Below are positions 1 to 64,000 of a stretch of 64,000 bases of DNA, one piece after another; position 1 is the first letter of the stretch, and the number at the start of each line of letters is the position of its first letter. Made by a program: the position numbers and the translations under genes. Below the pieces are notes generated by a model. The model did no database searches. It worked only from the letters and a program-made list of their open reading frames with translations, and had not been told where the DNA came from. Source of the DNA: a virus; IMG/VR virus record IMGVR_UViG_3300050011_000164, positions 20,730 to 84,729 of that record; one strand, 5' to 3'.

Positions 1-338
1 TCGGTGACAATGTTCTTCATCTGACCGATATCGGCGGCGGTTTTGGCAGCAGCAGATTTCTGTGTCGGGGTAAGAGTTACGAACTTCCCATCGGCAGGAT
101 CGCCAATAACGGTGCTCATTCCATCCGTATTATAGTCGTCGAAGATCGCCCAATGCTCATCCCACCAATCGGCTTCGGGGGTGCCTGCTTCACGTCGGCA
201 GCCGAGGGTGTGGGTTTCGACAATGAAATCCCCGATTCTCTGGCTGATGCCACAGACTTGAGGATCGGTCTCATCTAACAGGTTTTGAGCCTGAAGAAGA
301 ACGTCCTTTGTATCAGGCTTTTGGAGAAGTGGGTTCAT
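1..338 (-). CDS. Hypothetical protein, C-terminus beyond window
   Basis: An open frame of 112 codons runs from an ATG at 338 off the left edge without a stop. The protein starts MNPLLQKPDTKDVLLQA and is acidic, with a Trp-rich stretch (DWWDEHWAIFDD) near residue 60. No family recognised. A possible extended -10 (TGGTATCTT) lies 8 nt before the ATG, so it may begin a transcript. It is the last gene seen of the minus-strand run that includes the SprT-like gene. Confidence 0.6.
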   Translation of the reverse strand, partial: MNPLLQKPDTKDVLLQAQNLLDETDPQVCGISQRIGDFIVETHTLGCRREAGTPEADWWDEHWAIFDDYNTDGMSTVIGDPADGKFVTLTPTQKSAAAKTAADIGQMKNIVT

Positions 339-374
339 TCTACTTTAAGATACCAATAGTTTCAGTGTTTTTGG

Positions 375-773
375 TTAAAACAGGGTGTGACCTTTGTAGA
401 GAGCGTGCTTCCTGAAGATACCTTTGTCCGCAATATGTTGCCGCCACTGCTCGAACGCAGGACCGTGGTCGTCCTTCATGTTCGTGGCGAGATGAATCAT
501 CTCATGTGCCATGGAACTTAGGATGCTGACCCAATCAGCCTTCTCATCCAGAACGATCTCGAAATTGTGACGGCAGTTGGGGCAGTTCCTCTCGTTGTGG
601 GGCCAAGTGGGAGTGTTTGGTGCATCCGCCCAGCCGTGGAAGCCCGTTTCTATCTCTCGCTTCTCCTCCCCCTGTCTTGCGTATCGAAGGCACACCCATT
701 CGGGACATACGCCGTCGAAAAACCGCTTATTTATGTCCTTATACCAACGGCGAAGTGTGCGGTCAGACTGCAT
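375..773 (-). CDS. SprT-like zinc metalloprotease
   Basis: 132 aa. Residues about 88-112 hold the SprT-type zinc site HEMIH followed by ...DDHGPAF, matching the family pattern HExxH then a third His about a dozen residues on. A CPNCRH zinc-knuckle-like piece sits near residue 65. SprT/Spartan proteins cleave proteins, including DNA-protein crosslinks; whether this one acts on crosslinks or on virion or host proteins is unknown. The start is supported by an AGGAG Shine-Dalgarno 8 nt upstream. It lies 10 nt downstream of the RelA/SpoT fusion gene and is probably co-transcribed with it. Confidence 0.85.
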   Translation of the reverse strand: MQSDRTLRRWYKDINKRFFDGVCPEWVCLRYARQGEEKREIETGFHGWADAPNTPTWPHNERNCPNCRHNFEIVLDEKADWVSILSSMAHEMIHLATNMKDDHGPAFEQWRQHIADKGIFRKHALYKGHTLF

Positions 774-783
774 TTGACGGCTC

Positions 784-2256
784 CTAAATTTTCTTTGTTG
801 CCTCGGCTTTCAACTGTTGAGCAAGGGCTATAATCTCGCTACGATTTGGCAGAACCCATAACGTGCTGCTTGGCTTACCCGGAGCGAGTTTTGCCATGGC
901 TTCTTGGATGTAGCGCGTCTCATTCCCTGAGACACCTGCGGATTCCCACGCCTTGCGGTAGTTCGCGTCGTTCAGGTCGGTCTTTTCCCAACGAGCCTTC
1001 CTGAGCGTCTCCGTAGCTTTCACGTAGATTGACCACAGTGATGTCTTACTTCCAACAATAACTCTGACGGCTTTCTCGATGTCGCCCACAGTCAGGGAGG
1101 CGGTCTTTCCCATCGACCGAGCTTTGAGATTCGTCGCCAAAGCTGCGGCAATTTCAAACCGAAGGCTTTCATCCGTGCGGCCTTCGATGGCAAACTGAAG
1201 CTTTTCAAGCTCTCGTTCCCCTTCCTGCACCAACCTATTCAGGTTGCTCAGGGATTCCTTTTCTTCAGGCGTCAATTCGCCTTTTTCAGGCTTATAAAGC
1301 AGGTCATGGGTCACTTCAGCCCAAGCGTGCATCAGGACGGATGCGACCTGAATCTCGATCTGCGTATCGGCGTACCGAAGCTCCTTCTTGCGAAGCGTCT
1401 CGGGACGCAAGCGCACCAAATAGTGAGTCGCCGTGTAACCTAACGTGTCGCCTTCCTCGGGCTTGCTGGCTTCGGGGAAGCTCTTCGGGGGTCGCACGGG
1501 AACGAACAGCTTGTCAATGATCTGTCCAACTACCCCTCGGTCGGCGGGCATGTAGAGCGCCACACGGCAACCAGCCAGATCGATGATGTCGTCGTCGATG
1601 TCGCGGAACGTCTTGTACAGTCTTTTCTTGTCCCGCTTGTACAATTTTTTCCTTAGCCGATCTGGGGTTTTCGCACGAGAGCTAACCACCGCCTTGATCC
1701 CCGCGTCCTGAAGTGCCTGATCTAATTTGTCCTGTACGAGGTGAGCTACTTCATCGTAGAAATCCACCTCGTGCTTGTAGTTTTTCAGGAAGGCTTCGAT
1801 AACCGTATACTTCTCACCTGCGGCAACCTTACTCGCGGCGGCTTCCTTCTGCTTTTCCTTCACCGTGTCGAACAGATACTCAAAATCAACCTCGGAAATG
1901 TCGCCCAACAGGTCCTCGCCTGCCTGTCCCACGTATGCCTCTTCAGCCTCTTCTAGCGTACTGAACCCCAGCATGATTTTGTACTCATCGAACTCGCCCT
2001 TGTCATCTAATTGCTCAACAATGTAGGCATATTCAGCATCTTCGCTGGGACCTCGGTAGATGTCGAGCTTCTCGGCGTCCCCGGCAGCCGTTGTGTCAGG
2101 GATGTAGCCGTAATCGACTTTCATCTCTGTTTTGAATGGCGTACCGTCAGGCTTTTTGCCTACTCGCGTAGACCCTTTAGGCCATTCAATTATAACAGGA
2201 AGACCCCGAAATTCGGTAGAGTGTTCCTGCGGCAGCTTGTCAGCAACGATTTTCAC
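784..2256 (-). CDS. Pyrophosphatase-like domain fused to RelA/SpoT alarmone-synthetase domain
   Basis: 490 aa, GTG start with AGGA upstream. Residues about 15-112 resemble the inorganic-pyrophosphatase-like domain of phage polyvalent and head-morphogenesis proteins (IIEWPKGSTR, DYGYIPDT, LDIYRGP, EYKIMLGFSTLEEAE). Residues about 150-345 match the (p)ppGpp synthetase domain: SRAKTPDRLRKKLYKR (193-208), IIDLAGCRVALYM (224-236), GYTATHYLVRL (273-283) and EIQVASVLMHAWAEVTHDL (301-319), including the E-x-Q and W-A-x-x-x-H hallmarks. The remaining ~130 residues are helical with a GKTAS motif near 384 like those in the giant proteins at 28.9-34.6 kb. There is no HD hydrolase domain. RelA/SpoT enzymes move pyrophosphate from ATP to GDP/GTP; some small ones instead modify tRNA CCA ends as toxins. 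The target here is unknown. The domain call is strong, the role is inference. Confidence 0.85.
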   Translation of the reverse strand: MKIVADKLPQEHSTEFRGLPVIIEWPKGSTRVGKKPDGTPFKTEMKVDYGYIPDTTAAGDAEKLDIYRGPSEDAEYAYIVEQLDDKGEFDEYKIMLGFSTLEEAEEAYVGQAGEDLLGDISEVDFEYLFDTVKEKQKEAAASKVAAGEKYTVIEAFLKNYKHEVDFYDEVAHLVQDKLDQALQDAGIKAVVSSRAKTPDRLRKKLYKRDKKRLYKTFRDIDDDIIDLAGCRVALYMPADRGVVGQIIDKLFVPVRPPKSFPEASKPEEGDTLGYTATHYLVRLRPETLRKKELRYADTQIEIQVASVLMHAWAEVTHDLLYKPEKGELTPEEKESLSNLNRLVQEGERELEKLQFAIEGRTDESLRFEIAAALATNLKARSMGKTASLTVGDIEKAVRVIVGSKTSLWSIYVKATETLRKARWEKTDLNDANYRKAWESAGVSGNETRYIQEAMAKLAPGKPSSTLWVLPNRSEIIALAQQLKAEATKKI

Positions 2257-2540
2257 GAAAATGTCCTAATTTCCTATGGTTTTGGGGGGTCTCCGGGTAA
2301 CCCGTCGATCCAGCATCCCTCACTAGAAGATACGGAAAGTGACTGAGTTTTTCCACGTTGGTTGGCGGAAAATTTTTCGGCACGAATTATGGTGGAACTT
2401 GGGTATTACAAAAATGTGGGAGACTGCACCCAAAACGCGGCAGGCCATTTCCTCCCATTGGCGCTGGCGCTGCGTTTGATAAAGGGCCACTTTAGCAACT
2501 ACACGTTGCATAGATGTGTCCCTTCTTGGAGGAAACATTC
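2257..2540. other. Divergent intergenic region
   Basis: Separates the minus-strand RelA/SpoT fusion from the plus-strand phosphoesterase. It holds a short hairpin (CGGGTtACCCG, about 2295-2305) in the leader of the minus gene and the Shine-Dalgarno GGAGG at 2528 for the plus gene. No clear sigma-70 promoter is seen for either side. Confidence 0.5.
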
Positions 2541-3776
2541 TTGGCTAAGAAAAAAGATTCAAAGAAAGTTTCAAAGCAAACCCTCATCGCTGAAGCCCAG
2601 CGTTTAGCAACTCAGACAGACGAACTCACACGTGATTTTTTCCGCAGCAAGAGCGAGTTCAAAGACGGATGGAACATCTACTGGCCAACCTTCCAAGCCT
2701 TTCTGGCCGAAGCGAAAGTGGTTTTCAAAGTTGCAAAACCATCGCCCGACAAGCAAGTTGAGCTTGAGATCGAGAAAGTCCGCGACCGCAAGACTAACTT
2801 GAAAGCTAAATACGACGCCGCTGTTCGTCGTGCAGAACGGGCTGAAGAAACTCTATCCGTATTACAAGACCTTCGCACTCGCACGTCGCAGCATCTAAGC
2901 ATCCTACCGAAAGCTGTCAGTGGCACCAGTGAGTCGGTCGCAGTGTGGGCCGCAAGCGATTGGCACATCGAAGAAAAAGTCGATTACGCCGATGTCGAAG
3001 GTCGCAACTATTTCGATTTGAGTGTCGCTCACCATCGCATTGAGATGTTCTGGCAGAATCAAATGCGCCTGACAGACATTATGCAGAAGGACACCAACAT
3101 TCCCGTTGTCTTTCTGGCCCTACTCGGTGACTTCATTACCAACACCATCCACCCTGACGTGGCCGAAAGCAATCAACTCGGCCCGGGCGATGCGATCTGG
3201 TGGGTGCAGGAGCATCTTGTCAGTGGCATGAAGTTCGCCCTCGACAACCTCAGTAAGAACACGGTTCTCAAGGTCGCCTGTCACACGGGCAACCATGGGC
3301 GCACTACAGTGAAACAGCGCCAGAAAACGGAACCTTCAAACTCGTGGGAGAGATTGATGTACCGCGAAATGAAGATGATCTTCGACGGCGATTCAAAGTA
3401 CGGCAATCGCGTCGAATGGTGCATTGCTGATGGATATCACAGCACGCACGACCTGTTCAATGGAGCCTTCAAGCTTCGTACTCATCACGGTCACGCTATC
3501 GGTTATGGCGGCGGTGTGGGCGGCATCACGATCCCCGTCAACAAGAAGATCGCCAACTGGAACATCAACAACCCGAGAACTCCGAACCTTGACTTGTTCG
3601 GTCACTTCCACCAGTACATCGACAGCGGGACGTTCGTTACGAACGGCAGCTTGATTGGGTACAACGCCTTTGCTAACACCATCGGCGCTGCATTTGAGAA
3701 GCCGACACAGGCATTCTTCCTCATCAACAAGAAGTTCAACTCAAAGACGATGGCAACGCCGATCTTCCTCGACTAA
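2541..3776 (+). CDS. Calcineurin-like metallophosphoesterase
   Basis: 411 aa from a TTG codon at 2541. I prefer this to the upstream ATG at 2514 because GGAGGAAA sits 5-12 nt before it. A coiled-coil N-terminus (~130 residues, charged) is followed by the metallophosphoesterase motifs in order: ASDWHIEE (D-x-H), LALLGDFIT (G-D), CHTGNHGR (G-N-H-x-R), THHGHAI and LFGHFHQ (G-H-x-H). These ligate the two metal ions. Such phage enzymes are variously phosphatases, nucleases or DNA-end processors; substrate unknown. It is one of few plus-strand genes in the first 38 kb. Confidence 0.85.
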   Translation: MAKKKDSKKVSKQTLIAEAQRLATQTDELTRDFFRSKSEFKDGWNIYWPTFQAFLAEAKVVFKVAKPSPDKQVELEIEKVRDRKTNLKAKYDAAVRRAERAEETLSVLQDLRTRTSQHLSILPKAVSGTSESVAVWAASDWHIEEKVDYADVEGRNYFDLSVAHHRIEMFWQNQMRLTDIMQKDTNIPVVFLALLGDFITNTIHPDVAESNQLGPGDAIWWVQEHLVSGMKFALDNLSKNTVLKVACHTGNHGRTTVKQRQKTEPSNSWERLMYREMKMIFDGDSKYGNRVEWCIADGYHSTHDLFNGAFKLRTHHGHAIGYGGGVGGITIPVNKKIANWNINNPRTPNLDLFGHFHQYIDSGTFVTNGSLIGYNAFANTIGAAFEKPTQAFFLINKKFNSKTMATPIFLD

Positions 3777-3777
3777 T

Positions 3778-3921
3778 ATGAAAGAAGCAATCAACGTTGG
3801 CTACTATCGCTTGGTAACCCCCTCCGCGAATGACAAAGCGGAGGTCAATAGAATTGTCGCCGAATTTACGGGACGGTTTGAAAAAGCGATTGACGAGGCG
3901 CTGCAATCTAAGAAACTTTAA
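3778..3921 (+). CDS. Small hypothetical protein
   Basis: 47 aa starting MKEAINVGYYRLVTPSAND, one base after the phosphoesterase stop, so probably translated from the same mRNA. Predicted mostly helical and charged. Its end overlaps the end of the converging minus-strand gene by 14 nt. No family recognised. Confidence 0.6.
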   Translation: MKEAINVGYYRLVTPSANDKAEVNRIVAEFTGRFEKAIDEALQSKKL

Positions 3922-4138
3922 GCTTGCGGTTGTGACGAACCTCGATGGCAAGCATTTGGTGCTCGCCGCCCATCACGTCCTGAATCTCGTTGATCTCCAT
4001 GAAGCGGTTCCAGCACCGCATACGCTCCTCTTCGAGAGCGTCCATCTCGACGTTGTATCCATCATAGGTGCAAAGCAACTCTTCGTCGCTCAGTGATCTG
4101 ACTTTATTGCAGAACTCTTCGCTAGGCAGCTTCGTCAT
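3908..4138 (-). CDS. Hypothetical protein
   Basis: 76 aa, starting MTKLPSEEFCNKVRSLSDEE; acidic and helical, no known domain. The ATG overlaps the TAA of the preceding gene as TAATG, which fixes this start rather than the longer upstream frame. Last gene of the short operon that starts at 4341. Confidence 0.65.
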   Translation of the reverse strand: MTKLPSEEFCNKVRSLSDEELLCTYDGYNVEMDALEEERMRCWNRFMEINEIQDVMGGEHQMLAIEVRHNRKLKVS

Positions 4139-4341
4139 TAGAGTTCCACCCCGTCGTCCAGATACTTTTTCTCGCCGCAGAAGCACTCGACTGTGGCGCT
4201 GTCGCCGAGGCCGCTCGGGACAAAGATGATCTTGCAATGTGCGCCCGAGAAGTCGGGCACGACCTTACAAGTCTTCCGATGTTCCTCTTGCCAAGCGGAG
4301 TATTGCTCTACCTGTGTGTCGTTCAGTGTGAATGTTCTCAT
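4138..4341 (-). CDS. Hypothetical protein, leaderless start
   Basis: 67 aa, with a CFCGEKK segment near the C-terminus that may bind metal. Its ATG lies exactly 6 nt after a TAAGAT -10 box preceded by GTGG, with no Shine-Dalgarno, so the mRNA probably begins at or next to the start codon. It couples to the next gene by TAATG. Confidence 0.65.
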   Translation of the reverse strand: MRTFTLNDTQVEQYSAWQEEHRKTCKVVPDFSGAHCKIIFVPSGLGDSATVECFCGEKKYLDDGVEL

Positions 4342-4353
4342 GAACCCATCTTA
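4342..4353 (-). promoter_or_regulatory. Leaderless-type promoter, -10 TAAGAT
   Basis: Extended -10 (GTGGTAAGAT) on the minus strand with 6 nt between the hexamer and ATG. One of about ten with this geometry in the window. Confidence 0.6.
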
Positions 4354-4626
4354 CCACGGGTGCGAGGCAGTAGTCAAAAAGGTTCCCGTCACGTTCTCGC
4401 GCCCGCGCCAGCCGAGTGAGCGGGCCTTAGCGATGGTCTTACGGTAGGAGAGTTTGTCGGGTACGAACTGGAATGCGCGTTGATCCCTGATGGCGACTTT
4501 GTTCGTGCGGGCGTTGAACCCGAGCCAGCCTTCGAGGAGCCAGTAGCACATGTAGTAACACAGGTTCGGCTGCTTGACATCCGCCGTGCGCTTGCTTCCG
4601 CAGACTTGGCAACAGGGGATGGTCAT
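4351..4626 (-). CDS. Zinc-ribbon-like hypothetical protein
   Basis: 91 aa from the ATG that overlaps the previous TAA (TAATG). The N-terminus has CCQVCG and then CYYMCY about 17 residues later, a probable zinc site. The rest is basic and Trp/Arg-rich. Its 3' end covers the promoter of the next operon by 3 nt. Function unknown. Confidence 0.65.
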   Translation of the reverse strand: MTIPCCQVCGSKRTADVKQPNLCYYMCYWLLEGWLGFNARTNKVAIRDQRAFQFVPDKLSYRKTIAKARSLGWRGRENVTGTFLTTASHPW

Positions 4627-4940
4627 TACTTGCTCTCCACGTAGCCCGCGCCGTCTACCCAAACGCGGTGAACATGCTCGGTGGTGTTGTCTTTCGCACT
4701 GTAGCCGCTGGATTCATCCTTCGCCTGACCCTTGGTGAAATAAGGTCCGCAGAGCACGCCAACGACCTTTGGGTCAGCGGCGATGTCGCGTTCCCGCATC
4801 TGCTTAATCGTGCCACGCTCAGTCACGACTACGTACCAGTCCGTCGTGCCGAACATTTTCTTGTCCTGTGGGCTGATGCGGAACTCGGCGGCTGCTTTCT
4901 CGCGGGTCTCGTTGGCTTCCAGTTGGCGGTCAGTGTTCAT
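4626..4940 (-). CDS. Hypothetical protein
   Basis: 104 aa, starting MNTDRQLEANETREKAAAEF; contains FGTTDWYVVVTERGTIKQM in the middle, probably a small alpha/beta fold. The start codon sits 6 nt after the TATAAT of the repeated promoter module, so translation is probably leaderless. No family recognised. Confidence 0.65.
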   Translation of the reverse strand: MNTDRQLEANETREKAAAEFRISPQDKKMFGTTDWYVVVTERGTIKQMRERDIAADPKVVGVLCGPYFTKGQAKDESSGYSAKDNTTEHVHRVWVDGAGYVESK

Positions 4941-5008
4941 ACCCCTATTATACCCAAAAAGATGTCAAAATCGATAGGATTTTAGGGGTTTATTGCCTTT
5001 GTTTTCAA
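4941..5008 (-). promoter_or_regulatory. Repeated promoter module, copy 1
   Basis: Reads on the minus strand: GAAAACAAA, then CCTATCGATT, then TTTTTGGG-TATAAT, 6 nt, ATG. The CCTAT box begins 26 nt before TATAAT. The same architecture recurs at 60645, 61802 and 63398, and a looser plus-strand version lies at 39007-39057. AAAATCctatcGATTTT can also fold as a short hairpin. Confidence 0.65.
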
Positions 5009-5941
5009 CTACCTAGTGGGGGAGTTGACGTTGATTGTCATCGAACCGTCACCGCTGGTAAAGCTGGCGCTTTTATGGCCGAATTGTTTGTCAATGGCAC
5101 CCAAACAATCGTCACGAAAACAATCCTTCGTACTCGGCTTGTCGTAGTCGTGCTCGATCTTGGGCGGCGGCGAAGACTCCATTTGTCGCTGTGCTTCCCG
5201 AGGAATGCTCTGATACGCACGCCCAACCGTGGTCGTAGTTACCGCCTCTACTTCTCCATTTGAATCCGTCTCCACTACCTGTACGGGCTGAGCGGCGACG
5301 GCTGCAATCGGAGGGGGTAAAGCGGCTGCGGCTGGAGCGGGTAAAGCGGCTGCGGCTGGAGCGGGATCGGCGGGGATAACGGGTGCTGGTGCCGCAAACA
5401 GGCTGGCCGTTGCCATGTTGAACTCTTCGTTGCTGACCATAATCTGTTCCATCTGCTTGATCTGCTCTGCCTGTATCTCGATTGTGCGGATAGTGTTCTG
5501 CATCCTGATTTGGTCGAGGGTCGGTCCACGTTGGCTAAAGCTGAAAGCCATGACCCCCGCGAAGATCGCCGTCACCACTCCCACGAATTTGAAAAAGCCA
5601 AACTTTGTGGCGGTTTCCACCGCTTTCGCCGCTTCAACCACCTTGGGCTCAGTCTTCAACATCTTGTCGGCGAGCTTTTTCACATCCTCCCATTTGCCAT
5701 TGAACCATTGCTCGGCATCGGCTTCGCTCATGCCGTAATGCATCAAATGTCCCATGACATGTTTCCGCCACTCTTCACGGGCGGCGTCAGTGGACGACTT
5801 CGCCGTACCACTGCACGCTTGATGAAACTCTTTCCAAGTCCCTTCTACGTCGCCCTGTCCCCTTGATGCGGCTTCGGCGACTTTTTGAAAGGTCTGGAAA
5901 GCTTTCTTGTGGATGTTGATGACGGCTGATTCGAATGACAT
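5009..5941 (-). CDS. Membrane-anchored protein with Ala/Pro linker
   Basis: 310 aa from the ATG overlapping the upstream TAA (TAATG); ends in TAG. The N-terminal ~125 residues are helical. One transmembrane segment (FVGVVTAIFAGVMAF) lies near residue 135, followed by a coiled coil (IEIQAEQIKQMEQIM), a low-complexity linker of PAPAAAALP repeats (about residues 195-225) and a polar C-terminal domain with two Cys. At DNA level the linker holds two tandem copies of a 24-bp unit (about 5317-5364). No family recognised; perhaps an envelope or lysis accessory protein. Confidence 0.6.
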   Translation of the reverse strand: MSFESAVINIHKKAFQTFQKVAEAASRGQGDVEGTWKEFHQACSGTAKSSTDAAREEWRKHVMGHLMHYGMSEADAEQWFNGKWEDVKKLADKMLKTEPKVVEAAKAVETATKFGFFKFVGVVTAIFAGVMAFSFSQRGPTLDQIRMQNTIRTIEIQAEQIKQMEQIMVSNEEFNMATASLFAAPAPVIPADPAPAAAALPAPAAAALPPPIAAVAAQPVQVVETDSNGEVEAVTTTTVGRAYQSIPREAQRQMESSPPPKIEHDYDKPSTKDCFRDDCLGAIDKQFGHKSASFTSGDGSMTINVNSPTR

Positions 5942-6222
5942 TAGGCTACCACCCGACGAGGCGGGAGATTCGCCGCCCAAACCGCCGCTATGGGGGCGAC
6001 GATAGACATTGCAAGACCACCCGCATCTACAACGCGGTTCATCTCAGCAAGAGTACCTGAATCAGGCATCAGGATGCGAATCGCGATGAATCCCAATACG
6101 ACGACAAATGAGAACGCTCCGAAAGCGTAGAAAAATGAGCGTAAACGTTGTGAGCTTTTGCGAATTCCATCAATCAAAAGCCAGAGACAAACGAGCATGA
6201 CGAGCAATGCGATGTATTCCAT
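5941..6222 (-). CDS. Small integral membrane protein
   Basis: 93 aa (start MEYIALLVMLV). Three hydrophobic segments: residues about 3-19, 30-50 and 65-85. A TATAAT box ends 7 nt before this ATG, while the in-frame ATG at 6231 overlaps the box itself, so I chose 6222. Coupled by TAATG to the membrane-anchored gene downstream, suggesting the two act together in the envelope. Confidence 0.65.
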   Translation of the reverse strand: MEYIALLVMLVCLWLLIDGIRKSSQRLRSFFYAFGAFSFVVVLGFIAIRILMPDSGTLAEMNRVVDAGGLAMSIVAPIAAVWAANLPPRRVVA

Positions 6223-6235
6223 AGCAATCATTATA
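6223..6235 (-). promoter_or_regulatory. Leaderless-type promoter, -10 TATAAT
   Basis: TGG-TATAAT on the minus strand, 7 nt before ATG at 6222; no Shine-Dalgarno in between. Confidence 0.55.
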
Positions 6236-6270
6236 CCACGAGGGATTGAGTGGGGTATCCCACTAAAGTG

Positions 6271-6645
6271 CTACTCTTCGGTTCTGTCCAGACGCCGTAG
6301 CGTATGTTCGAGAAGAATGCGGCCTGTCTCGGTGTCGGGCACCAGATTGCCGTCAATGGCAAAGAACCCCCGCTCGTCAATTTCCACAACGGGCGGCTTG
6401 GGTAGTTCGACAACTACGGGCTCGAAGTCCCGCTTGAACATTCCAGCGGGCGGCTCGGGTAGCGGGCCGCAGGACTTCTCATACTCTTCCAGTCGTCTGA
6501 TGACCTCGGGATCGAGCGGCGGGGGTGGGATGAGTGTGTAGCCCTCGATCTCCCTCGGGTGGACAATCTTAAGTCCCTCTCTGCCGTCCTCATCAGTAAA
6601 GACGACAAGCACTTCATCCATATTTTCGATTCTGACAAGCCTCAT
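6271..6645 (-). CDS. Hypothetical protein
   Basis: 124 aa. Starts MRLVRIENMDEVLVVFTDED, a beta-rich start followed by a proline-rich middle (PPPPLDP, LPEPPAG, ELPKPP). Overlaps the preceding stop as ATGA. No family recognised. Confidence 0.6.
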   Translation of the reverse strand: MRLVRIENMDEVLVVFTDEDGREGLKIVHPREIEGYTLIPPPPLDPEVIRRLEEYEKSCGPLPEPPAGMFKRDFEPVVVELPKPPVVEIDERGFFAIDGNLVPDTETGRILLEHTLRRLDRTEE

Positions 6646-6857
6646 CGTCTGCTCAATTCTCGGCTTCTTCGTCGCATCTCTGCGGGGTGGGCCGTTTCAT
6701 CCACGTCGAACGAGAGCCCCAGTTTCGTTTGATTTCCGTGGAAATAATCGCCGATTGCTTCTTTCATCGTTCTCCCGCGACCGACCACGGGGGAGCCGGG
6801 AACTGTTGGATCATCTACCACAAATTGAGCGCCGTCTTTGCTTATCTTCAGCTTCAT
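6642..6857 (-). CDS. Small HicB-like protein, tentative
   Basis: 71 aa. The core VVDDPTVPGSPVVGRGRTMKEAIGDYFHGN resembles the short beta-beta-alpha fold of HicB-type proteins, in which a G-x-G-x-T-x-x-E-A pattern is common; this is only a resemblance. No HicA toxin neighbour is seen. Start codon lies 6 nt after a TAGAAT box, suggesting leaderless expression. Confidence 0.55.
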   Translation of the reverse strand: MKLKISKDGAQFVVDDPTVPGSPVVGRGRTMKEAIGDYFHGNQTKLGLSFDVDETAHPAEMRRRSRELSRR

Positions 6858-6869
6858 AATCCCATTCTA
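6858..6869 (-). promoter_or_regulatory. Leaderless-type promoter, -10 TAGAAT
   Basis: GTGG-TAGAAT on the minus strand with exactly 6 nt to ATG at 6857. Confidence 0.6.
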
Positions 6870-6886
6870 CCACAGGTCGTAGTCGA

Positions 6887-7105
6887 TCATAACTTAACGA
6901 GTTTCTCCAGTTCCAGCCGACCTACCAACTCGTCAATGGTGTGTTGAAGCGGGGCCTTGAGCCAGTCGGGGAATTTCGGCTTGGCAATCAATTCACGAGA
7001 AACAGCGAGATCGGTTTCTATCTCTTCGATAGATTGATTGGCGAGCTTGGCGAGGCGTTCTTCTCGCCAACGAGCACGGACGATATTGCATTGCTTTTTT
7101 GTCAT
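6887..7105 (-). CDS. Hypothetical helical protein
   Basis: 72 aa, basic start (MTKKQCNIVRARWREER) and an amphipathic helical C-terminus. Start overlaps the upstream TGA as ATGA. No family recognised. Confidence 0.6.
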   Translation of the reverse strand: MTKKQCNIVRARWREERLAKLANQSIEEIETDLAVSRELIAKPKFPDWLKAPLQHTIDELVGRLELEKLVKL

Positions 7106-7365
7106 GACAACGGCTCAACGTGGCAGCCCCGCAAGAATTCTTGGTCATTCTTCTCGATTTTCCCCTTCTCGATCTCTTCGGCGATGGATGTCGGAATCAT
7201 TTTCTCAGGGTCGGCACAACGGACTGGAATCCCCAGTTTACCGACCCACTGCCACATGGCGGTGTACCTCGCAATACACTCGGGACATGCCCAGAGAGAA
7301 AGGTATTTTTCGAAGGCGGGTTTACCGCAGGGTTTGTTGCCCGGAACGTGATATCCACAGATCAT
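7102..7365 (-). CDS. Zinc-binding hypothetical protein
   Basis: 87 aa from the ATG overlapping the previous TGA. N-terminal MICGYHVPGNKPCGKP followed by WACPEC at residues 26-30 suggests a C-x9-C ... C-x2-C zinc site. The longer frame to 7461 overlaps the upstream gene and was not used. Function unknown. Confidence 0.65.
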   Translation of the reverse strand: MICGYHVPGNKPCGKPAFEKYLSLWACPECIARYTAMWQWVGKLGIPVRCADPEKMIPTSIAEEIEKGKIEKNDQEFLRGCHVEPLS

Positions 7366-7511
7366 TTCTTCCACACCAACCACGTGACGCTGTGCTTCGG
7401 TAGATGTGGTGGGGCGAAGATGGCCTGCGCCAGTAGGGCAACCGCCCAGAGCACACACCAAACCAGCACGGCGGAAAGAGCGAAGCCGATAACCGCAGCG
7501 GGGCGTCTCAT
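7362..7511 (-). CDS. Small membrane protein
   Basis: 49 aa (MRRPAAVIGFALSAVLV...). One long hydrophobic segment (residues about 7-30) after two Arg, typical of a single-pass protein. ATG lies 6 nt after TACAAT, which decides this start over the upstream ATG at 7562. Confidence 0.65.
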   Translation of the reverse strand: MRRPAAVIGFALSAVLVWCVLWAVALLAQAIFAPPHLPKHSVTWLVWKK

Positions 7512-7523
7512 GCCCTCATTGTA
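7512..7523 (-). promoter_or_regulatory. Leaderless-type promoter, -10 TACAAT
   Basis: TGTGG-TACAAT, 6 nt before ATG at 7511; it lies over the 3' end of the preceding gene. Confidence 0.6.
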
Positions 7524-7722
7524 CCACAATGAAAGTCTTGGATGATCCATCAGCGTACTCAACCGTGAAGTTCACGTCACACTGCAATTCCCTGAACCGC
7601 TGGATGATCTTCTTCCACGTCTCATCCTGATAGGCGGTGTTGTATGCCGCTTTGACCTTTTCCAGTTCTTCCGTGGGCAAGGTCTGGTAGAGGCAACCGG
7701 GATGTGGACGGGGGGTCATCAT
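7516..7722 (-). CDS. Hypothetical protein
   Basis: 68 aa. Helical middle (LEKVKAAYNTAYQDETWKK) and beta C-terminus (NFTVEYADGSSKTFIVVQ). Two adjacent ATGs; the first is 6 nt from a TAGAAT box. No family recognised. Confidence 0.6.
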   Translation of the reverse strand: MMTPRPHPGCLYQTLPTEELEKVKAAYNTAYQDETWKKIIQRFRELQCDVNFTVEYADGSSKTFIVVQ

Positions 7723-7734
7723 ACAGTCATTCTA
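7723..7734 (-). promoter_or_regulatory. Leaderless-type promoter, -10 TAGAAT
   Basis: GTGG-TAGAAT, 6 nt before ATG at 7722. The hexamer includes the TAG stop codon of the upstream gene. Confidence 0.6.
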
Positions 7735-7905
7735 CCACAAACCACCAGACCATTGAACATTGGAGTGTGGGCAGTTGTCTCGATGCATTTCGGTATTGCA
7801 CTCAACGCAGATGGGTTGTTGATTTACGTGCAGGTCTAATAGGGTCTGTACACGAATACCACAACCGGGACATTCCCAGATGAAAAGTTCGGTTAATGCG
7901 CTCAT
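7732..7905 (-). CDS. Small zinc-ribbon protein
   Basis: 57 aa: MSALTELFIWECPGCGIRV... with CPGC (12-15), ICVEC (32-36) and a later Cys/His pair, a treble-clef-like zinc ribbon. ATG overlaps the upstream TGA (ATGA). Ends in TAG, the same three bases that form part of the next promoter. Confidence 0.65.
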   Translation of the reverse strand: MSALTELFIWECPGCGIRVQTLLDLHVNQQPICVECNTEMHRDNCPHSNVQWSGGLW

Positions 7906-8486
7906 TTCTTCTCAGCTTCTTTCTTCTTACCAAGTCCCAGTCGCTTTATGGCCTCTTTGGTCTTACCGCAGTCGGCACATGGTCTCGGACCACACTTACC
8001 ATCGCGGTATACATTTGGCTTGTAATCCCCGTAATTCTTGCGGACGTTCCGAGCCAATTGGACGAGAGCCGCGTCGAAGGTCGGTCCCCCACAGTCCAGC
8101 TTCCAGTCGTGATAATTCATCTCGCCTGTGGTGTCGTCCCAATCCTCGTTGGGCTGACCGTACAAATAGCCGTACTCGACTGGGCCGAATTCCAGCCAGC
8201 ATTCCACGTTGACATTCTTCTTTGGGTCATCCGTCACCTTGCGACCATCGGTCTTGGCATAGTGAATACTGAGATTCTCTTCAATGGCGGGGACGGTCAG
8301 ATGGCGCATGTATTGATAGCATTTGCCGCATTTGTCCCGCGAAACAAGGAATCCCTGCTTCTCTATCTTATCCGCCTCTTTGGGCGTGATCTCGTTTCGA
8401 ATCATTCGTTGGAGCTTGGGGTGGTAGTGGAGGAACCACCAAGCGTCGTAGGCGTTACTGATTTTGTGATAGCGTTTCTTTGTCAT
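7902..8486 (-). CDS. Hypothetical protein with Cys pairs
   Basis: 194 aa starting MTKKRYHKISNAYDAWWFLH. Has CGKC near residue 52 and CADC near 176, plus an aromatic-rich middle (ECWLEFGPVEYGYLYGQ). Start set by TAATG overlap with the upstream gene. No family recognised. Confidence 0.65.
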   Translation of the reverse strand: MTKKRYHKISNAYDAWWFLHYHPKLQRMIRNEITPKEADKIEKQGFLVSRDKCGKCYQYMRHLTVPAIEENLSIHYAKTDGRKVTDDPKKNVNVECWLEFGPVEYGYLYGQPNEDWDDTTGEMNYHDWKLDCGGPTFDAALVQLARNVRKNYGDYKPNVYRDGKCGPRPCADCGKTKEAIKRLGLGKKKEAEKK

Positions 8487-8851
8487 TAGTGTTTTCCTTT
8501 GCGTGCGATCACCCAATCGAGATACTGAATGCCTCGCGAGTATTCTGCCTGTTTTGCGGCGTACTCAGCCCGCAGCTTACGAGCGAGCCTAAGCGATTCT
8601 GCCCGTGCTTCTTTCCGCGTCTTAGCCAAGAACCCGTTACAGGTATGAACCGCTCCCGACACAGCCTCAGGATCACTGGGATCGGTCTCTGGATGCTCCG
8701 CTGCGAACTTGGGGCTGTGGGCTGTGTAGCCGTCACCCTCGTCGCATTCTCCAGTGATTGTGATGACTTCGTAGTCCCAACTCCCGAAAATCCAATATGC
8801 CTTGTCGCCGACCTTAAGGTCGATCAACTGTCTTTGGTGCCATTGTGTCAT
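8486..8851 (-). CDS. Hypothetical protein
   Basis: 121 aa. Begins with a beta-rich part (LKVGDKAYWIFGSWDYEVITI) like small SH3-type barrels, then a helical Arg/Ala-rich tail. Overlaps the preceding gene by 38 nt. No family recognised. Confidence 0.6.
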   Translation of the reverse strand: MTQWHQRQLIDLKVGDKAYWIFGSWDYEVITITGECDEGDGYTAHSPKFAAEHPETDPSDPEAVSGAVHTCNGFLAKTRKEARAESLRLARKLRAEYAAKQAEYSRGIQYLDWVIARKGKH

Positions 8852-9125
8852 TTTTAGCCTTAAATAGTTCGGGGTTTGTTCCCCTAAATTCTTCTAGTGC
8901 GTTCTCTAGGTCACTCGGATGTTTGCCCCATGGATCGGCGATCATGAGCCAGAACCTCAGGCCCAGTAGATAGAACTCAAACTCCCAGTCTTGGGAATGG
9001 TTATCGTACCCTGCCCCGATGTGAATGAGGTAGAACTCGGCCCAGCCGAATTCCTTGTGATGGGTGATCTCGTACCATTGGTTGGCGGAGAATCCCGCTG
9101 TCCAGTAATTGCTATAACCGAGCAT
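8814..9125 (-). CDS. Hypothetical aromatic-rich protein
   Basis: 103 aa from MLGYSNYWTAG; GGGAGA lies about 9 nt upstream, favouring this start over a GTG at 9209. Rich in Trp/Tyr/Phe (WYEITHHKEFGWAEFYLIHIG). Tail overlaps the next gene. Function unknown. Confidence 0.6.
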   Translation of the reverse strand: MLGYSNYWTAGFSANQWYEITHHKEFGWAEFYLIHIGAGYDNHSQDWEFEFYLLGLRFWLMIADPWGKHPSDLENALEEFRGTNPELFKAKNDTMAPKTVDRP

Positions 9126-9199
9126 CTTGGTTTCTCCCTTGCCCTTCTTGGTCTTCTTCTTAATACCGCTCACATTACCCTTGCGGCTGCCTTTTGGGA

Positions 9200-9859
9200 C
9201 TAATCCCACAAGCTTTGGAAATGCTTTGCGAACAAAGCCAGTCCCTCCTCAAGAATAGCCTGATCCCGCGCTTCCAGAGCCCGTAGAGCGACGAAGTGGT
9301 CGTCCTTGACACTCTTCCATGCCTCGGGGCTGACGCCCTTAGGACGGCGACTAGGGTATGGGCCGAGTTCCTTCTCATAGAGGCAGTCATCTATGCGGTT
9401 GTGAGCCTCGAAGCCAGCGATCATCTTCATCATGATCTCGTCCCAGCGAGCTTCGGCGATCTTGAATGCCTCGTCGGTGGGGTTGCCAGTCTCGTCGATA
9501 TACTCGGGACCCTCGGGGAATACGTGCATGGGCACGCCGTGCTTGTGCTCCTTCAGGTAGCGGAGAGCCTGTGGTAGCCAGCCCGAGAGGTAGGAGGCGA
9601 GACCCCAAGTGTCACGGTTAGCCCAGCCTCGGGCTCCGCGCTGAATGAACCACTTGATGGCGTAGTAAGTGTTCTCGGGGAACTCACGGATGTGCTTGAT
9701 TCCACGGCGAATCGTCCAGTAAGTGGACGTGTACCATGGGTCGGGGGTGTCGTAGAAGAGGTCAGGGTCCCAAGGCACAGTACGGCAAATGTCAGTTGGG
9801 ACAGGGATAGGACGGTTACGGAGAAAGAAATCAATCTTCCGCCAGAGTGATATGGTCAT
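9200..9859 (-). CDS. Conserved phage-type hypothetical protein
   Basis: 219 aa from MTISLWRKIDFFLRNR, with AAGGAG upstream at good spacing; ends in TAG. Central part ARGWANRDTWGLASYLSGWLPQ followed by an IAEARWDEIMMKMIAGFEA helix recalls a widespread phage protein of unknown role (recalled, not searched). First gene after the promoter at 9986, so it may lead the operon down to 7.9 kb. Confidence 0.65.
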   Translation of the reverse strand: MTISLWRKIDFFLRNRPIPVPTDICRTVPWDPDLFYDTPDPWYTSTYWTIRRGIKHIREFPENTYYAIKWFIQRGARGWANRDTWGLASYLSGWLPQALRYLKEHKHGVPMHVFPEGPEYIDETGNPTDEAFKIAEARWDEIMMKMIAGFEAHNRIDDCLYEKELGPYPSRRPKGVSPEAWKSVKDDHFVALRALEARDQAILEEGLALFAKHFQSLWD

Positions 9860-9985
9860 GTCAGGTGCTCCTTTAGTTGGTCTTCTAAAGCGTACTTGAC
9901 ATGGCTGTGCTCCTCGGGGGGTGATTGAATTTGAGAACGGCACCCGCGATACCGGACTTTGCAGGACTTACGCTCGCTCTCTAAA

Positions 9986-9995
9986 CATAATACTG
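9986..9995 (-). promoter_or_regulatory. CAGTATTATG promoter-like box
   Basis: Minus strand TTTCAGTATTATG about 125 nt before the ATG at 9859. The same CAGTATTA core lies upstream of genes at 13760, 17038 and 25325, with looser copies elsewhere, mostly ahead of normal Shine-Dalgarno leaders. Confidence 0.45.
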
Positions 9996-10016
9996 AAAGT
10001 CAGGAAAATTGGCAAG

Positions 10017-10050
10017 AAAATAGCGGAAGTGGAGCGAGGGCCACTTCCGC
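10017..10050 (-). terminator. Rho-independent terminator
   Basis: Minus strand: 10-bp stem GCGGAAGTGG/CCACTTCCGC with an 8-nt loop, followed by TATTTTC. Ends transcription of the glycosyltransferase pair upstream. Positions 10051-10163 between it and the gene hold nothing recognisable. Confidence 0.7.
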
Positions 10051-10163
10051 CTAAGGAAAGGTAATCAGCATCTCGCTTGATGGCTGTCCGTGTCAATCGG
10101 TTCCACCCTGAAGGGGCAGCCCATTAGAGGCTACGGCAGCAAGGTATATCTAAGGTTTTGGAA

Positions 10164-11084
10164 TTACACCGACTGGGCGACGGACGTGGTGGTCGCCGAT
10201 CCCAATTTCACGTTAGGAGATACGCCGTGACCCTCATCCACCAGTTTCCGCATTCTGTCAGGCTTACCTTGAGCACCGTAGTACAGATTTGACAGGCTGT
10301 CATTCACCCCGGGCTGATCTTGACCCTCCCACATGCGTTCCTTCCAATGAACCTCGGTTGCTGTCCCCTGAGGTCCGATCTGTGGGTGCCAGACGTGCAA
10401 GACTTGTCCCGGCAGGGTCATGTGCAGCCCATACAGGGTGTCCATGGCACGCATGGCGGCATGATCTTCACCACCCCAGCCACGGAAACGTTGATCCCAG
10501 CCGCCTACAGTCTTAAATGCTTCACGGGACATGATCTGAACCATGGCTCCGTACCAATGTCCGACTTTCGTATCGGCTGTGCCGCCCAAGATGAACATGG
10601 ACGCCAATGGTTCTGGGAACGGGAACGGGCTCGCGGGATCGGATTGCAGAAGGCAGCGTGAGGCTTCCTCGGTCAGTCGATAGAACTGACGGTAAGGAAC
10701 GAACCAGAGTTTCTTGCCTCGCTTGCGAGCAGTACGAATCTCTTCGGCACAATAGAGAACGGAGTCAGCTTGCATGTAACCGTCAGCATCGATAATGACA
10801 AACACGTCACCCTTAGCCTTGGCTGCTGCATTGTTGACGGCGACCGACTTCGAGAATGGCTGACCTGTTGGATCATCCCCCATGACAATTTGCGCTCCCG
10901 GCAACTGGGTTACCCAGTACCGCTTAAGCCATTCGACATTCTTTACCCGAGGATTCGTTGAGTCGAGGCAGCGGAACGGAATTATGACACTGATGCCCCG
11001 TCCCTTACGAAATAGTCGAGATACGAGCCAACTCACAATGGTCATAACTATAACCCCCACTACCAAATCTACTGCCCCAATCAT
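10164..11084 (-). CDS. Membrane-anchored glycosyltransferase (GT2/GT27-like)
   Basis: 306 aa. An N-terminal membrane helix (residues 3-22) is followed by a GT-A fold: ISVIIPFRCLD start, FVIIDADGYM as the D-x-D-like nucleotide-sugar and metal site, and a galactosyltransferase-type C-terminal motif GGWDQRFRGWGGEDHAAMRA with a later HVWHP. This looks like the family that includes polypeptide N-acetylgalactosaminyltransferases and chondroitin synthases. Acceptor unknown. It overlaps the pyruvyl transferase gene by 4 nt (ATGA), so the two probably work on the same glycan. Confidence 0.8.
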   Translation of the reverse strand: MIGAVDLVVGVIVMTIVSWLVSRLFRKGRGISVIIPFRCLDSTNPRVKNVEWLKRYWVTQLPGAQIVMGDDPTGQPFSKSVAVNNAAAKAKGDVFVIIDADGYMQADSVLYCAEEIRTARKRGKKLWFVPYRQFYRLTEEASRCLLQSDPASPFPFPEPLASMFILGGTADTKVGHWYGAMVQIMSREAFKTVGGWDQRFRGWGGEDHAAMRAMDTLYGLHMTLPGQVLHVWHPQIGPQGTATEVHWKERMWEGQDQPGVNDSLSNLYYGAQGKPDRMRKLVDEGHGVSPNVKLGSATTTSVAQSV

Positions 11085-11848
11085 TTTAGTGCCTTTCTCA
11101 GTGCACGATATGCATCGTAAACTGCGAACTTAACATCCTCCACACGGAACTGCGAAGGTTCCCCCATCTTGCCGGCTTCCCAATTCATTTGGATGCTTGC
11201 CGAATAATCACGAAATTTGAAGTCCCCGCCATCCCTCGCCAGTGCGGGACAAACCTCCACACGACGAGGAATACCGAATGCATCCGATACGATCATCCCA
11301 TGCAGCGATGAGGTCACTATTCGTCTGCAAGCCCCGATCTGTTTCAGTACCTCAATCGGATCATCGCTCGGGTTGATAGCTTTGATAACCGTGCCCGCAG
11401 GCATCAGGTTTGTAAACCGAGGAACCAGTTCCTTATCCATGAAGTGCGGCAAGATACCTAAATCCCACTGCTTCGGCTGATCGCCAACTAACTCGTCCGC
11501 CAGTATTCCGGGATCACCTAGAGCGTAACTCCCCACGATGCCGCGAGCCGACAGCGGGCCACGTAACGACAGGATCGTCGATGAGATTTTTCCCATCTGC
11601 ATAATTTGCAGCCGAGAATCTTCGTGCAACTTACCTGAGCCAAGAATGTAGCCATCCCATAGTGGCGGGATGTGTTCTAAAACCGATCCAATGGACGCGA
11701 TCTTTGAGTGCGAAATTGTGCCCCACTCCACCTCGATGTCGGCAAAGTGTTCAAGCAAATAAGGTGCTAACGCATCGCCAAAGTTCGGCACTTCCTTCCA
11801 CCAGTAGGCTTTAATTGGTTCGGCCCTGAAAAACTGTTTCAAATTCAC
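11081..11848 (-). CDS. Polysaccharide pyruvyl transferase family protein
   Basis: 255 aa. PNFGDALAPYLLEHF at 21-35 is the family's N-terminal signature and SSLHGMIVSDAFGIPR near 180 its C-terminal one. Such enzymes (CsaB, WcaK types) transfer pyruvate from PEP to sugars of cell-wall or exopolysaccharides. Paired with the membrane glycosyltransferase downstream it suggests modification of a surface polysaccharide. Related proteins also occur as plain glycosyltransferase partners, so the pyruvyl step is inferred from family only. Confidence 0.8.
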   Translation of the reverse strand: MNLKQFFRAEPIKAYWWKEVPNFGDALAPYLLEHFADIEVEWGTISHSKIASIGSVLEHIPPLWDGYILGSGKLHEDSRLQIMQMGKISSTILSLRGPLSARGIVGSYALGDPGILADELVGDQPKQWDLGILPHFMDKELVPRFTNLMPAGTVIKAINPSDDPIEVLKQIGACRRIVTSSLHGMIVSDAFGIPRRVEVCPALARDGGDFKFRDYSASIQMNWEAGKMGEPSQFRVEDVKFAVYDAYRALRKALK

Positions 11849-11917
11849 TGTAGCTCCTACTTCAGAAATGAGAAGAAGAGAAATTCGACGCTAGTAATGA
11901 ATTAGGCGGTTTTCCAA

Positions 11918-11945
11918 TAAAAAATGGGGCTCCGAAGAGCCCCAT
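11918..11945 (-). terminator. Rho-independent terminator
   Basis: Minus strand: ATGGGGCTCttcgGAGCCCCAT hairpin (11924-11945, UUCG loop) followed by six T. Ends the transcript of the 228-aa gene at 11969-12655. Confidence 0.85.
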
Positions 11946-11968
11946 TATAGGAATTTTTACAGTGTTAC

Positions 11969-12655
11969 CTAGATAGATTTTGTCCGTGTGTGCACGTCAC
12001 ACTCGGGGAGCGGATCACCTTGCAAATCTTCGATATCCTCCATGCTGTGCTTGTGCTCGGTCGGATCGTCGCAGTACGGGCAGCCCGCGTCGGCAGCGGT
12101 CGAACCATCAGCCTCGGCAACGTCGTATTGCTGTGGGTCGAGATTCTGTTGCTCCGCTAGCTCTGCCGTATCATCAGCTTCGACAGCCTCAGCATCACAG
12201 GGGATGTCTTCAATAGCAAGAGGAGCGGTTCCTTCGATGGCTGCTTGGGTGATCGGAACGGAAACGTGTGTCATCGGTCCAACCTGAATCGGCTGCATCG
12301 GAACTTCGTTCTTGATCGCCTCATACATGAACACAAACTCCGTGGCGTCCTCGGCCTTCTCCACACCTTCGGGAAGTTCCCACTTGATGAGAACGCGATG
12401 ATTCTCGAACTTGTCCATCGCCACCTTCGGGACCGTGACCTTGTTGCCTTGCGCTTCGATCAATGCGGCTGCCAATATTGACAGACGGCTATTCTGAGTG
12501 TACAACTCGCGAGCTTGATTGATGACCTGACCGAGAGTAGTGTTCGGATCGGTTTTCAGAGCTTCGAGTTGCTTTTCAAGCTCCTCGCAATACTTCTTCA
12601 ACCGAGGAAGATACAGCTTTGTGATGGCTTTGTTTCTCTTGTTGTTGCGTCCCAT
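11969..12655 (-). CDS. Acidic coiled-coil hypothetical protein
   Basis: 228 aa, AAGGAG Shine-Dalgarno upstream. Basic coiled-coil start (KLYLPRLKKYCEELEKQLEAL), a beta middle (HRVLIKWELPEGVEKAEDAT) and a long acidic tail with CPYCDDPTEHKH, a possible zinc site. Ends in TAG. Single-gene transcript between a promoter-like box and a strong terminator. Function unknown. Confidence 0.65.
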   Translation of the reverse strand: MGRNNKRNKAITKLYLPRLKKYCEELEKQLEALKTDPNTTLGQVINQARELYTQNSRLSILAAALIEAQGNKVTVPKVAMDKFENHRVLIKWELPEGVEKAEDATEFVFMYEAIKNEVPMQPIQVGPMTHVSVPITQAAIEGTAPLAIEDIPCDAEAVEADDTAELAEQQNLDPQQYDVAEADGSTAADAGCPYCDDPTEHKHSMEDIEDLQGDPLPECDVHTRTKSI

Positions 12656-12827
12656 GGATTCTCCTTAAAAGTTTTCGGGAGCGTTGCCCGAAGCGGCCAC
12701 AATACTTCATTTTCAGGCGAAGGTGTGACTCAACCTGTCCGAGGTAACCGACGTAGCCTGAATTTTTCAGCCGCCAGCTACGTCAGAGGCTTTCGGCGTG
12801 CCCGGTTTATGTCAGGCGGCAATGCTT
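12656..12827 (-). promoter_or_regulatory. Structured leader and promoter region
   Basis: Upstream of the 228-aa gene. Minus strand contains GAAGTATTGTGG (box near 12700), a hairpin TTCGGGcaacgctCCCGAA followed by AAACTTTT just before AAGGAG, and further up a perfect 8-bp inverted repeat GACGTAGC/GCTACGTC. The first hairpin could act as an attenuator in the leader. Confidence 0.4.
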
Positions 12828-13250
12828 TTAGTCAACGCAGAGCTTGGTGTTGCCACATTTCGGGCACACTACCAAACCCTTTTGTCTTGCTTCTATATAA
12901 CTGTTCCACGTCCACCATCGCATGGTGCGGAATTTGCGGATCATGTAGATGAATCGTCGCCCCAGAAGCGACCATGAAAACTCTTGGTGCTCCCGCATAG
13001 TCTTTGGCAGCACTTCGCCCTCTTCACAGGCGACTTTGTACGGCCACGGCTTTTCGATCACGCGAACGAAAAACTTAGACAATTTGCCTTTGCTGGTGAA
13101 CTCGCGGTCGATGCCAACCCAGCGAGGACGGATGTAGTCCTTCACATAATCGATGAACGTTTCGATGGGGTTGTAGCTCCACGACCAAAAGTCGTCCTGT
13201 TCCCAATCGCATGAGCCGTGTGGCGTGCCGTGACAATGGACGAATGCCAT
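12828..13250 (-). CDS. Hypothetical protein with CPKCG motif
   Basis: 140 aa. Trp-rich N-terminus (HGSCDWEQDDFWSWSYN) and a C-terminal CPKCGNTKLC zinc-ribbon-like end. Starts in TAATG overlap with the upstream gene. No family recognised. Confidence 0.65.
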   Translation of the reverse strand: MAFVHCHGTPHGSCDWEQDDFWSWSYNPIETFIDYVKDYIRPRWVGIDREFTSKGKLSKFFVRVIEKPWPYKVACEEGEVLPKTMREHQEFSWSLLGRRFIYMIRKFRTMRWWTWNSYIEARQKGLVVCPKCGNTKLCVD

Positions 13251-13429
13251 TAAAGTTCTTCCTTAGTGATCTTTGCGGCGATGCTGCGAATCTCATTGCT
13301 GAAGAGGTTCGGATCGTTCTCAGGATCGTAGGGTGCGGATGGGGCGAAATGTGCGGGATCGCATGATGGGCATATCCCACACACGCAGACCTGATCGCCA
13401 GCTTCCTTTTTGCACGTTGGACAAATCAT
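13250..13429 (-). CDS. Small zinc-finger protein
   Basis: 59 aa: MICPTCKKEAGDQVCVCGIC plus CDPAH, six Cys in the first 23 residues, a compact zinc-binding start. It begins one base after the neighbouring gene's stop and couples on by TAATG. Confidence 0.65.
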   Translation of the reverse strand: MICPTCKKEAGDQVCVCGICPSCDPAHFAPSAPYDPENDPNLFSNEIRSIAAKITKEEL

Positions 13430-13430
13430 A

Positions 13431-13760
13431 TCACTTCTTTTTCGGAGTGGCAACCTTCTTCGCGGGTGGAGCGGACTTCGCCTTCTTGATCTTCTTGCCG
13501 AAGTTCGGGTTCTTGGTCTGCACGCGGGTTGCAGGGTCGGTGATGTAAGCTCGTGAGTCGATGACTGCACCCTTACCCTGCTTGACCGCTGCCTCAGCCA
13601 CGTTAGGGGAAATAGTGGTCATCTTGGCCTCACGGATCGGATCGAGATAGATTTCGAACCCCGCCGTATCTTCGTAGCTGATGTCCGTCGTCTTCTTGAA
13701 CGTCTCACCGTCGATGTAGAAATACTGACCCATCTTGATTGCTGAAAAAGTAGCGCCCAT
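13431..13760 (-). CDS. Small basic-tailed protein
   Basis: 109 aa (MGATFSAIKMGQYFYIDGET). An N-terminal beta-rich domain and a Lys/Pro/Ala tail (KKIKKAKSAPPAKKVATPKKK) typical of nucleic-acid-binding or disordered tails. GGAGAGGAG precedes the ATG, and a CAGTATTATG box sits just before that leader. Confidence 0.65.
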   Translation of the reverse strand: MGATFSAIKMGQYFYIDGETFKKTTDISYEDTAGFEIYLDPIREAKMTTISPNVAEAAVKQGKGAVIDSRAYITDPATRVQTKNPNFGKKIKKAKSAPPAKKVATPKKK

Positions 13761-13778
13761 GAGAAATCTCCTCTCCTC

Positions 13779-13788
13779 CATAATACTG
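13779..13788 (-). promoter_or_regulatory. CAGTATTATG promoter-like box
   Basis: Minus strand CAGTATTATG immediately followed by GAGGAGAGGAGA, so a transcript from it would start almost at the Shine-Dalgarno of the gene at 13760. Confidence 0.5.
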
Positions 13789-13790
13789 CA

Positions 13791-14192
13791 TTATGTGGAT
13801 TTTTCTGCTAATTTCTTACGCTCAGCCCGAACCTTACGGGAGGCGGTAGTTTTACGTTTATGATGGGGCTTGCATAACGACCGCAGGTTGTTCGAATCGT
13901 GGAAGCATCCGCCGTCTGCAAGCTCAATGATGTGGTCTACGTCCTTGGCAGGCAACCCGCAGATAATCCCATCCTCCATCACCCACTGACATCTCCACTT
14001 GTCCCGGCGACGGACCTTGTTGCGGATGTAGTTCCAGTCGCAGCGAGAGCGAACTTCCAGAAGACACTCCTTCGAGCACCACGCTTGCTTACGGCCCGTC
14101 AAAACTTTCTTGCAATAACGGCAATGGTAGCCCGCCGCATCCTTACGGGCGGGGAAGTCATTCCACGTGAACTCCTGACCTTTACGTGCCAT
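13791..14192 (-). CDS. HNH endonuclease
   Basis: 133 aa. N-terminal zinc pairs HCRYCKK and WCSKECL, then the HNH core: VDHIIELADGG, SNNLRSLCKPHHKRKT. Probably metal-dependent DNA cleavage, as in packaging-associated or homing HNH enzymes. It is far from the terminase (22 kb), so a role in packaging is uncertain. Overlaps the upstream nuclease-like gene by 11 nt. Confidence 0.85.
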   Translation of the reverse strand: MARKGQEFTWNDFPARKDAAGYHCRYCKKVLTGRKQAWCSKECLLEVRSRCDWNYIRNKVRRRDKWRCQWVMEDGIICGLPAKDVDHIIELADGGCFHDSNNLRSLCKPHHKRKTTASRKVRAERKKLAEKST

Positions 14193-14958
14193 TGGTTTCT
14201 TTCTTCGCTACACCCCAAAGAGCCGTAAGCCCAAGCATTTCCAGTTGATATACGCCCTTCAATTTAATGCGATGATACTCAAGTGCTCCCTCAACCGATC
14301 CATGTTCTCCGCGAGCAATGCTCAGGGCGGCTCTCATCGCGTCCTGTACGCGAGTTAGCGATATACGCTGCTTATCGTCCTCGCGATATTCCTTCCGCAG
14401 ACGGTTGATGTGCTCGTAGCGGGTTTGATTGTCACGCCGACATGCCACGGCATGAATCAAGTCTCTCTGTTGTTCCGCAGTCGTTGTGCGAAGCGGGGGA
14501 CGAACGCGACTAATCATGCAGTCTCGTTTGTCGCTGTACTCCAGAAGTCCCCAATCCTTCGGTTTCTCGGTCTCCGCGATCAACCCAGCGGGAGCGGCAA
14601 TCCAGCACAAGTCGGCAGGCGCAGGCCATTCCCATTTATGATCGCCACGGAAATCGCTGCGGGAAGTCTTAACCTCCACCACCACGGTCATCATGCGGTT
14701 CAGGATGCTCGCTTCGAACTGCCAAGCGTCCTTCTCTTCCTGCGGTTTCTTCCATTTGGGCTTGCGGCGAATCAATTTCAGGTCTTGCAGTTCCGTCTCA
14801 GTGGGGCACGACACCCCCGCTATATCGGCGATCCAGCCGGATGCTATCGTGACCTCGGTCTCGACGGGCTTGATCCCACGTTCGTCGAGCCAGAAACAGG
14901 TCGCAGCGGTGATCTGTTTCGTGAGTTCTGTTTTGTTCTGGTCGTCAAAAAGACTCAT
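14182..14958 (-). CDS. MmcB-like PD-(D/E)xK nuclease
   Basis: 258 aa. WIADIAGV (residues ~43-50) and VVVEVKTSRSDFRGDHKW (~91-108) form the D...E-x-K core of restriction-like nucleases; the following ADLCWIAAPAGLI matches the MmcB-type DNA-repair nuclease pattern. The C-terminal half is helical. MmcB helps survival after DNA damage in some Alphaproteobacteria; here the role is unknown. Confidence 0.65.
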   Translation of the reverse strand: MSLFDDQNKTELTKQITAATCFWLDERGIKPVETEVTIASGWIADIAGVSCPTETELQDLKLIRRKPKWKKPQEEKDAWQFEASILNRMMTVVVEVKTSRSDFRGDHKWEWPAPADLCWIAAPAGLIAETEKPKDWGLLEYSDKRDCMISRVRPPLRTTTAEQQRDLIHAVACRRDNQTRYEHINRLRKEYREDDKQRISLTRVQDAMRAALSIARGEHGSVEGALEYHRIKLKGVYQLEMLGLTALWGVAKKETNGT

Positions 14959-15161
14959 TCTTTTTCCATTGCTTCGATGGCGGCGACTGCCCGCGTAAGG
15001 ATTTTGGTCGCACGTTCGAGCACGTGCTTGTGACCTTGCACGCCGTAACTGTTGGATTCGCAGGCTTCGAATACCCTGCGGACGGCCTTGCGGTCGTATC
15101 GATACAACCCGCTAATGCTGATTTCGAGAATCTTTTTCTGTTGAACTTGTGTCAGTTTCAT
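14955..15161 (-). CDS. Hypothetical helical protein
   Basis: 68 aa (MKLTQVQQKKILEISISGLYRYDRK). Helical and basic. ATG chosen at the 4-nt overlap with the upstream gene; its stop overlaps the nuclease start (ATGA). No family recognised. Confidence 0.6.
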   Translation of the reverse strand: MKLTQVQQKKILEISISGLYRYDRKAVRRVFEACESNSYGVQGHKHVLERATKILTRAVAAIEAMEKE

Positions 15162-15334
15162 TGGACAACCCCGTCGATTTCTATCAGTTCCCAAGCGACA
15201 CGCTCGGCGTTTTCAAAACCAAAGTCGATCATAAACCGTAACCCTTGTTGCTCCAAATATTTAGCGAAGGCGACTTGCTCGGGCTTCGTTTCATAATCGG
15301 GGAAACGAGTTAAGAATTTCTCAATCTCTGTCAT
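15158..15334 (-). CDS. Small hypothetical protein
   Basis: 58 aa: MTEIEKFLTRFPDYETKPEQ..., acidic, helix then strands (WELIEIDGVVQ). Joined to both neighbours by ATGA overlaps, which supports it being real despite its size. Confidence 0.6.
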   Translation of the reverse strand: MTEIEKFLTRFPDYETKPEQVAFAKYLEQQGLRFMIDFGFENAERVAWELIEIDGVVQ

Positions 15335-15480
15335 TTAGTCCTCATCAAATACTGGTTCGGTGGTTTCCCGCGTTCCACAACTTTCCCAGTAAGCAAGTCA
15401 CACAGGTCTTGGATATGACCTGACGGCTCACGGCGGACGATGGCTCGAAGTAGCCTGTGCAACTGATTCAGTTTATTCAC
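15331..15480 (-). CDS. Small hypothetical protein
   Basis: 49 aa from a GTG inside the end of the preceding gene (VNKLNQLHRLLRAIVRREPS). Basic and helical. The long frame to 15816 is mostly a shadow of the neighbouring gene; only this C-terminal part is likely real. Confidence 0.5.
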   Translation of the reverse strand: MNKLNQLHRLLRAIVRREPSGHIQDLCDLLTGKVVERGKPPNQYLMRTK

Positions 15481-15808
15481 TGGTTTTCGCTTTCCCAGCC
15501 AAATACTCTTCCGCCGCTGCGCGAAGTTTGCACAGATGACAATTCTCGCGAGGACCAAATGGTTTCGAGTGGTATTCCTCAACCAATTCAATGAACTGGG
15601 GTGCGATCTGATCCAGCAAGGCGATGGTTTGAATGATCTGCACGAAGAAAATACCCGCCTGCTCATCGTCATCGTTTGCCGCCGCGATCTGGTGGGCGAC
15701 TTTAGCAACAGCCTTATCACGGAGGGTTCGTTCGGCGAATGCTCTGTTGGGCGGAATATCCTCGCCGACGTACTCGTGACCACAATAGGTTTTCTTATCC
15801 TCTGGCAC
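15473..15808 (-). CDS. Hypothetical helical protein
   Basis: 111 aa from GTG (VPEDKKTYCGHEYVGEDIPP), with GGAG at about 8 nt. Mostly helical; HLCKLRAAAEEYL near the C-terminus. Overlaps both neighbours by a few bases. No family recognised. Confidence 0.6.
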   Translation of the reverse strand: MPEDKKTYCGHEYVGEDIPPNRAFAERTLRDKAVAKVAHQIAAANDDDEQAGIFFVQIIQTIALLDQIAPQFIELVEEYHSKPFGPRENCHLCKLRAAAEEYLAGKAKTSE

Positions 15809-16046
15809 TCTTCCACTCCTTGTACTTCTCAGGTAAACATTTAGCGCAAGGACGGAACCCAGCGGCAATGGCTGTGGCTTCATCCTTGAAGAAAACTCTG
15901 TGTTTTACGTAGTGTCCTGCGGCGATGAAACGGAGAGCAGAAGGGCAGTCGAGCCTACCGTATATCTTGAGTTGCCTGTGTCCGCCCAACTTCCCGGGCG
16001 TCTTGCTTGCTCGAATCCAGCCGTCCGATCCCATCAACAGAAACAT
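15795..16046 (-). CDS. Ada-like metal-binding domain protein
   Basis: 83 aa from MFLLMGSDGWIRASKTPG; GGAGAGG precedes this ATG. The body LKIYGRLDCPSALRF ... FFKDEATAIAAGFRPCAKC matches the zinc-binding N-terminal domain of Ada-type repair proteins (F-x(3,5)-A-x-A-x-G-F-R-P-C-x-x-C), though only three of four Cys ligands are clear. Stand-alone domains of this type occur in phages and are probably DNA-binding. Confidence 0.6.
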   Translation of the reverse strand: MFLLMGSDGWIRASKTPGKLGGHRQLKIYGRLDCPSALRFIAAGHYVKHRVFFKDEATAIAAGFRPCAKCLPEKYKEWKSARG

Positions 16047-16305
16047 GAGGTCCTCTCCACATAATACCCATTGTGCGGAGAAATTTGGCGTCATCCATGG
16101 TTATTGTGCTGAGACGGGCGCACCGTTTGCACTGGCAACCGAATGCAAGCTCGTGGCGGGTGCGGGTGTAGAAGAGAGGTTCGTCCTCTTGACGAGAACG
16201 TGCGATGTCGGGGTCTGCCCCGTACCCCCGACAATACAAATCCCAGTAACGCGAATCGCCCCCACAGTTTGGGGGGCGATCCTCGGGTTCAAAGTGTTGG
16301 TGCAT
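15955..16305 (-). CDS. Hypothetical Cys-containing protein
   Basis: 116 aa from MHQHFEPEDRPPNCGG with GAGG upstream. Contains FGCQCKRCARLS, a possible zinc site. Its last ~30 codons overlap the start and promoter of the Ada-like gene, so the true 3' end or reality of the tail is uncertain. Confidence 0.45.
   Translation of the reverse strand: MHQHFEPEDRPPNCGGDSRYWDLYCRGYGADPDIARSRQEDEPLFYTRTRHELAFGCQCKRCARLSTITMDDAKFLRTMGIMWRGPHVSVDGIGRLDSSKQDAREVGRTQATQDIR
16060..16069 (-). promoter_or_regulatory. GGTATTATG promoter-like box
   Basis: Minus strand GGGTATTATGTGGAGAGG directly before the Ada-like gene, the same layout (TATTATG then GGAGAGG) as at 13779. Confidence 0.4.
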
Positions 16306-16336
16306 TCGTTCCCTCTTCAATGAAAAGGGAAGTCAG

Positions 16337-17038
16337 TTAAGCGGTGACGAGATCGGGCGCGACTTCGCTCGGCATCCGATCCTTGACTGGCACATCCTCA
16401 TACGGCTCGTAAGTCGTGAGGTCCACAACGAGAGACCCGTCACTGGGTGCATTCGTCCACCGCACATTACCGCTGCCGTCGCTCGTAAGTACGGTACCAG
16501 CGGCAGGCAAGCCGCTACCACATGGAGTAGCTTGGGTGCCAAGCGACATGTTATTACTGTTAATGAAAGTAAAGACTTCGCCATTGTTGGTGTTCGCCAA
16601 CGTGCAGGTCACCGTGGGGCTCTGGTAAGTGCCGTTGCTGGTGAGCAGGCTGCCGCCCTGAAAATTGCCGCCGTTAATGATGCCAGTATTCGGCGTGTTG
16701 TAGCCGACCCAATTAGGCTGAGTGGTGAACGTGTAGTTGGGAGTGTTGTAGTAATTCGGCCAAGACCAGACCCATTGTGGGTAGGTGTAGACGTAGCGGA
16801 CGTTCTGGGGCGGCTCCGTACCCTCCACGAGGGCTCTCAGGGATCGTTCGAGCATATCTAACCGAGCGGTCTCCTGCACGATCTCTTGGTGATTCTTGGT
16901 AGCCGTTGCCAAAGCTTTTTCGGCTCTGACGAGAGCTTTCTTCTTGTCGGCAAGCTCTTTTGAAGCTGCTTTCATCAATTTCGCGTATTTTGAAGTTTTA
17001 GTCTTGCTATTTGCTGCAATTCTTTTCTTGTTTGCCAC
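16337..17038 (-). CDS. Probable virion protein with coiled coil
   Basis: 233 aa, GTG start with AGAGG. Basic N-terminal coiled coil (residues 10-70) then a Tyr/Trp/Asn-rich beta region (TYPQWVWSWPNYYNTPNYT) and a GSGNVRW pattern of the kind seen in phage tail-fibre or fibre-associated proteins. A promoter-like box lies upstream at 17113. Confidence 0.55.
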   Translation of the reverse strand: MANKKRIAANSKTKTSKYAKLMKAASKELADKKKALVRAEKALATATKNHQEIVQETARLDMLERSLRALVEGTEPPQNVRYVYTYPQWVWSWPNYYNTPNYTFTTQPNWVGYNTPNTGIINGGNFQGGSLLTSNGTYQSPTVTCTLANTNNGEVFTFINSNNMSLGTQATPCGSGLPAAGTVLTSDGSGNVRWTNAPSDGSLVVDLTTYEPYEDVPVKDRMPSEVAPDLVTA

Positions 17039-17112
17039 GTGGCACCTCTAAAAGTGTGAATTGATAGTCTGAAAACACCGAATTTACAAAATTCATTGTC
17101 GATTCTGAGTAT

Positions 17113-17122
17113 CTAATACTGA
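17113..17122 (-). promoter_or_regulatory. TCAGTATTAG promoter-like box
   Basis: Minus strand CTCAGTATTAGATA about 75 nt before the GTG at 17038, just downstream of a terminator. Confidence 0.45.
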
Positions 17123-17140
17123 GTTTTGAGGTACAAAAGC

Positions 17141-17165
17141 AAAAAGCCCTCGATTTTCATCGAGG
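17141..17165 (-). terminator. Rho-independent terminator
   Basis: Minus strand stem CCTCGAT/ATCGAGG with a GAAA-type loop followed by GGCTTTTTGC. Ends the operon that includes the gene at 17198. Confidence 0.8.
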
Positions 17166-17197
17166 ACTTTCAGTTTTGAGGAGGGATTATAGCTCCT

Positions 17198-17734
17198 TTA
17201 GAAATATCTTACGTAAACACTTACCAGATTCGAACTGGCTTGAAATTGAAATTGCTGATTCGCCTGTGCGAACACCGAGGACGGCAGCACCAGAAACTCC
17301 GTGCCCGGGTGAAGTTCCGTGGCGACGGGTACAACGTAGTCGTCAACATCGGATGTACGGCCCGTGCAAGCATCAGGAGCCGATAAAAGTGTGATCGTGG
17401 AATCACCATCTGCATAAGCTCCCCAATAGATCGATGGGGGTGACAGGGATGGGGTCTGATTCAAGCTACCCGCAAGAGCGATGTAAGCCTGACCGCCAAT
17501 ATTGACCACCTGCCCAGCCGTGTAAACCGTCACGCTCGACCATGCGAGTGCTGTAGTAGCGGCAGCACAATAGAAGGTCACCAGATCACGACCCGTTGTC
17601 AAGAAGTAGTTACCGTTCACCGCGTCACAAACGGTATAAAGAGGGTTCAACCCCGTTCCCGTTCCCGTCGTCCCGAACGTGGCACTGAGTGTGATCGGCG
17701 CGTTGTTGACGACCATTGTTGGTTTCGTAAGCAT
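17198..17734 (-). CDS. Probable virion structural protein
   Basis: 178 aa, Thr/Ser/Ala/Val-rich beta protein starting MLTKPTMVVNNAPITLSATF. The middle (WSSVTVYTAGQVVNIGGQAY) resembles the carbohydrate-binding-like (chitin-binding/CBM5-12-like) repeats seen in phage tail proteins. No enzyme motif. Lies beside small membrane proteins that may form a lysis group. Confidence 0.55.
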   Translation of the reverse strand: MLTKPTMVVNNAPITLSATFGTTGTGTGLNPLYTVCDAVNGNYFLTTGRDLVTFYCAAATTALAWSSVTVYTAGQVVNIGGQAYIALAGSLNQTPSLSPPSIYWGAYADGDSTITLLSAPDACTGRTSDVDDYVVPVATELHPGTEFLVLPSSVFAQANQQFQFQASSNLVSVYVRYF

Positions 17735-17742
17735 GTGTCCCC

Positions 17743-17961
17743 TTACTTCTTTTTCTTATGAGTGGCTTTCCACTCTTTGAATTCTTTGTGTTCGGAGGCG
17801 GTGATGCGAACAGCTTTTTCCGCTTTCCGCCAAAGCTTGCTGCCGACCCAATCAAAAGCAGCTTTACCGAATGAACCAAGCAGTAAGCCTCCACTACCGA
17901 GAAAGTAGTGGATAAACCTATCGTCAAAGTCCATTCGGGCTTTTACCAGTTCGAACAACAT
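17743..17961 (-). CDS. Small membrane protein, possible lysis accessory
   Basis: 72 aa. One hydrophobic segment (FIHYFLGSGGLLLGSFGKAAF) and a Lys-rich C-terminus (EWKATHKKKK). Coupled to the holin-like gene upstream by a 1-nt overlap (TAATG type). Confidence 0.5.
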   Translation of the reverse strand: MLFELVKARMDFDDRFIHYFLGSGGLLLGSFGKAAFDWVGSKLWRKAEKAVRITASEHKEFKEWKATHKKKK

Positions 17962-18236
17962 TACGCTGCCTTTGGTGCCGTTGGTGCTGGGTTTGCCTTG
18001 ACGTACAGATACGCCGCGAGGCCGCCGCTGGCAGCCGAGACCAGAATGAGCAGGTCAAGCTCGCTGCGTAGACCGTTGGTGACGTTGAACTTCGTCGAAT
18101 CGAGGATAGACGCACCCACAACAGACGACAGCCCAGACCATGCACCGTGCAGAGCCGCCATACCGACAGCCTTGATGTAGACAGCCCAACGTGAGCCTGC
18201 CGCTTCTTCTGCTTTCAACCAAGTGGAAATGGACAT
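17961..18236 (-). CDS. Holin-like small membrane protein
   Basis: 91 aa with two hydrophobic segments: residues about 18-42 (VYIKAVGMAALHGAWSGLSS) and 62-80 (LDLLILVSAASGGLAAYLYV). Size and layout suit a class II holin or similar phage membrane protein, but no endolysin gene is adjacent. The Shine-Dalgarno lies inside a perfect hairpin, suggesting tight control. Confidence 0.5.
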   Translation of the reverse strand: MSISTWLKAEEAAGSRWAVYIKAVGMAALHGAWSGLSSVVGASILDSTKFNVTNGLRSELDLLILVSAASGGLAAYLYVKANPAPTAPKAA

Positions 18237-18242
18237 GATGAT

Positions 18243-18262
18243 GCCCTCCTACAAAGGAGGGC
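18243..18262 (-). promoter_or_regulatory. Hairpin hiding the ribosome binding site
   Basis: Minus strand GCCCTCCTttgtAGGAGGGC: a perfect 8-bp stem with a 4-nt loop. The 3' arm is the Shine-Dalgarno AGGAGGG, 7 nt before the ATG at 18236. No T-run follows, so it is not a usual terminator. Confidence 0.65.
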
Positions 18263-18273
18263 GGTAGGCAGAT

Positions 18274-18615
18274 TTATTCGGAGAAACCAGCCGCCCATAG
18301 GTAGAGGCGAGTTTGCCAGATGAAGAGGCGTCTCAGGCGAGCGCATTGGCGATAGGTCAGATTGAGGTTACCGACAAGCCAGTATTCGGGCTGGCCCCAG
18401 AACACGTCTAGAATGATGAGGATGCGAGCGACTTCCTTCCTCCATCTTGGCCAAGGGAGCTTCTTTTTCTTGGAGTTACCCGTGTAGGCTTCAGATTGAT
18501 GGGCGAGATTGTAAGTGATGGCACGCCACAAGCGTTCGCCCAGCGGGGTGTACCAGCCGTAAGGCGGGCCGTTACCTTTGGTGCGCGGGAACCATATCCA
18601 CGAATAGGGTTGCAT
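18274..18615 (-). CDS. Hypothetical Trp/Arg-rich protein
   Basis: 113 aa (MQPYSWIWFPRTKGNGPPYG). Basic and unusually rich in Trp, with an interior hydrophobic helix (RILIILDVFWGQ). May be membrane-associated. No family recognised. Confidence 0.55.
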   Translation of the reverse strand: MQPYSWIWFPRTKGNGPPYGWYTPLGERLWRAITYNLAHQSEAYTGNSKKKKLPWPRWRKEVARILIILDVFWGQPEYWLVGNLNLTYRQCARLRRLFIWQTRLYLWAAGFSE

Positions 18616-18628
18616 TTGTTTCCTGTGG

Positions 18629-19219
18629 CTAAGATCGCTTTGCGCCTTCGACCATAGGGATTAACTGCTCGTTCGTAAGTCCCACTTTATATCCTAGATC
18701 GGCAACCTGACCTGCGTCGAGACCGTCGAACCACTTCTGGAACATTGCAATCACGTCTTGCTTGGAGAGGTTCAGGTCTTTCACCAATCGGCTCGGGGTG
18801 ACCCAGCAACGACCCATGTGCCCATTCGGACAAGAGCAACCGAGATCACATGGGACTTCGCTCACCAGTTGTTTGAAGCCCAATATGCCCGTCAGCCGCA
18901 CGGTGTCCAGAACACCATCATCCGTATTGTAACCCGAGCCCCACTTGCCGATGACGAAGAAAGCTTTGGTTTGGTAGTAGTCGCCCGAGTTGAACTTGTT
19001 CATAATCTCAACGGGGTCAATATTCCACAGGCGGTCGCCTTCGCGGGGTTCGTCACTGTTCATAAGCCAAGGAGTGCCGGATTGAATGCCGAGACGATTC
19101 GGTCGGTCACACTGGTGCTCTTTGCCATCCTTGGTGACGATGATGACGTTGCCGTCCGAGATGTCACCTTCAATAAAGAATCCAGTACCGTTACGCCTTA
19201 TTGTTTTGGTTTCCAACAT
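18629..19219 (-). CDS. Hypothetical protein
   Basis: 196 aa with a good GGGAGG Shine-Dalgarno. Beta N-terminus; CDLGCSCPNGHMGRC near residue 125 could bind metal. The C-terminal helices (LSKQDVIAMFQKWFDGLDAG) look like a small helical bundle. Preceded by GTGG-TACCAT, a possible extended -10 with a normal leader. Confidence 0.6.
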   Translation of the reverse strand: MLETKTIRRNGTGFFIEGDISDGNVIIVTKDGKEHQCDRPNRLGIQSGTPWLMNSDEPREGDRLWNIDPVEIMNKFNSGDYYQTKAFFVIGKWGSGYNTDDGVLDTVRLTGILGFKQLVSEVPCDLGCSCPNGHMGRCWVTPSRLVKDLNLSKQDVIAMFQKWFDGLDAGQVADLGYKVGLTNEQLIPMVEGAKRS

Positions 19220-19374
19220 GTGATCCTCCCGCTTTCAATGGTACCACGAGGAAAGAAAAAAGGCTAGTTCCAAGTCCGATTCGAACGGAACTCATTGGAA
19301 CTAGCCTACCATTTTAATCAGAATCGGGGGTCTTTCTCCCCCATGCACTATAATAATACCATAGTCTGGAACTT
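19220..19374 (-). other. Structured intergenic region, possible small RNA
   Basis: Minus strand holds TGG-TATTAT (near 19356), a hairpin GGGGGagaaagaCCCCC (about 19327-19343), then a 12-bp perfect inverted repeat GGCTAGTTCCAA/TTGGAACTAGCC (19263-19307) ending in a T-run. The loop of that repeat contains CCGTTCGAATCGG, identical in form to a tRNA T-arm, but no full tRNA cloverleaf fits. Reads as a promoter plus a short structured transcript ending in a terminator. Confidence 0.45.
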
Positions 19375-20115
19375 TTAGGAACCACCCGCCAAAGTAAAAT
19401 TCACCTGAATCTGGGTTTGCACTTCAACGGGTGAGCCGTTGAGCAAATACGGTCTGTACCGCCATTGTTTAACCGCATCGACGGCAGCCTTCACGAGCAG
19501 CGGATGCCCACTGATAACCTTCAAGTCCTCAATAGTCCCGTTCGCAGAAATCACCGCTTCAAGCATTACAGAGCCCTGCACGCGGGCTTGACGCGCCAAC
19601 GGCGGGTAAGTCGGTGTCACCTTCCGAACCAGCATTCCAGCCGAAACACCTGACGATACTCGCACAATCTTGGGCGGTGCAAGTTGCGGTGCCGCCACTG
19701 GAACTGCACTGAGGATTGAGCCAATCACGCCGTTTGGTGTTCCTCCCGGAATTCCTCCGGGTACGCCACCCACTACGCCTTGAACTGCCACAGACGGTGG
19801 AGGTGCGTCTTCTATGATCTGTTGAATCTTCTTTGGGATGCGCGTGGGCGTGCGAAGCTGCCCATTCACGATGTCGGTCTGTACCTGCTTAACCACCCTA
19901 ACTGGTGCGGCTGCTGGAGGGGGTGGCGGTGGTGGAGGGGAAGGCGCAACCAGCATAGTGACCAATTGCGCTGCGGGTAGCTCATCAGTGATGAACAACG
20001 GGATTAGAAGCACAATACCGAGGATCGCCGCTTCAATCAGAAACGCGACCGACGTGTATCGCCCGCGTTTGTCCTTCAGCTTACCGCCAGATTCTAATAG
20101 ACTGTCTTCAAACAT
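19375..20115 (-). CDS. TonB-family energy-transducer protein
   Basis: 246 aa. Short cytoplasmic N-terminus (MFEDSLLESGGKLKDKRGRY), one membrane helix (~22-44), a PPPPPPPP linker (58-66), a Gly/Pro repeat (GGVPGGIPGGTPNG) and a C-terminal TonB domain: GMLVRKVTPTYPPLARQARV, GSVMLEAVISANGTIEDL, VDAVKQWRYRPYLLNG. Complete by length. In bacteria TonB passes proton-motive energy from ExbB/ExbD to outer-membrane receptors. From memory the N-terminal and linker wording is close to the many TonB copies of Terriglobia. No ExbB/ExbD or receptor lies nearby. Likely host-derived; might change receptor use or block other phages that need TonB. Confidence 0.9.
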   Translation of the reverse strand: MFEDSLLESGGKLKDKRGRYTSVAFLIEAAILGIVLLIPLFITDELPAAQLVTMLVAPSPPPPPPPPAAAPVRVVKQVQTDIVNGQLRTPTRIPKKIQQIIEDAPPPSVAVQGVVGGVPGGIPGGTPNGVIGSILSAVPVAAPQLAPPKIVRVSSGVSAGMLVRKVTPTYPPLARQARVQGSVMLEAVISANGTIEDLKVISGHPLLVKAAVDAVKQWRYRPYLLNGSPVEVQTQIQVNFTLAGGS

Positions 20116-20171
20116 GTATCCCCCGTACTATATTAGAACTCAAAGTCACGTATTTGTTGCACGTTAAACCT

Positions 20172-20285
20172 CTATGGGAACCAGATGTCGTCGTCACCCG
20201 GTTGGGCTTGTAGATGACCGATCCAAATGAGTCCACCAACTATAAGCACGAAGCAAAGGATGAAAGCAGCGATTTGCCAGAACAT
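20172..20285 (-). CDS. Tiny membrane protein
   Basis: 37 aa: MFWQIAAFILCFVLIVGGLI... then WIGHLQAQPGDDDIWFP. One membrane helix and a short acidic tail. ATG overlaps the stop of the sigma-like gene (TAATG). Ends in TAG. Confidence 0.55.
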   Translation of the reverse strand: MFWQIAAFILCFVLIVGGLIWIGHLQAQPGDDDIWFP

Positions 20286-21340
20286 TATACCACCTGTGAA
20301 ACCTTTCGCCGCCCGCGCTTGCGCTTGGATTCCCCCGTATCGTTATTCTGGAAGCACGCGGCCAATTCTTTCAGTCGCGTGCGCTGACGAGCGAAAAGAG
20401 TCTCACTGATACCCAAAGATTTGGCAGCCTCATGCTGGGACGATGCCTGTTGAATCGCATCCATCGCAAATACCAACTCGGGCTCTTTCGCTTCGACATA
20501 ACGGCGGAATTCATTGGCGAGCAAGTAGTTCTCGTACTGTTGTGCCGTGCGAGACGTGGCGGCACTCAGGTAGTCCGAGTGCACATGGCAGTAAGCATCA
20601 TCCACCACGTCGTACTCACCGTTCTCGTGGCTGGGATCGACATTCGTCACGATGGTGACGTTGCCAATCCGACAGATGGGATTCTTGTTGCGCTTCGAAT
20701 ACACGGTGTTGAACTTGTTCGTGAGGCACATGTTAACATACGAGCGGAAACGACGCTCACTCGCCCCATACTGACTGATCGGATTGAATGTTTCGATCAC
20801 ATCCGTGCAGCCATTTACTCGGCCATTAGCACCCAGCTTGCGGTGCTTGCTAGATTGCGGTAGGTATTTCATGTGAATGATGAGGTCCTGAGTCCAGTCT
20901 TGAACATCCCCGTCAACGATAAAGCGAGCAAGGCGCTTCTTAACCCAATTGCTGATGTAGAGGGGGTAGCGTTCGTAGAATTCGAGGAAGTCCTTTGGAA
21001 CACGGAAACCGTCGTCGCCGATGTAGTGCCCCGTGCGAGGATCATACTGAATCTTGTCGTATTGGCTATCGGGTTTGGCGGGTGCTGGCGTGGTGACTGG
21101 GATCAGGTCCATCGGCATTGTGCGTCGGACGTGCCACACGCCGTCGATTTCCTCACCGATGGCGATAAGGGTCTTGATGAGTTCGTATTGCCATTGGTCG
21201 CCACATTCGTTTGGCAAACGTTCCGTCGCGAGAGCGAACAGTTGATCGATGCGCTTAGGGCCTTGAAAGAGAGCTATAGCTAAGAGGTTGCCGAACTTGA
21301 GAGAAGAAAATGCGAATGCAGCGGTCTCTAACGGAACCAT
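20285..21340 (-). CDS. Divergent sigma-70-like RNA polymerase factor
   Basis: 351 aa, TTGGAG Shine-Dalgarno. The N-terminal ~115 residues are unlike sigma. Residues ~135-220 resemble region 2: IVDGDVQDWTQDLIIHM (cf. D-x-x-D-L-x-Q-x), then FNPISQYGASERRFRSYVNMCLTNKF (fixed-spacing F..W-like, helix, N-x-F). The C-terminus (MDAIQQASSQHEAAKSLGISETLFARQRTRL) fits a region-4-type helix-turn-helix, followed by a basic tail KRKRGRRK. Likely redirects host polymerase to phage promoters; the CAGTATTA boxes are candidates. Alternative: a non-sigma helix-turn-helix regulator. Confidence 0.6.
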   Translation of the reverse strand: MVPLETAAFAFSSLKFGNLLAIALFQGPKRIDQLFALATERLPNECGDQWQYELIKTLIAIGEEIDGVWHVRRTMPMDLIPVTTPAPAKPDSQYDKIQYDPRTGHYIGDDGFRVPKDFLEFYERYPLYISNWVKKRLARFIVDGDVQDWTQDLIIHMKYLPQSSKHRKLGANGRVNGCTDVIETFNPISQYGASERRFRSYVNMCLTNKFNTVYSKRNKNPICRIGNVTIVTNVDPSHENGEYDVVDDAYCHVHSDYLSAATSRTAQQYENYLLANEFRRYVEAKEPELVFAMDAIQQASSQHEAAKSLGISETLFARQRTRLKELAACFQNNDTGESKRKRGRRKVSQVV

Positions 21341-21357
21341 TAGGTCTCCAACACTAT

Positions 21358-21367
21358 CAAAATACTG
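21358..21367 (-). promoter_or_regulatory. CAGTATTTTG promoter-like box
   Basis: Minus strand GTTCAGTATTTTGATAG, close to the CAGTATTA boxes elsewhere, 18 nt before the ATG of the sigma-like gene. If real, the factor might control its own gene. A hairpin GTGCCT/AGGCAC lies just upstream (21391-21406). Confidence 0.4.
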
Positions 21368-21409
21368 AACTCCACGGGAATTCAGCGGGTGCCTTCCACT
21401 GTAGGCACG

Positions 21410-21514
21410 TTAACCCTTTAGTACACAGGGTCTATTTAGTTTATACATCAAGAGTTTGGTTTTATCAAGTGGAAAAAGGTACGAGCGTTTACTCATTCTT
21501 CCGTTGGATGCCAT
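21410..21514 (-). CDS. Possible small basic peptide
   Basis: 34 aa (MASNGRMSKRSYLFPLDKTK...), or 28 aa from the second ATG, in the otherwise empty gap 21341-21533. Weak Shine-Dalgarno (CGGAAGA). Only the open frame and its basic composition support it. Confidence 0.25.
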   Translation of the reverse strand: MASNGRMSKRSYLFPLDKTKLLMYKLNRPCVLKG

Positions 21515-21533
21515 TCGGCTCAATGAGGATTCT

Positions 21534-21959
21534 TTAGTGCGCCAGCATCTTCCAGAGCATTCCGAGGAACATCAGTACGTTAAAACCAATGCTGATGGCA
21601 AGGTTTTTGTCGAAGTTGGACTGCTCTTTATCCGAGGTCTTGGCAGATTTGTCGCCCACGCCCTGCGAACGGCTCTCACGGAGTGAGATAACGTCCTTGG
21701 TCAGTTCCGACACATTGAGAGCGACCTGCTCAATGTCTCCACTCATCACCTTATTGATCTCGCTCTGGTTGTTTTCGGACTTGCTGTTAGCCTTTTCGGA
21801 GGCGGCGAAAGCGACCTGTGTCGTCTTCTCTTGGTTAGCCAAAGCTACCGTGATGGCGGTCTGAGCGAACACAGCTTGCTCGTCAACCTTCTTGCTGAGG
21901 TTGGCGATTCGTTCCGCCAGTACATCTACCGATAGTCCATTACCGTTGCGATTTGCCAT
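21534..21959 (-). CDS. Coiled-coil protein with C-terminal membrane anchor
   Basis: 141 aa, AAGGA Shine-Dalgarno. Residues 10-100 are coiled coil (VALANQEKTTQVAFAASEKA), residues 118-138 a membrane helix. This layout is common in phage proteins near the terminase or lysis genes and is sometimes annotated as holin or membrane tether. Exact role unknown. Confidence 0.6.
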   Translation of the reverse strand: MANRNGNGLSVDVLAERIANLSKKVDEQAVFAQTAITVALANQEKTTQVAFAASEKANSKSENNQSEINKVMSGDIEQVALNVSELTKDVISLRESRSQGVGDKSAKTSDKEQSNFDKNLAISIGFNVLMFLGMLWKMLAH

Positions 21960-22011
21960 GATTTTTCCTTCTAACTGGGGTAAAATTGACCCTACCTATA
22001 GATTCGGAAGC

Positions 22012-24141
22012 TTAAAAACGGCGTCCCTTGCCTCGGGATACCCTGTGGCTTCCGCCGCCAAATTTGAACTTGCTCATCTGGTACGTGCGTTCCGCTTGCT
22101 TCAGGTCCATCATGCTCATAGCATCGATATTGAGGATCGGCTTATGCGGAAGTGCCTGCTGTCGCTGCATGATGAGGCTCTGCCCCGTAGGGTCCATTTT
22201 CAAGTGACCCTCATCGATTAGCCATTGCTGAACTTGCATGGCGACAAGCATGACCGCATCCACCATGTCGTCGTGGGCTCCCTTTTCCAGAGGAGCGTGA
22301 ACGCGGATACGGTACTTGGCAACCACGTCGGTCTCCACCATCTTGATTTCGTGGATGAACTTCGGCACGTACGGAAAATTAGCTGTGTGGTCATTGATGA
22401 ATGACCGTAAAGCGTAAGCCATCTCCGAGTTGATCGCGGGGGTGAGATTCACCAATTCCATGTTATGGACTTCATTTTGCTCCAACAAAGTGATAAGCTG
22501 ACGACCTGCGTGTTGATCGGTTGAGCCCTTAAAACAGGGAAGGATTTTGTTCATTTCCTTCAACCAGAGTAGGATGTCACCTACGGGTAAGAGTTGGAAA
22601 TCCTTGTACTTGATACCGTCAGGAGTTTGAATGACAACCCCCGGACCTTCGAATTGCTCGCCAGCAATCATACGGTCGATGTAGTCAAACACTAGGTGGA
22701 AACCGTGGGTTAATCCGGGTGTTGGATTAGCGGCTTGACGAACCTCAAGGTGCCCAATCGCCAATGCCGAAGCGTCGGGCCTAGTATTATCGGGATCAGT
22801 GACGTTCACACCGCCAAGATCAAGGCCCCAGAAGTAGTTAAAGCCCACTTGATCGCCATTGAATCGCGTGGTGTTTAGACGAACGCTCGCACTGGGTAAA
22901 GGTTTGCCCATGCTGTCCCACGCACCTTCAGGCTTACCATTCACCAAAACATCCGTGCAGGTTATGATATCGATGGATCGAACGAACGATTCCGTAGATT
23001 CCAAGAATTGTCCGCCGTACTCAGCCCTGAACGTGATGGGGTTCTTACGAGCTTTGTCACGCAAGAACCCTGCCTTCAATTTCGGGTTCATTTCTGCCGA
23101 TGAACAACTGAGGGCAAAGGTTGGGTTATCCTCGTTGATACCATCTTCCATCGCCATACGGTAGAGATCGTACATCATACCGACTTTCTTCAATGGCGAT
23201 GAGATGCTCAGAATCAATGAATCCTGAATTTCGACTTTACCATCCGTGCCTGCGGGTTCCACGTGGTGGAAATCGCCCGTCTGGTGAAAGTCGGCCTCGT
23301 CGATGATGGGGGCGGATTCATCGTGATGGAAGTCGCCAGCGGCAGGTGTAGCAGCATCGTACATATCTTCAGACGTAGAACCTATCTCGGAACGGAAGTG
23401 AGCGAACTCATCAAGAGCGAGGAAGAGAGATGACGGACCACGGACAGCGTTCGTAGTACAGGGTAACGACACGACTTGAACAGACGGCTTGGCAGCAACC
23501 TTGTGATGACGGTCAGCCTCGCAAGTGAACGTCAGGTTTTTGGCGTTGTTGTCCTTGATGTAGGTATGGAACCACGTTGCACGAGTGACGGCAGCCTGAA
23601 GCTTTTGGAACAAGCGACCTGCGCCCGTTTCGTCCTGAGCCAAGAAGGTGAAGTCTATCTTTGAGCCCTCAGCCAAACCGAAGAACTTCTGCGGCGAGTT
23701 GATGCACAGCGTTAGGTAGAGCTTGTAGGCGGCAATGGCCGCAACGGCTTCCGATTTACCGCCACGACGACCACAGAAGATAACCGCTTCGTTAAAACCT
23801 CTCTGTGGTATATCTCGCCAGTCTCCGACGTTGCAGCGTCCCTCTTCGTGGACGATATGGAGATACTCTTCTTCCGTGACCGTGCAGATCAGTTCATCGC
23901 GGAAGGGGTTCCACATCTCCACCATTCCCCAGTTTTCGATGGCGTCAGCCCACTTGGGACGATAATCAAACGGGACGGCGAAGAGTGCCTTGATGAGGAC
24001 TCGCTGAACGGGACGCAGGACGATACCCGTCCCTCCCGGTCCTTCAATGAAATCAATGGCATTGATCTTCCTTGTCGCATCAGGCAGGATGTTGTCTGCG
24101 ATCTTTGTCCAAGCTGTATTTTTGACTTTCTTATCAGCCAT
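22012..24141 (-). CDS. terL: Terminase large subunit
   Basis: 709 aa from MADKKVKNTAWTKIADN; the upstream extension to 24249 looks non-coding. ATPase: Walker A FCGRRGGKSEA near residue 120, Walker B SSLFLALDEFAH near 245. Nuclease: FWGLDLGGVN (first Asp) and HDDMVDAV (C-terminal Asp). It cuts and pumps DNA into the capsid. Between Walker B and the coupling segment (SLILSIS) is an unusual insert of ~45 residues with GDFHHDE, ADFHQ and GDFHHVEP repeats. No small terminase, portal or capsid gene is recognisable nearby. Little Shine-Dalgarno before the start, so the start is moderately certain. Confidence 0.92.
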   Translation of the reverse strand: MADKKVKNTAWTKIADNILPDATRKINAIDFIEGPGGTGIVLRPVQRVLIKALFAVPFDYRPKWADAIENWGMVEMWNPFRDELICTVTEEEYLHIVHEEGRCNVGDWRDIPQRGFNEAVIFCGRRGGKSEAVAAIAAYKLYLTLCINSPQKFFGLAEGSKIDFTFLAQDETGAGRLFQKLQAAVTRATWFHTYIKDNNAKNLTFTCEADRHHKVAAKPSVQVVSLPCTTNAVRGPSSLFLALDEFAHFRSEIGSTSEDMYDAATPAAGDFHHDESAPIIDEADFHQTGDFHHVEPAGTDGKVEIQDSLILSISSPLKKVGMMYDLYRMAMEDGINEDNPTFALSCSSAEMNPKLKAGFLRDKARKNPITFRAEYGGQFLESTESFVRSIDIITCTDVLVNGKPEGAWDSMGKPLPSASVRLNTTRFNGDQVGFNYFWGLDLGGVNVTDPDNTRPDASALAIGHLEVRQAANPTPGLTHGFHLVFDYIDRMIAGEQFEGPGVVIQTPDGIKYKDFQLLPVGDILLWLKEMNKILPCFKGSTDQHAGRQLITLLEQNEVHNMELVNLTPAINSEMAYALRSFINDHTANFPYVPKFIHEIKMVETDVVAKYRIRVHAPLEKGAHDDMVDAVMLVAMQVQQWLIDEGHLKMDPTGQSLIMQRQQALPHKPILNIDAMSMMDLKQAERTYQMSKFKFGGGSHRVSRGKGRRF

Positions 24142-24178
24142 ATATAAAAGGAATTGGTAGTAGGAGGATTTGGGGAGG

Positions 24179-24352
24179 TTATTCGCCGCGTTCGTACTTG
24201 CAGCCTTCACAGTCGAGTGGACAGGGGGTGGGCACGTAGCAGGTATCACAGATGAAGTATTTGGTGAAATCTTCGCCGAAGAGTTCGGCCATAATCTTCA
24301 ACTTCTTTTCGAGGTCTTCGTCGAGAGGATTATCGCATTTTATACAGTTCAT
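24179..24352 (-). CDS. Small zinc-ribbon protein
   Basis: 57 aa: MNCIKCDNPLDEDLEKK ... YFICDTCYVPTPCPLDCEGC, with C-x2-C pairs at both ends, a zinc ribbon. It begins only 9 nt past a GC-rich hairpin with a TTTTCTT run, so it would be made from readthrough. No Shine-Dalgarno is visible. Confidence 0.6.
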   Translation of the reverse strand: MNCIKCDNPLDEDLEKKLKIMAELFGEDFTKYFICDTCYVPTPCPLDCEGCKYERGE

Positions 24353-24361
24353 AAGAAAACC

Positions 24362-24394
24362 GGGGGCGGCTGCGTAGCGGAGAGAACCGCCCCC
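24362..24394 (-). terminator. GC-rich hairpin with T-run after the tRNA
   Basis: Minus strand GGGGGCGG/CCGCCCCC stem (8 bp, 17-nt loop) followed by GGTTTTCTT. Lies 33 nt past the tRNA 3' end and probably ends that transcript in part. Confidence 0.65.
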
Positions 24395-24426
24395 TCAACG
24401 GCACCCACACATGGTGGGGCCGCACT

Positions 24427-24501
24427 TGGAACCCGCGACGGGACTCACACCCGCAACTCCTTCGTTTAGAATGAAGTGCTCTGCAATTGAGCTACGCAGG
24501 T
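24427..24501 (-). tRNA. tRNA with anticodon CUA (amber-reading)
   Basis: 75 nt with CCA encoded. Acceptor ACCTGCG/CGCGGGT (7 pairs, one T-G), D-stem GCTC/GAGC, anticodon arm CTTCA-TTCTAAA-CGAAG (plus-strand anticodon 24467-24469), T-stem GCGGG/CCCGT, discriminator T. Position 33 is T and 34-36 are C-T-A, which pairs with UAG. Oddities: the D-loop (AATTGCA) has one G instead of two, the T-loop is TGTGAGT instead of TTCGANT, and pair 31-39 is A-C. So it may be an active suppressor with an altered elbow or a decaying tRNA. Its 5' end overlaps the stop end of the next gene by 10 nt. Confidence 0.7.
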
Positions 24502-24752
24502 AAACTTACTTCGTCACGACAATAGCTGATATATCGAGCCGCTGCGCCACATTTGTGCTCGTAACTACAGCCGCAATCACCATTTTCATCCTCTGGGTAT
24601 GTGATGACCCTGCCATGTTGCAGCAAGTCGAAGAACGTCATGCAATTGTCACAGAAGAACCCCCACGTGTCGAAGTCCCACGGAGTGGGGCTTGGATCAG
24701 CGGGCAGCGTTGTTAGGCGTCGGTAAGTCCGATGTCCTACTCCTCCGCACAT
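24492..24752 (-). CDS. Zinc-binding hypothetical protein
   Basis: 86 aa with CDNC (~34-37), then CGCSYEHKCG (~60-69), a likely zinc site, and FFDLLQHGRVITYPEDENG between. Starts 16 nt inside the previous gene; its stop region is shared with the tRNA acceptor stem. Confidence 0.6.
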   Translation of the reverse strand: MCGGVGHRTYRRLTTLPADPSPTPWDFDTWGFFCDNCMTFFDLLQHGRVITYPEDENGDCGCSYEHKCGAAARYISYCRDEVSLPA

Positions 24753-24925
24753 AATTCGCTCTCCATCGGCACTTCGTCTGGCGGATCGTTCAATGGATAC
24801 GTTTCAGGCCACTTCTTGCCGCAGCTTGCGTCCACGTTCATTGGCACACGGAGAGGCTTGCGGAATACTTCGTTGAACTGATCGTGCGTGAAGCACAATA
24901 AAATACCCGCAGAGTTGTCTGGCAT
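24737..24925 (-). CDS. Hypothetical protein
   Basis: 62 aa (MPDNSAGILLCFTHDQFNEV). Start from TAATG overlap; ends in TAG. No family recognised. Confidence 0.6.
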   Translation of the reverse strand: MPDNSAGILLCFTHDQFNEVFRKPLRVPMNVDASCGKKWPETYPLNDPPDEVPMESELCAEE

Positions 24926-25179
24926 TAGGCTTGTCCCCCTTCGCTCATGGGTGTGCCCTGTTGTCCTGACCTGATTTCCAAGGTAGTTATGCCGCCAGTG
25001 GTCGCGATATGAGGCACTTCGACGTTCTTCATGAGCAGAGCCCACTGAGCGATGCGCCCCATCGTGAGGTAGGTTGGCTCCATCGGGTGGTAGTAGATGC
25101 CGTGAACTTCGCAGAACGCGAACGCTTCCTCTTGACTACCTGCGATTGCTTTGAGTGCTTCGTGTTGAAGGGTGGGCAT
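24925..25179 (-). CDS. Hypothetical protein
   Basis: 84 aa (MPTLQHEALKAIAGSQEEAF), helical start and a TTGGITTLEIRSG strand segment that echoes the TTGGITDTQGEIT of the next upstream gene. TAATG overlaps on both sides. No family recognised. Confidence 0.6.
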   Translation of the reverse strand: MPTLQHEALKAIAGSQEEAFAFCEVHGIYYHPMEPTYLTMGRIAQWALLMKNVEVPHIATTGGITTLEIRSGQQGTPMSEGGQA

Positions 25180-25325
25180 TAGTCGTCCCATCCTTCGCGA
25201 GTAATGCCGTCCCAGCCGTCGCGAGTGATTTCGCCTTGGGTGTCAGTGATGCCGCCTGTGGTTGCCATTGTTGGGTCTGTGCCTTCGATCTCGATTGGTA
25301 CTTTCTTTCCAAATGTAGTATCCAT
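25179..25325 (-). CDS. Small acidic protein
   Basis: 48 aa ending GEITRDGWDGITREGWDD, with a short internal repeat (ITR-[DE]-GWD). AGGAGAGGA Shine-Dalgarno at proper spacing. Function unknown. Confidence 0.6.
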   Translation of the reverse strand: MDTTFGKKVPIEIEGTDPTMATTGGITDTQGEITRDGWDGITREGWDD

Positions 25326-25537
25326 TATCGTCCTCTCCTATGTAATACTGGATTTCTTAGGTCAGCCCGAACGAACCTTACTCGGCCCCGACCGCCACTT
25401 GCCTGTGCTGCGGGCTCTTCAAGCCAGTTATCCCACTCATCTTGGTCGCACTCAATGAGATCAATCGTGTCCTTCCAGTTATCCTTGGCGAGAACACGAC
25501 CTGATTTCGATGAGGTTTTGACCCCGATCTTAGCCAC
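25325..25537 (-). CDS. Hypothetical protein
   Basis: 70 aa from GTG with GGGGAG upstream (MAKIGVKTSSKSGRVLAKDN); middle IDLIECDQDEWDNWLEE. The last ~15 residues run through a promoter-like box and look less protein-like. No family recognised. Confidence 0.55.
   Translation of the reverse strand: MAKIGVKTSSKSGRVLAKDNWKDTIDLIECDQDEWDNWLEEPAAQASGGRGRVRFVRADLRNPVLHRRGR
25341..25350 (-). promoter_or_regulatory. CAGTATTACA promoter-like box
   Basis: Minus strand CCAGTATTACATAGGAGAGG directly before the gene at 25325; same box-to-Shine-Dalgarno layout as at 13779. Confidence 0.45.
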
Positions 25538-25585
25538 GGTTAATCTCCCCTCATGTATTCTAACACTCTAGTGACCTACGGGGGT

Positions 25586-28500
25586 TCATTCTTTCGTGCC
25601 GCATATAAAACTGTATGTCGCGATCAAGCTCTCGGTGTCGATGTCATCGATACGGACGAAGACTTCGTACACGTAGCCGCCCTCTTCACCTTCGTGCCAC
25701 ACCGCACCCTGAGCCGAGGAGCTATTGATAGCGTCCTTGATCTCGCTGTCGGTGAGCTTGTTCATCAGGTACTTCACGCGGCTCGCCTGATTGTAGATAT
25801 TGAAACTCGACAAACCTTGCGGCTGTTCGACCTGAGCCAGTTGGATTTCACCCTTGCCCGGGACTTGGTTCAACATCGGACGGTAGGTGACCTTGAACAG
25901 TGCCACTAGGGTAGCCGCAATCTCACCGCAGACGTACTGAAGGAAGATTGAGAACTGCTTGGCTTCGTCGGCACCTGCGACCTTGCCCAGCTTCAGGCTC
26001 TTCAGATAAGCTAGTGCGGAACCCGGACGTACAAACCCTGCGGCTTTGCCGCTTGCGAATGCTTTGCCCGGCACCCCCGTTTGCTGACCGTAAAACTCGT
26101 CCGTAAACATCATACCACGGATGTCATTCTCTTTGCGGAGTGGAGCACCTTCGAGCACTTCAGGCTTGCCATCACGACCGATGCCAGCAGCCGCAGCGGG
26201 GCTGGTGCTGACGTAGGCGATGATGGTGGTGTCAAGAGCACCTTCGAGAGCGGCTGCAAGAGCTATCTCCTCTGGAACTTCGTCCTTGTCACCAACGATG
26301 TCGGGATACTGCATCGGGGTGTTGGTCTGGTTTGGATAATCCACGAGTTCATGCTGAAGCTCGGGGGCGATTTCGCGAAGTACCTGACCCGGGAAGAAAA
26401 AGTTGAAGCCTGCTTCCTTTTCGATCTCTTCGGGAGTCTTAGCCGCACCTTCGCCCGCATGAACTGGGGGAAGTCCTGCCGCTTCTTCTTTGTTGTATTT
26501 GTCCACGGAATCAATTGCTCCTTGTTCGGAATCGCGGATTCCGATGAATTGCTTGCCCTGATTGACCTGCCAGCGAGTGGGGCTAACCTGATCGTATGTG
26601 TATGGTTCTGCTGCTGCTTTCTTCACGCCCTTACCTCCTGCCATATAGTCCTCGTCATCCCAGCGCAAACCGTGCTTAGCTAAGATTTGCAAAGCTTCTT
26701 CTTTGCTCGGCCCGCCCATGACACCCAGCATCGCTGGGTTCATCTTGAGGGAATCGATTGCGATGCGAAGCTGGTGCTTCTCAGGTACGCTCATGGCAGC
26801 CACTCTTTTCAATACTGCGGTTGCTGTCCTGAGGGATTCCATTTTGATGCCCATGTTGTCCAACATCTTGTCGTCCTGCTTATTCGTCTGTGGGTACTTG
26901 TCGGGGTTCTCCGCACGCTCGGATTCCATCTCCGCAGTGGCGATCTCTTCCCAGTTAACTTCATTTGAGGGCTGTTCCCAATCGCTCTGCCCACCCGCGT
27001 CGTACCACATGTTCGTGATACTATCGACGAAATCACGAGCCTTGTTGCCGCTCGGCGATTTCACCACGCCTTCGAGTTGCTCGCGTTCGTGCTTTCCACG
27101 CTCACCACGGGCATTCTCGGCGTTCTCCGCATAGAACTTCTTACTCTGCTCACCGAACTTCTTGAAGAGGCGGGCGAACTGACCTGCCAACTCCTTCGGG
27201 GTCATTTTCTTCTTCAAGGCATTACGAACCAAATTGTGGAGCGTCGTAAGCCCCGCCGAGTCGTTGTTAATCATCAGGGCAGTGTGACCTGTGATCCAAT
27301 CGTCGTAGCCGAAATGGTCCGCCGCCATCTTAGCCAAGCTCATCATGCTGGCTCCCTTAGAGGGCTCCCACTTTACAGTGCAACCTGCGGGACAATCCAC
27401 TGGGTCCTGTAGCCGACCTTCATACGTCCCATCCGCAGCATACGCCACTGGAACCATCGGTGGCTGGGGCTTCGGCGGTACGGGCGACGGTGGTTGACCC
27501 TTCATCTGGCGGCTACGGTTCTGCGAGATGATCTGGTTACGCTCCTGTACCAACTTCTGGTACTCGGCGTATGACGTTGCTGCCAGTTTTGCGGAGGCGT
27601 GCTGCGTCATGTACCGCTTGTAATCGTTCGGTCCCTTTTCCTTACCACCCCAGTATGCGTCGGCATCCGCCAACTCTTCGGAACGCTGGCGGCGAAGTGC
27701 GGGACTGTTGGGGTCCTGTTTCGTCTCAGACGGCGGATGCTGAATGGTCTGCTTCTGATACGGCTGCATCTTCCACAGGTACTTTTCAACAAGCTTGTTG
27801 ACTGCCGCTTCAGGTTTGGGGATCGCAGCGTACTCCTTACGGAAACTGTCCGCATCCGTCCCACGAAGAACGTACTCACGTCCATTCATGGTCAGCAGCA
27901 TGTGGAACCCCTGCTCATCCTGACCCTGTGCCACGTTAATTGCGGCGGTACGAACCATGTGCAGATATTCCTGCCCAGCCTGCTTGAGGTTTGCCTCATT
28001 GAACAAACTTGCGTTCTTAAGAAATGCCGCCTTGAGTTCGTGGTATGTGGCGATCTTTCCCTTGCCGTATTTCCCGCTCAGGATGTCGTCAAGCTGCTGT
28101 TCGGTAATCTTGAAATAATCCATGCAAGACTGACGGCCCATGCCCGAAGTGTACTGACCGCGAACCCGAGCAACTGTGTCGGGACTGGGGGCAGCGCCTT
28201 CGAACAGGCTTTTGTGGCCTGCGTAACCTTCTTGCGGACGCTCTGCGTGCTTTTCCATATTCGGGGTTGCTGACAAGCTCGTACCTCCAAACATACCGTT
28301 AGCTGAAGTGTTTTCCCTCGGGTGCTGCTTCTCACCACCGATAGGTTGTTCTTTCTTACCTGCCTCGATCCCACGACGCGCATACTCTGGTTCACGTGCA
28401 GGAGGAGCCGCTGGCGGCATACTGGATACGGCTTCGGAGCCACATGCAGCGCATTGTCCCCTTACACTGAGTTCTCCCTCGTTGCCGCAATTGAGACATT

Positions 28501-28927
28501 GCCATTTTTCCCGAGGCACTTCGGATGCGATGTTGATGATGATTTGAGTCCCGGGTTTAGCGGTGACTTCTTGTGCGGCGGCGTTGTCCTTGACTTCTTT
28601 GTCTCCATAAGGACCATCGCCCCTAGTCGCCATCTCATCTTCTTTCTCTTCGATGGTTTTACCGATCTCCATCTCGGCCTGAGCTTCGATGGCATCTCGG
28701 ACAGCGGAAACATTCTGGCGTTCAGGCGAACGAATTTCGCCGTCGAGTACGCCTACGCCGCTTTCGTCGTGGGAATTACCCACCAACTCATCGTTACTCG
28801 GCCCAGCTTCCGCCGTAGCTTCGGGGGTTGCTGGTTCGAGCTTCTGAGACAGATCATCGTCGCTGTGCATTAAGTCCGCCCCAACCCTGCGGGCGGCTTC
28901 ACGCAACCTATCGATACTAATTGGCAT
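25586..28927 (-). CDS. Very large probable virion protein 2
   Basis: 1113 aa from MPISIDRLREAARRVG, 10 nt inside the end of the giant gene upstream. A zinc ribbon (CLNCGNEGELSVRGQCAACG) near residues 148-167 sits in a disordered Pro/Glu-rich first third. A helical middle follows with proline runs (PPSPVPPKPQPPMVP). The last ~250 residues look folded (NFFFPGQVLREIAPELQHE, FSIFLQYVCGEIAATLVALF, GGYVYEVFVRIDDIDT). No known phage structural family recognised; position after the terminase and size suggest virion assembly. Its start near a TAG stop means translation is coupled to the gene before it. Confidence 0.6.
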   Translation of the reverse strand: MPISIDRLREAARRVGADLMHSDDDLSQKLEPATPEATAEAGPSNDELVGNSHDESGVGVLDGEIRSPERQNVSAVRDAIEAQAEMEIGKTIEEKEDEMATRGDGPYGDKEVKDNAAAQEVTAKPGTQIIINIASEVPREKWQCLNCGNEGELSVRGQCAACGSEAVSSMPPAAPPAREPEYARRGIEAGKKEQPIGGEKQHPRENTSANGMFGGTSLSATPNMEKHAERPQEGYAGHKSLFEGAAPSPDTVARVRGQYTSGMGRQSCMDYFKITEQQLDDILSGKYGKGKIATYHELKAAFLKNASLFNEANLKQAGQEYLHMVRTAAINVAQGQDEQGFHMLLTMNGREYVLRGTDADSFRKEYAAIPKPEAAVNKLVEKYLWKMQPYQKQTIQHPPSETKQDPNSPALRRQRSEELADADAYWGGKEKGPNDYKRYMTQHASAKLAATSYAEYQKLVQERNQIISQNRSRQMKGQPPSPVPPKPQPPMVPVAYAADGTYEGRLQDPVDCPAGCTVKWEPSKGASMMSLAKMAADHFGYDDWITGHTALMINNDSAGLTTLHNLVRNALKKKMTPKELAGQFARLFKKFGEQSKKFYAENAENARGERGKHEREQLEGVVKSPSGNKARDFVDSITNMWYDAGGQSDWEQPSNEVNWEEIATAEMESERAENPDKYPQTNKQDDKMLDNMGIKMESLRTATAVLKRVAAMSVPEKHQLRIAIDSLKMNPAMLGVMGGPSKEEALQILAKHGLRWDDEDYMAGGKGVKKAAAEPYTYDQVSPTRWQVNQGKQFIGIRDSEQGAIDSVDKYNKEEAAGLPPVHAGEGAAKTPEEIEKEAGFNFFFPGQVLREIAPELQHELVDYPNQTNTPMQYPDIVGDKDEVPEEIALAAALEGALDTTIIAYVSTSPAAAAGIGRDGKPEVLEGAPLRKENDIRGMMFTDEFYGQQTGVPGKAFASGKAAGFVRPGSALAYLKSLKLGKVAGADEAKQFSIFLQYVCGEIAATLVALFKVTYRPMLNQVPGKGEIQLAQVEQPQGLSSFNIYNQASRVKYLMNKLTDSEIKDAINSSSAQGAVWHEGEEGGYVYEVFVRIDDIDTESLIATYSFICGTKE

Positions 28928-31900
28928 CTTCCTGCTCCACAACTAAGTCCGCCAGATCACCGATACCGAGATCGATTGGACGTTCCTCGTCTTCTTCGTC
29001 GCCATAGCCTGCACACGCTGTGTGTGCATTCAGTGCGTCGGTGCCGAGTTCCGCGACAATCTCCAGAGTGTTCTGAAGTTCATCCACGTTATCGCCCTCT
29101 TCGTAAAGCTCACCATCTACGAATACTTGGTAGCCGTCTGTGAAGGTCAGGACTTCGACGCGGCTGTCGTTGAGCATGAAATGCCCCGGCTCGCCATCGT
29201 CACTCCAACCCATACCCACCAGCGTCTCGACATACGGGAATTCCCCGACTTCGGCTGGCATTCCTGCGGCTGCTTCTTTCGTGTCGTCCGCCGCGTCCTC
29301 GTGTGGTGGTTGTGGCTTCTGTGGTTCCACAGGAGCGTCACCGCGTAGTTCTGGTTTCGTCTCCAAAGGCGTATCATTGCCTTTTAACTGATCGTCTTGT
29401 GATTCAGGCTTCGTCGCCAGAGGCTTGCCCTTTGACTGATTGCCCTGTGGCGCAGCCAAGTCACCCTGTTGACGATTGTCGCTGTCAACGCCCGGAGAAA
29501 CGGCATCCGCTGCCTGTTCAGGGTTGCGCGGAGTTCCACGTCCACCCCCGCCGCCTCCACCGCCGCCAGAGCCTTCGCCCGTGCCGCCAGTTCCATCAGA
29601 ACCCGGTCCATCGCCGCCCGGACCCGAACCGCTGTCCGTATCGACGGTAGATGCACCGCCCGTGCCGCCGTTGTAGATGATGATGGTGGGGGTTTTAGGT
29701 TGCACTCCACCAGCAGGTTGACCAGCGGCTTGTACACTGCCGTCTTCACCGCCGCCTTCGTCACCACCCGCTGAGTTTGTGCTCGTTGGTGCAATGCTCA
29801 CAGTTCCACCCGTGCCAGCCCCGCCTGTTCCCGTGCTGGTCGCCGCACCACCCGTGCCAGCCCCGCCCGTACCTGCACCACCCATGCCGCTACCTACGCC
29901 GCCAGTTGATGCACCGCCCGGACTTGAACCGCCAGTTTCGGTTGATGTTTCGTTGCCAGAAGTTTCCGAGGTTCCATTACCACCCGCACCCGCTGGTGCT
30001 GCTACGGCTGCTGGTGCTGGTGCTGCTGGAACCGCTGCTGGTGCTGCTGCTGGTGCTGCCGCTGGAGCTTCAGCCTTCGCGGGAGGAGTAACGGCGGGCT
30101 TATTCTTGCCCTTCGTCTCATCAGGCTTGGCTGCTGGTTCATCTTCAGCTTCGGGTTTCTCGTCAGCTTCAACTTCAGGCTTCTCGTCATCTGCCTCAAC
30201 GGGTTCTTCCTCATCCGCCGAGAAATGCTCAGGGTTGACCGTCTTGGTCGCACGTGAGTCATTCGCCAAATCTTTCTTGGCTCCATGGTCGAGTTCCGAC
30301 TTGGCTTCGGAGATATCCCCCGAGATGTCCGCCGAGTTCATTGTCATACGGTCTGTTTCAGCAATGTCCTGTGCGTAAGCATTATCGGCTTCGCGCTGAG
30401 CTTGAACATACGCTTCTGTTGCAGCTTCCGCTTCTGCCGCAAACTCAGGGTAGACCTGACCCGATACTGGGTCGATGTGCTCTTCACAGTCTTCCGCTGG
30501 TATCTGGCAGATTGCACAGAAGTCTTGTGCGCCTGCTGGCGGTTCATCGTTACGGCTGATGGCGGTCTTCTGAGAAGAACGCTTACCAGCCTCGCCTACG
30601 GACTCCGTGGGCTGCTTGATGTCCTTGTCAACGGTGTCTGGGTTGACTACTTCGGACTTCGCTTCCGAGATGTCCCCCGAAATGTCAGCCGCGTTACGAC
30701 GTGTCAGTTCACGAGCATCGCGTTGACGCTGCGCTTCCAGACGTTTCGCACGCTCTTCATTGGTTTCTTCCGCCACATCACCCTCTACCTTGAACATCGG
30801 CTCTTCTTCCTTCGACCACGTAGCCAACGGGTTCTGGTAGGTGCCGTCGTTCGGGTAAACCGCAGCTTCAGTTGGGTCGAAATGACCAATCAGATGCTCG
30901 TTGTGCCCGCCGGGTTCCATGCTCTTGAGCAAAGCTTCCATATATCGTGCGAGGTTCGCATCATTTGGCTTACCTGCACCACGCTGTTGTCCGTAACCCT
31001 TCACGTCCCACGCAGCATCGGTCGAGCCCGGAATACGAATGACGTACTTCGGTGTAATGGTACGGCCAGCGGTCTTGCTGATATCAGCGTCCGTCTTCGG
31101 AAGGATGGCACCGTCGCCATCAGCTTCGTTTGCAGGATTGTCGGCGGTGTCCGCCGTCTTTCCCTCACCGAAGTAAGATGCGAAGTCATCCTCGGCGTAA
31201 TTTGCCGTCTTTTCGCTCGACGCCAGAATCGCGTCGTCAAAGTTGGGCTCCATCTGCTCTTCCAGAGTGATGTACTGAGTGTTCTCTCCGAAAGGAACGT
31301 CGCTCTCTTCGAAGTGACCATTCTTATCGCGACAATCGCCATTCCAACCGAGTCCGAGTTTCTCGGAGGTCGTCAAGGATGGGTGTACGCCGCCGCAGGC
31401 ACCGCACTCGTAGAATACTGCGGGTGCCGTTGCTTGAGCTTCTTCCATCTGATCCAATGCCGCGCCATTTTCGTCAGCGAGGATGGAATCGAGTCCAGCG
31501 AAATGCTCATCGTCTTCGTCGTAACCGTTATCGAACGAAGGCTCCGCAGAGCAGCATGGATCATCCTCGTTCACGGTGCTGCCGCATTCGAAGCACTTAC
31601 GCTGCTTTACCCAACCCTGTTGGTCGGCGTCCCAGCGAGAATTCTGGTTGGGGCAACCTGTTTCGTGAGTCGCAACACCGTTGATGCTCAACATCTCGCA
31701 CTGGTCGCAACGAACACGCTGTCTGGGGCGAGCATTAGGTGCAGCCGTCTTGGAGTCTTCTTCCTTTGGCTCTTCCTTCTCTTCCTTTGGCTCGTCCTTC
31801 TTCTCGGACTTACTCTTGCCACGGTTCTTCGCCCATTCGGATTTAGAACCACCCTCGGACTTTGTTTCTTTCGAGTCCGCCGATGCTCCGTCGTCGCCCG

Positions 31901-34571
31901 TGCTGGGCTCGTCCTCTTCGGACTTGGTGGTATCGTTCTCAAGAGCCTCTTCCACCTTTACGGTCGGCTCTTCCTGATCGCCCTTGACCTGCTCGGGAAC
32001 GTCGCTCTTCGAGTCCGCACTCATCTCTGGAGCTTCGATCTCGTGCTGCCCTGTGGTGGACTTTTCGTTGTCCTTACTCTCGCCCGGAAGTCTAATCTCG
32101 GGTGCAGGCCCCATGTCTTCCATCGTCTCGGACCAAATGTCGTCGATATCCTGAGGAACATCGGCGAATTTCTTACGCTGAGACGAATACTTGCGGGCCA
32201 TCTCTTCTTCACGCTTCTTAGCCGCCGTGACGGAGTGCTGCGAGCGAGCATCGTAATCCTCGCCGCCAAACCCGCCGCCAATCAAACTGGCAATGTAGGA
32301 TGCGTCGTTTTGCGAAGCCGTCTTCTTGGACGCCTTCTTGGAGGAGATCACGGGTGGAACCTGCCCACCCTTCTGATCCTGTCCGTGGTCGCGTTCGCCA
32401 GCGTCTTCTGCTCCGAACTGATAGATCATGTCATCGTCACCGACGTAAATGTCCACGTTACCCCAAGCCTTGGAAGCCTCGGTCAAGCCATCGCCCGTTG
32501 TCGGGTAATCGCCATCCCAATAGCCCGCTCCGTGACCGCAGCGGGTGAGCCAGAAATCATGACCCTGACGGAAGTCGTCCTGACCATCCTGTTCGGATGC
32601 CGCAGCCAAAAGCTCGGCATTCTCCGCTTGGAACTTAGCGCAATCTTCGGTCATCGCCTGCAAGCAGGAGGGAGCGAGATCGCGGATATCGTAATTCTGA
32701 TCCAATGGCTGTCCACCGCTTGGATCGGACTCGTCATTCGAAGACCACAGAGCGGTCTCGATGTAGCCACGAGTGAAGTTGTCGAATTCAGCGGCGACCT
32801 TCTTGGCAGTGCCCACCCACAAGGAGGAAGCCTGCTTCTTGCCTAGCCCGCCCCACTTGGCGGCGTCGAAAGATGCGTGATGATCCTTCAGAGCATCTTT
32901 GCCCTGACGAGCCTGACTCACGTTCTTCTTCAAGTGCTCACTGATGGCTTCGGGATCGTCCTCTGCACCCTTCTTCGAAGACGAGATCGACAAAGGAGTC
33001 GGCCCATGCTTCCCTGCGGCGATCTCCTTCTTGTGATCGGCTACCGCGTGATGAGCCTGATTATCCTGACTCATGCTGGCGGCGTATTCCTTCATCTTGT
33101 CGGCATGTTTTTCGAGAGCCTCTTTAGCCTCTTTACCGCCTTTGCGGACTCCATCCAGTACCGCACTAGCGGATGCGCTCAAATCGCCAGCCTGAGTTTG
33201 TGCCGCGAGACGTTCAACATCCCCCGTACAGGTCAGACCCTCAACACGCTTCGCCTGCTTGTCAGCGGCCCTCTTGTCGTACTGAGCCTTGACTTCGCCA
33301 GCCCATGGACCCGGATTCTTTTCCTCGTACTTCTGGATCGCTTCCTTTATGTTGCTCGCCCATGTCGTGCTTGCAACATATTTGCCGCTAACGAAGATAT
33401 CGATCTTCGGGAAATCGCGACGGTCGCCGTAAGCGGCGGACTTTCCCTTACGCTCTTCTTCTGGACGGCGAGGTACGCCAGTCTCATCGAGAGCGATGCC
33501 AATTGGTGCGCTGTTGATGACGGCCTTCGGCGTGTCCTTCTCGTCCTTGTAACCTTCGGTGCGCTGGTTAGCTTCGTCGTGAGCTTCGGTGCCGGGGCCA
33601 ACGTTCGTAATCGGGGTCTCGAATACCGCAGTGGCGGAACCCTTCTTGACGCCCTTGTTGCAGAACTTGCAGCCATCGCCTTCGCACTTGTCGCATTCCT
33701 GAGCCGCAATACGGGGAACCATTTCGCCCTTTGTCGGAGCTTTACCTTCGGAAGCGTTTTCAACGCCCTTGGTGCCGCTTGGCATGATGCTGTTGCGGAG
33801 AGCCGTGTCCAAAGATTCGAACACGTCCATCTCCTGAGGTTCTAAGACAGCTTTGGTAACTTCGTCGGCGGTCTTGATGGTCAAACCGAGGCGGGTTCTC
33901 TTCTTCGACCCTTCCTTGGTGAGGAGCGGGTATTCCTTCAACGGATTCTCAGCCAAAGCGGGGAAGTTCATCTTCGGCGTGATGTCCGTGACATCGAACT
34001 TCGAGGTCTCCACATCGGTCATCATGGCATCGAATGCCGAGGACAGACGGGGGTCGAAGTACGAACTGAAGACCAAATGACGGGTCAGGTTTGCAAGCTG
34101 GTTATCGTCTTTCGGGAATTGGAAACCGATGTACTCACGCTTGTTAACCCAGTTAGGAGCGAACAGGATGAGGGCGGCGAACTTACCATCTTCGGAGCCG
34201 AACAACTCTTCCTTAATCGACGCATAGGACGCCTGAGAATATTCATCCCATTCGGTATCACCGATTTTGTGGGAGATCATGTCGCCAATTTCCTCACCAC
34301 CAAAGGTGCGAACAAGACAACCATAGAGCAGTGCGGTCGGGAAGTCCTGCCCCTTCTTGTCAGCAACCGAGGGAGGGACGATGTAGATACGACCGATGGC
34401 AATGTTCTGACGAAAGCCCTTGTAAAAAATTTCAAAGCTTTGGACGTTGCCCGAACTACGGGCTTCCTTCTCGCCAGCCTTAATAGCTTCGACAGTTTTG
34501 CTAAGCAACCCATCATTGACCATGAAGGACTGGAAAGACTTTAATGCGACTGTGTTTCCGCTCTGAGCCAT
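28917..34571 (-). CDS. Giant acidic zinc-knuckle protein, probable virion protein
   Basis: 1884 aa, AAGGGG Shine-Dalgarno. The N-terminal ~250 residues look folded; the rest alternates acidic disordered stretches with Cys clusters: CDKCEGDGCKFCNKG (DnaJ-like, ~292), CDQCEMLSING, CFECGSTVNEDDPCC, YECGACGG and FCAICQIPAEDC. Seven K-T-A motifs recur (SKKTAS, DSKTAA, SEKTAN, EGKTAD, ISKTAG, SQKTAI, TIKTAD). ADISGDISEAKSE occurs twice. An Ala/Pro run and a long Gly/Thr/Ser tract (GGAGTGGAGTGG) precede a folded C-terminal ~130 residues (MGWSDDGEPGHFMLNDS). Ends in TAG, followed two codons later by a second in-frame TAG. No known family; perhaps a scaffold or internal virion protein cut during maturation. 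Confidence 0.6.
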   Translation of the reverse strand: MAQSGNTVALKSFQSFMVNDGLLSKTVEAIKAGEKEARSSGNVQSFEIFYKGFRQNIAIGRIYIVPPSVADKKGQDFPTALLYGCLVRTFGGEEIGDMISHKIGDTEWDEYSQASYASIKEELFGSEDGKFAALILFAPNWVNKREYIGFQFPKDDNQLANLTRHLVFSSYFDPRLSSAFDAMMTDVETSKFDVTDITPKMNFPALAENPLKEYPLLTKEGSKKRTRLGLTIKTADEVTKAVLEPQEMDVFESLDTALRNSIMPSGTKGVENASEGKAPTKGEMVPRIAAQECDKCEGDGCKFCNKGVKKGSATAVFETPITNVGPGTEAHDEANQRTEGYKDEKDTPKAVINSAPIGIALDETGVPRRPEEERKGKSAAYGDRRDFPKIDIFVSGKYVASTTWASNIKEAIQKYEEKNPGPWAGEVKAQYDKRAADKQAKRVEGLTCTGDVERLAAQTQAGDLSASASAVLDGVRKGGKEAKEALEKHADKMKEYAASMSQDNQAHHAVADHKKEIAAGKHGPTPLSISSSKKGAEDDPEAISEHLKKNVSQARQGKDALKDHHASFDAAKWGGLGKKQASSLWVGTAKKVAAEFDNFTRGYIETALWSSNDESDPSGGQPLDQNYDIRDLAPSCLQAMTEDCAKFQAENAELLAAASEQDGQDDFRQGHDFWLTRCGHGAGYWDGDYPTTGDGLTEASKAWGNVDIYVGDDDMIYQFGAEDAGERDHGQDQKGGQVPPVISSKKASKKTASQNDASYIASLIGGGFGGEDYDARSQHSVTAAKKREEEMARKYSSQRKKFADVPQDIDDIWSETMEDMGPAPEIRLPGESKDNEKSTTGQHEIEAPEMSADSKSDVPEQVKGDQEEPTVKVEEALENDTTKSEEDEPSTGDDGASADSKETKSEGGSKSEWAKNRGKSKSEKKDEPKEEKEEPKEEDSKTAAPNARPRQRVRCDQCEMLSINGVATHETGCPNQNSRWDADQQGWVKQRKCFECGSTVNEDDPCCSAEPSFDNGYDEDDEHFAGLDSILADENGAALDQMEEAQATAPAVFYECGACGGVHPSLTTSEKLGLGWNGDCRDKNGHFEESDVPFGENTQYITLEEQMEPNFDDAILASSEKTANYAEDDFASYFGEGKTADTADNPANEADGDGAILPKTDADISKTAGRTITPKYVIRIPGSTDAAWDVKGYGQQRGAGKPNDANLARYMEALLKSMEPGGHNEHLIGHFDPTEAAVYPNDGTYQNPLATWSKEEEPMFKVEGDVAEETNEERAKRLEAQRQRDARELTRRNAADISGDISEAKSEVVNPDTVDKDIKQPTESVGEAGKRSSQKTAISRNDEPPAGAQDFCAICQIPAEDCEEHIDPVSGQVYPEFAAEAEAATEAYVQAQREADNAYAQDIAETDRMTMNSADISGDISEAKSELDHGAKKDLANDSRATKTVNPEHFSADEEEPVEADDEKPEVEADEKPEAEDEPAAKPDETKGKNKPAVTPPAKAEAPAAAPAAAPAAVPAAPAPAAVAAPAGAGGNGTSETSGNETSTETGGSSPGGASTGGVGSGMGGAGTGGAGTGGAATSTGTGGAGTGGTVSIAPTSTNSAGGDEGGGEDGSVQAAGQPAGGVQPKTPTIIIYNGGTGGASTVDTDSGSGPGGDGPGSDGTGGTGEGSGGGGGGGGGRGTPRNPEQAADAVSPGVDSDNRQQGDLAAPQGNQSKGKPLATKPESQDDQLKGNDTPLETKPELRGDAPVEPQKPQPPHEDAADDTKEAAAGMPAEVGEFPYVETLVGMGWSDDGEPGHFMLNDSRVEVLTFTDGYQVFVDGELYEEGDNVDELQNTLEIVAELGTDALNAHTACAGYGDEEDEERPIDLGIGDLADLVVEQEDAN

Positions 34572-34586
34572 GCTCGTTCCCCTTCG

Positions 34587-35129
34587 TTACTTCTGTTTGT
34601 TTGTGCCGATGTTTTCCGCTTCGCGACGAATGCGGAGTTCGTTCATTTCGATTTGGCTACGGAATTGCTTGACGTAGCTGGTAACCGTGTGCTCGTCCCA
34701 GCCCATGGAGCGGAGAGCTTCAACGCCCATCTGCAACCACTGGCCAGCGACGAACTGGAACTTCTCGCCATCGAAGTTGATGAAGTCACGCTTCGCTTGA
34801 TTGTCCATCTCAATGATTTGGCGACCAAGTTCACGGACGCCCTTCAGTTGCTCGCTGAGACTCTTGATGGCGAGATTGGCATCCATACCTTTAATACCCG
34901 AGGTTGGATTGTCCAGATGTTCGTTCATGCCGTCCAAAATCGACGCCATTTCGAGGGCGATGAGTTTGCTGAGTTCCGCCTGACTGATATTCGTGTCTTC
35001 GATCTTCGTCCGAATCTCATTCAGTTTGGAGCTAAGCTCACGCTTGCCCGGTTTCTTGACTTCCGCCGCCGCGTTGTACTTTCCTTCCAGATTGATCACC
35101 AGTTCTGTACGCTCGGTTTCGTTGCTCAT
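34587..35129 (-). CDS. Helical probable structural protein
   Basis: 180 aa, almost all helical and charged (ELSKLIALEMASILDGMNEH, QLKGVRELGRQIIEMDNQAK), with a Trp/aromatic C-terminal part. TAATG overlap with the upstream large gene. Co-located with the two giant proteins, so possibly a virion or assembly factor. Confidence 0.55.
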   Translation of the reverse strand: MSNETERTELVINLEGKYNAAAEVKKPGKRELSSKLNEIRTKIEDTNISQAELSKLIALEMASILDGMNEHLDNPTSGIKGMDANLAIKSLSEQLKGVRELGRQIIEMDNQAKRDFINFDGEKFQFVAGQWLQMGVEALRSMGWDEHTVTSYVKQFRSQIEMNELRIRREAENIGTNKQK

Positions 35130-37060
35130 TACTCTATGTCTCCCATCTCAAAATGATTCCCCATCCGGGTATCATCAGCCCTGTCCTTGTTCATCTCAAT
35201 GTCGGCCATCTTCGTGTCGCCCGGACGCCCTGAATTCGGCATCAGATCAAACTCCGCAAGAATTGTACGCCCATCCTCTGGCGCACCTTCCCCAACCTTG
35301 TGATTGGATGATGTTTTGTCCATACCGGGGAAGCTCAATAGAGTCCCACCCGTGAGACCACAATGCATCCCCTTGCGATACGTGCAAGAACCGCATTTGT
35401 GTGCTCCAATAATTGGATTGTGATCGGCGAGCTTGTTCTTGAGGAACGTGCAGTCGATCTGACTCAACGCAACCTTGATCGGCTTGCGCTTCAGACTGGC
35501 GATGAATTCCTTCACGGCCTTGCTTGCCTGAGCGGTGCCAAACTTGGACGCTGCCTGCTTGTAAATCTTTTGTAACGAGTGCCCCTTCTTATGATACCGT
35601 TCGATGACGCTGGCATCGAGTTCAGGCTTGCTCGCACGATGTTCGTGACGCACCTGATCTGGGTTGCTCTCGTGGAATCCAGCGTGCGGAACACGGGAAA
35701 CATAATCAGCGGACGCTGCTGACTTGTGCTTCGCCATTACCGCCGAATGTGTCACACAGGATGCACACTTTGCACCCGCCACGAAATTCTGGTTGTGCAT
35801 CCCGGACTTTGCGAGAAATTCCGCATCGACCTTTGCGAGAACAACCTGTCCGTTGACATTTGGTTTCAGGCTACCGATGAACTCACGCAATGCCTTGCCT
35901 GCCGCATGTGCACCGAACCGCTTATCAGCCGCACGGAAGATAGCCTTCAGTGAGTGGCCCTTTACGTGCAACGACGCGATGTGCGAAGAGTCGAAGTCCG
36001 TTGCAATCACGCGGCCTACACGCTTCGCCTGCGCTTCCACGCTGCCGAGGCTCGGGTGACGAGAAACGGATGAGCTTGTCTTCGGGGCGATAGGCATGGA
36101 GCTTACTCTCGTGCCTGAATTGTCGTTGGCGATGTTCACCAACGCCGCCCGTTTCTGGTTGTTAGGCGTGCCCGGTGTGAGCTTATTCACAATGGGCGTA
36201 AGCTCAGCCGTGTTCGCTACAACGGGTAAGTGATAGAGATCACAGGTCTTAGAGCTACCGTTCTTCGAGAAATACTGACATCCTTCACATGCACTGATCT
36301 GCTTTACGGATGCAGCCCGTGGTGTGACGCCTGCTTTCTTCCACTGCTCGTGCTGGCGGACGCATTCGTTACTCGTACTGCCGTGCTTCTCTCGTTCATA
36401 AGTCGGGGAGTTCTTGTCCATGTAGGTATTCGGCTCAAGGAACGCCATGCCAACCAACCCAGCGTTTTCTTGCAGGTATTGAGTCGCCATCTGGTGATTG
36501 AACAATTCGATCTCAGCCAGCTTCTTGAGCTTCGCAGCGATCTTCGACGGTGCCATACCCTGATTGAGCAAGCTGTGGACGTACTTCTGAACCTGTGCAT
36601 CTGACACGTTCTTCTTCTCGACCTTGCCAGACGAAGCCGCTGATTCCAGCGTTTCCGTAACTTCGGCGAACAATGAGTCGTCATCGCCCAGCTTCGTGCT
36701 GTAGTCTTCTGGGTGCTGGGTTGCCTGCACACGCCAGTTCTGGTTGGAGCCCGCCACACCGCTGATGTGCTGATCCTTAGCCGCCATGCGATCCATGTGG
36801 GTGCCACGTGCACGTTCAAGACGGTCTTGTTGAGCGTTCTTTTCAGCGGAGCCCGTGCGACCCGGCCATAGCGGAGTATGTCTGCTGGCACTCTCAGCTA
36901 TTTCATCCATGAACTCTTCATCGACGAACTGGTGGGAGCGATCTAACTGTTCTTCACCTGAGCCTTGTGCATCTTTCAAGCCGAGGTCCTTCCAATCGGG
37001 CTCGCGGTCGTCCAAGAATGCGTCAACGATGCTGGTGTACGGTTTCTTTTCTTCTGCCAT
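35129..37060 (-). CDS. Large protein with duplicated Cys/His domain
   Basis: 643 aa from MAEEKKPYTSIVDAFLDD. Disordered N-terminal ~170 residues, a helical domain (LLNQGMAPSKIAAKLKKLAE), a CEGCQYF...CDLYHL site, then two similar ~110-residue units. Each has [VK]KGHSL then AxxxFG, KAxxEFIxSLK, and CxxC: unit 1 HVKGHSLKAIFRAADKRFG ... AKCASC; unit 2 HKKGHSLQKIYKQAASKFG ... HKCGSC. The unit may bind zinc or nucleic acid. Probable virion or packaging-linked protein; no family recognised. Confidence 0.6.
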   Translation of the reverse strand: MAEEKKPYTSIVDAFLDDREPDWKDLGLKDAQGSGEEQLDRSHQFVDEEFMDEIAESASRHTPLWPGRTGSAEKNAQQDRLERARGTHMDRMAAKDQHISGVAGSNQNWRVQATQHPEDYSTKLGDDDSLFAEVTETLESAASSGKVEKKNVSDAQVQKYVHSLLNQGMAPSKIAAKLKKLAEIELFNHQMATQYLQENAGLVGMAFLEPNTYMDKNSPTYEREKHGSTSNECVRQHEQWKKAGVTPRAASVKQISACEGCQYFSKNGSSKTCDLYHLPVVANTAELTPIVNKLTPGTPNNQKRAALVNIANDNSGTRVSSMPIAPKTSSSVSRHPSLGSVEAQAKRVGRVIATDFDSSHIASLHVKGHSLKAIFRAADKRFGAHAAGKALREFIGSLKPNVNGQVVLAKVDAEFLAKSGMHNQNFVAGAKCASCVTHSAVMAKHKSAASADYVSRVPHAGFHESNPDQVRHEHRASKPELDASVIERYHKKGHSLQKIYKQAASKFGTAQASKAVKEFIASLKRKPIKVALSQIDCTFLKNKLADHNPIIGAHKCGSCTYRKGMHCGLTGGTLLSFPGMDKTSSNHKVGEGAPEDGRTILAEFDLMPNSGRPGDTKMADIEMNKDRADDTRMGNHFEMGDIE

Positions 37061-37064
37061 AGGT

Positions 37065-37685
37065 TTATGCCGCAGCCGAAGCTGCTTTCCCCTTCTTTGC
37101 ATTTGAAATCGCCATCTTCCATTCCGTAGATAATGCTCCACGTTTTCCAACACGAAGACGATTCCGATTTGCTATCCGCTGTGCTTGTGCTGCCCTACGT
37201 TCGGGAGTCCATGCAGCCCGCATCGCTGCTTTCATTGCGGCTTCCACTTCTTCGGCGGGTTTAACCGCAACTATTTTTTCGGTCGATGATGCCCAAGAGC
37301 TAGGTTTTTCAACTGTTGCGCTGTGACAGGTCTTCCTTTACGCTGCTCACTCCAAAGCTGTCTTGTTCTTTCCGAAATAATCCGGCCCACAGTTCCCTCA
37401 CCGCCCAGCGTCATGTTGTAGCCGTTCTCAACTTTATGACTTTGATGGAGAACGATGAAAAAGGTCTCCATCTTGGAGAGTTCATCAGCGGTCTTGGCAC
37501 GATAAATCACTTCGGACCTTGAAGGCATCCGAGCCGTACTTGCGAATAGTGCGGCATAGGTAACGATCCCCACCCCGTCTCGCTTCGCGAACGTGCTGTT
37601 GAAAACGAGCGTCTGCCTCATCTCCGACATATTTGCCGATGTAGACCCCACCGTTGATTCGATTTGTGAGCTTGTAAATCAGCAT
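37065..37685 (-). pseudogene. GIY-YIG homing endonuclease, frameshifted
   Basis: Frame 1 starts MLIYKLTNRINGGVYIGKYV (GIY-YIG core KLTN...VYIGK) to SDAFKV near 37515. Reading then continues naturally in another frame: SEVIYRAKTADELSKMETFF ... GYNMTLGGEGTVGR and RQLWSEQRKGRPV (NUMOD-like). That frame stops in TAG at 37271, while a tail in the first frame (AAWTPERRAAQAQRIANRNR ... MAISNAKKGK) resumes to 37065, like the tail of the intact gene at 55513. One base removed near 37515 and one shift near 37320 would give a single ~205-aa enzyme. Either decayed, recoded, or sequence error. Confidence 0.7.
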
Positions 37686-37686
37686 G

Positions 37687-38004
37687 TTAGAACTCGATAT
37701 CGTCAAAAGCACCCATAAAACCCATAGGGTCGTTTTTAGGGGCGGCGGCGATTGACTCTCCATTGTCTACCTCATCGCCAACTAGCTTTATGATACTGTT
37801 TCCTTTTACTTTCCAAAAATCCCGAGTGCTCGGTGATTCATATATATTGCCAGCTACTCGTTCCAGTCCCATGCTGGCGATCTTTTGCTTGAGGGCGGGA
37901 GGTATGGGGGTGCTGGAAATGAAGTGGTTGACCGTGAAAACGCTGGAATCAGCGGACTTTTGAGCCCCCAACCCAAAACTTGACACCGCACGAAGCTTGC
38001 CCAT
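37687..38004 (-). CDS. Hypothetical protein
   Basis: 105 aa, AGAGAGG upstream. Starts MGKLRAVSSFGLGAQKSADS; C-terminus acidic with Met/Phe (GFMGAFDDIEF). Leads the minus-strand block of giant proteins. No family recognised. Confidence 0.6.
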   Translation of the reverse strand: MGKLRAVSSFGLGAQKSADSSVFTVNHFISSTPIPPALKQKIASMGLERVAGNIYESPSTRDFWKVKGNSIIKLVGDEVDNGESIAAAPKNDPMGFMGAFDDIEF

Positions 38005-38110
38005 AGTGATAGACCTCTCTGAGAGAAGCGTTTGGTAGTTGAAAAATGGGGAAGAAAACGGCTTTTCTGATATTCACTGACTTTCAGGTGTCTTAGATAG
38101 GAGCGCCAAA

Positions 38111-38989
38111 ATGCAAACCGTAAATAATCTCATCCTCAACACGAATGTCGCCGCAGCAGACGGGGCGTGGCGTAACGTTTCGAACTTCGTGGCATCCTCA
38201 ATTCAAATCATCGCACGGGACTCCTCGGGCATTTCGACCGCGTTGACAGGCACTATCACCATCGAAGTCAGCAACGATCCCAACGTCAACATCGACAACC
38301 TTGCCACTCAAATTGCCGCTCCTTCGGCTCCAGTTCTAACCGCATTTACCCCCACGAGTGCTGGACACGCGCAATCCCCTAACGCTGGCGGCGGCGATCA
38401 GCCATTCACCTACCCCGCAGCCACTTATGGAGTGAAGCTGACCTACGTCACCCTTCAGGGTGAGACGGTCGGCAGCGCAGCTACTTCGCTTGCGGTCGCC
38501 GCAGGTAAAACCATTTCGGTCGCAGGTCCGGGTCCCGATGGGGCGGGGTCACCACCTACTCCTTCTTATGCCATAGGCTACAACGTGTACGTCAGCGTCA
38601 ACGGCGGACCATATATCCTTCAGAATCCACCATTTAACTCTGGTCAGACATTCGGCAACCTCGCCGTAGCCAATGGCCCTATCAGTGTTAATCAGGCGTT
38701 CATACTGTACGCATGGCAGAACAATTTGATTCAACCCCCAGTCGCCAACACCACGGGCACCCCGAACATCGGGGCAAACATCAGCGGGAACCTCAACGCG
38801 GCTGCGGTCGCGGGGGTAGACAACGAAGCGGCGGTCAGCTACGACACCGCCACTGGGTTATGGTCGGCGGCTGCCACGATGGTAATGTGGTCACCGTCTT
38901 GTCTATATTTTAATTGGGTGCGTGCTCGCGTGAGTGGTCAGACAGCGGGGCACGTCCTACAAGCTTACCTTTTTGGTCAAAATGGATAG
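38111..38989 (+). CDS. Probable tail or fibre protein
   Basis: 292 aa, TAGGAG Shine-Dalgarno. Beta-rich, Ala/Thr/Gly/Asn-rich, almost without Lys. Central region YGVKLTYVTLQGETVGSAAT ... IGYNVYVSVNGG resembles a fibronectin type III-like fold of phage tail proteins. Ends in TAG. Divergent from the giant-protein operon. Confidence 0.65.
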   Translation: MQTVNNLILNTNVAAADGAWRNVSNFVASSIQIIARDSSGISTALTGTITIEVSNDPNVNIDNLATQIAAPSAPVLTAFTPTSAGHAQSPNAGGGDQPFTYPAATYGVKLTYVTLQGETVGSAATSLAVAAGKTISVAGPGPDGAGSPPTPSYAIGYNVYVSVNGGPYILQNPPFNSGQTFGNLAVANGPISVNQAFILYAWQNNLIQPPVANTTGTPNIGANISGNLNAAAVAGVDNEAAVSYDTATGLWSAAATMVMWSPSCLYFNWVRARVSGQTAGHVLQAYLFGQNG

Positions 38990-39025
38990 CCTATCTCCTA
39001 AATAACTGAAAATAAAGAAGTTGTT

Positions 39026-39057
39026 CCTATACAAAACGTCATTCTCATTGGTATAAT
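39026..39057 (+). promoter_or_regulatory. Plus-strand promoter, CCTAT/TATAAT type
   Basis: CCTAT at 39026 starts exactly 26 nt before TATAAT (39052), as in minus-strand copies at 4941, 61802 and 63398; TGAAAATAAAG upstream echoes their TGAAAACAAAG. TTGG precedes TATAAT. Confidence 0.6.
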
Positions 39058-39061
39058 GGGA

Positions 39062-39556
39062 ATGCATCCAATTACCTACGAGGGGCGTCTAAATCCCATG
39101 GACAAAGAACCCGATGAGAAACAGCTTCTAGCCAACATCGCCAAGGCTGCTCAAGAGCGACAGTTGAAGAGGGTTGCTGGTGCGCCTGAGGTGGGCATTT
39201 TTTGGGTTGTGAATGACAAACCTGTGATTGATGGTATGCCGCTGAACGAGGCGGAAGATTACGGAGGGTTCAAAACCCATGGTCGAAGCCACGATCAAAT
39301 GTGGCCCGTATTCCAGCGAAATGATATCGTTCCGCGTGATGTGGAATATGACGAGGTTCCGCGTGGGCGGGTGGTTTACAGTACCAAGACTCGCAGCTTT
39401 ACTTTCTTTGCCGACCGCTGCATTCTGAAAAATAAATCCCTGACCAACAGAATCAAAGAAAGTATGCACCTGCCGAACACGGTGAAGAACCTCACGGACT
39501 CCCATTACCGCTGCTCTGGGTGCATTGATGCCGCCCTATTCGGCGACGAAGAATAA
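39062..39556 (+). CDS. Conserved hypothetical protein
   Basis: 164 aa from ATG at 39062; ATG at 39098 (MDKEPDEKQ) is an alternative. Core VGIFWVVNDKPVIDGMPLNE ... GRSHDQMWPVFQRN ... PRGRVVYSTKTRSFTFFADR ... SHYRCSGC. From memory this domain is common as an uncharacterised protein in soil bacteria including Acidobacteriota, so it may be host-derived. Followed by two hairpin-T-run terminators. Confidence 0.7.
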   Translation: MHPITYEGRLNPMDKEPDEKQLLANIAKAAQERQLKRVAGAPEVGIFWVVNDKPVIDGMPLNEAEDYGGFKTHGRSHDQMWPVFQRNDIVPRDVEYDEVPRGRVVYSTKTRSFTFFADRCILKNKSLTNRIKESMHLPNTVKNLTDSHYRCSGCIDAALFGDEE

Positions 39557-39641
39557 CCCAGACTACCAAAGTCTTTTATAGTTCCCGCCGCCTATGTAAC
39601 CCGGCTCTTGCTGGGTTTGCGGGCATGGCCGCTCGCTGGGA

Positions 39642-39706
39642 CTGTCATGACAGTTTTGGCACCTTGCACGGGCTGCGGCTGGCGGGCATTAAGTCGCAGC
39701 CTTTTA
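39642..39706 (+). terminator. Two tandem terminators
   Basis: CTGTCATGACAG followed by TTTT (39642-39657) and GGCTGCG/CGCAGCC followed by TTTTA (39671-39706). They end the plus-strand transcript just before the converging glycan operon. An earlier AACCCgGC/GCtGGGTT hairpin lies near 39600. Confidence 0.7.
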
Positions 39707-40441
39707 TCCTCTGATTGAGTCGTTATAGTCGTTCACCGCTTTCAGTATGTTCGCTTCGGGGTTCTCGCTGATGACGGCTCGCAAATCCTTCGGTAAACAC
39801 TTGCCCCCGAAGCCGCGCTCCTCAGTTACCATGGTATGGCTACGCCCGATACGCTTGTCCAACAACCATAGTTCTCGCAATTCATTGTAATCCACACCGT
39901 AGCGGAGAGCTATGTCATGAAACTGATTGCAGAATGCTACTTTGGTGGAAAGGTAGCAGTTGAGCATGTACTTGGACAACTCGGCTGTTGTGGGGTCGGT
40001 GGTCATATACTTGGTGTTTGCCCCCAGTACCGTTTGAAACACGCTGATGACCAATTGGCAGACAGTGAATTCCCCACCCACAATTACAAAATCATTCTCA
40101 AACTTATCCCACGTAGTTTCCCGCAGGTGTTCAGGGCAGAATGCTAAGCGCGGTTGCTTCGAGGACAGCTTGTGGGTTGTGCCCGGCGGTACCGTGGAGC
40201 GAATGCAAGTAGGTGCGGTGATCCAACTCACGCACTCCTCTACCGCCGAGGTATCGCAGGAATAGCCATCGGTACCAGTCGGGGTGCTCACTGATATGAA
40301 CGCCAAATCGCAGCCATTGATGGAGGCTTTGGTGTTGCATTCCTGAAATTTATCGTAGACCAAGATTTCAAACTTCGGGCTGAACAGCTTCTTCATCGAC
40401 TGCCCCACAACTCCGAGACCAACTATGCCTATCTTCATCAT
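39704..40441 (-). CDS. Short UDP-glucose/GDP-mannose dehydrogenase-like protein
   Basis: 245 aa. Rossmann start KIGIVGLGVVGQSMKKL, FISVSTPT, STVPPGTT, FCPEHLRE, ELSKYMLNCYLSTKVAFCNQ and the catalytic-Cys motif GFGGKCLPKDL near residue 215. Family members oxidise C6 of UDP-sugars to uronic acids. The protein stops after the central helix and lacks the C-terminal nucleotide-sugar domain (usual length 380-450), so it is either a compact version or needs a partner. Last gene of the glycan operon, 14 nt after the multi-domain glycosyltransferase. Confidence 0.8.
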   Translation of the reverse strand: MMKIGIVGLGVVGQSMKKLFSPKFEILVYDKFQECNTKASINGCDLAFISVSTPTGTDGYSCDTSAVEECVSWITAPTCIRSTVPPGTTHKLSSKQPRLAFCPEHLRETTWDKFENDFVIVGGEFTVCQLVISVFQTVLGANTKYMTTDPTTAELSKYMLNCYLSTKVAFCNQFHDIALRYGVDYNELRELWLLDKRIGRSHTMVTEERGFGGKCLPKDLRAVISENPEANILKAVNDYNDSIRG

Positions 40442-40455
40442 GCCATCCCCTTTGT

Positions 40456-42741
40456 TTATCCTATCTTTCTTCGATTGTCCGCGTTCCTATTGCGATACAA
40501 GGCCCCCTGACTTGGTTTCACATGCCCCGTAAGAGCCTTCGAAGCCGCCGTCTGTATCTGTGGGTTCGGTTGAGGGGGAGGAGTGGGGGCTTGTTGCGAC
40601 GAAGATGCGCGTATATCGGAGCCGATGTGGGCTGGACCTGAGGTTTCAGATTGTCGAAACTGCCAGCCATGTGCGATGCATACACTACAAGCCGAGACGT
40701 TGTGACGATTACACCGCGCCACTTTTGGATCAGGCAGAGGTTGTGGTTGCGGAGGTTGTAGTGGAAGCGGTGGAGAAGGTTCGGTTGGCAAATTAAGGAC
40801 TGGCGCTATCAACTTATGCCAGATAAGAACAGCTTGAGTGGATGGTAGTGCTGTTATGACAGTAAAGTCAGTCCCGGACGGCACACGGAATGGGTGCCAA
40901 TAAAAATCAGGCAGTATCGTGCGGAGGATGCCCGCATCCGCCATGACCTGACCAACCCAACGGTCGTCCGCGAAATCGTTGTTCAACGGAGTATCCACAA
41001 GTATCTGTATTGCTTTCTTCGAGAACCAAACCGCACCGCCTGTGATGTAGTGATGCGGCCATGTTCCTTTCTTGTAGTGGGGGAACCCCAAATCAGGTCT
41101 ACCCCAGTCATTCGCATCACAGTGATTTCCCGCGTAATCAGCGTCCACGTGATGGATATGACTCACTTGAATGTAGGTGTCATCGTCAACCTTGAGCATC
41201 TCATCATACTGATGCTCTTGAGCCCACTTAAAGATAGCTTTGGCTTTGAGTGGAAGATGAATATAGTCGTCAGGAACCCCCAGACGTTCCCCATCAAAGA
41301 ACTCAACATCGTACCCAGCCGCCTGAGCGAGGGGAACCCATGTATCGCGGAGAGCCTGTTGACGGGCGGCGTACTTCTTACACGTGACGATGGCTATGAG
41401 AACCCTCGGTAAGCTCGTAAAAAATTCTGGCGGAATTTCATTTAAGCTCGTTTCGGGAATATCCTTGGTTCCCATAGCGGAAGATGAAGTGCAGGTATTC
41501 TTGTTGTGCGCTCGAATAACCATGAGCTTTTCAGCGTTTACTCCTACGAGTTGTCCCACTCTAGACGCCCCATAGCCCAAGTTGGTGTCTTCCCCAACCA
41601 TAATGTCGTCAAACTTATGGCTCTCCCACCATGTTTTGCGGTAGCAAAACGTTGCCCCATGAGGAGAGACACAGTAAACTGGATGATAGCGATAAATCTT
41701 GTGAGTAGACATGTTCCAGTACAGCATATTGTGGTATGTCATCACTTGCTTCCCGCTGCGCTCTAGTTTAGAGACTTGATCCGTGATTCGACTCGGTGCT
41801 GACCAATCGTCGTCATCAAAATGAATGATAAACTCTCCCTGAGCCTGTTCACAGCAAATATTACGTTTCGCCCCCGTTGTTCGTCTGGGTCCTTCTAGAC
41901 GAATGTATCTAATCCGGGGATTGTATGGAATGAGGTCCGCTACGTTGTCTGTGCCGTCGTCAAGAATTATCAGTTCTGAATCCGTGAACGTTTGCGATAG
42001 GAAGCACGCGATCATTGACGGCAGGTAGCGCCTGCGGTTATATGTTGGGCAAATGACAGTTACCTTCACCTTCAGCGGTAGTGGCAGGCTCAAAGGAAAC
42101 TCGGCGGGAAGTTCCCGCAGGTCCACCTGTGGAATACCCACAGTTCCCATAGACAGGGCGGTAACGCAATGGTTACTGCTGTGCGCTCTGACGACCATGA
42201 ATTTCTCAGCGTCTACGCCCACGTACTGTTCCGCCCTTTCCGCTGCATAACCAAACTCGGTATCTTCAAGGCAATTATCGTCAAATTTGTGCTGCGCCCA
42301 CCACGCTTTCCGATAACAAAACGATGCACCGTGAGGAGTTCCCCTAAAGGTGGGGTGGAAGAGGTAAAGTCGGCGGGTATCGACATTCCAATACAAAATG
42401 TTGTAGTAAGTCAACACCTGCTTCTGGGTGCGTTCTAACTCTGAAATCTGATGTGCGATTCGACCCGGTGCTGACCAGTCGTCATCGTCAAAATGAACTA
42501 TAAACTCCCCTTGAGCATGTTCACAACAAATGTTACGTTTTACGCCTGTGGACAATCCCGGTCCTTCGAGTCTGATGTATTTAATCCGAGGATTGTCAGG
42601 GATGAGGTCTACTATGCTATCGGTACCATCGTCAAGGATTATCAGTTCTGAATCCGTAAACGTCTGAGACAGAAAGCTCGCAATCGTTTGGGGGATGTAC
42701 TGCCTGCGGTTGTGTGTTGGGCAAATGACGGTCACTTTCAC
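40456..42741 (-). CDS. Three-domain glycosyltransferase (GT2-GT2-GT31-like)
   Basis: 761 aa from a GTG overlapping the upstream TGA, with GAGGAAAA before it. Two GT2 domains lie in tandem (about 1-225 and 225-455), each with VKVTVICPT[HY]NRR, LIILDDGTD, ICCE[HQ]AQGEF and HFDDDDWSAP; they are near-copies at protein and DNA level. The third domain (455-640) starts VLIAIVTCKKYAARQQALRD and has MLKVDDDTYIQV, typical of beta-1,3-galactosyltransferase-like GT31. The tail is proline-rich (PPLPLQPPQPQPLPDP). Such a chain could add several sugars in sequence. Acceptors unknown. Confidence 0.85.
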   Translation of the reverse strand: MKVTVICPTHNRRQYIPQTIASFLSQTFTDSELIILDDGTDSIVDLIPDNPRIKYIRLEGPGLSTGVKRNICCEHAQGEFIVHFDDDDWSAPGRIAHQISELERTQKQVLTYYNILYWNVDTRRLYLFHPTFRGTPHGASFCYRKAWWAQHKFDDNCLEDTEFGYAAERAEQYVGVDAEKFMVVRAHSSNHCVTALSMGTVGIPQVDLRELPAEFPLSLPLPLKVKVTVICPTYNRRRYLPSMIACFLSQTFTDSELIILDDGTDNVADLIPYNPRIRYIRLEGPRRTTGAKRNICCEQAQGEFIIHFDDDDWSAPSRITDQVSKLERSGKQVMTYHNMLYWNMSTHKIYRYHPVYCVSPHGATFCYRKTWWESHKFDDIMVGEDTNLGYGASRVGQLVGVNAEKLMVIRAHNKNTCTSSSAMGTKDIPETSLNEIPPEFFTSLPRVLIAIVTCKKYAARQQALRDTWVPLAQAAGYDVEFFDGERLGVPDDYIHLPLKAKAIFKWAQEHQYDEMLKVDDDTYIQVSHIHHVDADYAGNHCDANDWGRPDLGFPHYKKGTWPHHYITGGAVWFSKKAIQILVDTPLNNDFADDRWVGQVMADAGILRTILPDFYWHPFRVPSGTDFTVITALPSTQAVLIWHKLIAPVLNLPTEPSPPLPLQPPQPQPLPDPKVARCNRHNVSACSVCIAHGWQFRQSETSGPAHIGSDIRASSSQQAPTPPPQPNPQIQTAASKALTGHVKPSQGALYRNRNADNRRKIG

Positions 42742-43589
42742 AAGTTTTCCTCGATGATCTTCCCCAGTGGATTCGGTTGACAATAAGTAGCGATTGTGCG
42801 ATTGAAGTTGTCATCGATTGCCGCAGCCTTCTCCTGATACGTGTCGGGAGTGATGGACTGCAATACTCGAATAAGGTCGTCATAGGTTTCGAACCGAAGA
42901 ACCCCATCCATATTGAAGTATTCTTCTAAGTTCGGACATCCCCAATAGATCGGGATCGTTTTGCTTATGAAGCAGTCGAATACCTTTTCGGTCATCCAGT
43001 TGTTATACTGGCAGTTTTCCACAGCGATGTGGTACCTGAAATCCGTGAAAAAATGCCCTCTCGCATCTTCGTCTATCCGTGGCGGTGAGCGATGTTTATG
43101 GATAGGCAATAATCCAACAGACTCGGGGAGTCGGGAAAATATCTCTTGCCTCAACATGTGTCCTGAGAGCGCGTTCATGTGGCTAGTTAAGAACGAGGCC
43201 GAAAACACTTTTGCCGAGTTCAGAGGGCAGACGTAACGCGGTTCGGGCGTAGTATACCATCCCACGTGCGAAGGTATCACAAAATCATTGCCCAGAATGC
43301 TGAGGTACGGTCCCGAGTGCAAATACTTAACGGCGTTGGGACACGCTTGGAGGATGCTCTCCCTCCACGTTAGGATCAAATCATAGAATTTATGGTTGTC
43401 GATAACCTTTTGAACCAAATCTTGGTCCGTTGGATAAGGCTCGTGGTCGTGGAATACCCGATAAGGCGAACGGTCTTCCAAGTCCACATCAGATCGGATG
43501 GATATCCCTTCTTTGCCGCCGATAGAGTGCAATATCATTGGGGGTCCATATCCTGTGTTAACCTCGGAGTTTTGATTTGTCCATGTCAT
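42738..43589 (-). CDS. GT10 alpha-1,3/4-fucosyltransferase-like protein
   Basis: 283 aa, GGGGGAG before ATG. The C-terminal half has the GT10 donor motif [20 protein letters not shown] followed by [21 protein letters not shown]10 enzymes transfer fucose from GDP-fucose to GlcNAc or Glc, making Lewis-type structures. Overlaps the GDP-mannose dehydratase gene by 32 nt, which fits a GDP-sugar donor. Confidence 0.8.
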
Positions 43590-44553
43590 TGCAGGTCTCC
43601 CCCGCCCCTACAGTCTGAAGATCATAGTCAACCATCATCTCTACCAGTTCCTTAAACCTAGTCTTTGCTTCCCACCCGAGAACACGCTTAGCCTTTGAAG
43701 CGTCTCCGAGGAGAATGTCCACCTCAGTTGGTCGGTAGTATTTGGGGTCTACCCTGACATACTTTGTCCAGTCCATTTCAAGGCGGCCAAATGCTACATC
43801 CAGAAGCTCACGTATGGTGTGAGTCTCACCCGTAGCGATTACGAAATCGTCTGGTTCTGGCTGTTGCACCATGAGCCACATCGCCTCTACATATTCCTTG
43901 GCGTACCCCCAATCTCGCTTGGCGTCCAGATTTCCGAGCAGCAACTCATTTTGTTGCCCTAGCTTGATCTTTGCTGCCGCCATGGTGACTTTGCGCGACA
44001 CAAAGGTTTCACCTCTACGGGGGGATTCATGGTTAAACAGTATGCCGTTACAGGCGAATGTGCCCATCTCGCGATAGTTCACTGTCGTCCAGAATGCGAA
44101 CTGTTTAGCCACACCGTAGGGACTTCGAGGATAAAACGGTGTATCCTCGTTTTGTGGAATCTCCTGCACTTTCCCGAAAAGCTCACTAGACGATGCTTGG
44201 TAAAACTTTGCCTCTGGGCATTGTGCTTTGATCGCTTCGAGAAGCCTGAGAGTCCCGATGGCATCTACATCAGCCGTATATTCAGGAACTTCAAAGCTAA
44301 CGCGCACATGGCTCTGCGCTCCCAAATTGTAAACTTCGTCTGGTTTTACTTCTCCTATGATACGGCTTAGGGAGCTTCCATCTGTCAGGTCACTGTAGAA
44401 GAAATGCATTCTATCGATGATATGGTCTATCCTCCCCGTGTTAAAACTGCTGGACCTTCGAATGGTTCCGTACACATCGTATCCCTTGTCCAAAAGCAGT
44501 TCAGCGAGATAGGAGCCATCCTGACCCGTGACCCCCGTTATGAGTGCTTTCAT
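43558..44553 (-). CDS. gmd: GDP-mannose 4,6-dehydratase
   Basis: 331 aa, normal length. [20 protein letters not shown] (G-x-x-G-x-x-G), [47 protein letters not shown] (Y-x-x-x-K), [16 protein letters not shown]. Converts GDP-mannose to GDP-4-keto-6-deoxymannose, the shared precursor of GDP-fucose, GDP-rhamnose, GDP-perosamine and GDP-colitose. No fucose synthase (GMER) is obvious, but the SDR and epimerase genes upstream could finish the sugar. Confidence 0.95.
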
Positions 44554-45731
44554 CTCGATGCCCCTTCGAAGTAGCTGGCAAAAACGTCTGTAACAAATCT
44601 CATATCCTCATGCGTGAGTCCTTGGTGCATACCGATGAAGAACCCTTGCTTCTCAAGCAAGCAGGCCACGGGGTACTCCAAATACAAATTCGGAAACAGC
44701 TTATGGTACACGGGCTGGCTGAGGAGCGGAAACATGTAGCGTGTCTCGATGCCGTTTTTCTCCAGATGCAGCAGTAAAGCCTCTCTATCCACCCCGGGTT
44801 TGGCAACCATGGGGTACATCATAAAAGAGTGATCGTATCCCGTGGGAATAACTGGAAATTGTAAGTAATTCTCAAATTTTGAAAGCATGATCGTCAACGC
44901 AGCGGCGTTGTTTCTACGGTTCGCTAAATTGCCTTCCCAACGTTCTAATTCCGATAAAGCAATCGCCGCTTCGATCTCTGTGCAGCGGTATGAGTATCCC
45001 ACACGGTCGAAGCTGTATCGACGTTTGATTAGGCGCTCCAATTCTTTGTCGCCCACGTTATCGTCGTCGTCGATGCTGAGATAGATGTTGTCCCGACCGT
45101 GCGCCAAAAGACTGCGGCACATTTCGGCATTTTCGGGATCGTTCGTAATGACCAACCCCCCAACACCGCCAACAATAAGGTGTGCCACATACGTAGAGAA
45201 GCACGCCATGTCACCGAAGCTGCCGACTGATTTTCCTTCAATTCCAGCAAACATCGTTTCGCAGGAATCTTCAATCACTTGAAGGTTGTGGTCCTGCGCT
45301 ATTTCCATGATCGCTGGCATCTCCGCTGGGAGACCGAAAAGGTGAACTGGAATGATTGCTCGCGTTTTGCTTGTAATTTTTCCTAGAATCTCTTCGGGGT
45401 TCATGTTGAACGTGTTTGGATCGACATCCACGAACACGGGCTTTAGGTTGTTCTGGATCACGATGTTGGACGTGGCAATAAAGGTGATCGCTGGAACCAA
45501 AACCTCATCTCCGTCTTGGTACTTGTAGCGTTCCTTAAGGGTGGCGAGGGCGATCTGAAGGGCGCTGGTACCGCTGTTGCAGAACACACCGTGTTTGGCT
45601 CCATGAAGTTCGGAAAACTGCCTTTCAAGTTGCGCTGTGTACTTCCCCCGAGAGAGACGATTGTTGTCCAAACAGTCGTTGACGTACTTCTTGCCCTGTT
45701 CGCTGATCTGTAAATGCCCCAGTGCTACCAT
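44550..45731 (-). CDS. DegT-family PLP enzyme with His for Lys (ColD/RfbH-like)
   Basis: 393 aa. [33 protein letters not shown] and the Schiff-base region [20 protein letters not shown]. At the position of the usual Lys is His184 (family normally ...K-x-x-x-x-G-x-G-G). The same Lys to His change is known in ColD and RfbH, which remove the C3 hydroxyl rather than transaminate. With gmd adjacent, conversion of GDP-4-keto-6-deoxymannose to a 3,6-dideoxy-4-keto sugar is the best guess. Other family members with this STYVAH wording are uncharacterised. Confidence 0.75.
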
Positions 45732-46282
45732 TTCTCCCCCATGTAAATCGCCACGGTCTTTGCATTGCGGTCACGCTCCGATAAAAGCGGGTCTTTTATT
45801 GGCCAATCCACACCCACATCTGGGTCGTCCCAGCGCACACCGTCATCTCCCTTGGCGTCGAAATACCCCGTGCATTTGTATCGCACTTCCGTATTGTCCG
45901 AGAGAGCACAAAAGCCACGGGCAAACATAGCGGGTGCCCACACCTGCACTCGGTTATCCGCAGAAGCCTCTACACTCACCCATTGCAGGAATGTGGGAGA
46001 ATCAGGGCGAAAATCAACGGTTACCAGAAGCGCCGTTCCCGACGTGACCCTCATCAGTTTGCCCATAGGCGGGTCAATCTGAAAATGCAGGCCCCGAATG
46101 ACATTTTTTGCCGAACGGGAATGGTTGTCTTGCACGAATTCGGTGGGCAACCCCAAACTCTGAAAGTCATCCTTGCGAAATTCTATGGAGAAGAATCCCC
46201 TATCGTCAGCGAATGTTTTAGCGGGCGATATCACCTTCACCTCTCCACCGAAATGCTCCGCGTCTATTTTGAACATGTTCAT
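45725..46282 (-). CDS. RmlC-like sugar 3,5-epimerase
   Basis: 185 aa. DDRGFFSIEFRKDDF, FVQDNHSRSAKNVIRGLHFQ, VTVDFRPDSPTF, WAPAMFARGFCAL and a late Tyr/Asp region are typical of dTDP-4-dehydrorhamnose 3,5-epimerase cupins. In this GDP-sugar setting it may act on a GDP- or CDP-linked keto sugar instead. Overlaps both neighbours by a few bases. Confidence 0.85.
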   Translation of the reverse strand: MNMFKIDAEHFGGEVKVISPAKTFADDRGFFSIEFRKDDFQSLGLPTEFVQDNHSRSAKNVIRGLHFQIDPPMGKLMRVTSGTALLVTVDFRPDSPTFLQWVSVEASADNRVQVWAPAMFARGFCALSDNTEVRYKCTGYFDAKGDDGVRWDDPDVGVDWPIKDPLLSERDRNAKTVAIYMGEKW

Positions 46283-47337
46283 TGCAGGTCTACCCCGTAT
46301 TTCCAGTTGAATTCCTCGCGATGCAATTCACGTCGGTATAAATCGCGTTGCCAATCAACGGTGCGTTTGAGCCCATCTTCAAGGCTTACATAGTCGTTCT
46401 TCCCAAATTCGGTCTCTATGCGAGACATATCCAAGCACAGGGTTTCTGGGGCACCAACCATCTCCTCAGCTACGGGGGATGTGACTTCAGTCCCCGTAAT
46501 CCTACCTATGCATTCAGCCATGTCCACGGTTCGGACAAGCTGCGTGGCCCCCACGTTATACACGGGTTGAGTGCCGTACAGAGCCACTTGCCACAGCATT
46601 CTCACTGCGTCTCGAATGTAGCAGTAGGTGCGAGACTCTTTACCAGCAAATTCCATTTCAATCTTGCCCAACGTCAGGGCCTTCTCTATGAGAGTGTTCA
46701 TCGCTCGTTTGTCGTGCTTACGTGTGCCCGGGCCGTAGGCCAGAGAAAGTCTAGCGGAAACAGCATGGACTCCAGTTTTGCGGTACGCATCGGTGATCGC
46801 CTCTCCACACCGTTTGCCCTCTATGTAACAAGCTCGTGGATGATAGGGCGTTGTCGTCCCGATGTCGGTTTCCTGCGCCGTGGTCTTCTTAAGGCCGCTA
46901 TATACTTCACTAGAACTCACAAACAAGAATTTCCCTCCGGGCCAAAGGGTTCTCAGTAACTCTTGAGTGACCACTGTGTTTAGCCTTATGGTTTCCGCAG
47001 GGTTGGATGTAAACCGAGAGGGCTGAGCGTACCCGGCAGCGTGGATCACGACATCCGCACCCTTGGGAATTTCATTCAGAAGCAGAATGTTACCCCGTCG
47101 CGCAATATCCAAAGTGTGTTCGGCGGGGGTCGAATGGTGTTCGGCAAAAACACCAATGTGCATCCCCTTTTCTTTCAGCAAGCAGAGAGAGGCGAGAAAG
47201 TGCGTGCCCACTAATCCCGTAGCGCCTGTGATAAACACCGTTGCCCCCTCCAACGGGGAGAAGTCAACGGCCCCTATGACTCTAGCGGCGTCGTCGAAAA
47301 TGATCTCTGAATTATTTCTCACTGTAAGCGTCTCCAT
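46279..47337 (-). CDS. NAD-dependent sugar epimerase/dehydratase (SDR)
   Basis: 352 aa. TVFITGATGLVGTHFLASL (Rossmann), VIHAAGYAQPSRF, FVSSSEVYSG and YIEGKRCGE (Y-x-x-x-K), ARLSLAYGPG. An N-terminal extension of ~25 residues precedes the fold. Closest in feel to UDP-glucuronate decarboxylase or C4-dehydratase/epimerase branches. Likely handles a nucleotide sugar from the same pathway. Confidence 0.8.
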   Translation of the reverse strand: METLTVRNNSEIIFDDAARVIGAVDFSPLEGATVFITGATGLVGTHFLASLCLLKEKGMHIGVFAEHHSTPAEHTLDIARRGNILLLNEIPKGADVVIHAAGYAQPSRFTSNPAETIRLNTVVTQELLRTLWPGGKFLFVSSSEVYSGLKKTTAQETDIGTTTPYHPRACYIEGKRCGEAITDAYRKTGVHAVSARLSLAYGPGTRKHDKRAMNTLIEKALTLGKIEMEFAGKESRTYCYIRDAVRMLWQVALYGTQPVYNVGATQLVRTVDMAECIGRITGTEVTSPVAEEMVGAPETLCLDMSRIETEFGKNDYVSLEDGLKRTVDWQRDLYRRELHREEFNWKYGVDLQ

Positions 47338-47851
47338 ACTCTACGACAATTGTGCTCTTGCCGTCTGTTCTTTCCAGCGCCTTCTTGTACGCTGGAAATA
47401 TGTCCTCGGGCTCTTCTAATCTGATTACCTCTATGTTTTCGCACATGAGTCGAAAAGCTTCTGTGAAATCCCCGAGGTGCTGGCATTGAGGACTCAGCGG
47501 GCGTTCGGACCCGATGCCCACACGAATGATGACCTTGGGCTGATAGCCCCCGTTGGACATCTTCTTCAGCTTATCCAGATGGTTTACCACCTGATTTACC
47601 GCCAGCAAGAGGAAGTTCCACCGAGGGTACACGGTAACAGGGATAGCGCCGTTTAACGCCAGTCCAACGGTCATCCCCATCTGCATTTCTTCGGTAACAG
47701 GAAGCTCAATCCGTCTGTTGAGGTCAATATTTTGCAGTGTTGTGGTCATAGAAGTGCCTTTTACGGCGACGGCTTGTCCTAGAAAAACCACACGTTCATC
47801 CTGAGCTAAGTATTCCATTGAACGACACAACTCATCAAAATAGCGACCCAT
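47312..47851 (-). CDS. Thiamine-diphosphate enzyme, E1 beta-like subunit
   Basis: 179 aa. Begins GRYFDELCRSMEYLAQDERV; VTEEMQMGMTVGLALNGAIP carries the conserved Glu that activates thiamine diphosphate. It covers only the pyrimidine-binding domain of an E1 beta chain, without the C-terminal transketolase domain. TAATG overlap with the alpha-like gene shows they form one enzyme. Confidence 0.8.
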   Translation of the reverse strand: MGRYFDELCRSMEYLAQDERVVFLGQAVAVKGTSMTTTLQNIDLNRRIELPVTEEMQMGMTVGLALNGAIPVTVYPRWNFLLLAVNQVVNHLDKLKKMSNGGYQPKVIIRVGIGSERPLSPQCQHLGDFTEAFRLMCENIEVIRLEEPEDIFPAYKKALERTDGKSTIVVEYGDAYSEK

Positions 47852-48462
47852 TAGAACTGTATCCTCTCTCCAGAGCCCGCGTGCGGGTATTTCCCCGTCA
47901 CGTACTTAGAAAACTCGATGTTTTTTCCGCCAGCCTCGAATGTCAAAACGTTGTTTCCCCAAGTCGCACGAGTGTCCGTGCAGACCGACAACCCGTTGTC
48001 CTCAATGTGAAACGTTATCGGCAAGTCGAAATTCTGAGAATATTTTATGCACTCATGGGCAATGCCAGTTTCCGATGTCATGTCCCCCATGAAGCAGTGC
48101 ACACGATTAGTTCCTCCGCTACGTTTAATCCCAAGGGCGACCCCCAACGCTATAGAAACAATCCCGCCGACGATGCCCGAAGACACGATTCGATGCTTCG
48201 GAAAGCACAGCGCGATGGAACGACCCGCCAAAATCTCGGTCTTCAATTCGTCCTTGGGCACTCCCTTCAGAAGGCACTGGTAGTGACTGCGCCAAGAGCA
48301 CATGACCCAATCTTCGGGGTTGACGCCTTTGAACACCTCCAGCATGTGTTCTTCGCCGCCACTGTATAGGTGGATAACCGCCCTGATCTGCTTTGCCTTA
48401 AACAACTCGGCGATTTCCGTTTCGAACTGAATTAAATCTTGTGCTGTTAAACCCGTATTCAT
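47851..48462 (-). CDS. Thiamine-diphosphate enzyme, E1 alpha-like subunit
   Basis: 203 aa. IVGGIVSIALGVALG, then the diphosphate/Mg motif GDMTSETGIAHECIKYSQNF ending with ITFHIEDN (G-D-x(n)-N). Shorter than pyruvate-dehydrogenase E1 alpha (about 350). Split transketolase/E1-like pairs occur in some surface-sugar clusters; YerE-type enzymes use thiamine diphosphate to add a two-carbon branch to a 3,6-dideoxy-4-keto sugar. That would fit with the ColD-like gene, but this is inference. Confidence 0.8.
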   Translation of the reverse strand: MNTGLTAQDLIQFETEIAELFKAKQIRAVIHLYSGGEEHMLEVFKGVNPEDWVMCSWRSHYQCLLKGVPKDELKTEILAGRSIALCFPKHRIVSSGIVGGIVSIALGVALGIKRSGGTNRVHCFMGDMTSETGIAHECIKYSQNFDLPITFHIEDNGLSVCTDTRATWGNNVLTFEAGGKNIEFSKYVTGKYPHAGSGERIQF

Positions 48463-49268
48463 ATTCTAATCCACCTCGTAGGGGTAATGTCGGATTGCGC
48501 GGGGTCCCATTTTATGTGCCTTATATCCGCGAACCAACGGTACGGGGATATTACCACCTTGCCACGAAAATCCCCCAGCCAAGCACCCCACCAACTGAAA
48601 GAACTATTTGCGATCACAGCCTGTTTGCATATACTCATCAAAAATAAGTCTTCATGCGCTCGTCCTCCCTTATTGTGGTCTATAACTCTACACCCTTGGA
48701 AGTTTTGACGGCACCAATCGGGATCATCCGAAAAAATGAAGAAAGTAACATCCGACATTCTCTCACGTATACACTCTATGGCTTTTTTGTAGTAGTCCAG
48801 CGTTAGATTGCCTATCCACGGGGCTATATCAGGCAGCAGATAATCCCCTCGGCGGACATGAACAAATGCGCTGTTTGACGTTGCCAATATCTCATCAGCT
48901 ACACGTTGTGTCTGCTCACTCACCGCGTCTCGCAGAGATAGTTCCTCATGAATAATTTTCGGTTCAAAGTAGTATTTTTCAGTTTGCCAGTACCCAGAAA
49001 AATGTGGGTTGGCTGGGGCCGTATACACCATCTCGTCATAGGCGAAGATGCGCTCCTCATACTGTGGGTGACCACCTACATCTGCGGCAAATGTCACGTT
49101 GGTTTTGAATGCGTCAAGAGAGTATGGAAATCGAGACACCCCATCGACCATATCCGACCGTTTTTCAAAAAAGAGTTCTTCATTTCGCGCTTTGGACACG
49201 GAACGACCGAAGGCATACTGGAACATTTGGTTGCCCACACCCCCTTGGAGTCGAACAATCATACGCAC
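48459..49268 (-). CDS. GT11 alpha-1,2-fucosyltransferase
   Basis: 269 aa. LQGGVGNQMFQYAFGRS at the start, HVRRGDYL in the middle (the GT11 H-x-R-R-x-D motif) and FSWWGAWLGDF at the end. Transfers fucose from GDP-fucose to galactose at position 2, making H-type structures. ATGA overlap with the E1 alpha gene. Confidence 0.9.
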   Translation of the reverse strand: MRMIVRLQGGVGNQMFQYAFGRSVSKARNEELFFEKRSDMVDGVSRFPYSLDAFKTNVTFAADVGGHPQYEERIFAYDEMVYTAPANPHFSGYWQTEKYYFEPKIIHEELSLRDAVSEQTQRVADEILATSNSAFVHVRRGDYLLPDIAPWIGNLTLDYYKKAIECIRERMSDVTFFIFSDDPDWCRQNFQGCRVIDHNKGGRAHEDLFLMSICKQAVIANSSFSWWGAWLGDFRGKVVISPYRWFADIRHIKWDPAQSDITPTRWIRI

Positions 49269-49936
49269 TCACTCGCGCAAGCGCGTAGCATTTCTGGACT
49301 GCACGGGTGGAGAGCGATAAATTTCGGGTTTCGAGGCATTGCGCTTACTCCCACAAACTTGTTATCTACGCTGACATATCGTTCATCGTGCTTTGGCATG
49401 ATTCCAGCATTGCGGAGCACCGATCCTACCCAGTGATCCTCTAAATCGTTGTTCGGACGTGCATTGGCGACCAACCCAGCGGCTTTGGCACTCAGCCAGT
49501 ATCCGAGGCCAGTGGCGTATTGTGCGTGCGGTTTACTGGCATTGACACAACCCACATAATCACACCTTTCAAATTCGCTACTCAACAAATTGTTCACCCA
49601 GACAAACGTATCATCATCGACCTTGAAAATGAAGTCGTAACGCCCGCCCGCCCACGCACACATGCCTTTCGTCTTATACGGCAAGCTTCTATAATCATCC
49701 GCAACATCCAAAAACACCTCATCAGGTAGAGGTTGACGGTTGGCACCTCGTCCGTAAAAGAATCTAACATCAACGCTGGGATATGCCGCCAAATCTTTCA
49801 CCCAAGTCTCTCGACACGCAGCAACCTGTGCATCTACTGGAATGGAACGGTGTTTCTCCTTATTCGTCCAATCCCAGCCCCTACCCTGCACTGGAACGTA
49901 CCTATGACAAACGAGAAGAGCTACTAAAATTTTCAT
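49259..49936 (-). CDS. GT31-like beta-1,3-galactosyltransferase
   Basis: 225 aa. VALLVCHRYVP start, ACRETWVKDL, DFIFKVDDDTFVWVNNL (D-D-D donor site), GLGYWLSAKAAG and EDHWVGSVLRNAGI match the galactosyltransferase (GT31/fringe-like) pattern, also seen in the third domain of the 761-aa protein. Membrane anchor absent, as usual in phage versions. Confidence 0.8.
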   Translation of the reverse strand: MKILVALLVCHRYVPVQGRGWDWTNKEKHRSIPVDAQVAACRETWVKDLAAYPSVDVRFFYGRGANRQPLPDEVFLDVADDYRSLPYKTKGMCAWAGGRYDFIFKVDDDTFVWVNNLLSSEFERCDYVGCVNASKPHAQYATGLGYWLSAKAAGLVANARPNNDLEDHWVGSVLRNAGIMPKHDERYVSVDNKFVGVSAMPRNPKFIALHPCSPEMLRACASECV

Positions 49937-50646
49937 GCATTCCTCGGGTCTGGTGGTTGGACTCCATTGACGGCGGGGCGATTCGGAGCACCGGGTTTGG
50001 GAACACGAAACACCTTGGTGCTAGGTTTCCTGTTCCAAGCATTGTAGTCTTCCCCGAGTTCCATGGCGGGGGGATGGTCATATAGATATTTATTGAGCAC
50101 GCTTTCGTCGTGCCAAATGGGGACAAAATTGTTCTTGGTGTCGATGTCCACAATCGTAGCGCACTCGCGGCACAACGCGAGGAAAGCTTTAGATGTTCCA
50201 CCGTAGGACATTCCCGTGTACATCTTGCGGATGTCTTTCTTGCTCAAGCAAGCTGCGGATCGCGGGTTCTCCTCGGGAGTGCAGTACGCCCCTTTGCTCA
50301 GGATGAACGATGTGTGAATCGTGGCCGTGATGCCATCACTCAAAATCTCTTCACCCACTGGAGCCACAATCTCGCTGTCAACATCCATATACCAGATGAA
50401 ATCGTGTTGAGATAGCCAAGTCTCTTCGCCCAAGAACGTGTGGAACCTACGCCACGTGACGTTGGGCCAGCCGAGATGAGGCGACTTGACTTGTTTCGCA
50501 ACGTCATATTGTCGCTCGCTATCCGTGAACAATAGGATGTCCGTCTGCTGTGGTAGGAAATACTTCTTCGCGCTGGCAACTACGGGCTCAATATATTTGT
50601 GGTATCCTGCCCCCGTGCAGATAAACATCAAGGCAAATTTAGACAT
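49933..50646 (-). CDS. GT6 (ABO-type) glycosyltransferase
   Basis: 237 aa from MSKFALMFICTGAGYHKYIE with GGAGGAC upstream. FTDSER, TWRRFHTFL, FIWYMDVDSEIVAPVGEEIL (D-V-D), GTSKAFLALC and PIWHDESVLNKYL match family 6, which includes the blood-group A/B transferases and alpha-1,3-galactosyltransferase. Most bacterial members have N-x-N; this one keeps D-x-D as in vertebrates, which suggests metal dependence. A GT6 is also known from a cyanophage. Acts after an alpha-1,2-fucosylated acceptor in animals, and a GT11 gene is two genes away. Confidence 0.85.
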   Translation of the reverse strand: MSKFALMFICTGAGYHKYIEPVVASAKKYFLPQQTDILLFTDSERQYDVAKQVKSPHLGWPNVTWRRFHTFLGEETWLSQHDFIWYMDVDSEIVAPVGEEILSDGITATIHTSFILSKGAYCTPEENPRSAACLSKKDIRKMYTGMSYGGTSKAFLALCRECATIVDIDTKNNFVPIWHDESVLNKYLYDHPPAMELGEDYNAWNRKPSTKVFRVPKPGAPNRPAVNGVQPPDPRNA

Positions 50647-51277
50647 GCAAGTCCTCCGAAATGTTCCCCACACAGGACACACACGTGGGATCAACTTTAC
50701 CCCGTGCAACATGCCATCGAGTGTGCCGCCCTTTGTCCCCCACCAGACGTAGGTGCCCGTTCTCGGCATTTATTAAGCCTTGTCTGTGGCCATTTTCCTC
50801 AGCCATGTTCGGGTACAACTCACGGACACGCTTCCCACCTAACCTCCCGCCTTTTGGTCCACCTAGCTTCCCAGCTTTGCTGGAATTTAAGAAAGCTTGT
50901 TCGGGGTTTGCTTTTCTCCATCGAGCACGTCCGGCCCTCGAAGCCACCCTAGTAGCTGCGGCACGGTCTTCGTAAGCATACGGTCCTCCCATCACTTGCT
51001 TCAGGGGGCTGGCTTGATTTTTGCCGTTAGACCACCAAGTGTCCATTCTCGCAATCCACATGGTTTCTTTGGCGGCTCTAATATAGTGGGCTTGCTCCTT
51101 GTCATGAAATTGCATCGTCCCTTCCCACAAGATGCGATGCTCATGCTTTGCGGGGTCAAACCATTTGTACGCACGATATCCGTAGCGCCGTACCTTCAGG
51201 GATTGATTGGTGCTACCCACCATGAGGCATTTTTCACCCTCGAAAACCCCGTAAATGATGAAGTGGTAATCTATCAC
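50639..51277 (-). CDS. GIY-YIG-type homing endonuclease
   Basis: 212 aa. Diverged GIY-YIG core HFIIYGVFEGEKCLMVGSTN, then basic GGPKGGRLGGKRVREL linker (NUMOD-like) and a C-terminal GRHTRWHVARGKVDPTCVSC motif common in phage homing enzymes. Sits at the head of the glycan operon, overlapping it by 8 nt. Confidence 0.75.
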   Translation of the reverse strand: MIDYHFIIYGVFEGEKCLMVGSTNQSLKVRRYGYRAYKWFDPAKHEHRILWEGTMQFHDKEQAHYIRAAKETMWIARMDTWWSNGKNQASPLKQVMGGPYAYEDRAAATRVASRAGRARWRKANPEQAFLNSSKAGKLGGPKGGRLGGKRVRELYPNMAEENGHRQGLINAENGHLRLVGDKGRHTRWHVARGKVDPTCVSCVGNISEDLHV

Positions 51278-51705
51278 AGTCCCTCACTAATCGGTTTGAG
51301 ATACTGAATGGCTTTTGCGAGCAACTCGGGGGAGATTTTTAGTCTCTTCAAACCCTCCATGCAGTCGGCACAGAGTAATCCCCACACCCGCCCATCGCGG
51401 AAATCCACTAAAGTCTTCCTGTTATACAATACCAACGCCGAGTCGCAGATGCGGCACTTTTTATCCTGATGCCGCCAAAGTTCGAGGTACTGTCCGGGTT
51501 TCATCAGGTATTCGCGTTCGAGGAAGGCATCGTAGGTGTGGACCTTCGCCCAGAAAGTACCACAATAAGTGTTGTGACAGGTGCGGCAATAGTAGGAGCG
51601 ACCGCTGGCGGTGCGTTTGTTAAAGCCAAAAGCATCCAGTATGAGCCATTTTTCGCACTTTTTACACCATTTCTCCTTGTCGTTGAATAGCCGCTTGCGC
51701 CCCAC
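51274..51705 (-). CDS. Endonuclease VII-like protein, altered active site
   Basis: 143 aa from GTG with AGGAGG at 5 nt. WCKKCEKW and YCRTCHN zinc pairs, then LELWRHQDKKCRICDSALVL and WGLLCADCMEGL, the zinc and fold signatures of phage recombination endonuclease VII. Between them the usual V-D-H-D-H catalytic stretch reads LVDFRDG, so the His residues are lost and activity is doubtful. First gene of the minus-strand glycan operon. Confidence 0.75.
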   Translation of the reverse strand: MGRKRLFNDKEKWCKKCEKWLILDAFGFNKRTASGRSYYCRTCHNTYCGTFWAKVHTYDAFLEREYLMKPGQYLELWRHQDKKCRICDSALVLYNRKTLVDFRDGRVWGLLCADCMEGLKRLKISPELLAKAIQYLKPISEGL

Positions 51706-51811
51706 AAATCCTCCTATTATTGACTCCTAAATAGAGAGTTCGCTAGTTAACAGATTTTATTCGCTACCAAACCCATCTTATGTAGAGGATACTTTCCTCC
51801 GAGGAATCACC

Positions 51812-54334
51812 ATGGGCGTACCAACAATCGGTCCTGTTTTCGTGTTGACTCAGGTTTCCAACGCAGTTTTCCCATATCTGGGGTCACCAACTGGCAGCAC
51901 AACCTACACGGGAACCGTCACTGGCGGGGCAGCATCGGCAACGCAGCCGAACGGAGCCTACGCTGGTCAGGCTTTCATCATCACTGGCTTTACCAGTCCC
52001 AGCAACAACGGCACATTCAGATGCGTGTTCTCCTCCGCGACAACCCTCGTCCTCAGCAATCGTAATGGCACGGCTGTAGTTGCCGCTGGACAAGCCCAAT
52101 TGGTTATAGGGCACGGCACTCCTTTGCAGTATGCTTCAAAAATTTCAAACCTCGCGTCAAATGACCAAGGCGATAACGTCTATGTGAGCCCCTTGGCTGG
52201 TGACACGCTTGTTGCCATCGCATTCGGCCTCAAGAGCCTCGATCCATTCGATCAGCTTCACGGCGCATCCACCCATTTCGGCTACCTACAAGGCTTGAAC
52301 GACTTCATGCCCAATGCTCCGACAATCTCGGACAACTCGACATTTACTCCCGAGTCCCCACTTGCTGTGAGACTTGGCACGGCTGCTAACTATGCCCTGC
52401 TCGCCTACAGCGGCATTACGAACACGGGCGCATCGGTCATCAGTGGTGGAAACATCGGTTCAGCACCGACAACTGGAACGGAAAGCGGATTTACCTTCGT
52501 TTCTCCAGCCGCGATTGACAACGCCAACGCAGCGGCGGCTCGCACCGCAGGCAACACTGCCTTTACGTACTACTCAGGGCTGGCTCAGACGATGGCACTC
52601 ACGACCGCCGACATTGGTTCATCGGGCACTCAGCACAGTCCCGGTGCTCCAAACGGCACTTACTATGCTGGCGTGTACGTCAGCGGAAGCTCTATTGCGA
52701 TCACCACAGCGGTCACTCTTGACGCCCAAAACAACCCGAACGCGCTTTTCGTGTTCTACGCCACAGCCAGCACCATCACACAGGCTATTGCTGGAACGAT
52801 CACTCTAATCAACGGCGCGACCCCCGATATGGTCGTCTGGGTTGTCGGAAGCTCTTGGACTACCACTGGTCCGGGCGCTGTTACGGTCGGTAACATTCTG
52901 GCTTACACGAGCATCACGCTCGGTGGTGGCTCCCTCAACGGTCGCGCTCTGGCGGTTGGCGGCGGCAATGGCGCTGTAACTATCGCGGCGGCTACGGCGG
53001 TCACAGTGCCTTCCCTTGGCGGTAGCGCCAACAACTGGGTTCTCGTGGCGAACATCAACCTCGCAGACGCGGATTACAGCGGATACTCCATTCCGCCACT
53101 TGCTAACACTTCGTGGCCCGCAGCGGATTGGAGCATTGACGGTTACTACCCAAGTCTATACATTTGGGTTTGCGCTTCTGCAAATGCAGGAAGCTACAAT
53201 GTCAACCTCAACTCCGTTTACCAGAACGGCATCTCAGCCCCACTTGATCTGGCGGCTGGCAAGCCGATCTTCGACGGCGGCATCAACTTCCAAGTCATTG
53301 ACTGGACGGGCATGACGGGTGCAACAATAGAAATCGGCGGCTCCCCAGCTTCGGATTCGCAGGTGGCGATCACGGCTGCTAACCCCGCTGTCACCGCTCC
53401 AATCGTTACATCTGGCGGCGGCAGCCCGCCTGTGGGTGATCTTGTCATCGTAGTAGGTCTCCAGAAGAACGCCAACGGTCTCGGCCTTGGTACGGATTCC
53501 ACGATGTCAACCTACAGTTCATCTGTCAATGCTGAATTGGGCACGGCAGCTAACTATGCTTTGCTGGCCTACAGCGGAATCACAAACGCCTCGGCCTCGA
53601 CCTCGGTAACGGGCGGCGTCATTGGCTCGGCTCCGACGATGACTGAGACAGGCTTCAACCCCCCAGTGGTAACAATCGACAACGCCGATGCAGCAGCGGC
53701 TCGTCTTGCAGGTAACGCAGCGTTCGGCTATTACAGCGGATTGACCGCTACGCAGTCGGGTCTCGCAGACCTCAGCGCCAACGACGGTGGCGGGGGAGCG
53801 GGTGTCTACTACGCTGGCGTATTCAAGGGCGGTGCATTCCTAATGCCGACTGGCATTACGCTCGATGCTCAGGGCAACTCGAATGCGGTCTTCGTGTTCG
53901 TCGCATCTTCAACCGTCAACCTTGCAAGCGGTCAGTCCGTGACCTTGGTCAACGGTGCTCAGGCATCAAACGTGATCTGGGTGGTCGGAAGCTCCTTCAC
54001 GTCGGTTGCCAACAGCAACATGGTTGGCGACATCTTGGCCTACACCTCGATCACTCTTGGTGGCGGCACCCTCGTTGGGCGTGCACTCGCCGTAGGTGGG
54101 GGCAACGGTGCTGTCAGCATCAGTGCTACGACCGTCATCACGGTTCCTAGTGGAAGTAGCGTCGTGACCAACGGCGGCTACAACATGGTCAGCAGCGGGA
54201 AACTGGTTGGCTCTGAAGCTCACTACCTTGTGGAGTGGGGCGTTCAGGGTGCACCGGGTTCTTGGACACCGCAATTCGCGAATCCACTCGGCTATGAGAC
54301 TCTCATCGCTGCGGTTGCGATTAGCCATAGCTAA
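51812..54334 (+). CDS. Virion-type protein with two DUF3494 ice-binding domains
   Basis: 840 aa, GAGGAA Shine-Dalgarno. Residues ~185-400 and ~585-790 each match the DUF3494 ice-binding-like beta-solenoid: LGTAANYALLAYSGITN, GG-x-IGSAPT, Y[YF]AGV[YF], ITLDAQ-x-[ND]-x-NA-x-FVF, LINGA, VVWVVGSS, ILAYTSITLGGGSLNGRALA. The N-terminal ~180 and middle ~180 residues are other beta-rich Gly/Thr/Ala domains; the C-terminus ends VEWGVQGAPGSWTPQ. No signal peptide. Followed by the tail fibre gene, so probably a receptor-binding or fibre component. In cells the domain binds ice or acts as an adhesin. Confidence 0.85.
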   Translation: MGVPTIGPVFVLTQVSNAVFPYLGSPTGSTTYTGTVTGGAASATQPNGAYAGQAFIITGFTSPSNNGTFRCVFSSATTLVLSNRNGTAVVAAGQAQLVIGHGTPLQYASKISNLASNDQGDNVYVSPLAGDTLVAIAFGLKSLDPFDQLHGASTHFGYLQGLNDFMPNAPTISDNSTFTPESPLAVRLGTAANYALLAYSGITNTGASVISGGNIGSAPTTGTESGFTFVSPAAIDNANAAAARTAGNTAFTYYSGLAQTMALTTADIGSSGTQHSPGAPNGTYYAGVYVSGSSIAITTAVTLDAQNNPNALFVFYATASTITQAIAGTITLINGATPDMVVWVVGSSWTTTGPGAVTVGNILAYTSITLGGGSLNGRALAVGGGNGAVTIAAATAVTVPSLGGSANNWVLVANINLADADYSGYSIPPLANTSWPAADWSIDGYYPSLYIWVCASANAGSYNVNLNSVYQNGISAPLDLAAGKPIFDGGINFQVIDWTGMTGATIEIGGSPASDSQVAITAANPAVTAPIVTSGGGSPPVGDLVIVVGLQKNANGLGLGTDSTMSTYSSSVNAELGTAANYALLAYSGITNASASTSVTGGVIGSAPTMTETGFNPPVVTIDNADAAAARLAGNAAFGYYSGLTATQSGLADLSANDGGGGAGVYYAGVFKGGAFLMPTGITLDAQGNSNAVFVFVASSTVNLASGQSVTLVNGAQASNVIWVVGSSFTSVANSNMVGDILAYTSITLGGGTLVGRALAVGGGNGAVSISATTVITVPSGSSVVTNGGYNMVSSGKLVGSEAHYLVEWGVQGAPGSWTPQFANPLGYETLIAAVAISHS

Positions 54335-54385
54335 CTTTCGGCGTTGGCGGGTGGGCAACCACCCGCTTAACGTGGAGTCACAGCT

Positions 54386-55351
54386 ATGAGCTACAACAGT
54401 CAGCTTGGCAATACAACCACATCCGTCTTCGGTCTCATCCTATCTCTGTACGACGATCAGGAACACCGTGAGTACAACTACAACTGGCAGATACTCAACG
54501 CCAGTGTAAACGGCGGACTCCTATTCAACGGTGTTGCTCCCATCTCTGGACAGGTGCTTACGGCGGAATTCGTAGGATCACCCCCTGTTTTACAGGCAAG
54601 CTGGCAAACTCCTTCGGGTGGCGGCGGTGGGGTCACTTCCGTATTCGGCAGTGTGGGCGTCATCACGACGCTCAACAATCCAGTGTTCACTGGCACAGTC
54701 ACCGCAAATGCCATCAGCGGTTCGAGCGGCACCTTCACAATTGGCGCGAATGGCGCGAGTATCTCAATCATCAACACTGGAAGGATCACGGTCACTCCTG
54801 CTGGTGGGACGGAAGTCGCTCTCGGCAACACGGCTCTGACAAGTGCGTTGCATGACGGCACGGATGCCACTGGTACGGCAGGTCAGTTGCTCAGTTCGAC
54901 AGGTGGTGGCACCCCTACAACGTTATGGATCACTCCTAGCTACGCACCATTAGCTTCCCCCGGGTTCTCGGGCGTACCAACTGCTCCCACGGCGGCACCG
55001 CTAACGAATGACACCCAGATCGCAACCACGGCCTACGTTGACGCTGCCACTGGCGCTTCCAAGACACAGACCGTGCGCCTTACCGTTGGCACCGTAGCCA
55101 CGGGGTCTGTGCAAGGACCATACGCGCTCAATTTCACCACGCCGTTCGCGGACAACAACTACACGGTTCAGGCATCGGTAGTAGGACTTGAAGTAGCTCC
55201 GGGAACCTTAAGTGTCAGCGCGAACTACCCGCCCCTCGCTATTGCTTACGTGGCATATCAGGCGGCGGGTGCGGGCGTGAACGTGTGGATCGCTAATCAC
55301 GACTCAATTGTTCACACGGCATACATTCAAATCACCGCGATCCACGATTAG
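54386..55351 (+). CDS. Tail fibre protein
   Basis: 321 aa. N-terminus MSYNSQLGNTTTSVFGLILS may attach to the baseplate or previous protein. Gly hinge SGGGGGVTSVFGSVGVIT, then the classical fibre motif YAPLASPGFSGVPTAPTAAP followed by DTQIATTAYVD, and a C-terminal beta domain (YALNFTTPFADNNYTVQASV) likely involved in receptor contact. Good match to phage tail fibres/collar-like proteins. Confidence 0.85.
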   Translation: MSYNSQLGNTTTSVFGLILSLYDDQEHREYNYNWQILNASVNGGLLFNGVAPISGQVLTAEFVGSPPVLQASWQTPSGGGGGVTSVFGSVGVITTLNNPVFTGTVTANAISGSSGTFTIGANGASISIINTGRITVTPAGGTEVALGNTALTSALHDGTDATGTAGQLLSSTGGGTPTTLWITPSYAPLASPGFSGVPTAPTAAPLTNDTQIATTAYVDAATGASKTQTVRLTVGTVATGSVQGPYALNFTTPFADNNYTVQASVVGLEVAPGTLSVSANYPPLAIAYVAYQAAGAGVNVWIANHDSIVHTAYIQITAIHD

Positions 55352-55439
55352 TAAACTTTGATGTGGTATTTGCTGGGAATCCTGTAACGTCTATGCGCGG
55401 CAACGAAATCGGCTCCCTTCTTCATTCGACCGCAGGCAA

Positions 55440-55464
55440 CGGACACCCGAAAGTGCCCGTTTTT
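55440..55464 (+). terminator. Rho-independent terminator
   Basis: CGGACAC/GTGCCCG stem (one A-C mismatch, CGAAA-like loop) followed by TTTTTATTTT. Ends the tail-fibre transcript. Confidence 0.75.
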
Positions 55465-55498
55465 ATTTTGGAAAAACCCCTAAAAATGGGTTAAAGTT

Positions 55499-55507
55499 TA
55501 GTATTAT
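55499..55507 (+). promoter_or_regulatory. TTAGTATTAT promoter-like box
   Basis: TTTAGTATTAT on the plus strand; 5 nt then ATG at 55513. Resembles the CAGTATTAT boxes but with leaderless-like spacing. Confidence 0.4.
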
Positions 55508-55512
55508 GCATC

Positions 55513-56121
55513 ATGGTTGGGATTTATTGCTGGGTAAATGTTGAAAACGGGAAGATTTATGTTGGCTCGGCAACCGATGTAGCTCGCCGAAAATATCACC
55601 ACACCAGTCTTTTGAAAATCCAAAAACACCCCAATACGCACCTTCAAGCTGCTTGGCTCATGTACGGTGCCCACGCTTTTGAGTTTGAACTTCTGGAACA
55701 GGTGGACGACTTGCTTTGGCTCCGTGCCCGAGAACAAGCTTGGATTGCTCGACTTCAAGCGTGCAATCGTGAGTTCGGCTACAACGTCACCAGCGATGCA
55801 TGGGCACCCGTAACCTCGCCTGAGACCATTGCCAAGCTGAAGAAGGCTTGGGTAGCACGGAAGGCACGAGGGGACTATTACAAATTCACAACTGCGGACA
55901 CCGTGAAGGGTGTGACGGCTGCTGGCAAGAAGAACAAGGCTCGTTGGGAAGACCCTAAAATCCGAACTGAGATGCAAGAAGCACAGAAGGCGGGTTGGAC
56001 ACCTGAAGTTCGAGCAGGTCAAGCCAAGAGATTAGAACAGCAAAAGTTAAAGGACCCTACAATGTTCAGCCGTGGTGGTAGGAAAGGCTCGGCTGTTCGC
56101 TGGGCAAAGGAGTTACAATGA
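55513..56121 (+). CDS. GIY-YIG homing endonuclease, intact
   Basis: 202 aa. MVGIYCWVNVENGKIYVGSA gives the GIY...YVG core; RRKYHH..., AWLMYGAHAFEFELLE, REQAWIARLQACNREFGYNV follow in the normal order. NUMOD-like tail (AKLKKAWVARKARG, GWTPEVRAGQAKRLE, FSRGGRKGSAVRW). A free-standing selfish nuclease inserted between tail genes and the regulator downstream. Confidence 0.85.
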   Translation: MVGIYCWVNVENGKIYVGSATDVARRKYHHTSLLKIQKHPNTHLQAAWLMYGAHAFEFELLEQVDDLLWLRAREQAWIARLQACNREFGYNVTSDAWAPVTSPETIAKLKKAWVARKARGDYYKFTTADTVKGVTAAGKKNKARWEDPKIRTEMQEAQKAGWTPEVRAGQAKRLEQQKLKDPTMFSRGGRKGSAVRWAKELQ

Positions 56122-56864
56122 GCGCAGAGTGTACTCCATATTTTGATTCCATTACCGCTGCCCGTGCAATGCTCCTAACCGAAGAAGAGGCCCTCGAAGG
56201 GCAAACACTCCTCAGCGCAGAGTCCGACCCAAAGAAGAAAGAGGATCAAAAAATCCTCACTTACATTCAGGAGAATTTCCCAATGTTCCTGAAAATTTTG
56301 CGTCTCCTGAAGAAGGAGGATCAGGAACTTTTGCTGAGCTACTACCTGTTGAGTAAGACCCAGAACACGCTGGCGATCATACACCGCAGCACGCAGACAG
56401 TGTGCTCCTTCCGCATCCGCATGGCGGTCAAAGTGTTGTGCGCTTTCATCCTGTATGGAAAAGAGTTCACCGAAGAGAAGATGCGGGCCGTGTTAGTTCA
56501 GGCAAAGCTTGAGAACAGTATCAAGAGCGTGCCCCTTAGCACGATCATCGACCTGTACATCAAAACTCGGAGCTTTCAGCGGGTCGCCGAGATTCACAAG
56601 CTCCACCGCCCCGACATCCGCCGTGCGATGAGTCGGTCGAGCAAGCAACTACTGGAATCCAAGGACCCTGAAGAGAAAGCATTGGGGGCGTTCATCCACA
56701 GTCTGATCGACAAGGCTAACCCTAGCGGTACGGGGTTTTCGAAGCGGAAGGTTCAGAAGTTGGGGAATATTTACAGAACCGATCCCGCGATACTAGGCAA
56801 CTTTCGAGTCAAGATCACTGACCCCGACTTCGATCACATGTTTGTCAGTCGAGCGAATCGGTAG
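56118..56864 (+). CDS. Possible regulator with sigma region 4-like HTH
   Basis: 248 aa, ATGA overlap with the homing gene. LKKEDQELLLSYYLLSKTQNTLAIIHRSTQTVCSFRIRMAVKVLC (about 74-118) has the spacing of sigma-70 region 4 or a LuxR-like helix-turn-helix. A second helical pair follows (LSTIIDLYIKTRSFQRVAEIHKLHRPDIRRAMSRS). No region 2. May be a transcription factor; DNA target unknown. Confidence 0.5.
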   Translation: MSAECTPYFDSITAARAMLLTEEEALEGQTLLSAESDPKKKEDQKILTYIQENFPMFLKILRLLKKEDQELLLSYYLLSKTQNTLAIIHRSTQTVCSFRIRMAVKVLCAFILYGKEFTEEKMRAVLVQAKLENSIKSVPLSTIIDLYIKTRSFQRVAEIHKLHRPDIRRAMSRSSKQLLESKDPEEKALGAFIHSLIDKANPSGTGFSKRKVQKLGNIYRTDPAILGNFRVKITDPDFDHMFVSRANR

Positions 56865-56876
56865 TATACTTGGGGA
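56865..56876 (+). promoter_or_regulatory. Leaderless-type promoter, -10 TATACT
   Basis: GGTAGTATACT then TGGGGA (6 nt) then ATG at 56877, on the plus strand. Same 6-nt geometry as the minus-strand examples. Confidence 0.55.
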
Positions 56877-57032
56877 ATGGCAAACCGAGTGTGGCACACA
56901 GCCGAGGCTAAGGACAACGAACTGGAGAGCTTGCTCAACCTCTTTCAAGGCCGAGGTTACACAATCTTTTCGATCATGAAGATGTCACGCGGCGGGTTCA
57001 GCGAGTATTTCATGATCGTCTACTACGAATAG
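56877..57032 (+). CDS. Small hypothetical protein
   Basis: 51 aa: MANRVWHTAEAKDNELESLL... RGGFSEYFMIVYYE, an alpha/beta mini-fold. Ends in TAG. Its start codon follows the leaderless-type promoter. Confidence 0.6.
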   Translation: MANRVWHTAEAKDNELESLLNLFQGRGYTIFSIMKMSRGGFSEYFMIVYYE

Positions 57033-57039
57033 GAGCAGT

Positions 57040-57312
57040 ATGCCTACCAACATAGCCTTTGATATCAACTGGGACTTGCAAAGCACCAAAGCCGTAAGCT
57101 TCAACCTGCGGGTGAACAACCGTAACTGGCATCTCACCCTCGCATGGTCTGACTACCGCAAGGGCAAGCGTTACCCGTTCCCTGTTCGCGTCACCCCGTA
57201 CTTCTCCTACCAGCCCGACCTGAACGCCATCGAAAGCGATTGTGAGAACCACCACAAGGATTGCTGCGGATGGACGCCGACGAGTCACTGTGGGCGGTTT
57301 GAAGGGGCTTAG
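57040..57312 (+). CDS. Hypothetical beta-rich protein
   Basis: 90 aa with AGGAG upstream. Beta-rich N-terminus (STKAVSFNLRVNNRNWHLTL) and a Cys/His-rich C-terminus (CENHHKDCCGWTPTSHCG) that may bind metal. Overlaps the end of the converging gene by 4 nt. Confidence 0.6.
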   Translation: MPTNIAFDINWDLQSTKAVSFNLRVNNRNWHLTLAWSDYRKGKRYPFPVRVTPYFSYQPDLNAIESDCENHHKDCCGWTPTSHCGRFEGA

Positions 57313-58127
57313 AACCCGCGAGCCGCTGTGCGGGAGAGCGCCGTGCTTGTGCCTGTGGTATCGGATTCCCAACGATTATTCCTACTGTGCCAGCGGATCG
57401 CTTCCCGTGGAATGCGGTGAACCGTCTGATTGAACAGGGTGATGGTGACTTCCTGAGGGAACGTCTTGGTGACGGCACTGACCACAGCGATGCCCACATT
57501 CTTGATGCACAGGCGCTCGCCAACTTCTGGATCATCTTCTGCACGGTCATCCTTGAACGAGTAAATCCGTTGGATGTAGTTCTTGAGGAAATCAATCCCC
57601 TGAGCCGAGTAGCCAAAGTCTTTCACCCACAGCGGAACTTTTTGAACGTCTGGTAAGGGCTTGTTGTTTACCATCACGAAGATATCGACGTTGTAAGCGA
57701 TGAGAGCTTCCATTCTCTCTTCGGTGTCTTTCATACCCACGGTGAGCATGTTGGGTGGAACGCAGAAAAACTTCGGGTAGGCATACTGAGCGCGGTATCC
57801 CAATCGGCATTCTTCAATCGTCCCCCACAGAGCGACTTCCCCATGAATGCCGTAGCCGCCGTAGCCAATTTCAATCAAGTGCTTCCAGTGCTTCGCCGCA
57901 TAAATACCGCACGTGCAGGACTCGTTGGGCACGGGATGAAGGTAGCTGTAGTCAATTTTTGAGGGCAAAGTGGGAAACCCACCATCACGGCCACGATTGC
58001 ACTTGGCGACGTGCGCTTCACCTGACTTCCACGCCGTATCATTCAGTGAGCGAATGCCAAAGCCGAAAGGCTCCCAATGCCACGTGCGGTACGCCGTAAA
58101 CGGCGAGATGTAATCGGGGGATTGCAT
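57309..58127 (-). CDS. Conserved hypothetical protein
   Basis: 272 aa. CTCGIYAAKHWKHLIEIGYG ... GIHGEVALWGTIEECRLGYR ... AQYAYPKFFCVP is a pattern I recall from uncharacterised proteins of soil bacteria and their phages. The C-terminal half is helical then beta. No enzymatic motif. Confidence 0.65.
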   Translation of the reverse strand: MQSPDYISPFTAYRTWHWEPFGFGIRSLNDTAWKSGEAHVAKCNRGRDGGFPTLPSKIDYSYLHPVPNESCTCGIYAAKHWKHLIEIGYGGYGIHGEVALWGTIEECRLGYRAQYAYPKFFCVPPNMLTVGMKDTEERMEALIAYNVDIFVMVNNKPLPDVQKVPLWVKDFGYSAQGIDFLKNYIQRIYSFKDDRAEDDPEVGERLCIKNVGIAVVSAVTKTFPQEVTITLFNQTVHRIPREAIRWHSRNNRWESDTTGTSTALSRTAARGF

Positions 58128-58357
58128 TAGCTCTTAGCGATGAATTCAACCGTGGTGAGCCCACTTTGCGGATCGTAGCATTCATCACACACTGGACGCC
58201 CCTCAATTTCAGTTACCGAAGGACGGTCGCCGCAACGGATGCAGAACACGGGCTCAGCGTATGACGGCTCAATCTGGGGCTCTTGTCCGGGAAGTGGGGC
58301 TGGGACTTGGATGGGATCAACTACGACGGTGCGGACGTGCTCACCAATATTGCACAT
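58127..58357 (-). CDS. Zinc-ribbon hypothetical protein
   Basis: 76 aa, AGGAG Shine-Dalgarno. Proline-rich start (VPAPLPGQEPQ) and a C-terminal CIRCGDRPSV ... PVCDECY zinc ribbon. TAATG coupling to the next gene. It sits behind a leader with a tiny ORF and hairpin. Confidence 0.65.
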   Translation of the reverse strand: MCNIGEHVRTVVVDPIQVPAPLPGQEPQIEPSYAEPVFCIRCGDRPSVTEIEGRPVCDECYDPQSGLTTVEFIAKS

Positions 58358-58380
58358 GAGGGGCTCCTAAAGAGGAAGTA

Positions 58381-58405
58381 GGGTGCGGCTCTAGGCTCGC
58401 ACCCC
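58381..58405 (-). promoter_or_regulatory. Leader hairpin, possible attenuator
   Basis: Minus strand GGGTGCG/CGCACCC (7 bp, inner GGC/GCC possible) between the 8-codon ORF and the zinc-ribbon gene at 58357, followed by TACTTCCTCTTT. Could end or pause transcripts from the 58441 promoter. Confidence 0.45.
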
Positions 58406-58413
58406 GATACTGA

Positions 58414-58440
58414 TTATTCTGCGCTATCAGCAAACGCCAT
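58414..58440 (-). CDS. 8-codon leader peptide
   Basis: MAFADSAE, stop TAA. The ATG is 6 nt from TATAAT, the same spacing as the full genes, so it would be the first thing translated on this transcript, just before the hairpin. Confidence 0.35.
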   Translation of the reverse strand: MAFADSAE

Positions 58441-58452
58441 ACCCCCATTATA
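58441..58452 (-). promoter_or_regulatory. Leaderless-type promoter, -10 TATAAT
   Basis: GCTGG-TATAAT then GGGGGT then ATG on the minus strand. The hexamer overlaps the stop codon of the upstream mini-gene. Confidence 0.6.
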
Positions 58453-58537
58453 CCAGCCGAGGGTCCAATTCAGCTAGGATTCTAGGAATTATTTTCAGGT
58501 CGCCTTCCTCGGCGATAAGCTCTTCCAGCGTGCTCAC
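58448..58537 (-). CDS. Mini-protein
   Basis: 29 aa from GTG: VSTLEELIAEEGDLKIIPRI..., a single amphipathic acidic helix. GTG overlaps the preceding TGA; this coupling is the main support. Confidence 0.4.
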   Translation of the reverse strand: MSTLEELIAEEGDLKIIPRILAELDPRLV

Positions 58538-58857
58538 GTTCGTGCCTTCCATGCCGCGACAGCCTGCTCGCGGGTGAAGCCGAACTTCACTACCAACTTG
58601 TTTACGGCGAAGGCGGCGAGCTTCGGATAACGGATGCCTTTGATGAACTTGTTGATCTCTTTGGCAGTCGGCGGCTTCACCTTCTTGGGGAAGTCGTCAG
58701 GATGATAGCCGTAGGTGCCCTGAACCTGCACGTGCGTGTTGCTCACACAGCCGTACAGGTTCAAGCCCCACGGTTTGGAATCCTCGCGGCGGATCATGCC
58801 TATCTTGCCGCCGCATTTCGGACATTCTCGGTTCCTGAAATTAGGTCTCTTAGCCAT
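58534..58857 (-). CDS. Zinc-ribbon hypothetical protein
   Basis: 107 aa. N-terminal CPKCGGKIG and later NLYGC form a ribbon; the C-terminal half (ATAKE-like helix, FGFTREQAVAAWKART) is helical. Possibly DNA-binding. Confidence 0.6.
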   Translation of the reverse strand: MAKRPNFRNRECPKCGGKIGMIRREDSKPWGLNLYGCVSNTHVQVQGTYGYHPDDFPKKVKPPTAKEINKFIKGIRYPKLAAFAVNKLVVKFGFTREQAVAAWKART

Positions 58858-59015
58858 TATCCCCTCGGGCGTAACCGCTTCGCCTGTTCCTCTCGACTCC
58901 AGAAAATATCACGTAGGTAGGTCGGCCCAACGATGCGTTCATAGACGTACAGCGCCGTGATCGCGATCACGACCACCCCACTTAGACAAAGGAAAACTTC
59001 ACTCATCGGGTCCAT
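58857..59015 (-). CDS. Small single-pass membrane protein
   Basis: 52 aa: MDPMSEVFLCLSGVVVIAIT..., one membrane helix (7-28) and a basic cytosolic tail. Coupled by TAATG to the next gene. Confidence 0.6.
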   Translation of the reverse strand: MDPMSEVFLCLSGVVVIAITALYVYERIVGPTYLRDIFWSREEQAKRLRPRG

Positions 59016-59017
59016 GG

Positions 59018-59194
59018 TTACTCCTCATGCTTCAAACGATATTTTACCACGTCCTGAGCAACCTTGAATTCGTCCTTGTCGAAAACCTCTGCCAACACGT
59101 GCACCGAGGCGTATCCCCGCATTTCCTCCGCGTCCATGATTCGCGGCTCGTCATTCAGAGCAATATACGCCACGCCTTTGCGGTAGGACGCCAT
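59018..59194 (-). CDS. Small hypothetical protein
   Basis: 58 aa: MASYRKGVAYIALNDEPRIM..., acidic alpha/beta. ATG directly abuts the preceding TAA. No family recognised. Confidence 0.6.
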   Translation of the reverse strand: MASYRKGVAYIALNDEPRIMDAEEMRGYASVHVLAEVFDKDEFKVAQDVVKYRLKHEE

Positions 59195-59860
59195 TTAGAT
59201 CAACTTCTTCGGCTTGTAGCCGCCCATCACGTCATCTTCATCCTTAGGCGTGAACCATACGCCCTCTTCCCGATTCACGTTCCGCATCGCGATGCCCCAA
59301 GCTTCCGAGGCGTAAGTCACGAATTCGTGCATGTTGATGAAGCGGTGACCCGCCTGCTTGAGCAACTCGACAGCCCGCTTCTTAGTCGCGGCACACACGT
59401 AGAACCGACCATCGAAATCACTGTAGTCGCCACGAATGTTCCAAATCTTGAAATTGTGCAGGGTGATGACGGGGAAACTCCAGCCCTTCGACATCGACTC
59501 GTTCCAACCCACAGCTTTACCGTTTGCCAATTCCCACCAGCAGTGAACGTCCTTCTGTGATCCGGGCCACGGTCTGTAATCTGCGCCATCGGTCACACGG
59601 CTGTACTCACGCACGACCCACTCATCGAGCAACAGGGCGGCGGGAGACGGCTTTTCCTTACCGACACCAGCCCAACGCGGCGAGCATACTGCCATGTGCT
59701 CAATGAAGAATTCCTTCGGCAGTTCGTTCCTAAGGCTGCGAACCGAGGCTTGGTACGAGCAGCGGGGACACCACAGTCCCTTGCTGTGATACCCAACGAT
59801 CTCGGAATCCTCTTTGAAGTTCGCCGTGCACTTCGAGCATGAGTAGGTGGTGAGTGGCAT
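59195..59860 (-). CDS. Zinc-finger hypothetical protein
   Basis: 221 aa from MPLTTYSCSKCTANFKEDSE (TAATG overlap). CSKC and WCPRC form an N-terminal zinc ribbon. The rest is alpha/beta with many Trp (WPGSQKDVHCWWELANGKAV). No family recognised. Confidence 0.65.
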   Translation of the reverse strand: MPLTTYSCSKCTANFKEDSEIVGYHSKGLWCPRCSYQASVRSLRNELPKEFFIEHMAVCSPRWAGVGKEKPSPAALLLDEWVVREYSRVTDGADYRPWPGSQKDVHCWWELANGKAVGWNESMSKGWSFPVITLHNFKIWNIRGDYSDFDGRFYVCAATKKRAVELLKQAGHRFINMHEFVTYASEAWGIAMRNVNREEGVWFTPKDEDDVMGGYKPKKLI

Positions 59861-60126
59861 TAGAGTAGCGCCTCCAAAAACTTCTTGACCTGTTGCGCTT
59901 CGGCACAGGTGATGCAACCATCCTGTGCTTCGTTGAACATGTCTAGTTCGTGCTCTGCTTGTGCCCTCAAGTCGGAGATCGTTTTGGGGTGATCGAGCCC
60001 GCCGAACACACAAGCTGGCAGGGCCTTGAGAGCCTCTTCAAAGGTCTTAGGTTTCTTTATTAGATCGCCCTTGAGTGCGGTCACTCGGCTGGCTTCTTTC
60101 CACATTCTGTCTGTGCGTCGGCTCAT
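59860..60126 (-). CDS. Hypothetical helical protein
   Basis: 88 aa, basic helical start (MSRRTDRMWKEASRV) and acidic second half with CITCAEAQQVKKFLEALL. TAATG overlap upstream. No family recognised. Confidence 0.6.
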   Translation of the reverse strand: MSRRTDRMWKEASRVTALKGDLIKKPKTFEEALKALPACVFGGLDHPKTISDLRAQAEHELDMFNEAQDGCITCAEAQQVKKFLEALL

Positions 60127-60644
60127 TAGGAGTTGTCCTCTTCAACGCGGGGACCGTCACACACGTGCTTCGGGTTCACCTTGCCGTAGGCTCCGCAGCA
60201 GGAGAACAGGACGATGCTATTTGGCGAGGACGGAATCAGTTCGCTGCGAGACGACATAACAGCGGCGAGTTCCGCACGCTTCGCGGCAATTTTCTGTTCG
60301 AGTTCGGCGATCTCTTCCTCGATCCGCATCGCACGATTGTTGCTGTGAGCCTGCTCCGCGTCACGCTGAATCATCGGCGTGCTCTGGATGTACTCATTCA
60401 CGGCTTTGACCCACGAGGCGACGATCACCTTGCGCTGCGCCTCGGTAGCCTTGCTGGAATAAAAAGAGTGGTGAGAGGAACGGGGGTTGTCCTGATCGCG
60501 GGCGGGCTCGAAGCCCTTGCCGTGAGCGCATTTCTGTCCGTTGATGTAGATGTGGTTGTATTCGGTGATGGCGAGTTCAACGACGCCCGTGTCGGTTTTA
60601 ATCAGGATGTGGTCGGGATAGTCTTGATAGTCTCGGTCGCTCAT
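60126..60644 (-). CDS. Hypothetical coiled-coil protein
   Basis: 172 aa. Beta N-terminus (HILIKTDTGVVELAITEYNH), then a coiled coil (IEEEIAELEQKIAAKRAELA) and FSCCGAYGKVNPKHVC, a possible metal site. Start codon 6 nt from TATAAT of promoter module copy 2. Confidence 0.6.
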   Translation of the reverse strand: MSDRDYQDYPDHILIKTDTGVVELAITEYNHIYINGQKCAHGKGFEPARDQDNPRSSHHSFYSSKATEAQRKVIVASWVKAVNEYIQSTPMIQRDAEQAHSNNRAMRIEEEIAELEQKIAAKRAELAAVMSSRSELIPSSPNSIVLFSCCGAYGKVNPKHVCDGPRVEEDNS

Positions 60645-60711
60645 GTCCCTATTATACCCAAAAAATGCCCAAATCGCTAGGATTTGGGCATTATATTTGC
60701 TTTGTTTTCAG
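60645..60711 (-). promoter_or_regulatory. Repeated promoter module, copy 2
   Basis: Minus strand TGAAAACAAAG ... CCTAGCGATT ... TTTTTTGGG-TATAAT, 6 nt, ATG. Here CCTAG begins 25 nt before TATAAT. GCCCAAATC/GATTTGGGC around the box forms a 9-bp hairpin with a T-run, so this copy may also terminate the upstream gene. Confidence 0.65.
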
Positions 60712-60715
60712 TGGT

Positions 60716-61801
60716 TTATGCGATGCAGACTAACGCGCAATCGTAGGGGGCTTCTAAGCCCGTCATCTTAGGATACATGATGAGGAAGCCCACCATCACG
60801 GCCACGACAACCACCGTGCTCAGCCTGACCCCGAAAATCTTGGGGTTGCTGCGGAGGGCGACGGGAACCAGTAGAGTCAGCATCGTAAAGGCAATCGCAT
60901 AGTAGTAGTAATAACTAAACGTCCTGCCGATGATTGCCCACTGCAACAAGCTGCTGGCGAAGAGTGCCACAACCACCCCGTCAACAAACATCTTCCCCTT
61001 GATAAAGCTAACCACGCAGAACACAAGAGCCAAAACCCCGCACACCGCCATCGCTGGGTTGGCAACCAAATAGTCCATTGCCCGCTCGGGGTTGGTGCGT
61101 GTGATCCAAGTGAACCACAGTGAGTTGATGGCTGGATTGCCTGTCGCGTGTTGGTGAAAGTGCAGAATGAACTTTGATGCGGTGATGGGGTTGCGACCAC
61201 CGAAAGACGCACAGTAGGTAACAACCGCTGTCAGGATCATCTTCGCCGCACCCTTCAAATACCAGCGGTGATACACAGCCATCAAACCTATCACCGTAAC
61301 GAATACGACAAGGGCAGACCACTTGGTCGCTATTGCACAACCGAAGAGGAACCCCGCAAGCACCCATTGCCCCTGCTTCCATGCCGCCAAACCCCAGATC
61401 AAAAAGCAGATGATGAAAATTTCCAGCATAGCCACTCTCGCAAGAACGAAAGTGAAATTGTTGAAGGTCATGAGCAATGCAGCCAACACGCCAGCTTCAA
61501 AGCGGCTTGTCAGTATGCAAATCAGAACGAAAGCACCTGCAACGCTGAACGCGCCAGCAACCGCCGAGGCGATGCGCCAGCCAAACGGGTTATCGCCAAA
61601 GGCAGTAATGCCGAGACCGATCAACAGCTTGCCCATGGGCGGGTGCTCGGGGTTTGCATCAGGCAGACCGTGCATCAAAGCCTTGGCTCCCGCGACGTAA
61701 CAAGGTTCATCAAAGATGGGGCTGCTGGGCTGACCGAGGCGGAAGGTGAACAGTGCCAAACTTGCCGTAAAGATCAGAGCGGCTGTGATTGCTTTGTTCA
61801 T
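60716..61801 (-). CDS. PMT-family membrane mannosyltransferase-like protein
   Basis: 361 aa, about nine membrane helices. First loop GQPSSPIFDEPCYVAGAKAL with the family's D-E pair, NPEHPPMGKLLIGLGITAFG (H-P-P-x-x-K), FVLARVAMLEIFIICF and GCAIATKWSALVV match the protein O-mannosyltransferase family (GT39, Pmt-like), though shorter than usual (about 450-550) with a small C-terminal part. These use polyprenyl-phosphate mannose and act outside the membrane. Start is leaderless (6 nt from TATAAT). Confidence 0.8.
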   Translation of the reverse strand: MNKAITAALIFTASLALFTFRLGQPSSPIFDEPCYVAGAKALMHGLPDANPEHPPMGKLLIGLGITAFGDNPFGWRIASAVAGAFSVAGAFVLICILTSRFEAGVLAALLMTFNNFTFVLARVAMLEIFIICFLIWGLAAWKQGQWVLAGFLFGCAIATKWSALVVFVTVIGLMAVYHRWYLKGAAKMILTAVVTYCASFGGRNPITASKFILHFHQHATGNPAINSLWFTWITRTNPERAMDYLVANPAMAVCGVLALVFCVVSFIKGKMFVDGVVVALFASSLLQWAIIGRTFSYYYYYAIAFTMLTLLVPVALRSNPKIFGVRLSTVVVVAVMVGFLIMYPKMTGLEAPYDCALVCIA

Positions 61802-61870
61802 GTCTCTATTATACCCAAAAAGAGACTAGAATCGATAGGAATTTTGGACTATATTTGCTTTGTTTTCAAT
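61802..61870 (-). promoter_or_regulatory. Repeated promoter module, copy 3
   Basis: Minus strand TTGAAAACAAAGCAAATATA ... TTCCTATCGATT ... TTTTTGGG-TATAAT, AGAGAC, ATG. CCTAT begins 26 nt before TATAAT. Between it and the next gene is a 9-bp inverted repeat CGTAGCGGG/CCCGCTACG (61878-61912) without a clear T-run. Confidence 0.65.
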
Positions 61871-61964
61871 AAGTTACCGTAGCGGGTTCTTAGCTTTCGC
61901 TCCCCCGCTACGGGCCGAAGGACGGCTTACCGCGTCCCGTTGGTGCGAGTCATCCTCGCGGGCG

Positions 61965-62402
61965 TTAGATGTTCACTTCCTCAACTCGAATTAGTTTGTC
62001 ATGCTCGAAGTAATGAATCCGCTTGATGTTTTGCTGCGGAATATCGGATGCAATTCTTTGAGCGGTGCATTCAACGTCCACGTCCCAAAAAACCAGTTCG
62101 ACATCGGGCTCATACGAACCAACCAACGCAAATTCGATAATGGCGTATTGACCATTCAACGTGGGTTCCTCTCCGACTTCTTCCGTGGATTGCAATGGCG
62201 TCTGGTCAAGATAATCACGACCGTGTTCTCTAGCCTGTGAAAACGCCCCGTAACACCAGACGTATTTTTTATCATTTTCGTTGTCGATGAAGAAGCTGCT
62301 TTTGCGAGCCCACAGTCCAGTTTCTTTAATTTTGTTCGCACGAAACCACGAAGTTGAGTGGTATTTGACCCCCGCCGCTTCGTTGCGTTTTGCCTGTCCC
62401 AT
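61965..62402 (-). CDS. Hypothetical protein
   Basis: 145 aa from MGQAKRNEAAGVKYHSTSWF (a start 15 nt earlier is possible). Alpha/beta, acidic middle, C-terminus IHYFEHDKLIRVEEVNI. No family recognised. Confidence 0.6.
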   Translation of the reverse strand: MGQAKRNEAAGVKYHSTSWFRANKIKETGLWARKSSFFIDNENDKKYVWCYGAFSQAREHGRDYLDQTPLQSTEEVGEEPTLNGQYAIIEFALVGSYEPDVELVFWDVDVECTAQRIASDIPQQNIKRIHYFEHDKLIRVEEVNI

Positions 62403-62406
62403 TGGT

Positions 62407-62563
62407 TTAGACCCCATCCATTGCTTCGGCGATGGTCAGGACGAGGTTCGTTGGTGTCAACGCTCTCCTCGGTGAACTGTGACCCCGTGGTGAGGCTATA
62501 TTTGCTCTGGACTGCCTCGGCGATCTTGGTCGCCAGTAAAATCTTCTCTGCGGTGTTCATCAT
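62407..62563 (-). CDS. Small protein, possibly frameshifted
   Basis: The first ATG overlaps the upstream stop. Frame A reads MMNTAEKILLATKIAEAVQS ... SQFTEESVDTN for ~37 residues, then runs on through the next gene with improbable sequence. A +1 frame from about 62465 gives TPTNLVLTIAEAMDGV and stops at 62407, just before the next gene. Either two mini-genes or one 52-aa gene with a shift. Confidence 0.35.
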
Positions 62564-63153
62564 ACGGTGCTCCCTTCCAGTTTGTGTAATGCGGCGGCGA
62601 GAACTTCCGGCTTGGGTCTTACGCTACTCGGTGCCCAATTCGGTCCACCGATCTTTCGGATTTGAAACACCCGCTCCACCCGCGTGCGGCGGTGCGGGGA
62701 CTTGCGGAGGAATACGGGCTCCTCTGTGTGGCTGTCGCAGAATCGCCGACCGTAGACGGCGACGTAATGCCCCGTGACGCCTATAATGCAGGCGTGCTCT
62801 TGAAAGTCTTCGCGGAATTGGCGGCAGTAACGTGCCAGCGTGGGGCGATCCTTGGAGGGGATAAACTGAGTGGTGAAACCCCCTTTGATGACGATGCTCG
62901 CACTAATACGCTCTTCGCCGCCCTCGACCCGCTGGTAATCGAATTTTTGGATAGTGCGGGCTTCCCACCCCAACATGGCTAAAGTGCGCTGTAGCAACCC
63001 GTAAGGCACACCCTTGATCGTTTTACAACCGCTCAGGTCCCGCATGATGCCCATGATCTTGCTGACTGGCTCCCCTGTCACGGCAGATATGGCGGCAGGC
63101 CCACACCACAGTTTGGTCGTAACGTCGTTTTTGATCGCCCGTAGCTTATCCAC
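62560..63153 (-). CDS. Cysteine-peptidase-like protein
   Basis: 197 aa. TTKLWCGPAAISAVTGEPVS (W-C-G-P-A at 16-20) is the pattern of papain-like/C39-type cysteine peptidases, with a likely catalytic His in ACIIGVTGHYVAVYG near 128. Such phage proteins are often called peptidase C39-like; the Asp/Asn partner is not certain. Substrate unknown. Confidence 0.65.
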   Translation of the reverse strand: MDKLRAIKNDVTTKLWCGPAAISAVTGEPVSKIMGIMRDLSGCKTIKGVPYGLLQRTLAMLGWEARTIQKFDYQRVEGGEERISASIVIKGGFTTQFIPSKDRPTLARYCRQFREDFQEHACIIGVTGHYVAVYGRRFCDSHTEEPVFLRKSPHRRTRVERVFQIRKIGGPNWAPSSVRPKPEVLAAALHKLEGSTV

Positions 63154-63397
63154 GCGATGCCTCCGCTTTTTCCGCAGCGTCCCTGAGGGTCTTGAACTGT
63201 TCCTCAGTGATGGTCTCGGCGGTCGGTGCGTTGAAACGAGTGTAGCCGATGAGGGCGCATCGCTGATCCACGTCGATGCCTACCGCTTGCAGGCGAGTGG
63301 CGAGTTCGAACATTTCCGCAAACTTGGCGATGCCCGAGCGCACTTCGACGATCTGTTTCTCTTGGCGCTTAGTGGGTTTGCCCTTGGGAAGTTCCAT
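63146..63397 (-). CDS. Hypothetical helical protein
   Basis: 83 aa from MELPKGKPTKRQEKQIVEVR; helical and charged. The ATG is 6 nt from TATAAT of promoter module copy 4, which overrules the longer frame to 63469. Confidence 0.6.
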   Translation of the reverse strand: MELPKGKPTKRQEKQIVEVRSGIAKFAEMFELATRLQAVGIDVDQRCALIGYTRFNAPTAETITEEQFKTLRDAAEKAEASRG

Positions 63398-63464
63398 ACC
63401 CCTATTATACCCAAAAATGGGACGGAAACTATAGGAATTTTTGACTATATTTGGTTTGTTTTCA
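63398..63464 (-). promoter_or_regulatory. Repeated promoter module, copy 4
   Basis: Minus strand GAAAACAAACCAAATATAGT ... TTCCTATAGTT ... TTTTTGGG-TATAAT, AGGGGT, ATG. CCTAT begins 26 nt before TATAAT. The most diverged of the four around the box. Confidence 0.6.
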
Positions 63465-63496
63465 CTCACTTACTGGTGGTGGCGACCAGTTTCTCG

Positions 63497-64000
63497 TCAG
63501 AAATTGCCCTTCCACACGCACTCAGTCCGCCTGCTCCCGTTGGCGCTGGCGAGGTTTGTGACACTCTTTGTGTGGAATGGTTCACCGAAGGCTTTCACGT
63601 AGAAATCCTGCCGGTATTCAGTCAGCATCCACTTGAAGCGGGCACGCTTGAGCATGTCAACCATCCTCAGGTGTTCTTCCAGCGGCCAGCTTTTGTAAGC
63701 ACGCACGTCGCATTCAAAATACGGGGGATCAAGGAACACGAAATCATCCGGCGTTAGCTGATCCAGAGGGAGGCTTTTCCAATCCTTGGCCGTGATTTTT
63801 ACGGAGTTGTTCTGCATTAGCCGCTGGCGAAAGCGGAGTCTTTCTCGATAAGTTTCAGGGAGCACGGCGATCTGCGTGGCGGGACCGCCCTTTGCGTAAC
63901 CGCCGCGTGGACTCAGGAACGGCTCTAACAGGACGCTGGCGATTGTTGGCTTACGGTCGGCCCTTTTACGAGCGAGGAAATAACTGTACTGAAGACGCAT
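63497..64000 (-). CDS. D12-class DNA adenine methyltransferase, partial
   Basis: 167 residues to the right edge. EPFLSPRGGYAKGGPATQ near the start and DFVFLDPPYFECD (D-P-P-Y) at ~88 are motifs of Dam-like N6-adenine methyltransferases, followed by LTEYRQDFYVKAFG. The usual first motif (G-G-K and F-x-G-x-G) is not present, so the gene probably continues past 64000 even though the last bases form an ATG. May shield phage DNA from restriction. Confidence 0.8.
   Translation of the reverse strand: MRLQYSYFLARKRADRKPTIASVLLEPFLSPRGGYAKGGPATQIAVLPETYRERLRFRQRLMQNNSVKITAKDWKSLPLDQLTPDDFVFLDPPYFECDVRAYKSWPLEEHLRMVDMLKRARFKWMLTEYRQDFYVKAFGEPFHTKSVTNLASANGSRRTECVWKGNF

What the first reader, a model, noticed from the sequence alone, without database searches (positions are those of the whole stretch)
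51812..54334. Virion-type protein with two ice-binding (DUF3494) domains
Both copies carry the whole domain signature and the gene lies beside a tail fibre. DUF3494 proteins bind ice or act as adhesins in cold and soil bacteria. On a virion they could bind host surface structures, mineral or ice, or mimic host adhesin. I am not aware of this in a phage tail module.
Basis: partly seen in the sequence, partly recalled or inferred. Interest (0 to 1): 0.86.

Follow-up and report, generated by a model that had tools for sequence, protein, structure and literature searches.

The report
Ice-binding-type modules on soil phage virions
This soil phage carries, next to a tail-fibre gene, a protein with two copies of a domain known from ice-binding proteins, and related phages plug the same domain into their tail sheath, tail fibre and capsid-adjacent proteins, so it is probably a swappable "sticky" part of the virus particle rather than an antifreeze made for the host.

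Summary
Confirmed: window 51812-54334(+) is an intact 840-aa frame with two full PF11999/DUF3494 domains (E 6e-51), beside a tail-fibre gene. It is not a one-off: 199 IMG/VR stretches encode relatives. In those phages DUF3494 is a plug-in of virion proteins. One lies inside a tail sheath whose isolate relative (Tunturi_5 gp326) lacks that block. One lies inside L003's version of the neighbouring tail fibre. Others sit one or two genes after the major head protein. The carrier here has two slots: both filled with DUF3494, one filled in L030/L031, none in L224/L226/L228, where another small repeat occupies the slot. Slot 1 was exchanged: carrier flanks are 78-86% identical to L003 in DNA, domain 1 only 58%. 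Signal-peptide-like starts: 3/73 phage versus 69/83 cellular proteins, which argues against a secreted host cryoprotectant. The virus is a distant relative of the acidobacterial jumbo phage Tunturi_5. Best reading: an exchangeable adhesion/display module on the virion. The ligand (ice, glycan, mineral) is untested; DUF3494 ice sites have no sequence motif. I found no prior report of DUF3494 as a virion domain; published viral cases are read as host cryoprotection genes.

The parts
51812..54334 (+). 840-aa carrier protein with two DUF3494 domains
   Evidence: ORF; PF11999 6.4e-51, two stretches; full-length relatives at 61-74% identity
51801..51805 (+). Shine-Dalgarno-like GAGGA upstream of the ATG
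   Evidence: read directly from the sequence
51896..52099 (+). ~60-aa YTGT/NNGTF module in the carrier's N-terminal segment
   Evidence: own HMM built from 8 modules; not in Pfam or PDB
52376..53011 (+). DUF3494 domain 1 in slot 1 (aa 189-400), exchanged relative to L003
53012..53539 (+). middle carrier segment (aa 401-576)
   Evidence: conserved in DUF3494-less relatives L224, L226, L228
53540..54148 (+). DUF3494 domain 2 in slot 2 (aa 577-779); slot empty in L030 and L031
54149..54334 (+). C-terminal carrier segment (GKLVGSEAHY...NPLGYE)
   Evidence: conserved in all carriers
54386..55351 (+). tail fibre protein, no DUF3494 here; the L003 homologue carries one inside
   Evidence: PHROG tail fibre 1.2e-9
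55513..56121 (+). GIY-YIG endonuclease inserted between the fibre and the gp346 homologue
   Evidence: PF01541 3.6e-7
56118..56864 (+). homologue of Tunturi_5 gp346; marks the conserved locus
   Evidence: 54% over 99%; lies downstream of the carrier in L030, L031, L224 and L228
22012..24249 (-). terminase large subunit (identifies the phage and its relatives)
   Evidence: PHROG terminase; 40% to Tunturi_5 TerL

Best explanation
The gene encodes a phage structural (tail/adsorption-module) protein that displays two DUF3494 beta-helices on the outside of the virion, held in two loop slots of a carrier protein. In this group of soil phages DUF3494 is a promiscuous display cassette, used as Ig-like domains are in other phages: it is inserted into tail sheath, tail fibre, baseplate-region and head-adjacent proteins, exchanged between genes, and sometimes absent. 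Shown by sequence: domain identity, clean insertion or absence in homologues, swapping, lack of secretion signals, gene context. Inferred: that this carrier is in the particle, and that the uncharged, Thr/Ala-rich domains give weak multivalent adhesion that holds virions on a surface near the host. I judge a cell-surface or matrix glycan somewhat more likely as ligand than ice (roughly 45 to 30), the rest being virion freeze protection or a purely structural role.
For: Two full PF11999 domains. Precise ~215-aa DUF3494 insert in a tail sheath (phrog_2839 8e-24) compared with the Tunturi_5 sheath. DUF3494 inserted in the homologous neighbouring tail fibre of L003. Carrier homologues with one domain (L030, L031) or none (L224, L226, L228). 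Mosaic: domain 1 58% DNA identity between flanks of 78-79%; its last 109 nt are 88% identical to the sheath DUF3494 of L044. Signal-peptide-like start in 3/73 phage versus 69/83 cellular proteins. Genes placed 1-2 after major head proteins; co-occurrence with head decoration, sheath, fibre, K1-lyase_C, Ig and fn3 families. Purifying selection on domain 2. Few charged residues: 4.2% in phage versus 7.7% in cellular domains.
Against: The carrier itself matches no PHROG family, and its fold could not be modelled well (pLDDT 47, no PDB match). No proteomics. The locus is also rich in glycosyltransferase and homing-endonuclease genes, so not everything nearby is structural. Ligand and adhesion are untested. 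Some DUF3494 neighbours are of unknown function.
Confidence: 0.8

Rival explanations
1. Functional ice binder on the virion: the domains bind ice crystals, keeping phages with host cells at ice-water interfaces in frozen soil, or protecting particles during freeze-thaw.
For: Family membership and fold match to proven ice-binding proteins; nearest isolate relative is from Arctic tundra soil; domains are Thr/Ala-rich and nearly uncharged.
Against: DUF3494 is common in soil bacteria such as Streptomyces that are not ice specialists. No ice-site motif exists to check. Tunturi_5 itself, from tundra, has none. Sample temperatures of the contigs are unknown here.
Confidence: 0.28
2. Auxiliary gene for the host: an ice-binding protein made during infection that protects the infected cell (the published reading of viral PF11999 genes).
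For: Published for Central Arctic vOTUs (PMC11515562); cellular DUF3494 proteins act outside the cell.
Against: No signal peptide in the window protein and in nearly all phage homologues; the domain is fused into sheath and fibre proteins; position in a tail module.
Confidence: 0.05
3. Neutral or purely structural spacer: DUF3494 is only a stable beta-helix that lengthens virion proteins, with no ligand.
For: It is replaced at the same slots by an unrelated small module or by nothing, and occurs in many unrelated protein contexts.
Against: Domain 2 is under strong purifying selection (dN/dS 0.11 against L003), and the same family has been kept in phages and repeatedly re-inserted.
Confidence: 0.15

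Closest known systems
PF11999 / DUF3494 ice-binding proteins (FfIBP 4nu2, AnpIBP 7bwy, SfIBP_1 6bg8, tandem IBP 5uyt)
   Same: Sequence family and predicted fold; tandem domains occur there too
   Different: Those are cellular proteins, typically exported; here the domains lie in loops of a phage protein without a signal peptide, next to a tail fibre
Ig-like virion display domains, e.g. T4 Hoc (PMC10385173)
   Same: Swappable domains carried by capsid or tail proteins of many unrelated phages; Hoc has a conserved capsid-binding part and variable Ig-like domains
   Different: Different fold (beta-helix, not Ig); no capsid-binding domain or binding activity shown here
Viral PF11999 genes of Central Arctic vOTUs (PMC11515562) and a Southern Ocean viral antifreeze protein (PMC8407431)
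   Same: PF11999 (Arctic) or an antifreeze protein (Southern Ocean) on viral contigs
   Different: Interpreted there as host cryoprotection; no virion-protein fusion described in the passages read
Hyperionvirus DUF3494 proteins (BFVD)
   Same: The only DUF3494 matches among predicted viral structures
   Different: Named there from a different virus (Hyperionvirus); no phage member is among the significant BFVD matches
Tunturiibacter phage Tunturi_5
   Same: Related terminase, sigma factor, gp346-gp350; its tail sheath is homologous to that of L044
   Different: No PF11999 anywhere in its 309-kb genome; its sheath lacks the insert

Membership tests
PF11999 Ice_binding (DUF3494) | Profile match over the curated cut-off along the whole domain | tested here: met
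   98.1 and 97.6 bits, cut-off 28.7, positions 2-206 and 2-207 of 208
PF11999 Ice_binding (DUF3494) | Beta-helix with long parallel alpha-helix | tested here: met
   AlphaFold2 helices 240-255 and 627-642 within strands; Foldseek 7bwy TM 0.87
PF11999 Ice_binding (DUF3494) | Binds ice | not testable with these tools
   No conserved ice-site motif in this family (PMC7966756)
Secreted host-protecting ice-binding protein (AMG) | Export signal | tested here: not met
   No signal-peptide-like start in the window protein; 3/73 phage versus 69/83 cellular by a crude hydrophobicity rule
Modular virion display domain (Ig-like/Hoc type) | Domain carried by recognised virion proteins | tested here: met
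   Tail sheath L044, tail fibre L003; for the window's own carrier only by context
Modular virion display domain (Ig-like/Hoc type) | Present or absent and exchangeable between homologues | tested here: met
Modular virion display domain (Ig-like/Hoc type) | Physically present on particles | not testable with these tools
   needs virion proteomics or cryo-EM
Tunturi_5-like jumbo phages | Shared terminase and neighbouring core genes | tested here: met
   TerL 40% over 94%; gp346-gp350 and sigma factor homologues. A distant relative, not a close one
Tunturi_5-like jumbo phages | Genome over 200 kb | tested here: inconclusive
   This record is 84,729 b and may be a fragment; the L003 contig, nearest by carrier, is 223,506 b

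The most novel reading that the evidence does not exclude
These phages display working ice-binding domains on tail, fibre and head: virions that adsorb to ice crystals and so stay with, or travel with, their hosts in freezing soil, with domain swapping tuning which surface is bound.
Probability: 0.25. Interest if true: 0.92.

Novelty: new variant of a known kind. Interest (0 to 1): 0.74.

Why it matters
Ice-binding domains in viruses have been filed as host-protecting metabolic genes. Here they appear as exchangeable parts of the virus particle itself, in many soil phages, including inside a tail sheath. That changes how PF11999 hits on viral contigs should be read, adds a beta-helix fold to the modular virion display domains, and makes a concrete question testable: do soil phages stick to ice or to a matrix? 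The fold has many solved structures, so bench tests are easy to design.

Tried and rejected
Secreted AMG reading: rejected on signal peptides and fusions. Bacterial contamination of viral contigs: rejected, since DUF3494 lies inside phage tail sheath and fibre proteins and the window shares genes with Tunturi_5. Tunturi_5 gp345 as the carrier's orthologue because of its position: rejected, no similarity (weak hits to fibres gp341/gp342 were run without composition correction, and phmmer finds none). Synechococcus phage S-SKS1, named in PMC11515562 as a viral homologue source: no PF11999 in its record. Tunturi_2, 3, 4 and megaphage LR745208: no PF11999; Tunturi_1 not held under the accession tried. 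INPHARED tblastn with the window protein and with L110: no match; hits with L012 lie outside its DUF3494 domains. Carrier fold: AlphaFold2 weak, Foldseek nothing. Genome search with the first alignment failed for lack of conserved words. Reading ice binding from sequence: not possible. The two members matching head decoration phrog_20658 could not be pinned down.

Full report
Observation. The frame 51812-54334(+) codes for 840 aa from ATG, and both DUF3494 copies are real and complete: PF11999 E 6.4e-51 over the protein, 98.1 and 97.6 bits per copy against a cut-off of 28.7. AlphaFold2 gives both as confident domains with the family's inserted long helix, and Foldseek's best single-domain match is an Antarctic ice-binding protein (7bwy, TM 0.87, 1.9 A). 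The next gene, 54386-55351, matches tail-fibre families. The window is part of an 84,729-base IMG/VR virus record.

What virus. TerL is 40% identical over 94% to Tunturi_5. The sigma factor and gp346, gp347, gp348, gp349 and DarB-like gp350 also have homologues here. Tunturi_5 is a 309-kb myovirus of the tundra acidobacterium Tunturiibacter psychrotolerans (PMC11924767). The host is therefore probably an acidobacterium (inference from a distant relative). The carrier, the fibre and a run of glycosyltransferase genes lie between the gp347 and gp346 homologues, which are neighbours in Tunturi_5.

Anatomy of the carrier. Three conserved segments (aa 1-188, 401-576, 780-840) hold two slots. Six full-length viral relatives keep two DUF3494 domains (five of them are nearly the same sequence). 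L030 and L031 keep one, and slot 2 is closed by a short linker. L224, L226/L227 and L228 have none; slot 1 instead holds other sequence including a ~60-aa module (YTGTxTGGA..NNGTF..TTLTLSN), and L224 has one such module in slot 2 as well. The carrier is followed by the gp346 homologue in L030, L031, L224 and L228, so this is one conserved locus with variable contents. The 455-kb contig of L228 has no DUF3494 at all. That the three segments form one domain with the slots as loops is inferred; the model of the carrier is too weak to show it.

The domain is a cassette. Against L003 the carrier flanks are 78-86% identical at nucleotide level and domain 2 is 80%, but domain 1 is 58%, with sharp edges near residues 176 and 408. 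The best DNA match of domain 1 is in a different gene in L032/L033 (77%), and its last 109 nt are 88% identical to the DUF3494 inside the L044 tail sheath. The L003 version of the neighbouring tail fibre carries a DUF3494 between its N-terminal and C-terminal parts, which the window fibre lacks. L044 has a DUF3494 at aa 295-485 of a tail sheath (phrog_2839 8e-24); aligned with the isolate sheath gp326 of Tunturi_5, that ~215-aa block is the one large insert.

How common. An alignment of phage domains finds 199 IMG/VR stretches, a lower bound since only two short patterns were used. 69 non-redundant phage proteins all score for PF11999, with the domain at the start, middle or end of proteins of 284-2086 aa. 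Companions include head decoration, tail sheath, tail fibre, K1-lyase_C, Ig, PA14 and fn3 families. Neighbours include head proteins, baseplate wedge and tail fibres, and also many endonuclease VII/HNH genes. In L040, L055, L065 and L076 the gene follows a major head protein within one or two genes. Single large contigs hold several: six domains in the L003 contig, five each in those of L007 and L012.

Not a secreted antifreeze. By one simple hydrophobicity rule 3 of 73 phage proteins start like exported proteins, against 69 of 83 cellular ones. In a tree, 68 of 71 phage domains fall in one split with no cellular domain (support 0.76). The median best identity is 77% to another phage domain and 45% to a cellular one. 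Both sets were fetched with phage-derived patterns, so the separation is a tendency, not a proof of single origin.

Mechanism. Most likely, multivalent surface adhesion by a display domain, as is thought for Ig-like domains such as those of T4 Hoc (PMC10385173). PF11999 is already classed as an adhesive domain in bacterial fibrillar adhesins (PMC8286594). Which surface is bound is open. Shown: identity, insertion, exchange, purifying selection (dN/dS 0.11 for domain 2). Inferred: virion location of this particular carrier, adhesion, ligand.

Prior knowledge. Full-text searches found no paper with both DUF3494 and phage, and in the other searches none that places the domain on a virion. The nearest are three PF11999 genes in Central Arctic vOTUs, read as cryoprotection for the host (PMC11515562), and one antifreeze protein in Southern Ocean viruses (PMC8407431). 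The library holds open-licence papers only. In BFVD the only significant structural matches are three Hyperionvirus DUF3494 proteins.

Verdict. The finding is real and wider than reported: a new kind of cargo for a known kind of system (modular virion display). Its biological meaning turns on one simple assay set: ice, glycan or neither.

Noticed in passing
51896-52099; L224:3977-6391, L228:3974-5302, L013/L014/L056/L074: A ~60-aa module (YTGTxTGGA...NNGTF...TTLTLSN) recurs 1-3 times in 59 session frames, all phage, often beside DUF3494 and sometimes in its slot; no Pfam or PDB match.
   Followed up: partly
24427-24501 (-): A tRNA with anticodon CTA (ARAGORN calls it tRNA-Pyl; Rfam RF00005 51 bits), a possible amber suppressor, although TAG ends 6 of 24 large frames.
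   Followed up: partly
47851-50769 (-): Glycosyltransferases of families GT6, Galactosyl_T and GT11 plus a pyruvate-dehydrogenase-E1-like protein between the gp347 and gp346 homologues.
   Followed up: no
51274-51705 (-), 55513-56121 (+); L003:12526-13290: Endonuclease VII and GIY-YIG genes flank the DUF3494 gene, and a different one sits between carrier and fibre in L003; homing endonucleases may drive the cassette exchange.
   Followed up: no
54347-54366: Perfect 8-bp hairpin with a GCAA loop (GCGGGTGG-GCAA-CCACCCGC) between carrier and fibre genes, without a T-run (read).
   Followed up: no
25586-34571 (-): Two giant frames (1118 and 1884 aa) match the C- and N-terminal parts of the DarB-like antirestriction gp350 of Tunturi_5, so that gene appears expanded and split in two.
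   Followed up: no
L012:9335-13811: An unrelated phage with two DUF3494 in one protein and one inside the next, directly after a baseplate wedge protein; five DUF3494 in its 142-kb contig.
   Followed up: partly
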